From the NCBI GenBank assembly GCA_016869555.1, contig VGDY01000007.1, forward strand, positions 1 to 55,137: a stretch of 55,137 nucleotides of DNA. The letters are read 5' to 3'. The DNA comes from Alphaproteobacteria bacterium. Its GTDB lineage: Bacteria; Pseudomonadota; Alphaproteobacteria; Rhizobiales; Beijerinckiaceae. Both the position numbers and the translations under genes were made by a program. Under the pieces are notes generated by a model, which worked only from the letters and a program-made list of their open reading frames with translations, was not told the origin of the DNA and searched no databases. Positions 1-55,137 of the stretch are shown here, one piece after another (the stretch's first letter is position 1; each line of letters begins with the position of its first letter).

Positions 1-42
1 GCGCTCGCAAAGCGCATGGCGAACGCCGTCCCATCGAACGAG

Positions 43-127
43 CATCTTGCTCAAACCGCGAAAGCCGCATAGCATTCAGGCCAGCAACGCCGATTTCCGC
101 TTTTCAACATCAAGCGGGACATCCCCC
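43..127. repeat. dispersed repeat, copy A
   Basis: About 85 bases that recur at 44978-45061. Both copies share CTTGCTCA, then GCCGCATAGCATTC, then TTCCGCTTTTCAACATCAAG and GGGACATCCCC, with a more variable stretch in the middle. This copy supplies the last few codons and the stop of the patatin-like gene. On the minus strand both copies stay open in a frame beginning MS-LMLKSG, so the element may be annotated elsewhere as a tiny hypothetical protein; that is inference. Confidence 0.75.
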
Positions 128-853
128 ATCGAAGAGCGTCTCAGGCGCAGGCCCGCGCGCGCTGAATAAATCGACTTGAAACAGGCATAAATTGGTTCTT
201 GGATCACAATTGTCCAATATGTACTGAAGCGGCGTATTGGAGACGAGGCCGCCATCCCAATAAAGCTCGCCCTTGATCTCGACGGGCGGAAAGCCAGGGG
301 GAAGCGCGCCGCTGGCAAGGATGTGATCGAGGGTGATGTTCTCGGTCATATTGTCGAAATATTGAAAGTTGCCGGTCCGCACATTGACCGCGCCGATGCT
401 AAGTCGATTCAGCTTGGCGTTAATGAGATCAAAATCGACAAGTTCCGAAAGCGTATCCCGCAAGGGCTGCGTATCGTACAAGCTGAGCGACGTCGGCGGA
501 TACGGCCAGAGCGGCGCCTCCGGCGGCAGCCGGGGAGCAAAAAAACCTGGCGCGCCAAATAGGGCGGCCATACTGGCGCCCACGTCGGCGGATACGACGC
601 TCATGATCTCAGGCGCGCCGAAGGACATGGATGCGCCGCTCGTAATCCTCTCCCAGAATTCACGCAGTCGAGCGACGCGTCTGTCCGGCGGGTTGCCGCA
701 TATGATCGCGGCATTGATCGCGCCGATCGAAATTCCGGCATACCAGTAAGGAGAATATCCTCCGGCGTTCAACTCTTCGAACGCCCCTGCCTGATAGGCG
801 CCAAGGGCGCCGCCGCCTTGCAACACGAGACCGATGATTTCCGTTCCCGCCAT
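110..853 (-). pseudogene. patatin-like phospholipase, 3'-truncated
   Basis: Patatin-fold serine lipase that would hydrolyse acyl chains from phospholipids or similar esters. The reading frame keeps the oxyanion loop GGGALG (residues 13-18), the nucleophile motif GISIG (40-44, Ser42) and the partner motif DGG (200-202, Asp200), so both catalytic residues are present. From family knowledge, bacterial homologues with this middle region run on for roughly another 100 residues. Here the frame ends after RGPAPETLFD with a few residues and a stop that come from a dispersed repeat (about 43-127). The ATG at 853 is chosen because GGAGGG sits about 10 bases upstream; the frame can be extended to a TTG at 910 without a ribosome site. 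I infer a truncated, possibly inactive gene. Sequence left of the window could hold the displaced 3' part. Confidence 0.75.
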
Positions 854-1039
854 CCTTGCCGATCCCTCCGTCAAGACGCCGCCGTCGCCGTTGACGACGG
901 TCGGCGCCAAGCGCGATTTTCAAACAACTGGCGGCGCCGCCGCTTTCACATTGGCGTTCCGCGCGGCTCGCGTAACGCTCCATATTCTTACGATGTTCTT
1001 TTGCTTGGATTTGGTAACGACAGTCTGCTGCATAGGGCG

Positions 1040-1882
1040 CTATTGTCCGCCATCGAGCTTGGTCGCCAACAACGCGATTGTCTTGGCGTAGACGCGCGCC
1101 TTGTTCCACTCGAGGAAGACCGCGAAATTCGGCTCTCCTTCAGCCCAGCCCTCCCCCGCGCGCCAGCCCTTGCCCTTAAGGAAATTCGCCGTCGAGGCGA
1201 GCGCGTCCGCCGTTGATCTTATGAGATCGCGCCTGCCGTCGCCGTCGAAATCGACGCCATATTTGAGATAGGACGACGGCATGAACTGCGTTTGACCGAT
1301 TTCGCCGGCCCAGTCGCCGCGCATCTGAGCGGGCGACATGTCGCCGCGCTCGACGATTTTCAACGCCTCGTTCAATTCCTCCCTGAACTGCGCGGAGCGC
1401 CGGCAATCATAGGCGAGAGTCGCGACCGCCTGCATTGTCTTAAAGCGCCCATTGTCGGCGCCATAGCCGGTTTCCAACCCCCAGATCGCCACCAGCACCG
1501 GGCCCGGCACGCCGTAGCGCACTTCGATCTGCCGCAACAGCGCGGCGTGGCGTTGCAGCAGCGCCCGGCCCTTGCTTAAACGGCTGGGCGTCACCAGACG
1601 GCTCGAGAATTTCTCGAAGCTCAGATGAAAAATCCGCTGTCCCCGATCGCGGCCGATCACCGCATGATCATAGGATATGTCCGCCAGAGCGGCGTCGAGC
1701 GTGCGCTGGGACAGGCCAGTTTCGCGAGCCTCCCGCTTCATGTCCTCAAGCCATTGGCCGAAGCCCGAGGCCGACGATCCGCAGGACTCGGCGCGCGCGG
1801 GTCCGGCGCAGCCGAACACGGCCAGAACGCCGATGGCGAGGCATGCGCCGAGCGCGCCGGCGCGTCGTTTAAGCGTAAGCAT
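1040..1882 (-). CDS. lytic murein transglycosylase, MltB type
   Basis: Periplasmic enzyme that cleaves the glycan strand of peptidoglycan between MurNAc and GlcNAc, giving 1,6-anhydro ends. The 280-residue protein starts with a basic N-terminus and a hydrophobic segment. It ends either in a weak lipobox (VFGC, Cys25) or in a signal peptidase I site (ARA-ES near 32), so whether it is lipidated is unclear. The SLT_2 domain carries the catalytic glutamate in WGLETGYG (Glu137) and the conserved GEIGQTQFMPSSY block near 210. The C-terminal peptidoglycan-binding domain found in some relatives is absent. It stands alone between the patatin remnant and a small secreted protein, with no sign of operon coupling. 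Confidence 0.88.
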   Translation of the reverse strand: MLTLKRRAGALGACLAIGVLAVFGCAGPARAESCGSSASGFGQWLEDMKREARETGLSQRTLDAALADISYDHAVIGRDRGQRIFHLSFEKFSSRLVTPSRLSKGRALLQRHAALLRQIEVRYGVPGPVLVAIWGLETGYGADNGRFKTMQAVATLAYDCRRSAQFREELNEALKIVERGDMSPAQMRGDWAGEIGQTQFMPSSYLKYGVDFDGDGRRDLIRSTADALASTANFLKGKGWRAGEGWAEGEPNFAVFLEWNKARVYAKTIALLATKLDGGQ

Positions 1883-1992
1883 CGCCGGGCACTGTAATCA
1901 GGCCGAGAACGCGCTGCAATAAAGTTGATCGCCGGCGCGTCGGCGCCGCATGGCGAACGGCCTTTCGCGCCTGTCACCGACAAGGCGTCGGA

Positions 1993-2220
1993 TCAGCGGC
2001 CCTTCTCCATGAACTGGCGCTTGCATGCCTTCGAAAGTTGACCCACATGCGCCCGCAGGCATTTTTCGACCGCGATCGCATTGGGCTCTTCCGCCGCGCA
2101 GAATTTGTGGGAATCGCGCTCGCAGGCCGAGCGCTGCCTGTCCACGGCGGCGCGCGCGGCCGCTGCATCTAGCGCGGCGAAGCCAAAGAAGGCCACGAGA
2201 ATAAAAATCAGCTTTCTCAT
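1993..2220 (-). CDS. small secreted Cys-rich protein
   Basis: A 75-residue protein with a clear signal peptide (MRKLIFILVAFFGFAALDA followed by an Ala-rich cleavage region near residue 25). The mature part has four cysteines in the order C-x8-C-x12-C-x10-C and the pattern of the Cys-rich GLG1 repeat (FC, then EKCLRAH, then LS-AC). In that family the spacing lets two disulphides form in the periplasm. The ATG at 2220 is preferred over a longer frame starting at 2307 because the signal sequence begins there. Function unknown; no neighbour suggests a role. Confidence 0.65.
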   Translation of the reverse strand: MRKLIFILVAFFGFAALDAAAARAAVDRQRSACERDSHKFCAAEEPNAIAVEKCLRAHVGQLSKACKRQFMEKGR

Positions 2221-2382
2221 CGATCGACTCTTTGCTGTTAACGCCTGACCGCTCCGGTTCAATAGCGCGGCCAGAGCGATACCTGTCGCGAGCGCCGCCG
2301 ATATCAAGTGCGGGCGACTGCGCCGGGTCTAATCGCCTCTGATCAAGGCAAGGCTCGTCGCGCTGTCGAAGCTGGCGGCCCT

Positions 2383-3429
2383 CTAGACAGAACGATCGAG
2401 ATAATGGATTTCGGAAACCTCGCGAAGACGCGCCGCCGCCGCTTCCGGCGTGATGTCGCGCTGGGGTTCGCCGAGCATTTCGAATCCCACCATGAACTTG
2501 CGCACGTTCGCCGAACGCAAGAGCGGCGGATAGAAATGCGCGTGAAAATGCCAGCCGGGGTGAGGCGCGCCGTCGGCAGGACGCTGGTGAAACCCCATCG
2601 AATAGGGAAAGTCGGTTTCAAACAGATTGTCGTAGCGAATGGTCAGTCGCTTGAGAATGTCGGCGAGCGCCTGCGCCTCTTCGCCGGTAAGATCGTCGAA
2701 AGAACCGATATGCCGTGTCGGCAGCACGATGGTTTCGAACGGCCAGATCGCCCAGAACGGAACCAGCGCGACGAAATGATCATTGCGGCAGACAATCCGC
2801 TCGGCGCGTCTTTGTTCGAGCGCCAGATAGTCGCAGAGAAGACAGGAGCCATTCCGTTCCAGATAAGCGCTTTGCCGTATCGATTCCTTGACGAGTTCAT
2901 TGGGTATGCTGTGCGTCGCCCAGATCTGGCAGTGCGGATGCGGATTGCTCGCGCCCATCGCCGCGCCGCGATTTTCGAAAATCTGCACATAATTGATCAT
3001 GTCGTCAGCGCCGAGCCGCATGGTTTCCTCGCGCCACGCCTCGATGACCGGAACGATTTCCGCAACGCTCATGCGCGGCAGGGTCAGATCGTGCCGCTCC
3101 GAAAAACACAGCACGCGGCATCGGCCGGGTTCGCTCTGCGCGACAAGCAGTCCGTCATGAACGAGATTCTGCGCTGGCGCTTGAGACGTGAGCGCCGCGA
3201 AGTCGTTGTCGAAGGCGAAAACGCGTTTATAGGGAGGATTTCGTTCGCCATTCGCCCGTTCATTGCCGGGACAGAGATAGCAGGTCGGATCATATCGGGG
3301 CCGATCCGCATCGCGCATTTTCTCGACCTGTCCTTGCCAGGGACGGCTCGTGCGATGCGGCGACACCAGAACCCACTCGCCGGTGAGCTGATTGAGCCGG
3401 CGATGCGAGGCGCTATCGAGCAGCGACAT
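2383..3429 (-). CDS. galT: galactose-1-phosphate uridylyltransferase
   Basis: Second step of the Leloir pathway: exchanges UMP between UDP-glucose and galactose-1-phosphate. The 348-residue length is normal. The active-site triad His164-Pro165-His166 falls at the same numbers as in the E. coli enzyme, with His166 the uridylylated nucleophile. The structural metal-site cysteines appear as Cys50 and Cys53 in PTCYLCPGN. The start codon lies inside the end of galK (17-base overlap), so the two are translationally coupled and galK is translated first. No galE is visible in the window, so the epimerase must be elsewhere. Confidence 0.95.
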
Positions 3430-4600
3430 GCGCCGCTCCTGTCAGGCCGGCCGGGCCAGCGCCGGGACCGGGAACGCAAGTGAGAATGGGCGGCGTAACG
3501 CCCATCGCGGTTCGATATCTCTCCGCCATTGTCTGCGCGAATGCTTCGGTGCGCGTTCCGTCGACGAGATTGATCGTGCAGCCGCCAAAACCGCCGCCCA
3601 TCATCCGCGCGCCATAGACTCCCGGAACGCTGCGTGCGATTTCGACCATCAGGTCGAGTTCGGCGCAGCTCACCTGATAGTCGTCGCGCAGGCTGTCATG
3701 CGAGAGATTCATCAGACGGCCGCATGCCTCGAGGTCTCCCGCATCGAGCGCCGCGGCGGCGCGCAGCGTTCGATCGATCTCGCCAACGACATGGCGCGTG
3801 CGGCGAAACACGAGCTCCGGCATCAAATCGGCGTAGCGTATCAATTGGTCAAACGTCACGTCGCGCAAGGCCGACACGCCGGCGATCCGCGCCGACAGCG
3901 CCGCGACCGCGCGCTCGCAGTCTTCGCGGCGCGCATTATACTCGTCGGCTGCGAGCCGGTGGCGCACCATGGTGTCGCAAAGGACAAGACGCGCTTTCGG
4001 ATCAATCGCAACCTTTCGCGCCGTGAGACTGCGGCAGTCCAGCAGCAGCGCGCTCCCCGCGACGGCGCAGCAGGATATATATTGATCCATGATGCCGCAG
4101 CGGACGCCGACGAATTGATTCTCGGCGCGCTGGCAAATCCTGGCGAGTTCGACTCTGTCGATTTCGGCGCCGGAAATCGATGCGAGCGCAAAGCCCGCCG
4201 AGACTTCGAAGGCCGCGGAGGCCGAGAGTCCGGCGCCGATCGGGAGATTGCCGTCAAAGAGAAGATCGGCGCCGCTCAGTCTGTAGCCGGCCTGCTCAAG
4301 AAAAATCGCGACGCCGCGGATATAGTCGCTCCAGTCGCCGCGCGGCCACGCCGCCGGATCGTCGAGATCGAATTCGACGATCTCGTCCATGATCAGCGAG
4401 CGCAGGCGCAGACGCCGATCGGAGCGCGGGGCGATCGCGGCCCAGATTGAAAGGTCCAGCGCCGCGGGCATGACGAAGCCGTCATTGTAGTCGGTATGTT
4501 CGCCGATGAGATTGATGCGGCCGGGCGCCCGAAACAGGCGCGGCGCGCGCTGGAAGCTCTGGCGGAAGGCGGCGATCAGATCGCGCTCGATCGATTCCAT
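3413..4600 (-). CDS. galK: galactokinase
   Basis: GHMP-family kinase that phosphorylates galactose at C1 using ATP, feeding galT. The galactokinase signature [13 protein letters not shown] is at residues 27-39 and a glycine-rich MMGGGFGGC block near 335 matches the third GHMP motif. An ATG at 4600 gives 395 residues; a GTG at 4609 adds three residues and cannot be excluded. It is the first gene of a galK-galT pair and is divergent from the GH42 beta-galactosidase, so the roughly 85 bases between them must hold both control regions. I see no recognisable operator there. Confidence 0.95.
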
Positions 4601-4684
4601 GCCAGCCACAGTCCCGTTGTCATCAAACCGTCAAGACGACGACGCATCGAACGCGCGACAGGGAAATCAAATGATCGTCTGCGC

Positions 4685-6646
4685 ATGACACGTCAACGCC
4701 TCGGCGTTTGCTACTATCCCGAACATTGGCCAAAGTCACGCTGGCGCGAAGACGCGGCCATGATGAAGGACATCGGCCTCTCCTTCGTCCGCGTCGGCGA
4801 ATTCGCCTGGTCGCGGCTGGAGCCTTGCGACGGCGTCTATGATTTCGCCTGGCTCGCCGACGCCATCGATACGCTCCATCGCGCCGGCCTCAAAATCGTG
4901 CTTGGAACGCCGACGGCGACGCCGCCCAAATGGCTTGTCGACAAAATGCCGGACATGTCCGCGCTCGACGCCAATGGGCGGCCGCGCAAATTCGGTTCGC
5001 GCCGGCATTATTGTTTCAGCCATGAAGGCTATGCTCAGGAATGCGAGCGCATCGTCGAACGTCTGGCGCAAAGTTTCGGCGCGCATACCGCCATCGCCGC
5101 ATGGCAGACCGACAATGAATATGGCTGCCACGACACCGTGCTGAGCTATTCGCCGGCGGCGCTGCAGGCGTTTCGCCGATGGCTGAAAGCCAAATATCGT
5201 CGCATCGAGACGCTGAACGAGGCCTGGGGCAATGTGTTCTGGTCGATGGACTATCGAAGCTTCGACGACATCGAACTTCCCAATCTGACCGTCACCGAGG
5301 CCAATCCTTCGCATCTGATGGATTTCCAGCGCTTCTCGTCGGATCAAATCGTCGCCTTCAACCGGCGCCAGGTCGAGATCATCAGACGACATGCGCCGGG
5401 CGCGACGATCCTTCACAACTTCATGGGGTCATTCGTCGACTTCGATCATTATGCGCTTTGCGACGATCTTGATGTCGCCGCGTGGGACAGCTACCCGCTC
5501 GGCTTTCTCGAACGCTCGTCGCATGACGACGACTTCAAGCTGCGCTACATGCGGGTCGGCGATCCCGACTTTCAGGCCTTTCATCACGACCTCTATCGCG
5601 CCTGCGGGCGCGGCAGATGGCAGGTGATGGAACAGCAGCCGGGACCGGTGAATTGGGCGCCGTGGAATCCCGCCCCCGCCGAAGGCGCGCTGCGGCTCTG
5701 GACCTTCGAGGCCTTCGCCGCCGGGGCCGAGGCCGTGAGCTATTTTCGCTGGCGCCAGGCGCCCTTCGCGCAGGAACAAATGCATGAAGCGCTGCTGCTG
5801 CCGAACGCCGAGCCGAATGAGGGCTACGACGCCGTCGCGCGCATTTCGCAGGAGCTCGCCATGCTCGATGCGCAGGTCGAAACGGTGCGCGCGCCGGTCG
5901 CGCTGATCTTCGACTATGAGAGCGCCTGGGCGTGGCGCATCGAGCCGCAAGGTCAGGACTTCGCCTATTTCGACCTCGTCCTGTCAATTTACCGAGGCCT
6001 GCGGCGCGCCGGTCTTTCCGTCGACGTGATTGCGCCGACCGCCGCGGCCGTCGCCGATCGCAGGCTGATCGTCGCGCCTGCGCTCTTTGCGCCATCCGAG
6101 GACTTCGCGCGGGCGCTGGCGGAGAGCGGCGCGACCATCCTGCTCGGGCCCCGCGCCGGATCGAAGACCGCCGACTTCCAAATTCCGGCCGATCTGCCGC
6201 CGGGAGCGCTGCGACGCCTCATCGACATTCGCGTCAGACGGGTCGAGAGCCTTCGTCCCGGCGCGTCTATTAAGATATCCGGCGAGGGCGCCTTCGTGCG
6301 GTGGCGCGAATTTTTGCTGCTCGGCGAGAGCGTTCGGCGCGAACTCGCATCGGACGACGGCGAGACGGCGCTCGCGCGATGCGGCGACGTCTTCTATCTC
6401 TCGGGCTGGCCCGACGACAAACTGCTGGCGAGCGTCCTGCGCCGCGTTTTCCACGCCGCTGAAATCGCGACGCTCGATCTCGCCGAAGATATCCGCATCC
6501 GCGACAATGGCGCGATGCGCTACATTTTCAACTATGGCGCCGAGGCGACGGATATCTCGGCGCTCATCGGGGAAGAAACGCTGTTGCTCGGCGCGCCGAT
6601 GCTCGAACCTTGCGGCGTCGCCGCCTTCAGACGCGCCTTGTCTTGA
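4685..6646 (+). CDS. beta-galactosidase, glycoside hydrolase family 42
   Basis: Retaining GH42 enzyme of 653 residues that releases galactose from lactose or beta-galactosides. Domain A (TIM barrel) starts at once with GVCYYPEHWP. The acid/base is Glu145 in TDNEYG and the nucleophile is Glu316 in MEQQPG, both in typical contexts. Trimerisation and C-terminal beta domains follow. There is no signal peptide, so it acts in the cytoplasm on imported sugar. The frame is open further upstream to 4496, but that part runs antisense into galK and lacks family similarity, so the ATG at 4685 is used. Together with galK-galT this makes a lactose/galactose-utilising block, although no sugar permease lies beside it. 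Confidence 0.92.
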   Translation: MTRQRLGVCYYPEHWPKSRWREDAAMMKDIGLSFVRVGEFAWSRLEPCDGVYDFAWLADAIDTLHRAGLKIVLGTPTATPPKWLVDKMPDMSALDANGRPRKFGSRRHYCFSHEGYAQECERIVERLAQSFGAHTAIAAWQTDNEYGCHDTVLSYSPAALQAFRRWLKAKYRRIETLNEAWGNVFWSMDYRSFDDIELPNLTVTEANPSHLMDFQRFSSDQIVAFNRRQVEIIRRHAPGATILHNFMGSFVDFDHYALCDDLDVAAWDSYPLGFLERSSHDDDFKLRYMRVGDPDFQAFHHDLYRACGRGRWQVMEQQPGPVNWAPWNPAPAEGALRLWTFEAFAAGAEAVSYFRWRQAPFAQEQMHEALLLPNAEPNEGYDAVARISQELAMLDAQVETVRAPVALIFDYESAWAWRIEPQGQDFAYFDLVLSIYRGLRRAGLSVDVIAPTAAAVADRRLIVAPALFAPSEDFARALAESGATILLGPRAGSKTADFQIPADLPPGALRRLIDIRVRRVESLRPGASIKISGEGAFVRWREFLLLGESVRRELASDDGETALARCGDVFYLSGWPDDKLLASVLRRVFHAAEIATLDLAEDIRIRDNGAMRYIFNYGAEATDISALIGEETLLLGAPMLEPCGVAAFRRALS

Positions 6647-6656
6647 CGCGAAGCGT

Positions 6657-7670
6657 TCAGAAGACGAGCCAGGACGCGACGACGAAATAGGTCAGAAGCG
6701 AAAAAGTGTCCTGCACCACGGTGGCGACCGGTCCGGAGCCGAGCGCCGCGTCAAAACCGAGCCTTGCGAACAGCCAGGGCATCAGAAAACCAAAGGCTGT
6801 GGCGATGGCGCTCGCGACCGCCAGCGAAATCCCGACGGTCGCGGCAAGCCCGACGCTCGAAAAGAAGAACCAGACGATCGGAAAGGCAAGACAGCCCAGC
6901 ATCGCGCCGAGCAGCGCCCCGGTCCCGAGTTCGCCCGCAAACAGCGGCAGCAGGGCGGAATCGGTCAGGGACAGCCCGCGAACGACCACGACTTCCGATT
7001 GCGTGCCGACCGAATCGGCAAGATAGATGATCGCCGGAATAAAGAAGGCGACCGCGATATGCGCGCTGAGCGCGGTCTCGAAGCGCGACATCATCGCCGT
7101 CGACGCGGCGCTGCCCGCCATGCCGACAAGCAACCAGGGCAATCGATAGAGCGCGCGACGGTGCGGCGCGGCCGTCAGGGCGTCTTTGGCGGCCTCGGAC
7201 TTGCCGAGGATGCCCACCATATGATGCAGATCCTCGAGATGCTCGTCGCGCAGAATCGTCATCAGCGCGCGCGCCGGCACGGCGCCGAGAAACCTGCCTT
7301 CCGCATCGCAGACGGCCAAGATCGACAGACCTGCATGAATGGCGACGCTGGCCGCGGCTTCGCGATCCGTATCGATGGAAACGCTATAGGCCTCGGCCGT
7401 TCGTGCGATATCATGCAGCGGCGTCGTCTCCGGCGCGCCAAGCAGATCGCGTATGGCGACGACGCCGATGAGACGACGATCCTCGGCAAGCGCGAAAACA
7501 TGCGAGGCGTCGTCGAAGCGCCGCCCGATCAGTCGCGCCCGCGCCTCGCCGGCGCTCTCTTGCGAGCCGGCTGTGGGGACCGACGTCACAAGATAGCGTC
7601 CGACCGTCTGGCCGTTCATCTCCGCTGGAGGCAGGCGGTCTGGCGTCGGGATTTGGGACATTGCGGTCAT
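6657..7670 (-). CDS. MgtE-type magnesium transporter
   Basis: Inner-membrane divalent-cation channel of the MgtE/SLC41 family, 337 residues. It lacks the usual N-terminal superhelical domain and starts directly with a CBS pair (about residues 20-140), followed by a plug-helix-like stretch (LEDLHHMVGIL) and five predicted membrane helices (about 175-335). Family motifs are LADSVGTQSE in the second helix region and SGPVATVVQD before the last helix; the Asp of the latter corresponds to the pore Asp of MgtE. In the family the CBS domains sense cytosolic Mg2+ and close the pore. The gene is convergent with the beta-galactosidase and divergent from the two small metal-domain proteins at 7892-8683, so it may belong to the same cation module. 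Confidence 0.85.
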   Translation of the reverse strand: MTAMSQIPTPDRLPPAEMNGQTVGRYLVTSVPTAGSQESAGEARARLIGRRFDDASHVFALAEDRRLIGVVAIRDLLGAPETTPLHDIARTAEAYSVSIDTDREAAASVAIHAGLSILAVCDAEGRFLGAVPARALMTILRDEHLEDLHHMVGILGKSEAAKDALTAAPHRRALYRLPWLLVGMAGSAASTAMMSRFETALSAHIAVAFFIPAIIYLADSVGTQSEVVVVRGLSLTDSALLPLFAGELGTGALLGAMLGCLAFPIVWFFFSSVGLAATVGISLAVASAIATAFGFLMPWLFARLGFDAALGSGPVATVVQDTFSLLTYFVVASWLVF

Positions 7671-7803
7671 GGCGTCTCATAATGCTCTTGAGAGTCGAGC
7701 GGCGTCCCGGCAGATTTAGGCGTCGTGCGGCCGCCGTTCATAGGAATGCGCTACGTTACAGTTATGTGACGGCGTCCTCACGCTCTTTTCGCGATGGTGC
7801 CGA

Positions 7804-7833
7804 TTGTTGCATGATAGGATGTTTTGATAGAAT
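7804..7833 (+). promoter_or_regulatory. candidate sigma-70 promoter
   Basis: TTGTTG (7804-7809) and TAGAAT (7828-7833) separated by 18 bases in an AT-rich patch, with a start expected near 7840, about 50 bases before the ATG at 7892. It would serve the two small plus-strand genes. It is the best match in the gap but was found by eye only. Confidence 0.4.
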
Positions 7834-7891
7834 TCTTGGCCGTCGTCGCCTTGCCCGACGGCGCGCGGCCAATCGGACCGGAGTCGAAGCG

Positions 7892-8239
7892 ATGAAACCC
7901 TTTGGATTTGCATTGGGCGTTCTGACCGGAGCCGCCGCGGTTTTGCTGCTCAACCGTCAGGAAACGCGGCGCGTGCGTCCGGTCGCCAAAGCGGCGCTGA
8001 AGGCGGCGATGATGGCCTATCATGAAGCGCGCGTGCAAGGCGCCGAACTCGCCGAAGCCGCCGAGGATCTCTTCGCCGAAGCGAAGACCGAGGCCGCCGC
8101 CGATATTTTCGCGGCGGCGATGGCCGCCGCTCAGGCGAAGGCGAAGCACGAAGCAAAATCCGACGCGGCCTCCAAATCCGAGACCGGCGCGACGACGGCC
8201 GAAGCCTCGGCGTCGCGCGCCGCGGGCGAGAGCGCTTAA
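7892..8239 (+). CDS. membrane-anchored DUF5132-like protein
   Basis: A 115-residue protein. The first 20 residues (MKPFGFALGVLTGAAAVLLL) form one hydrophobic helix with glycines. Next comes a basic RRVRPVAKAALKAAMMAYHEA segment, then a long Ala/Glu/Lys-rich helix and a low-complexity Ala/Ser/Thr/Glu tail. The helix plus the PVAKAALKA segment resembles the DUF5132 family, small proteins often encoded near HMA-domain proteins and P-type ATPases; that assignment rests on memory of the family. Its stop codon directly abuts the ATG of the HMA_2-like gene, so they form an operon. It might be a membrane adaptor; its function is not known. Confidence 0.6.
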   Translation: MKPFGFALGVLTGAAAVLLLNRQETRRVRPVAKAALKAAMMAYHEARVQGAELAEAAEDLFAEAKTEAAADIFAAAMAAAQAKAKHEAKSDAASKSETGATTAEASASRAAGESA

Positions 8240-8683
8240 ATGACCCAAACATCTCCGCCATTGGCGCAGGTCGCCCACGCCATGCCGGGCCGCGCGCGGC
8301 TGCGGATCGCCGACCGCCGCGGCGACGACGCTTACTTTGCTTTGGTCGCCAAGGCCCTTTCGGCGATCGCCGGCGTTCGCGCCGTCGAAGTGGCGCCGAT
8401 GACGGGCAGCGTTCTCATTCAGCACAGCGGTCCTTTGGCGCGCATCGGCGTCGCCGCGCAGGAGGCGCAGCTTTTTGTCGTCGGCGAAGCGCCTGCGGCG
8501 CCGCGCGAGGCGCCGCAAGTCGTGATCGACCCGAAAATCGTCGCGGCGCTGGCGCTGTTCGCCGCGGCGCTTTGGCAAATGTCGAGAGAACGCTTCCTGC
8601 CGCCGGCGGTCACTTTGCTTTGGTACGCGAGCCGGCTCGGCGGCGTCTGGTCGCTCGACGGCGACGGCGAGAATGGGGAATAG
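8240..8683 (+). CDS. HMA_2-like metal-associated domain protein
   Basis: A 147-residue protein. Residues 8-75 have the HMA_2-like pattern: a HAMPGRARLRI strand, a helix ending in AIAGVRAVEV, and a TGSVLIQH strand. This is a ferredoxin-like fold without the CXXC metal ligands of classical HMA domains. A hydrophobic stretch (about 97-113) probably anchors it in the membrane. The same domain pattern occurs at the N-terminus of the P-type ATPase encoded at 9857-12889, which suggests a shared partner or ligand. It starts on the base after the stop of the preceding gene and is convergent with the MetK paralogue, leaving only two bases between the two stops. Confidence 0.65.
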   Translation: MTQTSPPLAQVAHAMPGRARLRIADRRGDDAYFALVAKALSAIAGVRAVEVAPMTGSVLIQHSGPLARIGVAAQEAQLFVVGEAPAAPREAPQVVIDPKIVAALALFAAALWQMSRERFLPPAVTLLWYASRLGGVWSLDGDGENGE

Positions 8684-8685
8684 GC

Positions 8686-9867
8686 TTAAAACTTCAGCGC
8701 ATCCACGATGTCGATCGCTTCCCACGGGAGATTGAGATCGGCGCGGCCGAAATGGCCATAAGTCGCGAGCGGCAGATAAAACCCCTTCGCGCCGGCTGTT
8801 TGCGGGGCCGTGCGCAAGCCGAAGCGTCGGACGATCGCGGCCGGACGGAAATCGAGAAGCTCCGCGAGTATTCTGGCGAGCCTGTCGTCGGCGAGACGGC
8901 CGGAGCCGAAGGTCTCGACCGAGAGACTGAGCGGCTCCGCCTGCCCCGCCGCGTAAGCCAAATGAACCTCGCAGCGCTCGGCGAGGCCCGCCGCGACGAT
9001 GTTCTTGGCGGCATGTCGAGCGGCGTAAGCGCCGGCGCGTTCGATGCGCGAAGGATCCTTGCCTGAAAGCGCCGAGCCGCTCTGGCGCGCAATCTCGCCA
9101 TAGGTGTCGATCCCGTTCTTGCGTCCGGTCAGGCCCGCGTGACGCGCCGGTCCGCCGATGTCGAACGGCTCCCCGGCGTTGACATGAACGCTGGTCTGAC
9201 CGTCTGGCGTCATCTCGCCGACCGAGAGCGCATCGAGCGCGATCGCGCGCAATCGTTCGAACCTGTCGTCATTGAGCGCCGCGCCGTCGAAGGCGACGGT
9301 GAGCGACACGCCGTGAATGCGCGTCGGGCGACCGCCACAAAATTCGACGGAGACTTGCGTCTTGGCGTCGGGCGACAGTGACGCAAACCCGTCGCGGCGC
9401 GCGGCGTCAAGCGCGCGCGCGATTCTGTGCGCGAGAACGATCGGCGCCGGCATGAATTCGGGCGTATCGCGGCAGGCGTAGCCGAAAACATTGGCTTGCT
9501 CATGCGCGACGCGCCTGCCGATCGCCGCGTCGTCGGCGAGGTCCGAGAGCGGCGGCTCGCGCGCGTCGAGCGTCAATTCGACGAAGCTCGTGAGAATCGA
9601 GCAATTGCGCGCGTCAAAGCTCCCCGCGGCATAGCCGGCGTCTTGCATCACCGTCCGCGCCAGCGCCGGCAAATCGACGAGCGCATCGGCGGCGTAGCGC
9701 GCGGCGAGAAAGACGACGCCCGTCGCCAGGGCGCACTCCACTGTCGCGCGCGTGCGCGCGTCCTCGCGCAGCAGCGCGTCAATCGCCGCGTCGCTGATCT
9801 GATCGCAGAGCTTGTCGGGATGCCCCGGCGTCACCGACTCCGACGTGAAGATCATGTCAGGAGACAT
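8686..9867 (-). CDS. divergent MetK (S-adenosylmethionine synthetase) paralogue
   Basis: A 393-residue protein of full MetK length, with the three-domain fold readable throughout: TSESVTPGHPDK (8-19), FGYACRDTPEFMPAPI (128-143), LTGRKNGIDTYG (246-257), GKDPSRIERAGAY (269-281) and a YGHFGR block near the end. Kept catalytic positions include His16, Asp18, Glu44, Lys169, Arg249, Lys250 and Lys270. Four positions differ from E. coli MetK: Asp118 is Glu123, Asp238 is His243, Lys269 is Arg274 and Asp271 is Glu276; the normal GDQG loop reads HEQA. Three of the four well-studied active-site aspartates are therefore changed. The start at 9867 follows GGAG at good spacing and lies inside the ATPase 3' end (11-base overlap), so translation is coupled. 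It is unlikely to be the housekeeping enzyme; altered activity or a regulatory role is inference. Confidence 0.82.
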   Translation of the reverse strand: MSPDMIFTSESVTPGHPDKLCDQISDAAIDALLREDARTRATVECALATGVVFLAARYAADALVDLPALARTVMQDAGYAAGSFDARNCSILTSFVELTLDAREPPLSDLADDAAIGRRVAHEQANVFGYACRDTPEFMPAPIVLAHRIARALDAARRDGFASLSPDAKTQVSVEFCGGRPTRIHGVSLTVAFDGAALNDDRFERLRAIALDALSVGEMTPDGQTSVHVNAGEPFDIGGPARHAGLTGRKNGIDTYGEIARQSGSALSGKDPSRIERAGAYAARHAAKNIVAAGLAERCEVHLAYAAGQAEPLSLSVETFGSGRLADDRLARILAELLDFRPAAIVRRFGLRTAPQTAGAKGFYLPLATYGHFGRADLNLPWEAIDIVDALKF

Positions 9868-12800
9868 GGCTTTCTCCATTGGCGCGCGGCGGCGCTTCCT
9901 CGCGATCCGCAATTCTGCCGACGACATCGTTGGCGAGCGAACTGCCCAGAGCGATTGCGCCGATTCGCAAGAGATCGCCGGGGCCAAGCGGCGAGAGGCC
10001 GAGAAGGCGCCGGGTCAATGGAAAGAGCTGCACGCCAAGCTGCAACAGCAGGGTGGCGCCGACGCCGCCGTAAAGCATCGTATTCGACGGCCTGCCGAGC
10101 TCAAAGCTCAATCCCCGTCGCTCGGATCGGCAGGCGAGGCTGTGGAGCAGCTGGCCGCAGGTAATTCCGTGAAAAGCGACCGTGCTGGCGCGCGCCCCGC
10201 CGGCGGCGCCGCCGAGACTGAAATAGCCCAAGAGGGCGGCGACGCCCATCACCGAACCTTCTCGAAGAATCCGCCGGAAGTCGGAAGCGGCGAGTATCGG
10301 CGCTTTCGGATCATGCGGCGGCCTGTCGAGCACATCTGGCTCTGGCGGCTCGATTCCAAGCGCAATCGCCGGCAGCGCGTCGGTCGCGAGATTGAGCCAA
10401 AGCAACTGCATCGGCGTCAGCGGCTCGCCGCCGACCAGCGCCGCGCCGAACATGGCGATGGTCTCTGACGCATTGGTCGAGACGAGATAGCGAAGCACCT
10501 TGCGGATATTGGCGTAAGTGGCGCGGCCGAGCCTGATCGCCTCGACAATGCCGTCCATGTCGTCCGTCGCGAGCACGATATCGGCGACCTGACGGGCGAC
10601 GTCGGCGCCTTCGCCGCCCATCGCGATGCCGACGTTCGCGGCCCGCAAGGCGGGCCCGTCGTTGACGCCGTCGCCGGTCATCGCGACGATATGGCCGTGC
10701 CCTTGCAGCGCCTTGACGATGTTGAGCTTGTCGACGGGGCTGACGCGCGCGAACACCTGCGGCTGGCGCGCCAGCGCCTCCAGCGTCTCTGGCTGCATTT
10801 TCGCCATCTGGCCGGCTTCGAGCACGCGCAGCTCACCGCCGTCATTCAGATCAAGCCGCCGCGCGATCGCAAATGCGGTCGCGCTCTGATCGCCGGTGAT
10901 CATCACCGTGCGCACGCCGGCGCGATGCAGCTGTTTGAGCGCCGGCGCGACGCTGGCCCGAACAGGATTCGCCATGCCGGCGAGGCCGAGCCAGATTAGC
11001 GCTCGTTCGTCGCGGGGATCGCCGCCGGCTTCGCCGACAGCGACCCCGAGGACGCGCAGCGCGTCGCCGGCCATGCGCTCATTGGCCTTGAGAATGGCCG
11101 TGCGCGCCACATCGTCGAGCGGCGCGACGCCATTGGCGGTCCGGCGCGCGGCGCAGCGCGCGAGCACCTCGGCCGGATCGCCTTTGACGCAAAGAATGCG
11201 CGCGCCGTCAGCCGCTTGGTGAAGCGTGCTCATGCGCTTGCGGCCATCGCCGCGCGCCACGCATGTCAGCATAGAAAAAGACCGGCGCAGCGCGATTGGA
11301 TCGACTCCCATCGCCACGCCCGCTTCGATCAGCGCGGTTTCGGTCGGCGTGCCGTCGATTTCCCAACTGCTCCTCGCGGGCCTGACGCCGGCGCCGCTGC
11401 ACAGCGTCGCCGCTTCGAACAGCCGACGCGCGATGGCGACCGCATCGGCTGTCGCATCGGCGCCGTCGCGCAGCAGATGTCCGTCCTGCAGATCGAATGC
11501 GCCGTCGTCGACGTGAACGCGGACGGTCGCCATGCGGTTTTCAGTCAGCGTGCCGGTCTTATCGAGTCCGATCGTTTCGATCGCCCCGAGCGTCTCCACG
11601 GCGTCGATCTTGCGCACCAGCACCTTGCGCTTGCGCATGTCCTGCACGCCAAGAGCGAGCGTGGTGGTCGCGACTGCGGGAAGTCCTTCAGGAATTGCGG
11701 CCACGGCAAGCGAAATCGCGCTGCGCAAAGTGGGAATGAGCCCATGGCCGCGCAAAAGGCCAAGAGCGAAGACGCTCACGCAAATCAGACCGTTGACGAC
11801 GACGAGCTCGCGCTCGACCTCGCCCAGTTCGCGCTGGATCGGAGTCGGCGGCGGCCGCAGCGCGCCGAGCAATCGTTGCACGCGGCCGATCTCCGTCTGC
11901 GCCCCGATCGCGGTGACGATCGCCATGCCCGATCCGCCGGTCGCCGCCGTTCCGCGAAACACCATGTTGCGACGATCCGAAATTCCCGTTTCCGGCGACA
12001 AAACCACATCGTCGTCTTTGGGCGCCGGTTGAGCCTCGCCAGTGAGCGGCGATTCATTCACGGTCAGATCGTCACTGGCGATCAGGCGCGCATCGGCCGC
12101 AACGAACGCGCCGCGCTCGATCAGCAAGAGGTCGCCCGGCGCGAGATCGCGCGAGTCGATCTTCAGGCGCGCGCCGTCCCGGATGACGGCGGCGTCCGAC
12201 GGCTCCTCGCCGGCAAGGCCCAAAATCGCGCGATCCGCCTGGCGCTCGGTGGCCGTGGCGATGCCGGCGTTGACGAGCACCACGGCGGCGATCATCACCG
12301 CATCGGCGATTCCGCCGGTCGCCAGCGACACCGCCGCCGATGCGGCGAGCAAAGCGACAGGCAGGCTGGACATCTGCTCGGCGAAAATGCTCGCCGCCGA
12401 GCGCGGCTCCTCGCGGCGCAGCTCGTTGCGCCCCCATTTCTCCAATCTTGCGGCGGCTTCCTCTGTCGATAGCCCGCGAGCGACGTCCGTTTTCAATCGC
12501 GCCGCGAGCGTTGTGATCGTCTCGGCATGAGCGGCGCGTTCCGGGGCGTGCGAACCGTCCGCGTTGCGCGCGGGCGCGCCGGCGATCGCCGCTTCAAGCG
12601 CCTGCATCAGCCGCGCGGTGGTCATCGGCGGCTGAAATTCGACGAGCGTCGAACCGGTCCATTCGCTGGCGCGAACCCGGCGCACGCCGGGAAGATGGCG
12701 AAGTCGCTCCTCGACGGCCCGCGCCAATGCTGCGCGGCCGCGCAAGCTCATGTGGCGCATGCGCACGCGGCCGGCGCAAGCGTCGTGAACAAGCTCGGCG

Positions 12801-12889
12801 CCGGGTTGCGCGCGCGCCTCGACGCCGAAGCGACGCGAATTTAGGGGAGCGATATCTGCATCCGTCCCGGCGAGGATCATCGAGCACAT
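9857..12889 (-). CDS. SERCA-like P2-type cation-transporting ATPase with N-terminal HMA_2-like domain
   Basis: A 1010-residue inner-membrane pump. Residues about 35-100 form an HMA_2-like domain (LPGVRRVRASEWTGSTLVEF), followed by the cation-ATPase N-terminal domain. The actuator loop has LTGEA (282-286). The M4 motif is PEGLP (400-404), the phosphorylation site DKTGTLTEN (Asp443) and the hinge TGDGVNDGP (738-746). Membrane ligands match SERCA Ca2+ sites: Asn806 and Glu809 in TNASE (M5) and Asn833, Thr836 and Asp837 in NLATD (M6). By family rule this suggests Ca2+ or Mn2+ export. M4 is not the CPC type, so heavy-metal P1B transport is unlikely. The hinge usually reading DPPR is NPVR. ATG codons at 12889 and 12880 are both possible. 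The MetK paralogue gene overlaps its 3' end. Confidence 0.88.
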   Translation of the reverse strand: MCSMILAGTDADIAPLNSRRFGVEARAQPGAELVHDACAGRVRMRHMSLRGRAALARAVEERLRHLPGVRRVRASEWTGSTLVEFQPPMTTARLMQALEAAIAGAPARNADGSHAPERAAHAETITTLAARLKTDVARGLSTEEAAARLEKWGRNELRREEPRSAASIFAEQMSSLPVALLAASAAVSLATGGIADAVMIAAVVLVNAGIATATERQADRAILGLAGEEPSDAAVIRDGARLKIDSRDLAPGDLLLIERGAFVAADARLIASDDLTVNESPLTGEAQPAPKDDDVVLSPETGISDRRNMVFRGTAATGGSGMAIVTAIGAQTEIGRVQRLLGALRPPPTPIQRELGEVERELVVVNGLICVSVFALGLLRGHGLIPTLRSAISLAVAAIPEGLPAVATTTLALGVQDMRKRKVLVRKIDAVETLGAIETIGLDKTGTLTENRMATVRVHVDDGAFDLQDGHLLRDGADATADAVAIARRLFEAATLCSGAGVRPARSSWEIDGTPTETALIEAGVAMGVDPIALRRSFSMLTCVARGDGRKRMSTLHQAADGARILCVKGDPAEVLARCAARRTANGVAPLDDVARTAILKANERMAGDALRVLGVAVGEAGGDPRDERALIWLGLAGMANPVRASVAPALKQLHRAGVRTVMITGDQSATAFAIARRLDLNDGGELRVLEAGQMAKMQPETLEALARQPQVFARVSPVDKLNIVKALQGHGHIVAMTGDGVNDGPALRAANVGIAMGGEGADVARQVADIVLATDDMDGIVEAIRLGRATYANIRKVLRYLVSTNASETIAMFGAALVGGEPLTPMQLLWLNLATDALPAIALGIEPPEPDVLDRPPHDPKAPILAASDFRRILREGSVMGVAALLGYFSLGGAAGGARASTVAFHGITCGQLLHSLACRSERRGLSFELGRPSNTMLYGGVGATLLLQLGVQLFPLTRRLLGLSPLGPGDLLRIGAIALGSSLANDVVGRIADREEAPPRANGESHVS

Positions 12890-13198
12890 TGTCTGGCGCG
12901 CATCGAAGCCCGCATTTCACGACCGTTCGATGACATTCGGAGCGATGCGCTCCGTGGTGTTTCAGGGAGGCCATAATAGCGCGAAGTGCAGGCGAAACCG
13001 ATGAGAACTTGCGCCCTGTCCGGAAGGAGCGCGTCGGGAGGGCTCGGCAATCCGCTCGAAAGCGCGTATTTTCCGCAGCCCCTTCCCTTATGGCCCCGTC
13101 AAGGTCGCAAATTTAAGAAAAATGTCGAGAAGCGCTGAACCGACGCCTATGCCGAAAATGCCGACCGAATTTCCATATTGGACACGGCGGCGTCTCTG
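12890..13198. other. intergenic region between P-ATPase and cytochrome genes
   Basis: About 310 bases between two divergent genes, so it must hold both promoters. A short palindrome CGGAGC-GATGC-GCTCCG lies at 12938-12954, in the probable leader of the ATPase gene. TATTAT on the minus strand near 12972 could be a -10 element but has no good partner. Nothing codes convincingly. Confidence 0.4.
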
Positions 13199-14998
13199 AT
13201 GCGCGCCTTCTCGCGAATGTCATTTGCCGCATGCATGGCGTTGGCGATGCGCGCCTGTTTGGACGCGCCGGCTTTGGCGCAGACGACGCCCTCCGACGGC
13301 GAGTGGCGCGCGGAACAGGCCAAGCGTCTGAACGCGCTCGACGCCTATGTCAGCCGGAAGCCGATCGCCTATCGCTGGTTTGCGGATTTTCCGTTTAGCC
13401 GGACGGACGGCGTCCCTTTCATCATCCTGAAGCTCCTGCCGAAGCTCGCGCCGGAAGAATGGGGAAGCGCGAATAATTTTCTCGATGTCGCCGGCCTCTT
13501 CATCGACGAGCGCGACCCGACCTATCCGATCGCGCGCGGCTTCGGCTGGACAGGCTTGGCGCGCGAGGATCCAAACGGCGGCGTCGATTACGCCGCGATG
13601 AGTTGCGGCGCGTGCCACATCGGCCGCGTGCGGCTTGACGACGGCAGTCTTCGCTATCTCGACGGCGGCGTGAACGCGCAGTTCAATCTCATTCAATATC
13701 GCGTCAGAGTGATCAACACGATCAAGAAGATCACCGAAGGGGCCGCAACGCTCGAGGAAAAGGTCGAACGCGCGACGCAGGCGATTGTCTCGAAGCTCGA
13801 CAAAATCCATGCTCAAGACAAGAATTTCTTTTACCGGAATTACACATTCGCCGGCCGCCGGTTCGACGCCGCCTATGAGGCGCGGCAGATCGAACTCTTC
13901 AAACAGGACGCCGCCGCGATCGTCGGAAAATATCTTGCCCGCGCCGGACTCGAATTCTTCTCGCTGCTCGATCTCATCTCGAAGAACTACCGAGGCTTCG
14001 AGGAGCAGATGACGCAAGGCCTCGGCGGCATGGTCGATGCGGCCGGCGTCAGCGCGTCGATGGCCTATGTCGCCGCCGAAGCGCGCGGCGAAATTCCCGA
14101 CCCGAAGACCTATCTGCCGCCGACGCCAGGAATCGCCGATATCATGGCCGTTTGGGAGCAGCGTAAGCGCCGGCCGCGCTGGTCCGCGGATCATACGCAG
14201 CTTGTCGACGGCGGCGGCCAATGGACCGGCCACATTCCGATTCCGATCTTTAGTGGCCTCGCCGCGCAATTGACGCTGGAGTCCGGACCCGACGTCGACA
14301 TTCGCATCGCCGCTTTCAGCGAAGATTTGCTGCGCGATCTGCCGGCGCCGGCCTATCCCTTCTCCGTCGATCTTGCGCTCGCAAAGAAAGGCGCGGCGCT
14401 CTTTGAAGAGAATTGCGCCCCATGTCATCGGCCGAATAACGGCAAGGTCTATGATCTTGGCGCCGATCTCAGCCGGGCGCGGGCCGTCAGCGATACGATC
14501 GCGAAAAGCGTCCGCGACAGCTTCGCAAAGATTTGTCCGACGACCAAGGTCATCGAAATGCCGCCCTCGGGCGATCGCATCGCGCCCTGCGCGAAACTCG
14601 ACGGCGTGTCGCTCGAGAGCCGCGCCGACCTCTCCATCGCCGATCCTCAGACGCTTGAAGGCTATAATGCGCTGCCGCTCGGCGGCGTCTGGGCGCAGGC
14701 GCCCTATCTGCACAATGGCTCGGTGCCGACGCTGTATCATCTTCTCGTACCGCGCGAGCGCCCGGCGATTTTCGTGAAAGGCCGGCTCGACTACGACAAG
14801 AAGCTCGTCGGCTTCTCCTGGCAGCCGGCGCAGACGCTCTCGCGCGAGGGCTATCGTTTCGACACGACCTCTTTTCCGGCGCTCTCCAACAAGGGGCACG
14901 ACAAGAATGTCGTCGAGGACGGCAAGAGTTTGAAGCTCGACTGGTCGGACGACGTCGCCGGCGCCATGGCCATCGTCGAATATTTGAAGACGAAGTGA
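13199..14998 (+). CDS. RoxA-like dihaem c-type cytochrome
   Basis: An exported protein of 599 residues with a signal peptide (cleavage near ALAQ-TT) and two haem c attachment sites, CGACH (136-140) and CAPCH (406-410). The block GGVWAQAPYLHNGSVPTLYHL near residue 495 is characteristic of the RoxA/RoxB-type family and related dihaem cytochrome c peroxidase-like proteins. In that family one haem is the active site and the other transfers electrons; known members cleave polyisoprene by dioxygenation, but many homologues have no known substrate. The ATG at 13199 is used; a TTG seven codons upstream is also open. It is an isolated gene with no cytochrome maturation gene nearby. Substrate unknown. 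Confidence 0.78.
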   Translation: MRAFSRMSFAACMALAMRACLDAPALAQTTPSDGEWRAEQAKRLNALDAYVSRKPIAYRWFADFPFSRTDGVPFIILKLLPKLAPEEWGSANNFLDVAGLFIDERDPTYPIARGFGWTGLAREDPNGGVDYAAMSCGACHIGRVRLDDGSLRYLDGGVNAQFNLIQYRVRVINTIKKITEGAATLEEKVERATQAIVSKLDKIHAQDKNFFYRNYTFAGRRFDAAYEARQIELFKQDAAAIVGKYLARAGLEFFSLLDLISKNYRGFEEQMTQGLGGMVDAAGVSASMAYVAAEARGEIPDPKTYLPPTPGIADIMAVWEQRKRRPRWSADHTQLVDGGGQWTGHIPIPIFSGLAAQLTLESGPDVDIRIAAFSEDLLRDLPAPAYPFSVDLALAKKGAALFEENCAPCHRPNNGKVYDLGADLSRARAVSDTIAKSVRDSFAKICPTTKVIEMPPSGDRIAPCAKLDGVSLESRADLSIADPQTLEGYNALPLGGVWAQAPYLHNGSVPTLYHLLVPRERPAIFVKGRLDYDKKLVGFSWQPAQTLSREGYRFDTTSFPALSNKGHDKNVVEDGKSLKLDWSDDVAGAMAIVEYLKTK

Positions 14999-15027
14999 CA
15001 TTCGAAAATTTAGCGCGCGCGCGTCAG

Positions 15028-15456
15028 TTACGCCCGCGCCGCCTGCTTCACCGACGCCGTGCTGCTCGCGCCAATAAGATCGAGATCGAGCGTCACGCGG
15101 CGCGCGATCAAGCGAGGTGCGCGCATCCGGCCGACGCCTTTCTCGAAGGAAACGATGCCCGCCTCCTGCAGCCGCTTGAGCGTTCGCGACAAGTTCGATT
15201 CCTTGCGGTTGACCAAATGCGCCAGTTCTCTCACGGAACTCACATTTCCCTTTGCGATCACCTGGAGCAGCGCAAGGTTCTCGGCGGACAGGAGTTTCAC
15301 CATGGCCTCCGCGGACACTTTGGTTCCTAAGGACTTCTCGGCGGTCGCCTCGGACTCGAACCAATTTTTTGGAGACTCGCCGGCCTTCGACGGCTCGGCC
15401 ACGACCTTCTTGGTCCATTGCATGAATTCGCCGATCGAGCCCGTCTTATAGGTCAT
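15028..15456 (-). CDS. HTH antitoxin of a TumE-type toxin-antitoxin pair
   Basis: A 142-residue protein whose centre (about 55-115) is a winged helix-turn-helix: LALLQVIAKGNVSSVRELAH, then NRKESNLSRTLKRLQEAGIV as recognition helix and wing. It resembles MarR-like antitoxins paired with TumE-family toxins. The first 45 residues look flexible and may wrap the toxin. Its ATG lies inside the 3' end of the toxin gene (11-base overlap), so the toxin is translated first and the antitoxin is coupled to it. By analogy it would repress the shared promoter and neutralise the toxin; this was inferred from order and fold. Confidence 0.7.
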   Translation of the reverse strand: MTYKTGSIGEFMQWTKKVVAEPSKAGESPKNWFESEATAEKSLGTKVSAEAMVKLLSAENLALLQVIAKGNVSSVRELAHLVNRKESNLSRTLKRLQEAGIVSFEKGVGRMRAPRLIARRVTLDLDLIGASSTASVKQAARA

Positions 15457-15817
15457 TGGGTATTTTCCTTTCCGCCATCTCCCGTTTCACTTCCTTCCAG
15501 AAGTCCTCCAGGAGTTGGGCCGCAGTCGTGAACGCATAGGGGCGGCCGGGATCGCCCGCTCTGCAATGCCAATGGTCATAGGCGCGCGGAGCCTTCACAT
15601 ATTTGCCGCCCCGCCGCTCAACCGCATGGGCGTTATCGAAACGCACATAGGGCTCCCCGTCCAACGGCCGGAACACGAAGGCGTAGCTCAGACCATGCGG
15701 CCGCTCCCTTGTCGCCTCGGTGCGTCGCGCCATGAACTCGACCACATAGCCCTCGGCGGCTTCAAAGCGCGCCCCGTCCAGAGACAGCAACGCCTCGATC
15801 TCGAATTCATCAAGCAC
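15446..15817 (-). CDS. TumE-family toxin
   Basis: A 123-residue protein. The C-terminal half carries YDHWHCRAGDPGRPYAF followed by a LLEDFWKEV helix, the pattern of the TumE/DUF6516 toxin family (HxH-x-PYxF then DFW). From family knowledge these are small type II toxins whose mechanism is not settled for this branch. Translation starts at GTG 15817, supported by AGGA seven bases upstream; no suitable ATG exists. The upstream region is AT-rich compared with its surroundings, as is common for mobile toxin-antitoxin loci, and is shared with the divergent SOS operon. Confidence 0.68.
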   Translation of the reverse strand: MLDEFEIEALLSLDGARFEAAEGYVVEFMARRTEATRERPHGLSYAFVFRPLDGEPYVRFDNAHAVERRGGKYVKAPRAYDHWHCRAGDPGRPYAFTTAAQLLEDFWKEVKREMAERKIPNDL

Positions 15818-15878
15818 AAATATATCCTATCATCATATAATAGGCTACTTTCTTCAGGCGCCGTTCGCCAGCCCCGCC

Positions 15879-15908
15879 TTGACTCTCCCACACCGGGAGT
15901 CATTATAG
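15879..15908 (+). promoter_or_regulatory. promoter of imuA-imuB-dnaE2
   Basis: TTGACT (15879-15884) and TTATAG (15903-15908) with an 18-base spacer, or CATTAT (15901-15906) with 16. Transcription would begin around 15915, inside or just before the LexA box, so repressor binding would block it directly. Confidence 0.6.
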
Positions 15909-15923
15909 GAACATAACAGGAAC
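15909..15923 (+). promoter_or_regulatory. LexA (SOS) operator
   Basis: GAAC-ATAACAG-GAAC, a perfect copy of the alphaproteobacterial LexA box (GTTC-N7-GTTC read on the other strand). It ends seven bases before the ATG of imuA and follows the -10 element directly, as expected for repression relieved by DNA damage. Confidence 0.85.
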
Positions 15924-15930
15924 TCATGAG

Positions 15931-16737
15931 ATGACCCATCCGCTGGCGTCGCTGCGGAAAAGCTTGGCTTGCGCCTATCCGGCCGCGGCTTTCGAGACGG
16001 TCGCGCTCGGCGCGCCCGCCCTCGATCGGCGGCTCGGCGGCGGGATTCTCCGCGCCGCGCTGCATGAGGCCTATGCCGAGACCGCCGCCGACGCCCCGGC
16101 GGCGACGGGCTTCGCTTTGGCGCTCGCCAGGCGCGCCATGGCGGGAGCGGAGAAGCCGCTGCTCTGGGTCCGGCAGGAGGCGCTGACCGCCGAAGCGGGC
16201 GCGCCCTATCCGCCTGGCCTCGCCGACATCGGCCTCGACCCCGCCGCCGTCGCCTTCATTCGCGTGCGCGACGCCAGGGAGGCGCTGCAGGCGGGCGCGG
16301 AAGCCGGGCGCTGCGCCGCGGTCGGCGCGACGCTGATCGAACTCTTCGGCGCAGCGCGCGCCTATGACCTCACCGCGAGCCGGCGCCTCGCTCTGGCGGC
16401 CGCTGCCGCCGGCGCGCCGATCTTCATCGTCCGCGCCGGCGCCGTCTCCGCGCCGAGCGCCGCCGCGAGCCGCTGGCTTGTGCGGGCGCTCCCCTCCCGC
16501 CCGCTTGCGGCGAATGCGCCGGGGTCCGCGGCCTTTGCGATTTTTCTGCTGCGCCGGCGCGGCGGCGCGGCGGGGCAAGAGCGGCAAGAGTGGCGTGTGG
16601 AGTGGAGCCGTGACCGTGGCGCCTTCAAGGACAGAATATTCGACGCACCGTCGTTATCTCGCCCTGTGGCTTCCCTTTCTGTCGGCGGAGCGCCTGACGA
16701 AGGCGCGTCGCAGACAGCCGGACGCAAATTCGGATGA
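15931..16737 (+). CDS. imuA: ImuA, SOS mutagenesis accessory protein
   Basis: First gene of the imuA-imuB-dnaE2 translesion mutagenesis cassette. The 268-residue protein is a RecA/SulA-like fold: a LGAPALDRRLGGGILRAALHE strand-turn near 25-46, hydrophobic strands at LLWVRQEA and IFIVRAGA, and an Arg-rich C-terminus. It is Ala-rich like its neighbours. In mycobacteria and Caulobacter the ImuA-class protein helps ImuB and DnaE2 work at stalled forks. A LexA box lies directly upstream. The imuB start (GTG 16610) lies within the last 128 bases of imuA, so translation is coupled. Confidence 0.88.
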   Translation: MTHPLASLRKSLACAYPAAAFETVALGAPALDRRLGGGILRAALHEAYAETAADAPAATGFALALARRAMAGAEKPLLWVRQEALTAEAGAPYPPGLADIGLDPAAVAFIRVRDAREALQAGAEAGRCAAVGATLIELFGAARAYDLTASRRLALAAAAAGAPIFIVRAGAVSAPSAAASRWLVRALPSRPLAANAPGSAAFAIFLLRRRGGAAGQERQEWRVEWSRDRGAFKDRIFDAPSLSRPVASLSVGGAPDEGASQTAGRKFG

Positions 16738-18199
16738 TTCGCCGCTCGTCCTCGTCAAGAAAGAGCGCAGCGCGCTGCGCATCGACGCGCTCGATCGAAA
16801 GGCGATCGCGCTCGGCCTGACCCCGGGCATGACGCTGGCCGACGCCAAAGCGCGCGCCCCCCATCTCGCCGTCGCCCAGGCCGACGCCGAGGCCGACGAG
16901 CGGCTGATGCTGCGGCTCGCCGCCTTTTGCGAACAGTTCACGCCGCTCGTCGCGCTCGATCCGCCTTGCGGCCTCATGCTCGACGCGACCGGCTGCGCGC
17001 ATCTTTTCGGCGGCGACGCGGCGCTGCGGACCAGCGTCCTGCAGGCGATGGCGCGCCTCTCCTTCACCGGCCGCGCCGCCGTCGCCGGAACGCCGGACGC
17101 CGCGCGCGCCCTGGCGCGTTTTGGCGCGGAAGGCGTCACGCCTCCGGGCGAAGACGAAATTTTCGCCCGCCCGCTCTCCATCGCCGCGCTCGAAGCGCCA
17201 AGAGAGACGAGCGTCGCGCTGACGCGCGCGGGACTTGCGACCTTGGGCGATCTTGCCGATCGCTCCAGCGCCGCGCTGACGGCGCGTTTCGGCGATGAAA
17301 CCATGCGGCGGCTGACGCGCATTCTGGGACGCGAGGACGCCCGCATCACGCCCTTGCGGGTCTTGCCGGACTGCATGGTCGAGCGGCGCTTCGCCGAACC
17401 CTTCCTCGATCTCTCCGCGATAGAACATGTTCTGCGGCCGCTGATCGCGGAAGCGATGGGCCTTCTCGAAAAGCGCGGGCAAGGCGGCCGCGCTTTCGAA
17501 GCGCGCTTCTTTCGCACCGACGGCGCCGTCCGCGCGCTATGTTTCGAAACCGGCGCGCCCTCGCGCAATGTCGAGGCGCTGCTGCGGCTCTTTCGCCTGA
17601 AGGCCGACTCGCTCGCCGATCCGCTCGATCCGGGATATGGCTTCGACGTCATCCGCTTTGGCGTCCTCAACGCCGAAACTCTGGCGCAAAGCCAGATCGG
17701 CTTCGAACGGCGGGACGCGCAAGACGGCGATTTCGCCGATCTCGTCGATCGCCTCGCGGCGCGTTTTGGCCGCGAACGCGTGCTGCGCTTCGCGGCGCGT
17801 GACACGCATGATCCCCTGCGCGCCGCCGCCTATGTCGACGCCGCCGCGTCTCCTTCTTCCCCGCCCGGCGCCTGGCCGAAGCCCGAGCCGGGCGAACCGC
17901 CCTTGCGGCCACTGTTTCTGTTCGATCCGCCGCAGCCCATCGAAACCATGGCCGAGACGCCGGACGGGCCGCCGATGCATTTCAAATGGCGCCGCGTGCG
18001 CCATTTGATCGCCCGCGCCGAAGGACCGGAGCGCATCGCGCCGGAATGGTGGCGCAACGCCGCCGGCGCGCGCCGGCGAACCCGCGACTATTACCGGCTG
18101 GAGGATCGCGACGGCCGCCGCTTCTGGGTGTTTCGCGAGGGCCTCTACGAAAGCGAAACCGCCGCGCCGCGCTGGTTTCTGCATGGGCTCTTCGCATGA
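16610..18199 (+). CDS. imuB: ImuB, Y-family polymerase-like protein
   Basis: A 529-residue Y-family DNA polymerase homologue that bridges the beta clamp and DnaE2 but is thought not to polymerise. It begins with RRYLALWLPFLSAERL. The acidic metal-binding residues of active Y polymerases are not seen in their usual places (ALWLPF and LMLDATGCAHLFGG stand there instead), which fits the catalytically dead ImuB class. The start is GTG 16610, with GGAG seven bases upstream; the frame stays open further left only as a shadow of imuA. Its TGA overlaps the dnaE2 ATG (ATGA at 18196). Confidence 0.88.
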   Translation: MTVAPSRTEYSTHRRYLALWLPFLSAERLTKARRRQPDANSDDSPLVLVKKERSALRIDALDRKAIALGLTPGMTLADAKARAPHLAVAQADAEADERLMLRLAAFCEQFTPLVALDPPCGLMLDATGCAHLFGGDAALRTSVLQAMARLSFTGRAAVAGTPDAARALARFGAEGVTPPGEDEIFARPLSIAALEAPRETSVALTRAGLATLGDLADRSSAALTARFGDETMRRLTRILGREDARITPLRVLPDCMVERRFAEPFLDLSAIEHVLRPLIAEAMGLLEKRGQGGRAFEARFFRTDGAVRALCFETGAPSRNVEALLRLFRLKADSLADPLDPGYGFDVIRFGVLNAETLAQSQIGFERRDAQDGDFADLVDRLAARFGRERVLRFAARDTHDPLRAAAYVDAAASPSSPPGAWPKPEPGEPPLRPLFLFDPPQPIETMAETPDGPPMHFKWRRVRHLIARAEGPERIAPEWWRNAAGARRRTRDYYRLEDRDGRRFWVFREGLYESETAAPRWFLHGLFA

Positions 18200-21100
18200 G
18201 CCCGCCTTTCGCCGAACTCGTCGCGGCGACGAATTTCTCCTTCCTGCGCGGCGCGTCGCATCCGTCAGACATGGCGCTGACGGCGCTGCTGCGCGGCCAG
18301 AACGGAATTGGAATCGCCGACCGCAACAGCGTCGCCGGCGTCGTGCGCGCCTATGCGGCGCTCAAAGATCTGCGCGAAAATCTCCGCGATCCGCCGGCCG
18401 GCGACCACGCCGCGCTTCTCGCGCAGCTCGACGCAGGGCGTATCGAATCCTTCAAGCTCATCGTCGGGGCGCGGCTCGTCTTCGCTGATGAAACGCCCGA
18501 CATCGTCGTATATCCGCAAAACCGCGACGGCTGGGGAAGGCTCACGCGGCTGCTCACGACCGGGAATCTGCGCGCCAGGAAAGGCGAATGCCATCTTTAT
18601 GTCGACGATCTCGCGCAAGCCGCGCGCGATCTGCTGCTGATCGTCATGCCGTCGCGCCATCTGGCGCGCCTGCCGTCGACGCTGGCGCGGCTCAACGATC
18701 TGGCGCAAGGCGACGTCTGGCTCGGCGCGACCATGCCGCGTCGCGGCGACGACAGGCGGCGCCTTGCAAGACTGAAAGACATCGCCGCGCGAACGCAGAC
18801 GCCTCTGCTCGCGACCAATGACGCGCTTTACGCCGATTCCGGCCAGCGCGATCTGCAGGACGTCATGACCTGCATTCGCGAAGGCGTGACGCTCGCGCAG
18901 GCCGGGCGCCGGCTGGAGGTCAACGCCGAGCGCCATTTGAAGACGCCCGATGAAATGGCGCGTCTCTTTACCGAGGCGCCGGAGGCGATCGAAGAGACGC
19001 AATGTTTTCTGGCGCGCGTCGATTTCTCGCTCGATCAATTGAAATATGAATATCCCGACGAACCCGTGCCGCCAGGGCGCAATCCCCAGGAATGGCTCGA
19101 GGAGCTGACCTGGCGCCACGCCGCGATGCGCTATCCCGACGGCGTGCCGGAGAAGGTCGAAAAGCTCCTGCGCGAGGAGCTGGCGCTCATCGAGACGCTC
19201 GACTATGCGCGCTATTTTCTCACCATTCACGACATCGTACGGATCGCCGAAGACAAGGGGATTCTCTGCCAGGGGCGCGGCTCCGCCGCCAATTCCGCCG
19301 TCTGCTATGTGCTCGGCGTCACCTGCGTCGATCCGGCGGAGAATGATCTGCTCTTCGCCAGATTCATCTCGCAGGAGCGCAAGGAGCCGCCCGACATCGA
19401 TGTCGATTTCGAGCATGAGCGGCGCGAAGAGATCATCCAGCATATTTACGGCAAATACGGCCGCGAGCGCGCCGGACTCGTCGCGACCGTCATCAGCTAC
19501 CGGCCGCGCAGCGCCATTCGCGAAGTCGGCAAGGTCTTCGGACTGACCGAGGACGTGACCGCCGCGCTCGCCGGCATGCAATGGGGCAGTTGGGGCTCCG
19601 ACATTCCGCTGGCTTACGTTCGCCAGACCGGGCTTGATCCCGAAAATCCCGTCATCCGCCGCGCCATTCATTTCGCCAAGCGGCTGCTCGGCTTTCCGCG
19701 CCATCTCTCGCAGCATGTCGGGGGCTTCGTTCTCGCGCGCGGGCGGCTCGACGAACTGACGCCGATCGCCAACGCCGCGATGCCGGAGCGCACCTTCATC
19801 GAATGGGACAAGGACGACATCGACGCGCTCGGCCTGATGAAGGTCGACGTGCTGGCGCTCGGCATGCTCACCTGCATTCGAAAATGTTTCGATTATTTGC
19901 GCGCCCACGAAGGAAAGGACATGGGCCTCGCCGACGTCCCGGCCGACGATAGAGCGACCTACGACATGCTGTGCCGGGGCGACTCGATCGGCGTCTTTCA
20001 GGTCGAGAGCCGCGCCCAGATGAACATGCTGCCGCGCCTGAAGCCGCGCGAATTCTACGATCTCGTCATTCAGGTGGCGATCGTGCGGCCCGGACCCATT
20101 CAGGGCAATATGGTGCATCCCTATCTGCGCCGCCGCTCCGGCAGCGAGCCGGTGATCTATCCCTCGCCCGCGCCGGAACACGGGCCGGCGGACGAATTGC
20201 GCAAGGTGCTCGAAAAGACCAAGGGCGTGCCGCTCTTTCAGGAGCAGGCGATGAAGCTCGCCATGGTCGCGGCGAAATTCTCCGACGTCGAAGCCAATCG
20301 TCTGCGCCGCGCCATGGCGACCTTCCGCAATGTCGGCACGATCCATCAATTCGAATCAATGATGGTCGAGCGCATGGCGGCGCGCGGCTATGATCGCGCA
20401 TTCGCGCAAAGCTGTTTCGAGCAGATCAAGGGCTTCGGCTCCTACGGCTTTCCCGAAAGCCATGCCGCATCCTTCGCCAAGCTCGTCTATGTCTCCTCAT
20501 GGATCAAATGCCATCATCCGGCGATCTTCGCCTGCGCGCTCCTTAATTCGCAGCCGATGGGCTTTTACGCGCCGGCGCAGATCGTGCGCGACGCGCGCGA
20601 GCATGGCGTCGACGTGCGCGCCGTCGACGTGAATTTCAGCGAATGGGACAATAGGCTGGAGCGCGCGGATAACGGCGATTTGGCGCTGCGTCTCGGCTTT
20701 CGGCAGGCGGACGGCGTGCATGAGAACGAAGGCTATCGCATCGTCGACGCACGGACGAAGCCCTATGACAGCGTCGAAGATCTCGCGCGGCGGGCGGCGC
20801 TCAACGGCGCGACGATGCGCGCGCTCGCCGACGCCGACGCCTTCCGCTCCCTGCAAAGCGACCGCCGCGACGCGCTCTGGGCTGTGCGGCGTCTGCCTGA
20901 CGCGAAGCCCCTGCCGCTCTTTGCGGCCGCGGACGCGCGCGAACTCGCCAGGGAAGAAGATCCGCTGCTGCCAAAGATGTCGCTTGGCGAACATGTCGCG
21001 GCCGATTACCAGACGCTGCGGCTGTCGTTGAAGGCCCATCCGATGGCGGTGCTGCGGCCGATTTTCACGCGCGAGCGGATTATCACTTGCGCGGAAGTTT

Positions 21101-21495
21101 CGGCGCTCACTGATGGCGCCTTTGCGCGCGGCGCCGGCGTCGTGCTGGTGCGGCAACGGCCCGGACAGGGCAACGCCATTTTCGTCACGCTCGAAGATGA
21201 AACCGGCATCCTCAATATCGTCATCTGGGCGCGGCTCTTCGAGCGCTACCGCCGCGAGACGATGGCGTCACGACTCATGCTGGTGGAAGGAAGGGTGCAG
21301 AAGAGCCCGGAGAATGTCGTGCATCTGATGGCGCAGCGGATCATCGACCGCAGCGGCGACCTCAACAGGCTGTCAGAGGCGCATCGGCCCGAAATCGTCC
21401 TGTCGCGCGCCGACGAATTGATCCATCCCCAGCATCCGCGCAGCCGTCATCCGCGCGACGTGCGAATCCTGCCGAAATCGCGGGATTTTCACTAA
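18196..21495 (+). CDS. dnaE2: error-prone DNA polymerase III alpha subunit DnaE2
   Basis: C-family polymerase of 1099 residues that extends past lesions during the SOS response. It has the N-terminal PHP domain (FAELVAATNFSFLRGASHP), the catalytic palm with PDIDVDFEHERREE (aspartates near residue 400) and GRGSAANSAVCY, and a C-terminal OB-fold region (GVVLVRQRPGQGNAIFVTLE). It lacks the long C-terminal tau-binding part of replicative DnaE1, consistent with the DnaE2 class. The ATG at 18196 overlaps the imuB stop by four bases. It is convergent with the LapA-domain gene, with only 17 bases between stops. Confidence 0.95.
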   Translation: MSPPFAELVAATNFSFLRGASHPSDMALTALLRGQNGIGIADRNSVAGVVRAYAALKDLRENLRDPPAGDHAALLAQLDAGRIESFKLIVGARLVFADETPDIVVYPQNRDGWGRLTRLLTTGNLRARKGECHLYVDDLAQAARDLLLIVMPSRHLARLPSTLARLNDLAQGDVWLGATMPRRGDDRRRLARLKDIAARTQTPLLATNDALYADSGQRDLQDVMTCIREGVTLAQAGRRLEVNAERHLKTPDEMARLFTEAPEAIEETQCFLARVDFSLDQLKYEYPDEPVPPGRNPQEWLEELTWRHAAMRYPDGVPEKVEKLLREELALIETLDYARYFLTIHDIVRIAEDKGILCQGRGSAANSAVCYVLGVTCVDPAENDLLFARFISQERKEPPDIDVDFEHERREEIIQHIYGKYGRERAGLVATVISYRPRSAIREVGKVFGLTEDVTAALAGMQWGSWGSDIPLAYVRQTGLDPENPVIRRAIHFAKRLLGFPRHLSQHVGGFVLARGRLDELTPIANAAMPERTFIEWDKDDIDALGLMKVDVLALGMLTCIRKCFDYLRAHEGKDMGLADVPADDRATYDMLCRGDSIGVFQVESRAQMNMLPRLKPREFYDLVIQVAIVRPGPIQGNMVHPYLRRRSGSEPVIYPSPAPEHGPADELRKVLEKTKGVPLFQEQAMKLAMVAAKFSDVEANRLRRAMATFRNVGTIHQFESMMVERMAARGYDRAFAQSCFEQIKGFGSYGFPESHAASFAKLVYVSSWIKCHHPAIFACALLNSQPMGFYAPAQIVRDAREHGVDVRAVDVNFSEWDNRLERADNGDLALRLGFRQADGVHENEGYRIVDARTKPYDSVEDLARRAALNGATMRALADADAFRSLQSDRRDALWAVRRLPDAKPLPLFAAADARELAREEDPLLPKMSLGEHVAADYQTLRLSLKAHPMAVLRPIFTRERIITCAEVSALTDGAFARGAGVVLVRQRPGQGNAIFVTLEDETGILNIVIWARLFERYRRETMASRLMLVEGRVQKSPENVVHLMAQRIIDRSGDLNRLSEAHRPEIVLSRADELIHPQHPRSRHPRDVRILPKSRDFH

Positions 21496-21512
21496 ACTGC
21501 TGCCGACGCCGC

Positions 21513-21854
21513 TCAACTACTCTTCAGCCGCTTGTCGGCCGGCAGGCTGGCCAACGCCTGCTGGCGCAGCTTTTCGACTTCGACGCGAGTCTTGCGCGCC
21601 TCGGCGCGCGCGACCTTGGCGGCGCGGCGCACCGGCAGATGCCCAAGCCAGGAAGAGATTCCGCCGGCGAGCACGCCAATGGCGATCGACGCCAGAACGA
21701 CGAGGAAGACCGGCGCCTCGAAAGAGAAGCCGGATCCGTCATTGGGCGCGAAGGGATCGAGGCCGATGCGAACCGATCCGCGATTGGCCATGGAGAAAAA
21801 CAAAATGACGAGCGCCAGCGGCACGAAAATAATGACGCGCAGGATGGACTTCAT
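21513..21854 (-). CDS. LapA-domain (DUF1049) membrane protein
   Basis: A 113-residue inner-membrane protein with two hydrophobic helices (about 5-24 and 48-70) flanking a short periplasmic loop, followed by a basic, probably coiled-coil tail (RAAKVARAEARKTRVEVEKL). This matches the LapA/DUF1049 family, whose E. coli members act in lipopolysaccharide assembly and control. It lies 114 bases downstream of ihfB in the same direction, a gene pair commonly conserved in Proteobacteria. Confidence 0.85.
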   Translation of the reverse strand: MKSILRVIIFVPLALVILFFSMANRGSVRIGLDPFAPNDGSGFSFEAPVFLVVLASIAIGVLAGGISSWLGHLPVRRAAKVARAEARKTRVEVEKLRQQALASLPADKRLKSS

Positions 21855-21968
21855 GACATCTCCTCTTGCCGGGCGCCGCGCGACACGCTGGGCAGCCGCA
21901 ACCTACAGCCGCCGCACGCCGCCGCCGCGCATCCCACGATCGAGAGGACGCCGCCGCCTTAGATCGCC

Positions 21969-22259
21969 TCAGCCTTGATAGTTCTCATTGAGGCGCTCGC
22001 GCATCTCCTTGCCGGTTTTGAAGAACGGCACGCTCTTTTCCTGAACCGAGACCTGCGCGCCGGTGCGCGGATTGCGGCCGGTGCGCGCGTCGCGCTTCTT
22101 GACCGAAAACGCCCCAAAACCCCGCAATTCGACGCGATCGCCGCGCGCCAGCGCGGAGGTGATCTCGTCGAGAATCGTGCTGACGATCGTCTCGACGTCG
22201 CGCTGATAGAGATGGCCGTTCCGCCGCGCGATGCGTTGAATGAGTTCCGACTTTATCAT
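21969..22259 (-). CDS. ihfB: integration host factor beta subunit
   Basis: A 96-residue DNA-bending HU/IHF-family protein; the heterodimer with IHF-alpha kinks DNA at specific sites in recombination, replication and promoters. [14 protein letters not shown] starts the helical dimer body, and the DNA-binding arm region contains [10 protein letters not shown] with the intercalating proline. The ATG at 22259 gives the usual IHF-beta N-terminus; the open frame up to 22337 is ignored. It follows sppA by about 50 bases on the same strand. Confidence 0.93.
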
Positions 22260-22312
22260 GAGCCGATCCAATAGCTTGGCGTCGAATAAGCTGGTCCGCG
22301 ACGCCCCCCGAG

Positions 22313-23284
22313 TCAGTTCGCGGCCGAATGCTGCCAAATCGCCAATAGGCCGTCAAGCTCGCCGCTACGTCCGAGCACGATTGTTTTTTCTAAAAAATCG
22401 GCGATCGAAGCCAATCCGGCGACCCGCGCCATTCCGGCCGCTCCCTCAATCAAGCCAAGCCGCTCAAGGCTGGATTTTTTCTTCCATTCCCGGACCGGCA
22501 AATCCTTCGCAACGCCCTTGTTGGCGACAAGCCAGTCGATGGCCTCGCGCTGACCGCCGATCAGGTCGACGAGCTTGAGCGGCACGCCCTGGCGCGCGGT
22601 GAATATGCGCCCGTCGGAAATTTTCGCGAGCTGCGCGTCATCGAGATTGCGCCGCTCCTGCACGAGGCCTTTGAACCAGGCATAGGAATCGGCGACGAGG
22701 CTCGCTACCGCCTCCCGCGCCGCCGGACTCGTGGGCTCGAAGCCGCTCGGCGCCGCCTTGAGCGGCGACGATTTGATCGTCTCGACCTCGACGCCCCAAT
22801 TATTCAATAGTTTAGAAACATTTGGATATTGGAACAGCACGCCGATCGAGCCGACGAGCGAATTGCCCCGCGCGACGATCGTATCCGCCGCAAGCGCGGC
22901 GATATAGGCGCCGGAAGCGGCCACCGTGCCGACCACGGCGACGACCGGCTTCTTCTCGGCGACCCGCCGCAGCTCATCATAGAGGCGCTCGGCGCCGGTC
23001 GTCGTTCCGCCGGGGCTTTCAATCTCCAGCAGCAAGGCCTTGGCCTGGTTCGACGCGCCGATTTTCTTGATCAGATCGATCGTATCGTCGTCGCCGAGGA
23101 TCATGCCCTGCAACTCGAAACGCGCGATATGCGGCGTGAGCTTATCGGCCGAGTCGGCGCCGCCGAGCCGAACCACTGCGACAAGTCCGGCGACGCCCAG
23201 GGCGCCAAGGGCGGCAAGGCGCCACCAGCCGAGTTTCCGGCGAAGTCTTCGGCGGTCAATGAGATAGTCCGTGGGAGTCGACAT
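22313..23284 (-). CDS. sppA: signal peptide peptidase SppA
   Basis: Membrane-bound serine protease that degrades cleaved signal peptides. The 323-residue protein has one N-terminal membrane helix (about 21-39) and a ClpP-like periplasmic domain. The Ser/Lys dyad is readable: Ser124 in [10 protein letters not shown] and Lys176 in SPLKAAPSG. This is the short, single-domain type. It is encoded with ihfB and the LapA-domain gene in the order sppA-ihfB-lapA, the usual proteobacterial neighbourhood. Confidence 0.92.
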
Positions 23285-23371
23285 CGGAACGTCCAGGTTG
23301 GGGGCGCGGCGCGCCGTGTGCGGCTGCGCAGGAAAGTAAGCACGCTGTCAGCGATTGGGAAGACGCCTAAC

Positions 23372-23689
23372 CTATCGGCGCGTCGCCTCCATCACCCAGT
23401 CGAGATAATCCGGGCTCGCCTCGGCCACGTCGACGCGCAGGATTTCCGGAGTCTCATAACTGTGCAGGCGCCGGACCAGTTCGGCCAGCGCCGGATAGTC
23501 TTCGCCGCGCGCTTTCATGTGCAGTAAAAATTCCGTCTCTTCGCGCATCTCGCCCTTCCAGACGTAGCAGCTTCGAATGGGCATGATCTGAACGCAGGCG
23601 GCGAGTCTGGCGGAGAGCGCCGTTCGGGCGAGCGCGAGCGCCTGTTCCTCGTCATCGACACTCGTAACCAGGATCGCGAGCCCGCTCAT
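23372..23689 (-). CDS. cutA: divalent-cation tolerance protein CutA
   Basis: A 105-residue trimeric ferredoxin-like protein of the CutA1 family. It has the usual core: an N-terminal strand with VTSVDDEEQA, ACVQIMPIRSCYVWKGEM, and HSYETPEILRVDV near 75-87. It was linked to copper tolerance in E. coli, but the biochemical role is still unclear. It starts a few bases after the end of the DegP-type protease gene on the same strand, so the two are probably co-transcribed. Confidence 0.92.
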   Translation of the reverse strand: MSGLAILVTSVDDEEQALALARTALSARLAACVQIMPIRSCYVWKGEMREETEFLLHMKARGEDYPALAELVRRLHSYETPEILRVDVAEASPDYLDWVMEATRR

Positions 23690-23695
23690 ACGCCC

Positions 23696-25138
23696 TCAGC
23701 CGCCGATCACCGTGGTGAGCACCTGGCCGCCGCGCGCCAGCGTGATTTTCCAATAATAGGCGCGCCCCGCCGTGATCTTCTCCAATTCGCGCGTCGTCTC
23801 GATCTTTTGATCGTTGACCGCGAGAATGACGTCGCCGCGCTGCAGATTGAGCTGTTGCGCGAAAGTGCCGTCGTCGATCTCGGAAACGACGACGCCGGTC
23901 GCCCCTCCCTGGACGGACATTTCTTCGATCACCGCAGGAGAAATATTGACGACCGTCGCGCCGGCGAAAGGCGACGCGCCCTTGATTTTCACCGCGTCGC
24001 GCGGCGGCGATTCGGGCGCCGGCGCGAGGCGGATTTGCGCTGTGATCTTCTTGCCGCCGCGCAGCACGCCGAGCGTCGCCTGGCCGCCGAGCGGCTTGGT
24101 CGCCAGACGATAGCCCACCGACTCAGGGTCGTCGGCCGTCTGTCCGTCGACCGAGACGATCACGTCGCCGCGCTTCAGGCCGGCTTCGGCCGAGGGCCCT
24201 TTGGGGTCGACGTCAGCCAACAGCGCGCCGGTCGGACGATCGAGCCCCAGGCCGTCGGCGATTTCCTGCGAAAGCGTTTGCAGCGACGCGCCCATCCAGG
24301 CCCGCCGCACCTGCTTGCCGCCGCCCTTCGCCGCGGCGATCACGCTTTTCACCATATTGGCGGGAATCGCGAAGCCGATGCCGACCGATCCCCCGGATTT
24401 GGAGAAAATCGCCGAATTGATGCCGACGACGCGGCCGTTCATATCGACGAGCGGCCCGCCCGAATTGCCGGGATTGATCGCGGCGTCGGTCTGGATGAAG
24501 AATCCATAGTCGGAAATGCCGACATGGGTGCGCGCCAGCGCCGAAATGATGCCCTGCGTCACCGTCTGGCCGACCCCGAAAGGATTGCCGATCGCCAGCG
24601 TCAGATCGCCGACTTCAAGCGCGTCGGAATCGCCAAGCTCCATCATCGGAAAATTGGCGCCTTCGGTCAGTTTGAGCACGGCGAGATCGGTGCGCGGATC
24701 GCGCAGCAGAATCTTCGCGGGGATTTCGCGCTTGTCGGCGAGCGCGACTTTCACGTCGGTCATGCCCTCGATGACGTGATTATTGGTGACGACGAGGCCG
24801 CTCTGATCGACGATCACGCCCGAGCCCAGCGACTGCGCCATATTGCGCCCTGGCATGCCGCCGCCCCCGCCAAAGAAGCGCTGGAACACCGGATCTTCGA
24901 ACAGCGGATTGGCCGGCATGCGCTCGACGCGCGAAGCGAAGACATTGACGACCGCAGGCTGCGCCTTCTTGACGATCGGCGCGAAGGAAAGCGCGATGTC
25001 GGCGCGGCCTGTCGGAACGACGCGCTCTTGCGCCGGCTGCGCTTGCGCGCAGCGCAATTGCGCGCTCTCGACAAAAGGCGCGAGGCCAGCGGCGCAGACG
25101 AGCGCCGCAAAAAAAATCTGACGCAAAGATTGGCGCAT
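23696..25138 (-). CDS. DegP/HtrA-family periplasmic serine protease
   Basis: Periplasmic protease-chaperone of 480 residues. A signal peptide (MRQSLRQIFFAALVCAAGLA) is followed by a trypsin-like domain with triad His121 (TNNHVIEG), Asp151 (RTDLAVLKL) and Ser226 (GNSGGPL). Two PDZ domains follow (about 285-370 and 395-475), each with a GLKRGD- or NLQRGD-type turn. A glycine-rich LA loop (FFGGGGGMPGR) lies before the His. The ATG at 25138 is used since GGGAG lies six bases upstream and the signal peptide starts there. TATAGT on the minus strand about 25 bases upstream of the start could be a -10 element. Confidence 0.92.
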   Translation of the reverse strand: MRQSLRQIFFAALVCAAGLAPFVESAQLRCAQAQPAQERVVPTGRADIALSFAPIVKKAQPAVVNVFASRVERMPANPLFEDPVFQRFFGGGGGMPGRNMAQSLGSGVIVDQSGLVVTNNHVIEGMTDVKVALADKREIPAKILLRDPRTDLAVLKLTEGANFPMMELGDSDALEVGDLTLAIGNPFGVGQTVTQGIISALARTHVGISDYGFFIQTDAAINPGNSGGPLVDMNGRVVGINSAIFSKSGGSVGIGFAIPANMVKSVIAAAKGGGKQVRRAWMGASLQTLSQEIADGLGLDRPTGALLADVDPKGPSAEAGLKRGDVIVSVDGQTADDPESVGYRLATKPLGGQATLGVLRGGKKITAQIRLAPAPESPPRDAVKIKGASPFAGATVVNISPAVIEEMSVQGGATGVVVSEIDDGTFAQQLNLQRGDVILAVNDQKIETTRELEKITAGRAYYWKITLARGGQVLTTVIGG

Positions 25139-25205
25139 CGGCCGCTCCCATGAATCGCTAACGCAACTATAGCCTGAATCGGGACAGCGATAATTATGCA
25201 TCGAC

Positions 25206-25445
25206 TCAGCGTGGCGCGTAGTAAGCGCCGACGCCGATGTAACCGATGACGCCGACGCGCGGACCGACGAGATAGAAGAGAAGCGATAGGTCGGGGATCA
25301 GGAACGGCGGAGCGAACCGACCCCGGCTCGCGCCTAACCGCCAATACGCAAAAGAGGCGGCCGCCAGATGCGCCGCCCCTTCGAATCGCAACGGCGCTGT
25401 CGGCCAGCCCGAAACATCGGATCGCGACTCAGGCCGGATCATCAT
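25206..25445 (-). pseudogene. truncated DUF4260-like membrane protein
   Basis: A 79-residue frame beginning three bases after the rplQ stop, in the same direction. Its pattern matches the first half of DUF4260 proteins: LRFEGAAHLAAASFAY, then IPDLSLLFYLVGPRVGVIGY. Full proteins of that family are about 120 residues and continue from the GPRVG segment with a YN-x2-H motif and a second hydrophobic half. Here the frame ends with GVGAYYAPR and a stop, and no continuation was found in the 67 bases to the protease gene. I infer a decayed or truncated gene carried at the tail of the ribosomal operon. Confidence 0.5.
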
Positions 25446-25447
25446 CG

Positions 25448-25861
25448 TTACGCCGCTTGTTCCTCGCTCTGGACAGGCCCCGAATCCTGGCCCTTGGCGT
25501 CGACGTCGCGGTCGACGAATTCGATCACGGCGAGCGGCGCGTTGTCGCCATAACGGAAACCCGCCTTCAGCACGCGCGTATAGCCGCCGTTACGGTCCTT
25601 GTAGCGAGGCCCCAGCACGTCGAAGAGCTTGCCGACGAGCTTCACGTCCTTGATCTGCGCGATCGCCTGACGGCGCGCATGGAGATCGCCGCGCTTGCCG
25701 AGCGTCACCAGTTTTTCGACGACGGGGCGAAGGTCCTTCGCTTTGTAAAGCGTCGTGACGATCTGCTCATGTTTGATGAGCGCCTGCGCCATATTGGCGA
25801 ACATCGCCTTGCGGTGCTCATGCGTGCGCCCGAAGCGGCGCTTCTTGTGACCGTGATACAT
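25448..25861 (-). CDS. rplQ: 50S ribosomal protein L17
   Basis: A 137-residue protein that starts [20 protein letters not shown], typical of L17, with a short acidic C-terminal tail ([13 protein letters not shown]) beyond the E. coli length. L17 sits near the exit tunnel of the large subunit. It is the last ribosomal gene of the alpha operon, after rpoA. The 123-base gap between the two holds a hairpin-forming repeat. Confidence 0.97.
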
Positions 25862-25916
25862 GCGGCTCTCCGTTGCTTATGCGGCCGCCGTGCCAAGGAA
25901 CGGCCGTCGATTATGC

Positions 25917-25984
25917 GGCAGTCGGCAAATTGGCAATAGGCAGTCGGGAAAAACCAACTGCCGACTGCCGAAGCCCGACTGCCG
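25917..25984. repeat. CAGTCGG repeat hairpin between rpoA and rplQ
   Basis: The plus strand reads CAGTCGG twice (spaced by an AT-rich patch) then CCGACTGCCGA and CCCGACTGCC, so the left and right halves can pair into a hairpin. The same heptamer pattern is found at 27541-27620. It fills most of the gap right up to the rpoA stop codon. Confidence 0.65.
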
Positions 25985-27004
25985 TCAATAATGCTCCTCG
26001 AATCTCTTCGCGAGATCGTCGATATTCTCCGGCGGCCAGCCGGGCACTTCCATGCCGAGGTGCAGGCCCATTTGCGCCAGCACTTCCTTGATCTCGTTTA
26101 AAGACTTACGGCCGAAGTTCGGCGTGCGCAGCATTTCGGCTTCCGACTTCTGGATGAGGTCGCCGATATAGACGATATTGTCGTTCTTCAGACAGTTCGC
26201 CGAACGCACCGAAAGCTCCAATTCGTCGACCTTCTTCAGCAGCGCCGGATTGAAGGCGAGTTGCGGGATCGACGGGGCGGCCTCTTCGCGGCGCGGCTCC
26301 TCGAAATTGACGAAGACGTTGAGCTGGTCCTGCAGGATGCGCGCCGAAAAGGCCAATGCATCCTCGGGAGTCATGGCGCCGTTGGTTTCGAGCGTCAGCG
26401 TCAACTTGTCATAGTCGAGAACCTGGCCCTCGCGGGTGTTCTCGACGCGATAGCTGACCTTCTTCACCGGCGAATAGAGACTGTCGATCGGAATGAGGCC
26501 GATCGGCGCGTCTTCGGCGCGGTTGCGGTCGGCGGGCGCATAGCCTTTGCCGGTCGCGATGGTGAATTCGATGCGGATCTCGGCGCCCTCGTCGAGCGTG
26601 CAGATGACGAGATCGGGGTTCAGAATCTGGACGTCGCCCGACGTCTGGATGTCGCCAGCGGTGACGACTCCCGGTCCGGTCTTCTTGAGCGTCAGGCGCT
26701 TTGCGCCCTCGCCCTGATATTTGATGGCGATGTCCTTGATGTTGAGGACGATGTCGGTCACGTCCTCGCGCACGCCGGGGATCGACGAAAATTCATGCAG
26801 CACCCCGTCGATGTGAATCGAGGTGATCGCCGCGCCCTGCAAGGACGACAGCAGGATGCGGCGAAGGGCGTTGCCGAGCGTCACGCCGAATCCCCGCTCC
26901 AGCGGCTCGGCGACGGCTGTCGCCACGCGCTTCGGATCGTCTCCGGCGGTGACGTCGAGCTTGTTCGGCTTGATGAGTTCCTGCCAGTTCTTCTGGATGC
27001 TCAC
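25985..27004 (-). CDS. rpoA: DNA-directed RNA polymerase alpha subunit
   Basis: A 339-residue alpha subunit that nucleates RNA polymerase assembly and, through its C-terminal domain, contacts UP elements and activators. The N-terminal domain has the [17 protein letters not shown] motif, and the C-terminal domain has the helix-hairpin-helix region [19 protein letters not shown] and [13 protein letters not shown]. Translation starts at GTG 27004, preceded by AAGGAAAGG. It lies between rpsK and rplQ as in most bacteria. Confidence 0.97.
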
Positions 27005-27093
27005 TTGGAGGCCTTTCCTTGAAGCTCCTGAACGCGGCGTCGGGACATGTGTCGCGCGCCGCGCGAAATCAAATCGGGCAATCTGAAATAACC

Positions 27094-27483
27094 TCAGACG
27101 CGGCGCCGCTTGCGCGGCCGGCAGCCATTATGCGGAATGGGCGTCACGTCGCGGATCGAGGTGACGGTGAAGCCCGCCGCCTGCAGCGCGCGCAACGCCG
27201 ACTCGCGACCAGAGCCCGGGCCGGAGACTTCCACTTCAAGCGTGCGCACGCCGTGCTCGCCGGCCTTGCGGGCGGCGTCCTCGGCGGCCATCTGGGCGGC
27301 GTAGGGCGTCGACTTGCGCGAACCCTTGAAGCCCATCGATCCCGCCGACGACCATGATACGGTGTTACCCTGAGCGTCGGTGATGGTGATCATGGTGTTG
27401 TTGAACGTCGAATTCACATGCGCGACGCCGGAAACGATGTTCTTGCGTTCGCGGCGACGAACGCGCGTTGTGTCCTTGGCCAT
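27094..27483 (-). CDS. rpsK: 30S ribosomal protein S11
   Basis: A 129-residue small-subunit platform protein. It has [15 protein letters not shown] and the conserved C-terminus [20 protein letters not shown]; the Asn in HNG is the site known in E. coli for isoaspartate formation. It is encoded between rpsM and rpoA, and the gap to rpsM holds a repeat array. Confidence 0.97.
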
Positions 27484-27540
27484 TGTTCAGTTTGCCTTTC
27501 GATATCGACGCCGCCGTAATTCCAGCGGCTCCACCTGATG

Positions 27541-27620
27541 GGGCAGTCGGCAGGTCGGCGGTCGGCAATCGGGTTCCGACTGCCCAAGCCCGACTGCCCA
27601 AGCCCGACTGCCGAAGCCCC
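27541..27620. repeat. GACTGCC repeat array between rpsM and rpsK
   Basis: Plus strand: GGGCAGTCGG, CGGTCGGCAATCGGG, then CCGACTGCCCAAG, CCCGACTGCCCAAG and CCCGACTGCCGAAG in tandem. The right-hand units are complementary to the left arm, so a large stem is possible. It ends four bases from the rpsM stop and belongs to the same family as the 25917-25984 repeat. Confidence 0.7.
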
Positions 27621-27624
27621 CGAG

Positions 27625-27993
27625 TTACTTCTTCTTGCCGGCGATCGGCTTCGCCTTGCCCTTGCGGGTGCGGGCGTTGGTGTGCGTGCGTTGCCCGCGC
27701 ACGGGCAATTGCCGGCGATGGCGCAGGCCGCGATAGCAGCCAAGGTCCATCAGGCGCTTGATATTGATCGCCACCTCGCGGCGCAGGTCGCCCTCGACCA
27801 TGTAATCGCGGTCGATGGTCTCGCGAATTTGCAGCACTTCCGCGTCGGTGAGCTGCGCCACGCGCCGCTCGGACGGGATGCTCACCTTCTCGCAAATCTC
27901 CGCCGCCTTTTTGGCGCCGATGCCGTGGATATATTGGAGCGCGATAACGACGCGCTTGTTGGTCGGTATATTGACGCCTGCAATACGGGCCAC
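27625..27993 (-). CDS. rpsM: 30S ribosomal protein S13
   Basis: A 122-residue head protein of the small subunit that contacts the A- and P-site tRNAs through its basic tail ([20 protein letters not shown]). The start is GTG 27993 with GGAG seven bases upstream. It is first in the alpha-operon block rpsM-rpsK-rpoA-rplQ. A candidate promoter and a strong leader hairpin lie just upstream, suggesting this block is also transcribed on its own. Confidence 0.97.
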
Positions 27994-28010
27994 TGTGCCT
28001 CTCCATTAGG

Positions 28011-28028
28011 GGGGAGCTGTCGCTCCCC
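28011..28028 (-). promoter_or_regulatory. leader hairpin before rpsM
   Basis: GGGGAGC-TGTC-GCTCCCC, a perfect 7-bp stem with a four-base loop, ending six bases upstream of the rpsM Shine-Dalgarno. No T run follows, so it is not a terminator. It is placed to influence ribosome access; feedback by a ribosomal protein is inference. Confidence 0.45.
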
Positions 28029-28153
28029 AGTTGACGCCCGCGTCCGGTGGAGCCCGGCCCTTGCGGACGGCTGCGAACCGTTTTCATACGAAAACAGGCT
28101 CCGCCCCCCAAGCCGGGAGCCGGAGCCGCCTGTTCGACAACGTGAAGATCGCT

Positions 28154-28182
28154 TATTTAGGGGCGAACGGCCAATGGGTCAA
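28154..28182 (-). promoter_or_regulatory. candidate promoter of rpsM-rpsK-rpoA-rplQ
   Basis: Minus strand TTGACC (28182-28177), a 17-base spacer and TAAATA (28159-28154), with a start expected near 28147. That leaves a leader of about 150 nt before rpsM. Confidence 0.6.
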
Positions 28183-28312
28183 GCGGCTTCATGAAAATAC
28201 TGGAACGGGCTCGAATGCGCGCAACCCGGGGTTTCGCGCGGAGCGCGCTCCCTACGTTTGAGACCGATCGCGAAATCCGTATTCCGGCGATCGCGCCCCA
28301 AGGCGGCGTGAT

Positions 28313-28912
28313 CTAGCGGCGGTCGACCGTTGCGCCGACCAGCGCCCGATCGATCGCCGCCGTCACCTCGTCGATCGGCGCCATGCCGTCGATCCTGGTC
28401 AACTGGCTGCGCCCGTCGTAATGGGCCGACACCGGCGCGGTCTGGGCGCGATAGGCCTCGAGCCGCGTCTTGAAGCTCTCCGGATTGTCGTCGGCGCGCA
28501 CGGCGCCGCCAGCGGCGAGGGTCTCGTCCACCCGCTTGCGCATCCGATCGACCAGCGCGCCTTCATCGACGACAAGCTCAAGCACGGCGTCGAGCGCCAT
28601 ACCCTTGTGAGCGAGAAGCTCGCGCAGCGCCTCGGCCTGGGCCACGGTGCGCGGAAAGCCGTCGAGGATGAAGCCCTTGGCGCAGTCGGGCGAATCGAGG
28701 CGCTCGTCGATCAGTCCGATCACCACCTCGTCCGGCACCAGGGCGCCGGCGTCCATGATCTGCTTGGCCTTGAGCCCGATCGGCGTTTTCGCCGCGACCG
28801 CGGCGCGCAGCATGTCGCCGGTCGACAGCTGCGGCACGCCGTGCCGCTCGACCAGACGCGCCGCCTGCGTTCCCTTGCCGGCCCCCGGCGGACCGAGCAG
28901 CACCAGCCTCAT
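28313..28912 (-). CDS. adk: adenylate kinase
   Basis: Converts ATP + AMP to 2 ADP. At 199 residues it is the short-LID form: the P-loop [11 protein letters not shown] is at 7-17, [10 protein letters not shown] near 85, and the LID is reduced to [20 protein letters not shown] without the zinc-type or long lid. This form is usual in alphaproteobacteria. The start codon overlaps the secY stop by four bases (ATGA), matching the conserved secY-adk pair of the spc operon. Confidence 0.96.
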
Positions 28913-30249
28913 CGCGCGCGCTTTCCGCCGCGAAGCTTGGCCTTGCGGATCAGCCCCTCATATTGCTGCGCCTGCATGTGGCCGTGAATCTGCGACACCG
29001 TATCCATCGTCACGCTGACGACGATCAGCAGCGACGTGCCGCCGAAATAGAACGGCAGGTTGGCGTAGGCGATCAGCGCCTCCGGAATGAGACAGATAAT
29101 GGCGAGATAGGCGGCCCCGAGCACGGTGACGCGCATCAGCACGTCGTCGATGAATTTCGCCGTGCGCTCGCCCGGGCGAATGCCGGGCAGGAAGCCGCCA
29201 TGCTTCTTGAGATTGTCCGCCGTCTCGACCGGATTGAACACGATCGCCGTATAGAAGAAGGCGAAGAAGACGATCAATCCGACATAGGCGAGCATATACA
29301 GTGGCCGGCCATGGCCGAAATAGGCGGAAATCGTCGCGAAAACGCTTTCGCTGCCGGTCGACTGGTAGAAATTCGCCACTGTCGTCGGCAGAAGCAGCAG
29401 CGACGAGGCGAAAATCGGCGGAATGACGCCGGACGTATTGAGCTTCAGCGGCAGGAAGGATGTCTGCCCCTCATAGACCCGATTGCCGTGCTGGCGCTTG
29501 GGATAGGTGATCAGCAGGCGCCGCTGCGCGCGCTCCATGAAGACGATGAAGGCGACGACGGCGAAGGACATGACGATGACGCCGATGATCAGCCCGGTCG
29601 AGATCGCGCCCTGACGCCCCAGCTCCAAGGTCGACACGATCGCCGACGGGAAGGCGGCGACGATGCCGGCGAAGATGATCAGCGACGAGCCGTTGCCGAT
29701 GCCGCGCGAAGTGATCTGCTCGCCAAGCCACATCAGGAACATCGTGCCGCCGACGAGCGTCACGACCGTGGTGATGCGGAAGAAAATGCCTGGATCGGTG
29801 ACGACGCCCGGCTGGCCCTCGAGCCCGATCGCCATGGCGTAGGCCTGGAACGTCGCCAGCGCGACGGTCAGGTAGCGCGTATATTGATTGAGGACCTTGC
29901 GCCCCTGCTCGCCCTCTTTCTTCAGCGTTTCAAGCGTCGGAATGACCGACGTCAACAGCTGAATGATGATCGAGGCCGAAATATACGGCATGATGTTGAG
30001 CGCGAAAATCGCGCGGCGCTGCACCGCGCCGCCCGCGAACATGTTGAAAAGCTCCAGCATGCCCTTCGACTGGCCGAAGAAGCTTTTCGCGAAGGCTTCT
30101 GGGTCGATTCCGGGCAGCGGCACATAAGTGCCGAGGCGATAGACGATCAGCGCGCCCAGCGTGAACCAGATGCGCTTCTTCAACTCCTCCGATTTGCTGA
30201 AGGCGGAGAGATTGACGTTGGCCGCAAGCTGCTCGGCTGCCGATGCCAT
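28909..30249 (-). CDS. secY: protein translocase subunit SecY
   Basis: Central pore of the Sec translocon, 446 residues with ten predicted membrane helices. The N-terminus has [26 protein letters not shown], followed by the plug region [23 protein letters not shown]; the cytoplasmic loop with ITYPKR and the C-terminal RGGKR tail are typical. A terminator-like hairpin precedes it after rplO. It is coupled to adk downstream. Confidence 0.97.
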
Positions 30250-30351
30250 GAAGGAACCCCACTGTCGCGCCGCCGATGCGGCGCATTGTGCTGGGCGGAG
30301 GGCCCCCGGGCGAACGCCTCGCCGAGGCGCGCCCGCTCCGCATGGAGCGCT

Positions 30352-30393
30352 TGATATAAAACAGCGCGGCCGTTCACGCGAGAGCGGCCGCGC
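30352..30393 (-). terminator. terminator-like hairpin between rplO and secY
   Basis: Minus strand: GCGCGGCCG, a 12-base loop, CGGCCGCGC, then TGTTTTATAT. A perfect 9-bp GC stem followed by a T-rich tract is the shape of an intrinsic terminator, yet it lies inside the spc operon. It may attenuate transcription into secY-adk. Confidence 0.6.
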
Positions 30394-30401
30394 ATTTTGC
30401 C

Positions 30402-30878
30402 TTATTGCGCCGTCGGCTCGCCGGCGAGAAGCTTAACGGAGCCGCCCGCGCCTTCGATGGCCGCAACCGCGGACTTCGACGCCGCGGCGACCTCGAAGGC
30501 GAGCTTCGCCTTCAATTCGCCCTGGCCGAGGATCTTGACGCCGTCGCGGGGCTTGGCGACGACGCCCGCCGCCAGCAGCGCGTCGAGCGTCACCGGCGCA
30601 TTGGCGTCGAGCTTGCCGGCGTCGACCGCCTGCTGGATGCGCCCGAGATTGACCTCGTTGTAGTCGACTGAGAAGGGATTGTAGAAGCCGCGCTTGGGCA
30701 GGCGGCGATGCAGCGGCATCTGGCCGCCCTCGAATCCCTTGATCGCGACGCCGGTGCGCGCCTTCTGGCCCTTGACGCCACGGCCGCCCGTCTTGCCCTT
30801 GCCGGAGCCGATGCCGCGGCCGACGCGCATGCGGTCCTTGCTCGCGCCCGAATTGTCGGAAAGTTCGTTGAGTTTCAT
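30402..30878 (-). CDS. rplO: 50S ribosomal protein L15
   Basis: A 158-residue late-assembly protein of the large subunit, with the glycine-rich N-terminus ([20 protein letters not shown]) that threads into rRNA and the [17 protein letters not shown] motif. It is followed by a terminator-like hairpin and then secY, and preceded by rpmD 10 bases away. Confidence 0.97.
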
Positions 30879-30888
30879 GGCCGCGTCC

Positions 30889-31098
30889 TCACTTCCCGTC
30901 GCTCGTTTCGCCGTCGACGATTTTGACGAGATGCGCCACCTTGGCGATCATGCCGCGCACCGCCGGCGTGTCTTCCAGCGCGCGGCGGCGGCCGATGCGC
31001 GTCAGGCCGAGGCCGAGAAGCGTGCGACGCTGGCGCTCGGGACGGCCGATCGGGCTGCCGGTCTGTTCGACGACGATCTGCTGCTTGCTCTTGGTCAT
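30889..31098 (-). CDS. rpmD: 50S ribosomal protein L30
   Basis: A 69-residue ferredoxin-like protein. [21 protein letters not shown] is the L30 signature, followed by [13 protein letters not shown]. It is slightly longer than the 59-residue E. coli form because of both ends. It lies between rpsE and rplO. Confidence 0.95.
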
Positions 31099-31109
31099 GG
31101 GTCGCCTCC

Positions 31110-31682
31110 TTACGCGTCGACGGCGTCGGCGTCGACGCCTTGACGGCGCGACTGCAGCACCGAGACTTTGAGCGAGCGGCGCGCCGCGACCGAACGCGGC
31201 GAATCTTCGTGGCCCAGCGCGTTGAAGGTCGCGCGGATCATATTGTAGGGGTTCGACGACCCCTGGCTCTTCGCCACCACGTCATGCATGCCGAGCGTCT
31301 CGAAGACGGCGCGCATCGGCCCGCCCGCGATGATACCCGTGCCCGCCGGCGCCGCGCGCAGAATGACCCGGCCGGCGCCATGGCGGCCATGAACGTCATG
31401 ATGCAGCGTGCGCCCCTCGCGCAGCGGCACGCGGATCAGCGCCCGCTTCGCCGCTTCGGTCGCCTTGCGGATCGCCTCGGGCACTTCGCGCGCCTTGCCG
31501 TGTCCGTAGCCGACGCGGCCCTTCTGGTCGCCGACGACGACAAGCGCGGCGAAGCCGAAGCGCCGGCCGCCCTTCACCACCTTGGCGACGCGATTGATGT
31601 GGACCAGACGGTCCACAAATTCGCTGTCGCGCTCGTCTCGATCCCGATCGCGACCGCGACCGCCTTCTCCATCACGCGCCAT
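31110..31682 (-). CDS. rpsE: 30S ribosomal protein S5
   Basis: A 190-residue decoding-fidelity protein. [21 protein letters not shown] opens the S5 domain, and the C-terminal lobe has [20 protein letters not shown]. The first 20 residues are an Arg/Asp/Gly-rich extension ([15 protein letters not shown]). The ATG at 31682 with GGAAGAG just upstream is preferred over a GTG at 31697 that lacks a ribosome site. Confidence 0.96.
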
Positions 31683-31735
31683 TTTCTCTTCCGTCACTTA
31701 CGCGGCGCGTCTTGACGCCGCTCGCTTCGTTACTT

Positions 31736-31754
31736 GCCGATCCTTCGGATCGGC
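31736..31754. other. hairpin between rplR and rpsE
   Basis: GCCGATCC-TTC-GGATCGGC, a perfect 8-bp stem in the 141-base gap between rplR and rpsE. No T run follows on the transcribed strand. It could be an RNA-processing or stability element. Confidence 0.4.
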
Positions 31755-31823
31755 GCCCGGCGCATGAGCGCCGACGCGCATTCGCGCTATAGGCGCGCGT
31801 CCCAGACGAGCGCGCGCCGATTC

Positions 31824-32186
31824 TTAAAACTCCAGGCCGCCCTCGCGGGCGCCGTCGGCCAGCGCCTTGACGCGGCCGTGATACATGTAGGCGCCGCGGT
31901 CGAACACGACCGCTTTGACGCCCTTGGCGACGGCGCGCTCGGCGAGGAGCTTGCCGACGACCTTCGCCGCCTCGACATTCGCGCCAGTCTTCAGACCCTC
32001 GCGATTGTCCTTCTCGAGCGACGAGGCGGCGACAAGCGTCGCGCCCTTCTCATCGTCGATGATCTGGGCATAGATCTGCTTCGACGAGCGAAACACCGAC
32101 AGACGCAGCCGCCCATAGGCGCGCTCACGGATCGCCCGGCGCACGCGCGCCTTGCGACGCTGTTCGACTTTGACATCCCTGGCCAT
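31824..32186 (-). CDS. rplR: 50S ribosomal protein L18
   Basis: A 120-residue 5S rRNA-binding protein with an Arg/Lys-rich N-terminus, [21 protein letters not shown], and [21 protein letters not shown], the usual C-terminal block. It lies between rplF (10 bases upstream) and rpsE. Confidence 0.97.
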
Positions 32187-32195
32187 GGCGGGTCC

Positions 32196-32729
32196 TTACT
32201 TCTTCTTGCCTTCCTTGCGGAAGATGAATTCATTGGCGTATTTGACGCCCTTGCCCTTATAGGGCTCGGGGCCGCGCAGGGCGCGAATCTCGGCGGCGAC
32301 CTGGCCGACCTGCTGCTTGTCCATGCCGCTGACGGTGATTTCCGTCGGCTTCGGCGTCACGATCGCGATGCCGGCCGGAATCGGAAAATTCACGTCATGC
32401 GAATAGCCGAGCGCGAGCTGCAGGGTTTTGCCCTGCACCGCGGCGCGATAGCCGACGCCGGTGATTTCGAGCTTCTTTTCAAAGCCCGCCGTCACGCCGA
32501 CGACGATATTGTTGATCCGCGCCCGAGTCGTGCCCCACAGCGCGCGGGCGCGCTTGGTTTCATTGCGCGGGTCGACCTTGAGGGCGTTATCCTGCTGGAC
32601 GACGGAAACTTCGTCCGGAACCAGGAACTCCAGCTGGCCCTTCGCGCCCTTCACCTGCACGAGCTGACCGTCCACCTTGGCGGTGACGCCGGCGGGAACG
32701 ACGACAGGCTTCTTGCCGATACGAGACAT
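32196..32729 (-). CDS. rplF: 50S ribosomal protein L6
   Basis: A 177-residue protein near the GTPase centre. It starts [15 protein letters not shown] and ends with [15 protein letters not shown] and a Lys-rich tail, the L6 signature. The ATG at 32729 is the family start; the longer frame is ignored. It follows rpsH by 32 bases. Confidence 0.97.
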
Positions 32730-32761
32730 TGTTGCAAATCCTGTTTGATGAGGCGCAAGGT

Positions 32762-33160
32762 CTAGAAGACCTTGCACAGCACCTCGCCGCCGACATTGTT
32801 TTCGCGCGCCGCGTGATCGGCCATGACGCCCTTCGGCGTCGACACGATGGTGACGCCGAGGCCGTTCGCGACGCGCGGCACCGCGCCGACCGCCGCATAG
32901 ACTCGGCGGCCCGGACGCGACACGCGTTCGATCTGCTTGATCACCGGCTCGCCATCGAAATATTTCAGCTCGATCTCGAACTCGGTGCGGCCATTGCCGA
33001 AATCGGCGCTGCTATAGCCGCGGATATAGCCCTCTTCCTTCAGCACGTCGAGCACATGGGCGCGCAGCTTCGAGCCCGGCGAGGACACCTTGTCCTTGCG
33101 GCGCATCTGCGCATTGCGGATACGGGTGAGGAGATCGCCCAATGGATCGTTGATCGCCAT
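32762..33160 (-). CDS. rpsH: 30S ribosomal protein S8
   Basis: A 132-residue central-domain rRNA-binding protein. [14 protein letters not shown] opens the protein and the C-terminus has [20 protein letters not shown]. In E. coli S8 represses spc-operon translation by binding the rplE start region; no matching helix was verified here. Confidence 0.97.
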
Positions 33161-33172
33161 TTATTCGTCTCC

Positions 33173-33478
33173 TTACCAGCTCGACTTTACAAGGCCGGGC
33201 ACGAGGCCGCGGGAGCCGAGTTCGCGCAGCGCGATGCGCGACATTTTCAACTTGCGATAAAAGGCGCGCGGACGGCCCGACACTTCGCAGCGGTTGCGCA
33301 CCCGAACTTGCGCGGAATTGCGCGGCAGCTCGGCGAGCTTGAGTCGCGCCTCGAACTGCTCCTCGACAGTCAGCGACTTGTCGTTCGCGAGCGTCTTCAG
33401 CCGCGCGCGCCGCCCCGCGTAGGACTTCACGAGCCTTTGCTTCCGCTTGTTGTTCTCAATCGCGCTTTTCTTCGCCAT
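33173..33478 (-). CDS. rpsN: 30S ribosomal protein S14
   Basis: A 101-residue protein of the zinc-free S14 class: the CXXC pairs of the short zinc form are missing, and the C-terminus has [17 protein letters not shown] followed by [11 protein letters not shown]. It lies 47 bases after rplE. Confidence 0.96.
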
Positions 33479-33525
33479 TGCCAGTTTCGCCTTTCGGTAT
33501 CCGCGTTTGAGGAGCCGTTACGCCC

Positions 33526-34227
33526 TCACTGCCGGAACGGGAAATTGAACGCCTTCAGCAAGGCGCGTGCTTCTTCGTCGGTCTTGGCCGTCGTGCAGAC
33601 GATGACGTCCATGCCAAGAATCGACTCGGCCTTGTCGTAGTCGATTTCGGGGAACACGATGTGCTCCTTGATGCCGAGCGCATAATTGCCGCGGCCGTCG
33701 AACGACTTCGGATTCAATCCGCGGAAGTCGCGCACGCGCGGCAGAGCGACGGTGATCAGCCGGTCGAGGAATTCGTACATGCGCGTCTTGCGCAGAGTCA
33801 CCTTCGCGCCGATCGGCATGTTTTCGCGCAGCTTGAAGGTCGAAATCGCCTTGCGGGCGCGGGTGACGACCGGCTTCTGCCCGGCGATGAGGCCGAGATC
33901 AGCCGCGGCCGCCGCCGCCTTCTTGCTGTCGTTGACGGATTCGCCGACGCCCATGTTGAGCACGATTTTCTCGATCGTGGGCACTTCAAGCACGTTCTTG
34001 TAGCCGAACTGCTTGGTGAGCGCCTCGCGCACGACCTCGTCGTAATGCTTCTTCATGCGCGGCGTATAGCCGGGATCAAGAGGCGCGACCTTTGCCGGCT
34101 TTTCCTTGGCGACCGGCTTCTCGGCCGATTTGGCGGCCTTCTTCGGCTCTTTGGCCTCCGCACCCTCGGCGGCGGGCTTTTGAGCCTTGGCGGGCTTTTC
34201 GGCCTTCGGCTTCTTTTCCTCAGCCAT
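33526..34227 (-). CDS. rplE: 50S ribosomal protein L5 with N-terminal extension
   Basis: A 5S rRNA-binding protein that contacts the P-site tRNA. The conserved part begins near residue 54 ([13 protein letters not shown], then [20 protein letters not shown]) and ends in [20 protein letters not shown]. In front is a Lys/Ala/Glu/Pro-rich, probably disordered segment of about 50 residues ([20 protein letters not shown] and on), making 233 residues instead of about 180-186. The ATG at 34227 overlaps the rplX end by eight bases, as expected for coupling, and supports the long form. The internal Met58 would give a shortened core. Confidence 0.95.
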
Positions 34228-34537
34228 CGATCAATTCTCCAGAACGCTTGGCGACGCGGACCTTGCGGCCGTCGTCGAGAATCTTGAAGCCGACGCGCGT
34301 CGCCTTGCCGTCCTTGGGATCGGCGAGCGCGAGATTCGACAAATCGATCGACGCGGCCTTGTTGATGATGCCGGCTTCGCGATCCTTGGTCTGGCGCTGA
34401 TGACGCTTGACCATGTTGACGCCGTCGACGACGGCGCGGCCTTCGTCAGGAATCACGCGCATGACTTCGCCGCTGCGGCCCTTGTCGCGGCCGGCGAGAA
34501 CGACGACCTTGTCGCCCTTCTTGATCTTGGCGGCCAT
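34220..34537 (-). CDS. rplX: 50S ribosomal protein L24
   Basis: A 105-residue assembly-initiating protein with the KOW motif ([20 protein letters not shown]) at its start, then [12 protein letters not shown]. Its ATG shares one base with the rplN stop and its own end overlaps rplE, so rplN-rplX-rplE are translationally coupled. Confidence 0.97.
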
Positions 34538-34905
34538 TACAAAACCTCCGGGGCGAGCGAGATGATCTTCATGTGGTTTTTCGCGCGCAGCTCGCGCGGC
34601 ACCGGTCCGAAGATACGGGTGCCGATCGGCTCCTTCTGATTGTTGATCAGCACCGCGGCGTTCGAATCAAAGCGAATGACGGAGCCGTCGGAACGCTTGA
34701 TGTCCTTCGCGGTGCGCACGACGACCGCCTTGAGCACGTCGCCCTTCTTCACGCGGCCGCGCGGGATCGCCTCCTTGATCGAAACGACGATGATGTCGCC
34801 GACTCCAGCGTATTTACGCTTGGAGCCGCCCAGCACCTTGATGCACATCACGCGGCGCGCGCCGGAGTTGTCGGCGACGTCGAGATTGGTTTGCATCTGA
34901 ATCAT
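34537..34905 (-). CDS. rplN: 50S ribosomal protein L14
   Basis: A 122-residue beta-barrel protein at the subunit interface. [19 protein letters not shown] and [13 protein letters not shown] are diagnostic. First gene of the spc section, following rpsQ by 70 bases; no clear promoter was seen in that gap. Confidence 0.97.
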
Positions 34906-34975
34906 GGCTTACCCGCCTTTCGTTCCGGTCTGGTTTCGACTCGCGCCGACTTCGTCCGGAGGTTTGTTCGTTCGA

Positions 34976-35218
34976 CTACGCCTTGGCCGCCTCTTCGACG
35001 ACGCGCCAACGCTTCAATTTCGAAATCGGCGCGGTCTCTTCGATCGTCACCGCGTCGCCCACCTTGAACGCGCCGTTCTCGTCATGGGCGTGATAGTTTT
35101 TCGTGCGGCGCACCGTCTTCTGAAACAGCGGATGGGTGAAACGGCGCTCGACCTTCACCACCACCGTCTTGTTCTGCTTGTCGCTGACGACGACGCCCTG
35201 GAGAATTCGCTTCGGCAT
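34976..35218 (-). CDS. rpsQ: 30S ribosomal protein S17
   Basis: An 80-residue OB-fold primary rRNA-binding protein. [20 protein letters not shown] is the typical start, followed by [19 protein letters not shown]. It lies six bases after rpmC, closing the S10 section. Confidence 0.96.
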
Positions 35219-35224
35219 GGCGCT

Positions 35225-35437
35225 TTAACCTTGCTCCTTGACGCGCTTTTGCGCGGCGATGGTTTTGGCGCGGGCGATGTCGCGACGAACGACGCGCACG
35301 CGGGAAGTGTTCTCGAGCTGGCCGGTCGCCCGCTGGAAGCGCAGATTGAACTGCTCTTTCTTGAGCTTCAGCACTTCGTCACTGAGCTGATCTTCGGTCA
35401 TCGCCTTGATGTCGGAGAGGCGCTGCTTGGATTTCAT
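35225..35437 (-). CDS. rpmC: 50S ribosomal protein L29
   Basis: A 70-residue two-helix protein near the exit tunnel that takes part in docking nascent-chain factors. It has [21 protein letters not shown] and the [12 protein letters not shown] end. The ATG at 35437 is chosen over GTG 35440 since GGGGG lies at good distance. Confidence 0.95.
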
Positions 35438-35447
35438 CACGTCCCCC

Positions 35448-35861
35448 TTACTCAGCGATGCGTTCGATGAAGCGCGTCTTGATCGGCAGCTTCGCGGCGG
35501 CGAGCGTCAAGGCTTCGCGCGCCAGCGGCGCCGGCACGCCGTCGATTTCGAACATGATGCGGCCGGGCGCGACGCGCACCGCCCAGAATTCCGGCGCGCC
35601 CTTGCCCTTGCCCATGCGGACTTCGGTCGGCTTTTTCGAAACCGGCACGTCGGGGAAGATGCGGATCCAGACCCTGCCGGCGCGCTTCATATGGCGCGTC
35701 ATGGCGCGGCGCGCGGCTTCGATCTGGCGCGCGGTCACGCGGTCCGGCTCCAGCGCCTTGAGGCCGAACTGACCGAAGTCGAGCGAATAGCCCGCCTTGG
35801 AGGCGCCCCGGATGCGGCCCTTGAAGGCCTTGCGGAACTTGGTGCGTTTGGGTTGCAGCAT
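35448..35861 (-). CDS. rplP: 50S ribosomal protein L16
   Basis: A 137-residue late-assembly protein close to the peptidyl-transferase centre. [19 protein letters not shown] opens the protein, and [20 protein letters not shown] is the conserved loop region. It lies 25 bases after rpsC and 10 before rpmC. Confidence 0.97.
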
Positions 35862-35886
35862 GATGTGCGCTCTTTAATCTTGTTCG

Positions 35887-36639
35887 TTACGCCGCGTCGC
35901 GCGGTTCGCGCGGCTCGCGACGACGGCGTTCGCCGCCGCGATCGCGGTCATGATGATCGCCGCCGCCGGCAGCCTGTTCGGCGGCCTTCTTATCCTGCGC
36001 CATCGGATCGTGCTCGAGGATTTCGCCCTTGAAGATCCAGACTTTGATTCCGCAAGCGCCATAGGCGGTATGCGCGGTCGCCGTGCCGTAATCGACGTCG
36101 GCGCGCAGCGTATGCAGCGGCACGCGGCCTTCGCGATACCATTCGAGACGCGCGATTTCGGCGCCGCCGAGACGGCCCGAACAATTGATGCGAATGCCCT
36201 GGGCGCCCAACCGAATGGCCGATTGCACGGCGCGCTTCATCGCGCGGCGGAAGGCGACGCGGCGCTCGAGCTGCTGCGCGATCGACTCGGCGACGAGCGC
36301 CGCCTCGGTCTCGGGCTTGCGCACTTCGACGATGTTGATGACGACCTCGCTGCCGGTGAGCTTGCCGACGAGCTTGCGGATCTTGTCGATGTCCGCGCCC
36401 TTCTTGCCGATGACGACGCCGGGACGCGCCGAATGAATCGTCACGCGGCACTTCTTGTGCGGGCGCTCGATGACGATTTTCGACACCGCCGCCTGCTTTA
36501 ACGTCTTCGTCACCGCCTCGCGGATCGCCATGTCCTCGTGCAGCAGCTTGGCGTATTCGCCCTTGTTGGCGAACCAGCGCGAATCCCAGGTGCGGTTGAC
36601 GCCCAGTCGCAGCCCGATCGGATTAACCTTCTGACCCAT
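35887..36639 (-). CDS. rpsC: 30S ribosomal protein S3
   Basis: A 250-residue head protein that lines the mRNA entry and has helicase activity with S4 and S5. The KH domain motif is [17 protein letters not shown], and the C-terminal domain has [21 protein letters not shown] charged His/Arg/Asp-rich tail of about 35 residues ([18 protein letters not shown]) follows the conserved end. Confidence 0.97.
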
Positions 36640-36651
36640 GGTCTCTATCCT

Positions 36652-37038
36652 TTAGGCGTTGGCTTGCGCTTCGACTTCGCGCACGATGATCGTCAGATTG
36701 GCGAAGGGCTTCTCGACCCGGCTCGCCCGGCCGCGGGCGCGGGCGTGGAACCGCTTCATCACCAGCGCCTTGCCGACATAGGCCTGAGCGACGACCAGAT
36801 CGTCGACGTCGAGGCCGTGATTGTTCTCGGCGTTGGCGATGGCGCTTTCGAGCGTCTTCTTCACCTCATGCGCGATCCGCTTTCTGGAGAACTCCAGATC
36901 GGCGAGCGCGCGATCCACCTTCTTGCCGCGGATCAACTGCGCGAGCAGATTGAGCTTCTGCGGCGACACGCGCAGCATGCGCGCGACCGCCTTCGCTTCA
37001 TTATCCGCAAGCCGGGGCGGATTGGCTTCCTTCGACAT
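36652..37038 (-). CDS. rplV: 50S ribosomal protein L22
   Basis: A 128-residue protein whose hairpin reaches the exit-tunnel constriction (macrolide region). It has [26 protein letters not shown] and [19 protein letters not shown]. It follows rpsS by 12 bases. Confidence 0.97.
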
Positions 37039-37050
37039 CGTGAGCCTCTC

Positions 37051-37329
37051 TTAGCCCCTCTTCGCCTTCTTGTCGGCCGCGTGGCCGTGGAAGGTGCGGG
37101 TGGGAGCGAATTCGCCGAATTTGTGCCCGATCATGTCTTCCGACACCGACACGGGAATGTGCTTGTGGCCGTTGTGCACGCCGAAAGTCAGTCCCACGAA
37201 TTGCGGGAGGATGGTGGAGCGGCGGCTCCAGATTTTGATCACCTCGGAGCGGCCGGAGCCGCGCGAGGTCTCGGCCTTCTTGAGAAGATAGCCGTCGACG
37301 AACGGGCCCTTCCAGATCGAGCGCGTCAT
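37051..37329 (-). CDS. rpsS: 30S ribosomal protein S19
   Basis: A 92-residue head protein that pairs with S13. [20 protein letters not shown] and [19 protein letters not shown] are standard. It sits three bases after rplB. Confidence 0.97.
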
Positions 37330-37332
37330 GGG

Positions 37333-38172
37333 TTAGCCCTTCTTCTTGCGATTGTGCCGCGAGGACACAATGAAACGGTCGGTGGACTTGTTGGTGCGGG
37401 TCTTCTTGCCCTTGGTCGGCTTGCCCCAGGGCGTGACCGGATGACGGCCGCCCGAGGTGCGGCCCTCGCCGCCGCCATGCGGATGGTCGATCGGATTCAT
37501 GGTGACGCCGCGATTATGCGGACGACGGCCAAGCCAGCGTGAACGGCCGGCCTTGCCGATCGAGGTGTTCATGTGATCGGGATTGGACACGGCGCCGATG
37601 GTGGCGAAGCATTGGCCGTGCACGAGGCGCTGCTCGCCCGAATTCAGCCGGACGATCACATAGCCCTGGTCGCGGCCGACGATCTGCGCATAGGTTCCGG
37701 CCGAGCGGGCGATCGCGCCGCCCTTGCCGATCTTCATCTCGACATTGTGCACGATCGCGCCGACCGGAATATTGGCGATCGCCATGGCGTTGCCGGGCTT
37801 CACGTCGACCTGATTGCCGGAGATCACTTCGTCGCCGACGGAGAGCCGCTGCGGCGCGAGAATATAGGCGAGCTCATTGTCGGCGTAGCGGATGAGCGCG
37901 ATGAACGCCGTGCGATTGGGATCATATTCGAGCCGCTCGACCTTGCCGGGCACGTCGAGCTTGCGCCGCTTGAAATCGACCAGGCGATAGGCCTGCTTAT
38001 GGCCGCCGCCGCGAAAACGCACGGTGACGCGGCCGGCGTTGTTGCGCCCGCCGTTTGAGATCTTGCCCTCGGTCAGCGTCTTGACCGGCTTGCCCTTGTA
38101 GAGCTCGCTGCGGTCGACGATGACGAGCTGGCGAAGGCTCGGCGTGACCGGCTTGAATGTCTTCAGCGCCAT
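37333..38172 (-). CDS. rplB: 50S ribosomal protein L2
   Basis: A 279-residue protein needed for subunit association and peptidyl transfer. [17 protein letters not shown] opens it, and the conserved [19 protein letters not shown] block lies near 225-240. It follows rplW by 21 bases. Confidence 0.98.
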
Positions 38173-38193
38173 AGTTCTATCCCCACGCCTTCC

Positions 38194-38490
38194 TTACAGT
38201 CCGGTCGTCACGTCGATCTTGTGGCCCTCGGCGAGAGTCACGACCGCTTTCTTGACGTCGCTCTGCTGGCCGCGCTGACCACGGAAGGTCTTGACCTTGC
38301 CCTTGCGCACCAGCGTATTGACCGCTTCGACCTTGACGTCGAAGAGACCTTCGACCGCCGCCTTGATCTGCGGCTTCGTCGCGGTCTTTACGACCTTGAA
38401 CACCACCTTATTGCTCTCCGAGGCGAGCGTCGCCTTCTCGGTGATGACCGGCGATACGATCACGTCGTAATGGCGAACGTCCTTGCTCAT
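38194..38490 (-). CDS. rplW: 50S ribosomal protein L23
   Basis: A 98-residue protein at the tunnel exit that docks trigger factor and [21 protein letters not shown] is the family start, and [15 protein letters not shown] the rRNA-binding part. Its ATG overlaps the rplD stop by four bases (ATGA). Confidence 0.97.
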
Positions 38491-39107
38491 TTCAGTCGCG
38501 CCTCCAGCGCGTCCACCGCGGCGCGGGTCAACACCAGCTTCTCGCGGCGGAGGATGTCGTAAACATTGACGCCTTCGACGGGCAGAATGTCGATCTTCGG
38601 GATATTGCGTGCGGCGAGCACGAAATTGTTCTGCGGCGCGCCGCCGACGATGATGATCGCGCTCTCGAGGCCGGTCTTGACGAAACTCGATGCGAGCAGC
38701 TTCGTCTTGGGCTCGGCGAGTTCCGCCGACTCCCAGACGATAATGCCGCCGTCCTTGGCCTTCGCCGAGAGCGCGTGTTTCAGCGCGAGCTGGCGCACCT
38801 TCTTCGGCAGATCATGCGCATGGCTGCGCACCAGAGGCCCGAAGGCGCGTCCGCCGCCGCGGAACTGCGGCGCGCGCGCCGAGCCGTGACGGGCGCCGCC
38901 GGTGCCCTTCTGCTTGTGCAGCTTCTTGCCCGAGCGGGCGATGTCGGCGCGGTTCTTCACCGCATGGGTGCCGGCGCGCCGCTTGGCGAGCTGCCAGCGG
39001 ATCATGCGGAAGATGAGGTCCTTGCGCGGCTCAAGGCCGAAGACCTCATCGGAGAGTTCGATCGAACCGGCCGCCTGGCCGTCGAACGACGTGACGTCGA
39101 TCTTCAC
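38487..39107 (-). CDS. rplD: 50S ribosomal protein L4
   Basis: A 206-residue protein. In E. coli it also represses the S10 operon. It has [16 protein letters not shown] and [20 protein letters not shown], the tunnel-loop motif. The start is GTG 39107 with AGGAGG eight bases upstream, which overlaps the rplC end closely (three bases between the genes). Confidence 0.97.
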
Positions 39108-39110
39108 GGC

Positions 39111-39839
39111 TCAGTCCTCCTTCTTTTCTTCTTGCGGCGCGGCGTCCGAATTCGCGGCCTCGTCGCCGAGGCGGAATTTGCCCGGCTGCGGCGCGTCCTT
39201 CGGCAACGCGCGCTTCACCGCGTCGCGCACGAAAATCCAGCCGCCGGCGGTGCCCGGCACCGCGCCCTCGACGAGCAAAAGTCCGCGATCGGGGTCGGTC
39301 TGTACGACCCGCAGATTTTGCGTGGTGACGCGCTCGACGCCCATATGGCCGGCCATTTTCTTGTTCTTGAAGGTCTTGCCGGGGTCCTGACGGCCGCCGG
39401 TCGACCCATGCGAACGATGCGAAATCGAGACGCCGTGCGACGCGCGCAGGCCGCCGAAGCCCCAGCGCTTCATCGGACCGGCGAAGCCCTTGCCGGTCGA
39501 AGTGCCCGTCACGTCGACGAACTGGCCGACGACGAAATGATCGGCCGTGATCTCGGCGCCGATCGGCAGCAGCTCTTCCTCCTTCACGCGGAATTCGGCG
39601 AGCTTCATCTTCGGCTCCACCTTGGCCGCCGCGAAACGCGTACGTTCGGCCTTGGAAACGTTCTTGACCTTGGCGCGGCCGATGCCGAGCTGAACGGCGG
39701 TGTAGCCGTTCTTCTCCTGGGTCCGCTGCGCGACGACCTGACAGCCGTCGAGCTTTAGGACCGTAACCGGCACATGCTCGCCCGCCTCCGTGAAGATGCG
39801 GGTCATTCCGACCTTTTGCGCGATGACGCCCGACCGCAT
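39111..39839 (-). CDS. rplC: 50S ribosomal protein L3
   Basis: A 242-residue early-assembly protein next to the peptidyl-transferase centre. It has [20 protein letters not shown] and the [20 protein letters not shown] block. A short acidic tail ([11 protein letters not shown]) extends the C-terminus. It follows rpsJ by 57 bases. Confidence 0.97.
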
Positions 39840-39896
39840 GATCCAATCCTTCGCAAAGCGCGCTCGCTTCCTTTGAGGAGCGCCGCCTGAATTCCC

Positions 39897-40205
39897 TTAG
39901 AGCTTGATCTCGACGTCGACGCCCGCCGCAAGATCGAGCTTCATCAGCGCATCCACCGTCTGCGGGGTGGGATCGACGATGTCGAGAACGCGCTTATGCG
40001 TTCTGATCTCGAATTGTTCGCGCGACTTCTTGTCGATATGCGGCGAACGGTTCACCGTGAATTTCTCGATGCGCGTCGGCAGCGGAATCGGACCGCGGAC
40101 CTGAGCGCCGGTGCGCTTGGCCGTCGAGACGATTTCCTTCGTCGACGTGTCGAGAATCCGGTGATCGAACGCCTTGAGGCGAATCCGGATATTTTGACCG
40201 TTCAT
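39897..40205 (-). CDS. rpsJ: 30S ribosomal protein S10 (NusE)
   Basis: A 102-residue protein that also acts as NusE in transcription antitermination. [14 protein letters not shown] and [20 protein letters not shown] are diagnostic. First gene of the S10 section, 111 bases after tuf. No distinct S10 promoter was seen, so readthrough from tuf is likely. Confidence 0.97.
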
Positions 40206-40316
40206 TGTCTCGTCCTTTGGGACCGCGAGCGTTTCTGCCCGCCTTCATGCGCCGCGCGGTGTCGCGCGCGGCTTCGTTCACTAGAGCGAGCGCTTGGCCC
40301 GCGGCCCGGATTCGCT

Positions 40317-41507
<1,191 letters not shown>

Positions 41508-41552
41508 CGCCGTGCTCCTCTAAAGAGTTCCGTTTGCCCGTAGCAGTCGAGA

Positions 41553-43628
<2,076 letters not shown>

Positions 43629-43658
43629 GACGATTGTCCTCGTGAAAGCTCGTGCGCC

Positions 43659-44129
43659 TTACCAGCGGTAATGCGAGAAGGCGCGGTTGGCTTCCGCCAT
43701 GCGATGGGTGTCTTCGCGCTTCTTGACCGCGGCGCCGCGGTTGTTGGAGGCGTCGAGCAGCTCGGCCGACAGCCGGTCGACCATGGTCTTGTCGTTGCGG
43801 GCGCGCGCCGCGGTGATGATCCAGCGGATGGCGAGCGCCTGACGGCGTTCGTTGCGCACTTCGACCGGCACCTGATAGGTGGCGCCGCCGACGCGGCGTG
43901 AACGCACCTCGATCGCCGGCGCGACATTTTCGAGCGCGGTCTTGAAGACGACCAGCGGATCGCTCTTGGCCTTGGTCTCGACCTGGTCGAGCGCGCCATA
44001 GACGATCTGCTCGGCGACCGACTTCTTGCCGTCGTACATGATCGAGTTCATGAATTTCGCGAGAACGACGTCGCCAAATTTGGCGTCTTCGATCACTTCG
44101 CGCTTTTCGGCCCGGTGGCGTCTCGACAT
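43659..44129 (-). CDS. rpsG: 30S ribosomal protein S7
   Basis: A 156-residue head-nucleating protein. [20 protein letters not shown] and [21 protein letters not shown] are standard, ending in [14 protein letters not shown]. In E. coli S7 represses translation of its own operon. The 116-base gap to rpsL is packed with hairpins. Confidence 0.98.
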
Positions 44130-44153
44130 GACCTAATCTCTCTTTTCATCGTC

Positions 44154-44176
44154 ATGGCCGGGCTTGGCCCGGCCAT
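44154..44176. repeat. REP-like palindrome, copy 1
   Basis: ATGGCCGGGC-TTG-GCCCGGCCAT, flanked by GTC on the left and CCGTTG on the right. Related copies lie at 49634-49653 and 50122-50144; read in one orientation all have GGATG, a GC palindrome, then CATGAC. It sits in the rpsL-rpsG gap. Confidence 0.7.
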
Positions 44177-44194
44177 CCGTTGATCGTGTGTCAG

Positions 44195-44247
44195 ATCCCC
44201 GGGTCTCGCTTCGCTCGCCCGGGGATGATCGCCGCTAGGCGGCGATC
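44195..44247. other. two further hairpins in the rpsL-rpsG gap
   Basis: ATCCCCGGG (44195-44203) pairs with CCCGGGGAT (44218-44226). Immediately after, GATCGCCGC-TAG-GCGGCGATC (44227-44247) covers the end of the rpsL coding sequence. No T run follows, so they look like stability or processing structures rather than terminators. Confidence 0.55.
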
Positions 44248-44617
44248 ACTTCGGACGCTTCGCGCCGTATTTCGAACGGCGCTGCTTGCGGTCCTTGACG
44301 CCTTGCGTGTCCAGCACGCCGCGCAGAATGTGATAGCGAACGCCGGGAAGGTCCTTGACGCGGCCGCCGCGGATCATCACCACCGAGTGCTCCTGAAGAT
44401 TATGGCCCTCGCCCGGAATGTAGCCGATGACCTCGAAGCCATTGGTCAGACGCACCTTGGCGACCTTGCGAAGCGCGGAGTTCGGCTTTTTCGGCGTCGT
44501 CGTATAGACGCGTGTGCACACGCCGCGCTTCTGCGGACACGCCTGTAGATGGCGGGCCTTTTCGCGATAGGTCGGCGCTTGGCGCGGCTTGCGGATCAAC
44601 TGGCTAATCGTCGGCAT
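44246..44617 (-). CDS. rpsL: 30S ribosomal protein S12
   Basis: A 123-residue decoding-centre protein and streptomycin target. It has [16 protein letters not shown] and [16 protein letters not shown], including the two lysines and the aspartate (methylthiolated in E. coli) of those loops, all in the drug-sensitive form. First gene of the translation cluster; its start is preceded by AAGG. rpoC, which often lies upstream, is absent here. Confidence 0.98.
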
Positions 44618-44911
44618 TCAAAAGGGTCCTTCGCGTGATTGCGAATGGCGGATTGGATCGGCGGTCCCGGCGCGCACGGCCTAAGCGCATGCGCAAACGA
44701 GCGAAGCGCCGATGGCCGTAGTGGCCAGGGCGCTTCTAACGCAGAGGATCCCGGAGACCGGGATCGTGCCTTCCTGTCCATCGCTCTCGCGACGGGATGA
44801 TTGCCAATTACGCTTGGCGGTCACAGGCAAGGCGACAGCGTTTAAGTTCGAAGGATCGAGAGCGAGGCGCTCGCCGAAGGCATGAACTTACGGCCTGTCG
44901 AAAGTGCGCGG

Positions 44912-44940
44912 AACCTAATGGCGAAGGTCGGGGGCGTCAA
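44912..44940 (-). promoter_or_regulatory. candidate promoter of the rpsL (str) operon
   Basis: Minus strand TTGACG (44940-44935), a 17-base spacer and TAGGTT (44917-44912). The start would be near 44905, giving a leader of roughly 290 nt that contains two strong hairpins. Confidence 0.5.
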
Positions 44941-44977
44941 GCGGAGAATGTCACGCCGCTTTCAAAAAAAGCTTATG

Positions 44978-45075
44978 TTCTTGCTCAGGCCCCCAAGGCC
45001 GCATAGCATTCGCCCCCAGCGACGACGCCTTCCGCTTTTCAACATCAAGAGGGACATCCCCATCTGGGGGATGTC
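44978..45075. repeat. dispersed repeat, copy B, with terminal hairpin
   Basis: Second copy of the element at 43-127, same orientation. Here it continues into an inverted repeat GACATCCCC-ATCT-GGGGGATGTC (45053-45075), so one copy end is palindromic. In copy A the sequence diverges after GACATCCCCC. Confidence 0.7.
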
Positions 45076-45120
45076 GCTTCCGTTTGAATGCCTTCCTGCG
45101 GGCCGTTTGGCCGGAATGAC

Positions 45121-46877
45121 ATGGTGAAACCCGTCGTACGATTCTCGTGTGTCGTTGACAACGAACCCATTTTTCTTGCGCAAGCGCTGAGATGGGCGCG
45201 AAGCCTGATCGAAATCGCGAAGGTTCCGCCCGAAGATCTAATTGTGCATTACACACCGGGGTCGGGCCAGGATTGTGCGGCGAGGTTTTCGCCGCTCGGC
45301 GTCAGAACGACCGAAGCGCAGGCGGTTTCACGGCTGCGCCCGCATCTCAACAAACTCGCCCAATTGCGGTCGGCGTTCCTCCGCGGCGCCGATCTGGCCG
45401 TGTTATGCGACTGCGACACGCTCTTTGTCGCCGATCCGCGACCCTATTTCGCGAAGAATATGGTGGCGGCGACGGTCGTGGACGCGCCGAACCCGCCGAT
45501 CGACATCTGGGACATCCTGCTCCGGCGCGCCGGGCTGACGCGTCAGCGACCCGACATCGCCGTGGGTTCGGACGCCGCCATGACCGTTTTCGAGAACAGG
45601 AACGGCGGCCTCTACGTGCTTTCCTCTGCGCGGCTGGGCGAACTCGACGAGCCTTGGCGCAAATGGGCTCAGTGGCTCGAGGAACAGGCGGATGTTTTGG
45701 CGACTTCGCGTTTCACATCGATCAGATCGCGTTCGCGCTGACCTGCCTGGAGCTTCGCATTGAACCGGAACTGCTGCCGAAAGCCCTGAACTTTCCAACC
45801 CATCTGCCGGCGGCCGACAGCAGCGACGGCGCGCCGATCATGCTGCACTACCATCGCCAGGTGGACGACGGCGGCATGCTTATGCCGTTGGGCCAGCCTA
45901 CGGTCGATCGAGCGGTCGCCTTCGTCAACGAGAGCCTGGCCAAACCCGCGATGATCCGCCGGAAGCGGCGGTTGTTGCTCCATGTCGGATTGCCCAAGAC
46001 CGGAACCAGCGCGCTGCAGCGATGGTGCCATGCGAATTCCGGCCGGTTCCTTGAGCAAAACATCCGCTACCCGACGCCCAGCGCCGACACGGAGATGCCA
46101 AAACACCAGTTCATCGTTTCGGACCTGATGGCTGGCGATCTTTCCCGCACCGCCCTGGCGGTCGCCGAGGGTAGCGAAGAATGCACGGTCCTCACCACCG
46201 AGGGGTTGACCAATCATCTCTATGACTTTCGTCCGATCGGGCTGGAGAAGTTCCGCGACCTTTTCGAAGCGTTTCACCTGACAACGTTCCTGGTTCGCCG
46301 GAAGCCGGAAGACTGGCTGAGGTCGTATCACAAGCAGTGCGCGATCAATCCACGGATCGCCGAATACTGCTATGGAACGGGCTTGGACCTCCATGCGTTC
46401 GGCGAGTTGCCCCGCGTTCGCAAGCTGATGAATGTCCCGAACCTCGCCCAGGACTGCGCCGCGGCGTTCGGCGCGAAAGAGGTCGTCACGGCGGATTACG
46501 ATTCCGATTGGCTGGCGCGATTTCTTGGTCTCTGCGGCTACACGCCGACCGAAAAGGTCGAACTGGAGGTCGCGAACGAGAGCGTGCCCGACTGGCTCTT
46601 CGAGGCGGTCCTGCGGATCAACCGCCAGCCCTTCAACGACAACGCCCGCATCGCATGGCTAGGCACGCTGCAGCGCTTCGCCAACTCTAGGCATAGCGGC
46701 CTGAGGAAGCACGAAGCCACGGCGAATTCCCACGACCTGTGGCGGGAACTCGATCCAAAGCTGATCGACAGGATTGCATCCCCGGACGCCCGCTGGGCGG
46801 GCTACCAAGAACTGCTGAGCGAACTGAGCCGACGAGAGAACTCGTTCATGAATCATCGATTCATGAACGAACTCTAG
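45121..46877 (+). pseudogene. glycosyltransferase-sulfotransferase fusion, frameshifted
   Basis: Two open frames make one gene. Frame 1 (45121-45741) starts MVKPVVRFSCVVDNEPIFLA and looks glycosyltransferase-like, with a DCDTLFVADPRPYF metal-site-like motif. It then runs into nonsense. The other frame takes over at once with FGDFAFHIDQIAFALTCLE. It continues into a sulfotransferase domain with a PAPS-loop-like LLLHVGLPKTGTSALQ and a 3'-phosphate-binding-like VRRKPEDWLRSYHKQ. The switch lies at the T run 45695-45698: one extra T would give a single 585-residue protein. The product would add sulfate or sugar to a surface polymer. Mutation, sequencing error and slippage are all possible. The ATG at 45121 has GGAA six bases upstream. 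Confidence 0.7.
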
Positions 46878-46891
46878 TTTCTTGAACTGAC

Positions 46892-46934
46892 GCATTTTCT
46901 ACGCCGAACCGGCATCCACTTCGGCGGAAAATGC
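46892..46934. terminator. bidirectional hairpin between convergent genes
   Basis: GCATTTTC-TAC-GCCGAA pairs with TTCGGC-G-GAAAATGC around an 11-base loop. The stem is 14 bp with one internal loop and lies between the stops of the fusion gene and the tail-collar gene. The A/T arms put T-rich sequence on both exits, suiting a two-way terminator. Confidence 0.6.
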
Positions 46935-46981
46935 TCTCAAGGGCCGCCGGGCGGCGGGCGTATAGCGCGCCGCCGCTTCGG

Positions 46982-47590
46982 TCAGTTGCGTGATGGATAG
47001 ATGCCTTCCAGCGCAACGCACCACATCAGGGTGAGATAGGGCCCCCTTTGGCTCACCGGCTGGCCGCCCCCGCTGGGCTGGGTCATGTCGGCGGCCATGA
47101 TGCGGTTGGGCGGACCGTCGTGATAAGGGTTGTCGGCGCCGACGCCGCCAGCCAGATACCGGCCCTGCGGGCCGCCCTTGTCCCCGGTGACGTTGGTCGC
47201 CTGCACGCCGTGATTATGCGGCGGCATCTGGTTGGTTGTGATGGTGAAGCTCTCGCGGCCGCCGGCCTGGCCCTCGACATAGTTGGAAAGGCCCGGCCCG
47301 GTCCCCTGGTGGATCGGCGCCCGGCCGCGAAGGTCGGGCAGGGCGAAATTGGTCTGGCCGTTGCCGCCATAGGTCGTGCCGAGCAGGGAAAACAGGGCCG
47401 TATACTGCGAAATGGCGAGAAGCTGGCCGTCCGCCTGCGCCCATCCGCGGGGACAGAAATTCGCGCCCGTGAGCATCAGCTGGCCGACAAAAGGCTCGGC
47501 CTGCGCCGCGGCTGGTGACATCGATGCGAAGGTCGAGACGACCGACAGCGAAGCGGCGATGGGGAGAATTGCGAAGAGACTGCGCGCCAT
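46982..47590 (-). CDS. exported tail-collar-domain protein
   Basis: A 202-residue protein with a signal peptide (MARSLFAILPIAASLSVVST, cleavage near AAAQA-EP). The mature part starts with a phage tail collar domain: PFVGQLMLTGANFCPRGWA, ADGQLLAISQYTALFSLLGT, then NFALPDLRGRAPIH, and a C-terminal GPYLTLMWCVALEGIYP strand. This matches the MdpB/microcystin-dependent group of collar proteins, often several copies per genome and not part of a prophage. The ATG at 47590 follows GAGGG; the frame extends further without family match. No phage genes are nearby. The role is unknown; a surface or adhesin function is speculation. Confidence 0.75.
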   Translation of the reverse strand: MARSLFAILPIAASLSVVSTFASMSPAAAQAEPFVGQLMLTGANFCPRGWAQADGQLLAISQYTALFSLLGTTYGGNGQTNFALPDLRGRAPIHQGTGPGLSNYVEGQAGGRESFTITTNQMPPHNHGVQATNVTGDKGGPQGRYLAGGVGADNPYHDGPPNRIMAADMTQPSGGGQPVSQRGPYLTLMWCVALEGIYPSRN

Positions 47591-47925
47591 ATTGTTTCCC
47601 TCGGATGTCGATATTTTTGCAATGCGCCAAATTAGCATCAAGTTTTCGGAAGTTACAAGGCGCCGCACAAGCAAAAATTGTGAATGTAACCATGCCGATT
47701 CTGTCGATGAATCGTCATTCGCGGTTTTATTCATGTCATTCGCAAAGAGGCCGCTGCAGGCTGTGCGCACGGTTGACGAAATTCTCCCGCGAGAGTCCGG
47801 TCATTTTGCGGATGACATCTCGGCGGCGATCTTGTCGAAAGCCTGTTCGACCACCGCGCCCGTTCCCTCATCGCCCGCACCGTCCGCTTTCGAAATTCGG
47901 CGACGAGAGCCTTTGAGTTTCCGGA
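47591..47925. other. intergenic region
   Basis: About 335 bases. The 130 next to the collar gene are AT-rich for this genome and may hold its promoter (TTGATG and AAAAAT, 17 bases apart on minus). The rest contains short open frames only, none with a ribosome site. I see no gene. Confidence 0.4.
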
Positions 47926-49506
47926 TCAGGAGAGATAATTCTTCAAAAACTCGATGACCGGCCCCGCGTGCTCGCCGAGCTTCCGCGCCGCCTCGTCCCA
48001 GCCTTTGATCGCCGCCGCCATGTCCTTGCCATTGAGAAAGACGCGGTAGACCGCGTTGATCGTGCTGGTGAGCGAATAGGCTTGGGCCTTTTCCGGGTCG
48101 GGCGCGTCGATCGGGTCGGGCCGGGGCGCGAGAACGCCCGGCTCCAGCTGGGGCGCGGGCGCCGCGGGATGCGGCGCGAAATCTTCCTCGACCTTGTCGA
48201 TGCCGCGCGAAACGGCGGGCTCGAAAATATCGGGCGTATATTCGCGCACGACTTCGACAAAACCGGCGATGGCGTCCCTCGGCAGCGGCGCGGACAAGGC
48301 GCCGCTTCTCACATCGTCATAGAAACGGCCGACGCCCGGATAATAGGGCCGCAGCGCGATGTGAAACTCCAGAATGCGGTTGAGCCGTTCGGCGAGCGCG
48401 CGCGCCAGAATATTCACGTCTTCGTCGAACAGCCCACGCAGAACCCGCGCCTCGGCGTCGGCGAGGAGGAGATTGCCGCTGCCCGGCGCCGCCGGCAATT
48501 CCTCAAGATAGGTCTCCAGCACAAGCCGGTAATCCGGCCTGGCATTGAAGCGCTGCGCAGCTAGATCGGCGATCAGCCGTTCCACCGTCTTTCGACAGGC
48601 GTCGAGCCGGTCGTGATGATCCCGATCGCTCCCCGCGAAGGGAAATACGGGCGTGTTTTGCGGTCCGGCGATTACGGTGACGCGATGCGCGTTGTTCCAG
48701 CCGAAGTCGAAGGGCGCAGATATGCTTTCGATCGGGTTCGGCAACGGCTTTTCCCCGGAACCAGACGATTTTCTCAGCTCGACGATCCGCCGGGCGAGTC
48801 TCGCGTTCTGTTCGGCGACGTCCTTTTCACGCGGATCGACAGGGAGCGTCGCGAACAACAATTCGATTTCCTCCGACTCCTCGACGCCATTCAGACGGCG
48901 CCGATACCAGTCCAGCCAAGGCTTCCAATGCGGAGCATTCAACGCAGTTTGCAGGTGTCTCCACTCTTCTTGAGTCCGTATTGGCATTCCGCGCCGTCGT
49001 AACGGCATGCTCGCTAGAACGCTGGACGAGATCGTCTTTAGCCGACTTGCGTCGTCAAAGACTGCCTCCCACAGCTCGGCCTTGACGATCTTAATCTCAT
49101 CATCGTTAGACACGGCCCACGAAATGGCTTGGGCGATATCGTAAGGGTCGCCGCCGACAGCATCCGCCGCTGCGATAGCGGAACTGATAGCTTGGGAATT
49201 GGTCGGGTAATCGATTTCAGAAAAAAATGCGGCGGCGGAACTAGCCTCGGTGGCTCGCAACTTTTTGATTTTACCAGGGTATCTCGCCGCTGCCCATGCC
49301 AGCGCCATCGCCCAAAGCGCCGAGAATGTCAGGTCCGCGAATTGTCGTGCCCTAATCTTGCTGGTTCGCCGTTGCAATGTGGGTGCAAGGCGTAGCGCTG
49401 CCCTTACCGTGATGACGGCCTGTGCGGCGCGCGGCTGCGTCTCCAGCCAATCCGCAAACTCCTCGCTATTTGTGAAATTCAACTCACCGTTTGAAATGTC
49501 GTTCAT
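47926..49506 (-). CDS. uncharacterised protein, 526 residues
   Basis: I do not recognise this protein. It is soluble-looking, with no signal peptide and only one weakly hydrophobic Ala/Trp-rich helix (SALWAMALAWAAARY, about 62-77). It has a Trp-rich motif (PHWKPWLDWYRRRLNG) near 190-206 and a long helical C-terminal half. A proline-rich linker (HPAAPAPQLEPGVLAPRPDP) near 440-460 precedes a last helical domain of about 60 residues. GGAG lies seven bases before the ATG. Base composition in the first third is less GC-rich than in the rest, and rarer codons occur there, hinting at recent mixing. Neighbours give no clue. Confidence 0.75.
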   Translation of the reverse strand: MNDISNGELNFTNSEEFADWLETQPRAAQAVITVRAALRLAPTLQRRTSKIRARQFADLTFSALWAMALAWAAARYPGKIKKLRATEASSAAAFFSEIDYPTNSQAISSAIAAADAVGGDPYDIAQAISWAVSNDDEIKIVKAELWEAVFDDASRLKTISSSVLASMPLRRRGMPIRTQEEWRHLQTALNAPHWKPWLDWYRRRLNGVEESEEIELLFATLPVDPREKDVAEQNARLARRIVELRKSSGSGEKPLPNPIESISAPFDFGWNNAHRVTVIAGPQNTPVFPFAGSDRDHHDRLDACRKTVERLIADLAAQRFNARPDYRLVLETYLEELPAAPGSGNLLLADAEARVLRGLFDEDVNILARALAERLNRILEFHIALRPYYPGVGRFYDDVRSGALSAPLPRDAIAGFVEVVREYTPDIFEPAVSRGIDKVEEDFAPHPAAPAPQLEPGVLAPRPDPIDAPDPEKAQAYSLTSTINAVYRVFLNGKDMAAAIKGWDEAARKLGEHAGPVIEFLKNYLS

Positions 49507-49633
49507 CGAAAATCTCCGCGCTCGTCAAGATGCGGAGCATTTCCCCGCCTTGCAAGGGCGCCGTCATTCGCGTCGCGCGCCGCGCGAAGGGAAATCGATA
49601 CGCAGCGTCAATCATGTCTGGGCTTTGTTCTGG

Positions 49634-49653
49634 ATGCCCGCTTTCGCGGGCAT
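49634..49653. repeat. REP-like palindrome, copy 2
   Basis: ATGCCCGC-TTTC-GCGGGCAT with GG before and GACAACG after; member of the GGATG-palindrome-CATGAC family. It lies in the gap 49507-49766, which otherwise shows no gene. Confidence 0.6.
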
Positions 49654-49766
49654 GACAACGCGGCTGTGCGCGCGCCGCAAATCGTCGCAGGCGGCGACGG
49701 GGCAGTTCAACGGCGGCGCGAAAGCCGGTAGGTTCGCGCTGAAAAAACAACGGAGGAACCGACCGC

Positions 49767-50006
49767 ATGAGCCATGTCGCGCATGAGCTGCACGAAGAAT
49801 TTCCCGATCAGGCCGAGGCCATCCACGCGCTGAAGGCCGGCAACGCCCATTTCGCCCGCATCGCCGAGGATTATCACGCGCTCAATCGCGCCATTCACCG
49901 CATGGAGACCAATGTCGAGCCGGCGGACGATGCGACGATTGAGGATTTGAAGAAGAAGCGGCTCGTTCTGAAGGACGAAATCGCCGGCTTCCTGGCGACG
50001 GCGTAA
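49767..50006 (+). CDS. YdcH/DUF465 family protein
   Basis: A 79-residue helical-hairpin protein. HELHEEFPDQAEAIHALKAG, a FARIAEDYHALNRAIHRMET stretch and LKKKRLVLKDEI match DUF465. These small coiled-coil proteins are widespread in Proteobacteria and have no settled function. A strong GGAGG precedes the ATG. It stands alone. Confidence 0.85.
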   Translation: MSHVAHELHEEFPDQAEAIHALKAGNAHFARIAEDYHALNRAIHRMETNVEPADDATIEDLKKKRLVLKDEIAGFLATA

Positions 50007-50121
50007 TCGGCCTAGCGCCAATTCAGCTTAGCGCCGCCGCGCAGTCCGCTGCCAGGCCTTGCGCCGGGCGTCCACGAGGATACGGCGCTAAATGCATCGT
50101 GGGCGGCGCGCCACGGCGTGG

Positions 50122-50144
50122 ATGGCCGCGACAAGCGCGGCCAT
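50122..50144. repeat. REP-like palindrome, copy 3
   Basis: ATGGCCGCG-ACAAG-CGCGGCCAT, with GG before and GACGCG after. It is the closest relative of copy 1, in opposite orientation, and lies between the DUF465 gene and the next minus-strand gene. Confidence 0.7.
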
Positions 50145-50186
50145 GACGCGGGGAACCGGCTGGTTCCGGGGGCCCGGCCCCATCGC

Positions 50187-50612
50187 CTACCGATATTGCG
50201 CCGGGGCCTGCGGATTATTGGCGGGATTGCTGTCATGCTTGGTGAGCCGCGTCACCAGCGGGCCGCCGACCAGCGGCGCGATTTCAGCCTCCAGCGCGTC
50301 GGCGACATCTTTCGCATAGACTTCCTCGCCGCCGACATGAATCGAGAAGGCCTTGCCGTGCTTTTCGATCTTCGCCGGGTCTTCGATCACCGCCTTGGTC
50401 CAGCGATAGAGCGGAAAATCTTCCCTGCCCTCGCGTTCCGTCGCCGCGACATAGTCGCGAAAGGCGTCGAGCTGGTTGCGCAGCCGCGCATTATGCTTCG
50501 CCAATATATCCCGCAGGGGCTGAAGTCCCGGATTGTCGGGATCCTTACGGGCGAGCCTCGCCGCCTCGTCGGCGAGATTGACCCGAACCTGATATGACCA
50601 GTCTTCGCTCAT
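50187..50612 (-). CDS. uncharacterised protein, 141 residues
   Basis: I do not recognise a family. The protein starts MSEDWSYQVRVNLADEAARL and is mostly charged and helical to about residue 60. A mixed alpha/beta middle contains RWTKAVIEDPAKIEKHGKAFSIHVGG, and it ends in a polar NPANNPQAPAQ tail. No signal peptide, cysteine or membrane helix is visible, so it is probably cytosolic. Codon use resembles the surrounding core genes, which supports a real gene. It is divergent from chvI across a 464-base gap. Confidence 0.7.
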   Translation of the reverse strand: MSEDWSYQVRVNLADEAARLARKDPDNPGLQPLRDILAKHNARLRNQLDAFRDYVAATEREGREDFPLYRWTKAVIEDPAKIEKHGKAFSIHVGGEEVYAKDVADALEAEIAPLVGGPLVTRLTKHDSNPANNPQAPAQYR

Positions 50613-51076
50613 CGATCCGCTCCCTTAAGGGCTGACGCCGCGCGGCATTTGCTTTCTTCTATTTGGGCGGTGCAAAAAAACATAAGGAAGATCGGCGTAA
50701 ATTCGAGGCTTTCCAACTCCCCGGGAGACGCCGACGACCATCGCTCTACAGGCATATCTCATTGTCGCCATTCTGATTAATGGCGCTTGCTGAGGAATAG
50801 ATGATTTTTTCAGCGATCCGTGTATAAAGGTCGAGCGGCGCCGGAGCGGCGCCGCCTTTGAACCGGACGTTGGCCACATTTCAGCCGCCTTGGCCCCGGA
50901 CTTTGTCGGCGTCGACAACGCGCCTTCCGGAAGTACCGCCGTCGAGTCGAGAGAATGTCGACCGTTGCGCCAACGTTGCGCCCTTGCTGGCCGGAGGCGG
51001 CCGCTTTTGCGCAGACGCAGTCCTGTCGCGCCGGCCCGGGCGTTAAAATCGCGGCCGCAACTAGCAAAGGTTGAAG
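50613..51076. other. chvI upstream region
   Basis: About 460 bases without a gene. TATAAA near 50823 could be a -10 element. A tandem GTTGCGCC at 50964-50971 and 50975-50982 (11-base period) lies 95-113 bases before the chvI ATG. pckA, often beside chvI in rhizobia, is not here. Confidence 0.45.
50964..50982 (+). promoter_or_regulatory. candidate OmpR-family binding site before chvI
   Basis: Direct repeat GTTGCGCC-AAC-GTTGCGCC. OmpR-type regulators bind tandem half-sites about 10-11 bases apart, so the spacing suits ChvI autoregulation; this was not tested. Confidence 0.3.
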
Positions 51077-51775
51077 ATGCCGACCATCGCTCTCGTCGAC
51101 GACGACCGCAACATTCTCACCTCCGTCTCCATTGCGTTGGAGGGCGAGGGCTATCGGGTCCAGACCTACACCGACGGCGCCCAGGCGCTCGACGGGCTGC
51201 GCGCCAATCCGCCTGATCTGGCGATTTTCGATATCAAGATGCCGCGGATGGACGGCATGGAGCTTCTGCGGCGACTGCGGCAGAAGTCGGACCTGCCGGT
51301 GATCTTTCTGACCTCGAAGGACGAGGAGATCGACGAACTCTTCGGCCTCAAGATGGGGGCGGACGACTTTATCCATAAGCCCTTCTCGCAACGGCTGCTG
51401 GTCGAGCGGGTGAAGGCGATTCTGCGCCGCGCCAACCCCAAGGAGGCCGCCGCCCAGAAGGAAACCGAGGCCAAGGTCCTGGAGCGCGGCGCGCTGGTCA
51501 TGGACCCCGAGCGCCACACCTGCACCTGGCGCGGCGACCCGGTCGTGCTGACGGTGACGGAATTCCTGATTTTGCAGTCGCTGGCGCAGCGTCCCGGGGT
51601 GGTGAAGAGCCGCAATGCGCTGATGGACGCGGCCTATGACGACCAGGTCTATGTCGACGATCGCACGATCGACAGCCACATCAAGCGTTTACGCAAGAAA
51701 TTCAAGATCGTCGACGATGACTTCGAAATGATCGAAACGCTGTACGGCGTGGGTTATCGATTCAAGGAAGCCTGA
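51077..51775 (+). CDS. chvI: two-component response regulator ChvI
   Basis: A 232-residue OmpR-family regulator. The receiver has LVDDDRNI, phospho-acceptor Asp52 in [11 protein letters not shown], and Lys in KPFSQRLL. The C-terminal winged helix includes [17 protein letters not shown] and [15 protein letters not shown], ending in YGVGYRFKE. In Agrobacterium, Sinorhizobium and Caulobacter, ChvG/ChvI responds to acid and envelope stress and controls exopolysaccharide and motility genes. The ATG at 51077 follows AAGG; a TTG six bases upstream is less likely. chvG begins 22 bases downstream. Confidence 0.93.
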
Positions 51776-51797
51776 GTTCTCGCCGAGGGTGCGCGAG

Positions 51798-53702
51798 ATG
51801 GACGCAAGCATCGAGGGCGCGGGCGACGTGAATGTCGCCGACGGGTCGATCCCGCAGACGCCATGCCAGCCGGCCGGCGCGGCTCCGGCGCGCGCGGCGG
51901 CGACGCGGGCGCGGTTGTCGCGGACGATGTCCCGGCGCTTGGCGCGCATCCTGCGCACCGTTCAGTCGCATCTTTCGTCTTCGCTGACCCGCCGCATCGT
52001 CGTTCTCAATCTCGGCGGACTGGTCGCGCTGCTGGGCGGCTTTCTCTATCTCAACCAGTTCCGCCAGGGTCTGATCGACGCGCGGGTGCAGAGCTTGCAG
52101 ACCCAAGGCGAGATCATCGCCGCGGCGGTCGCGGCCTCGGCGACGGTCGACACCGACGCGATTTCGATCGACCCGGAAAAACTGCTGAAGCTCGCCCCCG
52201 GCGAAAGCGCCAGCGGCGCCGAAGGCGGCTCGCCGCTGGAGTTTTCGCTCAATCCCGAACGCGTCGGCCCGCTGCTGCGCCGCCTCGTGTCGCCGACGCG
52301 GCTGCGTGCGCGCATCTATGATCACGACGGTTTCCTGCTGCTCGATTCGCGCTCGGTCTCAGGCCGCTCGAACATACTGCGCTTCGAACTGCCGCCGCCG
52401 AGCGATTCGCCCGCCACGATCGACGCCTCGTCCGTCCTCGAACGGGCGCTCAATTTTGTCCAGCGCCTGTCGCATCGGCCGGAGCTGCCGCTTTACGAAG
52501 ACATCGGCATGGGCAATGGCAAAGCCTATCCCGAGGTCGGCAGCGCGCTTGGCGGGCGCATCCATTCGGTGGTTCGCGCCAACGCCAAGGGCGAATCGAT
52601 CATTTCCGTCGCCGTGCCGATTCAGCGCTTTCGCTCGGTGCGCGGCGCGCTGCTGCTCTCGACGATGAGCGGCGACATCGACGCGATCATCGTCGCCGAA
52701 CGCTGGGGCATCATCCGCATCTTTCTGGTCTCGGCCGGGGTGATGCTGCTGATTTCGCTGTTCTTCACCAATACCATCACCGAACCCATGCGCCGCCTCG
52801 CCGAAGCGGCCGAGCGGGTGCGGCGCGGCGCGCGGTCGCGCCAGGAAATCCCGGATTTCTCGGACCGGCCGGATGAAATCGGCCATCTCTCCGGCGCGCT
52901 GCGCGACATGACCAAGGCGCTCTACAACCGCATTGACGCGATCGAGCATTTCGCCGCCGATGTGGCGCATGAACTCAAGAATCCGCTAACTTCCTTGCGC
53001 AGCGCCGTCGAGACCTTGCCGATCGCCAAGACCGACGCGTCGCGAGACCGGCTGCTCGCCATCATCAAACATGACGTGGGCCGGCTCGACCGCCTGATCA
53101 GCGACATTTCCGACGCCTCGCGACTCGACGCCGAGCTTGCCCGCGCCGACATGGGCGTCGTCGACCTCTCGGCGGCGTTGTCCACCGTCGTCGACCTGGC
53201 GCGCGCCGTGGATTGCGGCGACAGCGTCAAGATCGAGCTGACGGTGCGCCCTTCTCCCTACGATTCGACGCGTGGCCAGTGGCGCGTTCTCGGACATGAT
53301 TCGCGACTGGGCCAGGTGCTCAACAATCTGATCGATAACGCCAAGTCTTTTTCGAAGCCTGGCGGAACCGTGCGCGTGCGGCTCTGGCCCGAACGCGCCA
53401 ACGGGCCGGGCGGTCAGCAGCTCGACGGCTATGAGATCATCGTCGACGACGACGGACCTGGAATTCCCGACGGCGCGTTCGACCGCATCTTCGAGCGTTT
53501 CTACACGGATCGGCCGGAACAGGGATTTGGTCAGAATTCCGGGCTGGGGCTGTCAATCTCCCGCCAGATCATCGAGGCGCATGGCGGACGTATCCGGGCG
53601 CTCAATCGCACGCGGGCGCACCCGCAGGGCGCCGATGGGCCGCGCTGCGGCGATGTCGTGCTCGGCGCGCGCTTCGTCGTCTGGCTGCCGGCGGCGCGAT
53701 GA
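51798..53702 (+). CDS. chvG: sensor histidine kinase ChvG
   Basis: Inner-membrane kinase of 634 residues. A cytoplasmic N-terminal tail of about 60 residues is followed by TM1 (about 67-85) and a periplasmic sensor domain (about 90-300), where ExoR-type regulators bind in rhizobia. TM2 (about 305-325) and a HAMP domain come next. The H box is ADVAHELKNPL (His391), then N box LNNLIDNAKSF, G boxes DDDGPGIP and GLGLSISRQI. Its TGA overlaps the hprK ATG (ATGA at 53699). Confidence 0.93.
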   Translation: MDASIEGAGDVNVADGSIPQTPCQPAGAAPARAAATRARLSRTMSRRLARILRTVQSHLSSSLTRRIVVLNLGGLVALLGGFLYLNQFRQGLIDARVQSLQTQGEIIAAAVAASATVDTDAISIDPEKLLKLAPGESASGAEGGSPLEFSLNPERVGPLLRRLVSPTRLRARIYDHDGFLLLDSRSVSGRSNILRFELPPPSDSPATIDASSVLERALNFVQRLSHRPELPLYEDIGMGNGKAYPEVGSALGGRIHSVVRANAKGESIISVAVPIQRFRSVRGALLLSTMSGDIDAIIVAERWGIIRIFLVSAGVMLLISLFFTNTITEPMRRLAEAAERVRRGARSRQEIPDFSDRPDEIGHLSGALRDMTKALYNRIDAIEHFAADVAHELKNPLTSLRSAVETLPIAKTDASRDRLLAIIKHDVGRLDRLISDISDASRLDAELARADMGVVDLSAALSTVVDLARAVDCGDSVKIELTVRPSPYDSTRGQWRVLGHDSRLGQVLNNLIDNAKSFSKPGGTVRVRLWPERANGPGGQQLDGYEIIVDDDGPGIPDGAFDRIFERFYTDRPEQGFGQNSGLGLSISRQIIEAHGGRIRALNRTRAHPQGADGPRCGDVVLGARFVVWLPAAR

Positions 53703-54163
53703 CGCCGCCGCCGGCGCCCGCCTATCTCCACGCCAACGCTCTCGTCCTCGGCGAACTCGGCCTGCTGCTCCGCGGACCGCCCGGCGCCGGCAAGAGCACG
53801 CTGACCCTGGAGCTGGTCGACCGCTGGCGGGCGCGCGGCGCTTTCGCGGCCCTTGTCGGCGACGACCGCATCTCTCTCGAAGCCCGCCACGGCCGGTTGA
53901 TCGCAAGGCCGCATCCATCGATCAGCGGGATGATCGAGGCGCGCGGCCTTGGGGTGTTGCGAGTCGACCACGAGCCTGCCTGCGTGGTGCGGGCCGTGAT
54001 CGATCTTCTCCCCCTCAAGGAGGCGCCAAAACGACATCCGGTAGAGGGCGAAAGTCGGATTGAATTGAACGGCGTCACGGTGCCGCGCATCTTCGAAAAC
54101 GCTGCACGCGTCGGGGTTCTGACGCGGATTGGCTTCTACATTCAGACCCTTGCGACAAATTGA
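53699..54163 (+). CDS. hprK: HPr kinase/phosphorylase, short alphaproteobacterial form
   Basis: A 154-residue protein that phosphorylates the regulatory serine of HPr and reverses this. Only the catalytic domain is present, as usual in alphaproteobacteria; the N-terminal domain of the Firmicutes enzyme is missing. It has HANALVLG (His11), the P-loop GPPGAGKST (26-34), VGDDRISLE and a RGLGVLRVD stretch. Coupled to chvG by a four-base overlap. Confidence 0.92.
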   Translation: MTPPPAPAYLHANALVLGELGLLLRGPPGAGKSTLTLELVDRWRARGAFAALVGDDRISLEARHGRLIARPHPSISGMIEARGLGVLRVDHEPACVVRAVIDLLPLKEAPKRHPVEGESRIELNGVTVPRIFENAARVGVLTRIGFYIQTLATN

Positions 54164-54347
54164 CGGCGCCTTGCGGTTTTCGCTTGCCTATTTCGCGGCG
54201 TTGCACAAAATGTCGCCCCTGTCGAACGGGGCGATGACGGCCGACGCAACGGCTCCGAATATCCAGCTGGCGCCGTTCGCCCCATGCGGCCGACGCATTT
54301 TTAAGATGTCGACGCGCAAGAGACGTCTGCATGAGTGGTAGGGTCGT

Positions 54348-54749
54348 ATGATCGGAATGGTCTTGGTGACCCACGGCCACCTTGCCACTGAGTTTCGCGC
54401 GGCGCTCGAACACGTCGTCGGACCTCAAAAGCAGATTGCGGCGATCTCGATCGGGCCCGAGGACGACATGGAGCGCCGGCGCGCCGAAATCATCGAAGCG
54501 ATCCGAGAGGCCGACACCGGCGAAGGCGTGGTGCTGCTCACCGACATGTTCGGCGGCACGCCCTCCAATCTCGCGATCTCGGTGATGGACGGCGGAAAGG
54601 TCGAGGTGCTCGCGGGCGTCAATCTGCCGATGTTGATCAAGCTCGCGTCGGTCCGCGATACGCAACCGCTGGAACAGGCGGTGCTGCAGGCGCAGGACGC
54701 CGGGCGCAAATATGTTTACATCGCCAGCAAAGTGCTCAACGCAAAATGA
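54348..54749 (+). CDS. PTS EIIA component, mannose family
   Basis: A 133-residue single-domain EIIA. The phosphorylatable histidine is His9 in VLVTHGHLA, and LLTDMFGGTPSNLA follows near 64-77, the family signature. No EIIB, EIIC or EIID membrane parts are nearby, so this is the regulatory PTS branch rather than a sugar importer. A 184-base gap separates it from hprK and holds a CGCCCC/CGGGGCG stem near 54210. HPr begins inside its stop (ATGA). Confidence 0.92.
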   Translation: MIGMVLVTHGHLATEFRAALEHVVGPQKQIAAISIGPEDDMERRRAEIIEAIREADTGEGVVLLTDMFGGTPSNLAISVMDGGKVEVLAGVNLPMLIKLASVRDTQPLEQAVLQAQDAGRKYVYIASKVLNAK

Positions 54750-55063
54750 ATGATCTCGTGACCGATAAATTGCGCCAGGCTGCGGCCGAAGAGTCGATGT
54801 CGCGTGAATTCGCGATCGTCAACAAGAAGGGACTGCACGCTCGCGCGACAGCGAAATTCGTGCAGTGCTGCGAAAGGTTCGACGCGGTGATCACCGTCTC
54901 TCGCGGCGACGAAACCGTGGGCGGCAGCTCGATCATGGGCATTCTGACGCTCGGCGCGGGCCAGGGCTCGACCATCACCGTCGCCGCGACGGGGCCGCAG
55001 GCGAAGGCCGCCCTCGACGCCTTGGAGGCGCTCGTCGCCAATCGCTTCGGCGAAGACGAATAG
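54746..55063 (+). CDS. phosphocarrier protein HPr
   Basis: A 105-residue HPr. The EI-dependent site is His31 in KKGLHARATAKFV and the HprK target serine is Ser62 in GGSSIMGIL, so both control inputs are kept. The first 17 residues (MNDLVTDKLRQAAAEES) precede the normal HPr start; an internal ATG at residue 18 would give the standard length of about 88. The outer ATG is favoured because it overlaps the EIIA stop. Pairing with HprK and EIIA points to nitrogen and carbon signalling. EI is not in the window. Confidence 0.93.
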   Translation: MNDLVTDKLRQAAAEESMSREFAIVNKKGLHARATAKFVQCCERFDAVITVSRGDETVGGSSIMGILTLGAGQGSTITVAATGPQAKAALDALEALVANRFGEDE

Positions 55064-55137
55064 AGCGCCGCCGCCAGAATCATGACCCTCGCGCATTGGC
55101 GAATCTTTTCCTGCTTGCAGGCGAGTGAAATGTCCGT

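Follow-up and report, generated by a model that had tools for sequence, protein, structure and literature searches.

Gene Content of the metK2 Locus

The window examined here, a stretch of 55,137 nucleotides from a Beijerinckiaceae genome, carries on its reverse strand a gene that we call metK2 (positions 8686–9867). Its product of 393 amino acids is a MAT-fold paralogue in which methionine-contact residues are replaced (Arg57, Leu98, and His243) and triphosphate and magnesium residues are kept (His16, Asp18, Lys169, Arg249, Lys250, and Lys270). Translation starts at an ATG at 9867, shortly preceded by a GGAGA stretch, and the start of metK2 overlaps the stop codon of the upstream gene by 11 nt. 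That gene (9857–12889, reverse strand) encodes a P2A-type, Ca2+-ATPase-like cation pump with an N-terminal HMA_2 domain, as assigned with Pfam, NCBIfam, and the PDB match to LMCA1 (458.7 bits).

Convergent with metK2, on the forward strand, is a gene for a small HMA_2-domain protein (8240–8683; Pfam HMA_2, 2.6e-11), and next to it, on the same strand, lies a DUF5132-like small protein (7892–8239, with 7892 as the probable start) whose Pfam match (E = 0.00019) reaches 21.8 of the 25 bits set as gathering score. An MgtE-like divalent cation transporter with a CBS domain, recognized by Pfam (6657–7670, reverse strand), is a looser member of the neighborhood. Genome G108, met through the MetK2 profile alone in a draw of 398 genomes, has homologues of the pump, MetK2, the convergent HMA_2 protein, and the DUF5132 protein in the order and orientation of the window (locus L163).

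The cation genes are flanked by genes of other kinds. galT- and galK-like genes and a GH42 β-galactosidase (2383–6646) adjoin them in a host presumed to be a methanotroph. On the other side is a large cytochrome c protein (13178–14998), which carries a RoxA-like domain and scores below the cut-off of the di-heme peroxidase subfamily (131.8 of 150 bits). The row of genes at 15931–21495 resembles ImuA (a weak match, 36.6 of 150 bits), Pol IV (also weak), and the error-prone DnaE2 (strong), and is probably a mutagenesis cassette.

Pfam finds the N-terminal, central, and C-terminal SAM synthetase domains in the metK2 product (8.7e-50, 4.5e-27, and 1.5e-22). The MetK fold proposed in the initial annotation is likewise predicted by an AlphaFold2 model built on 48 MetK2 sequences (pLDDT 89.4, pTM 0.91). 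SAM synthetases make up all of its 50 best listed matches in the PDB, including one entry with a phage SAM lyase bound. The least certain part of the model is residues 231–260 (pLDDT about 60), the segment that holds His243. With 313.2 bits, the product barely exceeds the 309.4 bits that NCBI sets as its metK equivalog cut-off, and such genes are therefore likely to be annotated automatically as SAM synthetases. The genome also has a canonical metK, a possibility raised with the initial annotation, as a separate gene on another contig, and its product is 38% identical to MetK2. This rules out MetK2 as the sole MetK of its genome, which, together with SAM formation at normal rates, had been named as an objection to the initial annotation.

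Active Site Residues of MetK2

We compared residues using E. coli K-12 MetK, in its literature numbering, as the ruler for three sets of rows: 26 distinct MetK2 of the Methylocystis group (condensed from 31), 43 MetK2 of other groups, and 38 canonical MetK, after one duplicate canonical row was taken out. The active-site aspartates of E. coli MetK have reportedly been probed by mutagenesis, to which the initial annotation alluded in describing a full-length homologue with substitutions at these positions. Every substitution that it listed is found against the E. coli protein: Asp118 is Glu123, Asp238 is His243, Asp271 is Glu276, Lys269 is Arg274, and the GDQG loop is HEQA, while Asp16 is kept as Asp18. 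The near-constant offset of +4/+5 that it gave applies further on in the protein, but the offset is +2 at the N-terminus. Additional changes, which it did not list, are Glu55 to Arg57, Gln98 to Leu98, Ser99 to Thr, Arg229 to Pro, and Gly253 to Glu258.

In E. coli MetK, Gln98, Asp238, and Glu55 are reported to contact methionine, and Asp163, Arg229, Phe230, and Ser99 to contact adenosine (PMC1282579); Glu70, Gln113, and Asp258 are named as the methionine-binding residues of human MAT (PMC6850014, PMC7271947). None of the three methionine contacts is matched in the window protein. On the triphosphate, magnesium, and potassium side, His14, Asp16, Glu42, Lys165, Arg244, Lys245, and Lys265 are identical, and Asp271 is the sole exception. 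The replaced contacts bear out the suggestion, made in the initial annotation, of a re-tuned MetK.

The same pattern extends through the family. Asp238 is His and Lys269 is Arg in 69/69 MetK2 rows; Glu55 is Arg in 59 of the 69, His in 7, and another residue in 3, and Gln98 is retained in only 3. The Glu55Arg, Asp238His, and Lys269Arg changes occur in 0/38 canonical rows, where Glu55 is Glu in 37 and Gln in 1 and both Asp238 and Lys269 are invariant, so within this sample the key substitutions are not a common feature of ordinary MetK enzymes. Conversely, His14, Asp16, and Glu42 are kept in all 68 MetK2 rows having a letter there, Arg244, Lys245, and Lys265 in 69/69, Asp163 in 68/69, and Lys165 in 60/69 (lost in 9). 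Two adenosine contacts are mostly changed to proline, Ser99 in 48/69 rows and Arg229 in 51/69. The emphasis of the initial annotation on three of four replaced aspartates overstates the family signal: Asp118Glu and Asp271Glu are conservative changes, Asp118 stays Asp in 17 of the 69 rows, and Asp271, although Glu in 19/26 Methylocystis-group proteins, is Asp in 42/43 outside that group. As judged from the alignment, the Asp271 to Glu change is local to the Methylocystis group, and the family-wide change is the loss of the methionine contacts Glu55, Gln98, and Asp238. Because these contacts are replaced and the triphosphate side is kept, MetK2 appears to have lost methionine recognition, with a switch of charge, and to have retained its grip on the ATP phosphates. 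A salt bridge between Arg57 and Glu258 that would plug the pocket was considered and rejected, since Glu55Arg and Gly253Glu show no covariation (p = 0.41, 43 rows).

These residues bear on whether MetK2 might be a spare SAM synthetase, with weak or conditional activity. Its passing of the metK equivalog cut-off and the retention of most triphosphate-side residues would fit such a role, as would the Gln113Ala variant of human MAT, which is reported to keep 75.6% activity (PMC6850014), so that loss of Gln98 alone says little. However, none of the three residues that contact methionine is conserved across the family, Asp238 being His without exception, and a canonical MetK accompanies MetK2 in 28/30 carriers; a spare would also need neither the fixed pump neighbor nor the co-inheritance with the pump described below. 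We consider this explanation improbable, and from its residues MetK2 probably makes little or no SAM.

Phylogeny and Distribution of MetK2

A tree of MetK paralogues, built with 107 of 129 sequences, places the 59 MetK2 rows on one side of a branch with an SH-aLRT of 100. The 48 canonical rows, among them the canonical MetKs of the same genomes, fall on the other. MetK2 is thus its own clade, in line with the paralogue relationship proposed at the outset. By their labels, the MetK2 rows belong to Pseudomonadota, Cyanobacteriota, Nitrospirota, and Thermodesulfobacteriota, with one Myxococcota record. At least 593 stretches in the genome collection matched the search pattern, of which 582 encode a relative; among the best 80, which were kept, 50 are closer by score to the window protein than to canonical MetK, unlike the other 30, and the closest named records are Methylocystis (71–96% identical). 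Copies in genomes of the same genus are 67–96% identical to the window protein, and the window itself very probably comes from a Methylocystis genome. A separate, high-scoring canonical MetK is present in 28/30 MetK2 genomes, the other two being MAGs of 4.5 and 2.5 Mb.

The distribution of MetK2 among bacteria is patchy. An even draw of 398 genomes of the phylum contained it in 2, one of which is that of the window, at a threshold (E 1e-130) strict enough to miss fragmentary copies, and it was found in 25/39 genomes of the genus (E 1e-100). Two cyanobacterial genomes (G066 and G069; L151–L154) have two copies each. One of the 25 genomes, a Methylocystis relative, has a metK2 split by an IS21 element, with istA- and istB-like ORFs between the two parts (L159; G032:C3:66000-78000). 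Together with related pumps that lack an adjoining MetK2 in three Methylocystis genomes, this split copy suggests that metK2 is dispensable.

Pairwise dN/dS among six Methylocystis-group metK2 copies is 0.10–0.38, which points to purifying selection. A recent pseudogene is ruled out by the intact frames, these dN/dS values, and conservation over five phyla, and a lineage-specific oddity by the occurrence of MetK2 and its residue pattern across groups. Family-wide substitutions under purifying selection argue that the changes in MetK2 reflect neither chance nor decay.

Association of MetK2 With the Pump

We searched the MetK2 loci by tblastn with the window pump and MetK2. In 67/73 loci, a set in which some Methylocystis genomes are counted twice through two collections, a pump lies directly upstream of metK2 on the same strand, with gaps of -7 to 497 nt between the match ends. 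This adjacency is seen in 29/30 loci within the Methylocystis group and 38/43 outside it. Three of the six loci with no pump match upstream are contig edges (L019, L047, and L071), and in two of them (L047 and L071) the edge carries an ORF that clusters with the pump. The remaining three are Calothrix-group genomes, where a pump homologue (42–44% identical) is present elsewhere in the genome. No pump match was found near canonical metK in any of 20 loci of 12 kb each, taken from 20 of the 28 MetK2 genomes having a canonical MetK, nor in any of 30 further loci, mostly from Chloroflexota and Bacillota and some with short flanks. One locus (L063) resembles a pump–MetK2 gene fusion in that it has one long ORF; it is probably not one, as the pump match stops where MetK2 starts and the N-terminal letters of the ORF look like a shadow frame.

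The two proteins also appear to share their history. In a mirror-tree analysis of 23 genomes, the correlation of MetK2 distances with pump distances is 0.944, compared to 0.726 for canonical MetK (MetK1) with the pump, and the partial correlation of MetK2 and pump given MetK1 is 0.897, which 0/5000 permutations reach; the 23 are drawn from 25 pairs, with L043 and L074 excluded for split or partial pump matches. The pump and MetK2 appear to have been inherited and moved together. Of the 13 Methylocystis genomes without MetK2, six of which are less than 90% complete, 11 have no pump match above 37% identity (E 1e-100); the exceptions are G012 (59% complete), with a 95% identical pump fragment, and G026, with a 43% identical homologue. 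In three genomes of the genus, G002, G009, and G026 (L156, L157, and L158), pumps match that of the window from residues 26–32 on and have no adjoining MetK2. Beside them are a DUF5132 gene in G009 (Pfam), a similar gene by eye in G026, and an HMA_2 homologue in G002 (blastp). These pumps nest within the tree of MetK2-paired pumps, which was restricted to matches of at least 600 aa that are free of stops.

Genes clustering with the HMA_2 and DUF5132-like proteins occur in 22/50 MetK2 loci. Among 118 neighboring proteins, hand-picked from 176 ORFs with most short ones and some longer, distant, or near-duplicate ones omitted, the commonest families are HMA_2 (22), DUF5132 (7), MgtE (4), CBS (4), the Na/Ca exchanger Na_Ca_ex (3), and HMA (3). 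In seven loci, long proteins with repeats and an amphipathic look are additionally encoded in the vicinity of the pump (including L042:952-1686, L052:2127-2831, L056:8875-9798, and L062:2159-2851), in hosts that include Nitrospirota, Nitrosospira, and Syntrophobacteraceae. The two that were scanned match no Pfam family above cut-off; in appearance these proteins recall granule-coating proteins.

The neighborhood informs a second explanation, in which MetK2 is an active adenosyltransferase for another acceptor. The acceptor would probably be an anionic thioether with no α-ammonium group, since one acid at the ammonium-binding site has become Arg and another His. The charge change at Glu55 and Asp238, the Lys269Arg change, the intact triphosphate site, and conservation under purifying selection are all consistent with this reading. 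Against it, the recurrent neighbors are cation-related, the 25 commonest of the 82 neighbor families include neither a pathway nor a methyltransferase family, and the adenosine contacts Ser99 and Arg229 are mostly changed as well. An alternative acceptor is conceivable, though we regard it as rather unlikely.

The Partner Pump

The best solved relatives of the window pump are LMCA1, SPCA1, and SERCA, with alignment from residue 120 on. The pump has the P-type ATPase core and the Ca-site residues of TM4, TM5, and TM6, while the TM8 residue differs by eye. Across 34 homologues, there is no variation at Glu401, Asn806, Glu809, Asn833, and Asp837, and we take them to be equivalent to the SERCA ion ligands E309, N768, E771, N796, and D800. 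These conserved membrane residues make Ca2+ the most likely pumped ion, although the pump does not reach the cut-offs of three curated Ca-ATPase equivalogs (TIGR01522, 533.6 of 798.3 bits; TIGR01116, 488.5 of 703.4 bits; TIGR01517, 386.6 of 507.05 bits). An AlphaFold2 model of the pump (pLDDT 79.1, pTM 0.65), read for secondary structure and confidence, predicts a separate α/β domain at residues 32–103, the region of the HMA_2 match.

Proposed Function of MetK2

Since the pump stands directly in front of metK2 in most loci, MetK2 probably serves the pump rather than SAM synthesis, although the adjacency can instead reflect shared regulation. Our best explanation, which we favor with a modest degree of confidence, is that MetK2 is a repurposed protein of the MAT fold whose split from the SAM synthetases is old, and which has no specific methionine recognition, keeps the ATP-triphosphate, magnesium, and potassium site, and is a dedicated partner of the HMA_2-type P2A ATPase. 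Points against it are the loss of Lys165 in 9/69 rows and the retention of Gln98 in 3/69, the low model confidence around His243, the pumps that lack an adjoining MetK2, the IS21-split copy, and the non-adjacent pumps of the Calothrix group. The initial annotation is partly upheld, in its re-tuned MetK paralogue, and is redirected toward a cation-pump partner; the neighboring pump had gone unmentioned in it.

MetK2 would bind ATP or tripolyphosphate with magnesium and potassium, may hydrolyze tripolyphosphate, and could thereby tune the pump or its anionic counter-ion; its exact action might be that of a sensor, a regulator, or a tripolyphosphatase. A retained tripolyphosphatase is plausible by analogy, because the human MAT variants Asp258Gly and Lys289Asn, at the equivalents of Asp238 and Lys269, are reported to lower SAM and spare phosphatase activity (PMC6850014). 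MetK2 might instead lack both catalysis and any part in ligand binding and act on the pump as a scaffold or chaperone, as the pump pairing and the loss of Lys165 in 9/69 rows would allow, but a pure scaffold would have no need of the almost invariant His14, Asp16, Arg244, Lys245, Lys265, and Asp163, and we think this unlikely.

More tentatively, the dedicated-partner reading may be extended to a previously undescribed cation module of the HMA_2-Ca2+-type ATPase, MetK2, and the small HMA_2 and DUF5132 proteins. In it MetK2, a converted SAM synthetase, would control a Ca2+ pump by sensing ATP/tripolyphosphate or acting as a tripolyphosphatase, and the pump may be one that fills a Ca-(poly)phosphate store inside the cell. 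A literature search, conducted mostly outside subscription journals, on a link between MetK and P-type ATPases, an inactive MetK paralogue, the active-site aspartates, and DUF5132 found no recognizable description of it among the papers listed. MetK is usually treated as a housekeeping enzyme with one function, and MetK2, if the proposal is true, would be a MAT to which bacteria have given a role other than SAM synthesis. Spanning five phyla, a clade whose methionine site is dismantled and whose pump partner is fixed offers a natural experiment separating the two half-reactions of MetK, and it connects nucleotide/tripolyphosphate chemistry with the handling of Ca2+ by bacteria in a concrete and testable way.

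Comparison With Known Systems

MetK2 has the three domains (PF00438, PF02772, and PF02773), predicted fold, and most triphosphate, magnesium, and potassium residues of bacterial and eukaryotic MetK (TIGR01034), and differs from it in the replaced Glu55, Gln98, and Asp238, its separate clade, and its genetic tie to a cation pump. Two positions changed in MetK2 are also those of the human hypermethioninemia variants above (PMC6850014). Those, however, are disease variants of one enzyme, while MetK2 is a conserved family.

Ferrosomes are marked by a locus with FezB, a P1B ATPase, and FezA. We rejected a ferrosome identity for the metK2 locus, as its pump is P2A-like and not P1B. The likeness to fezA/fezB is a resemblance only, that of small genes beside a P-type ATPase (PMC12574912).

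Compared to the P2A Ca2+-ATPases LMCA1, SPCA1, and SERCA, the partner pump keeps the Glu, Asn, Glu, Asn, and Asp membrane residues, and is set apart by its N-terminal HMA_2 domain, its MetK2 and HMA_2/DUF5132 neighbors, and its Ca-ATPase scores below the cut-offs.
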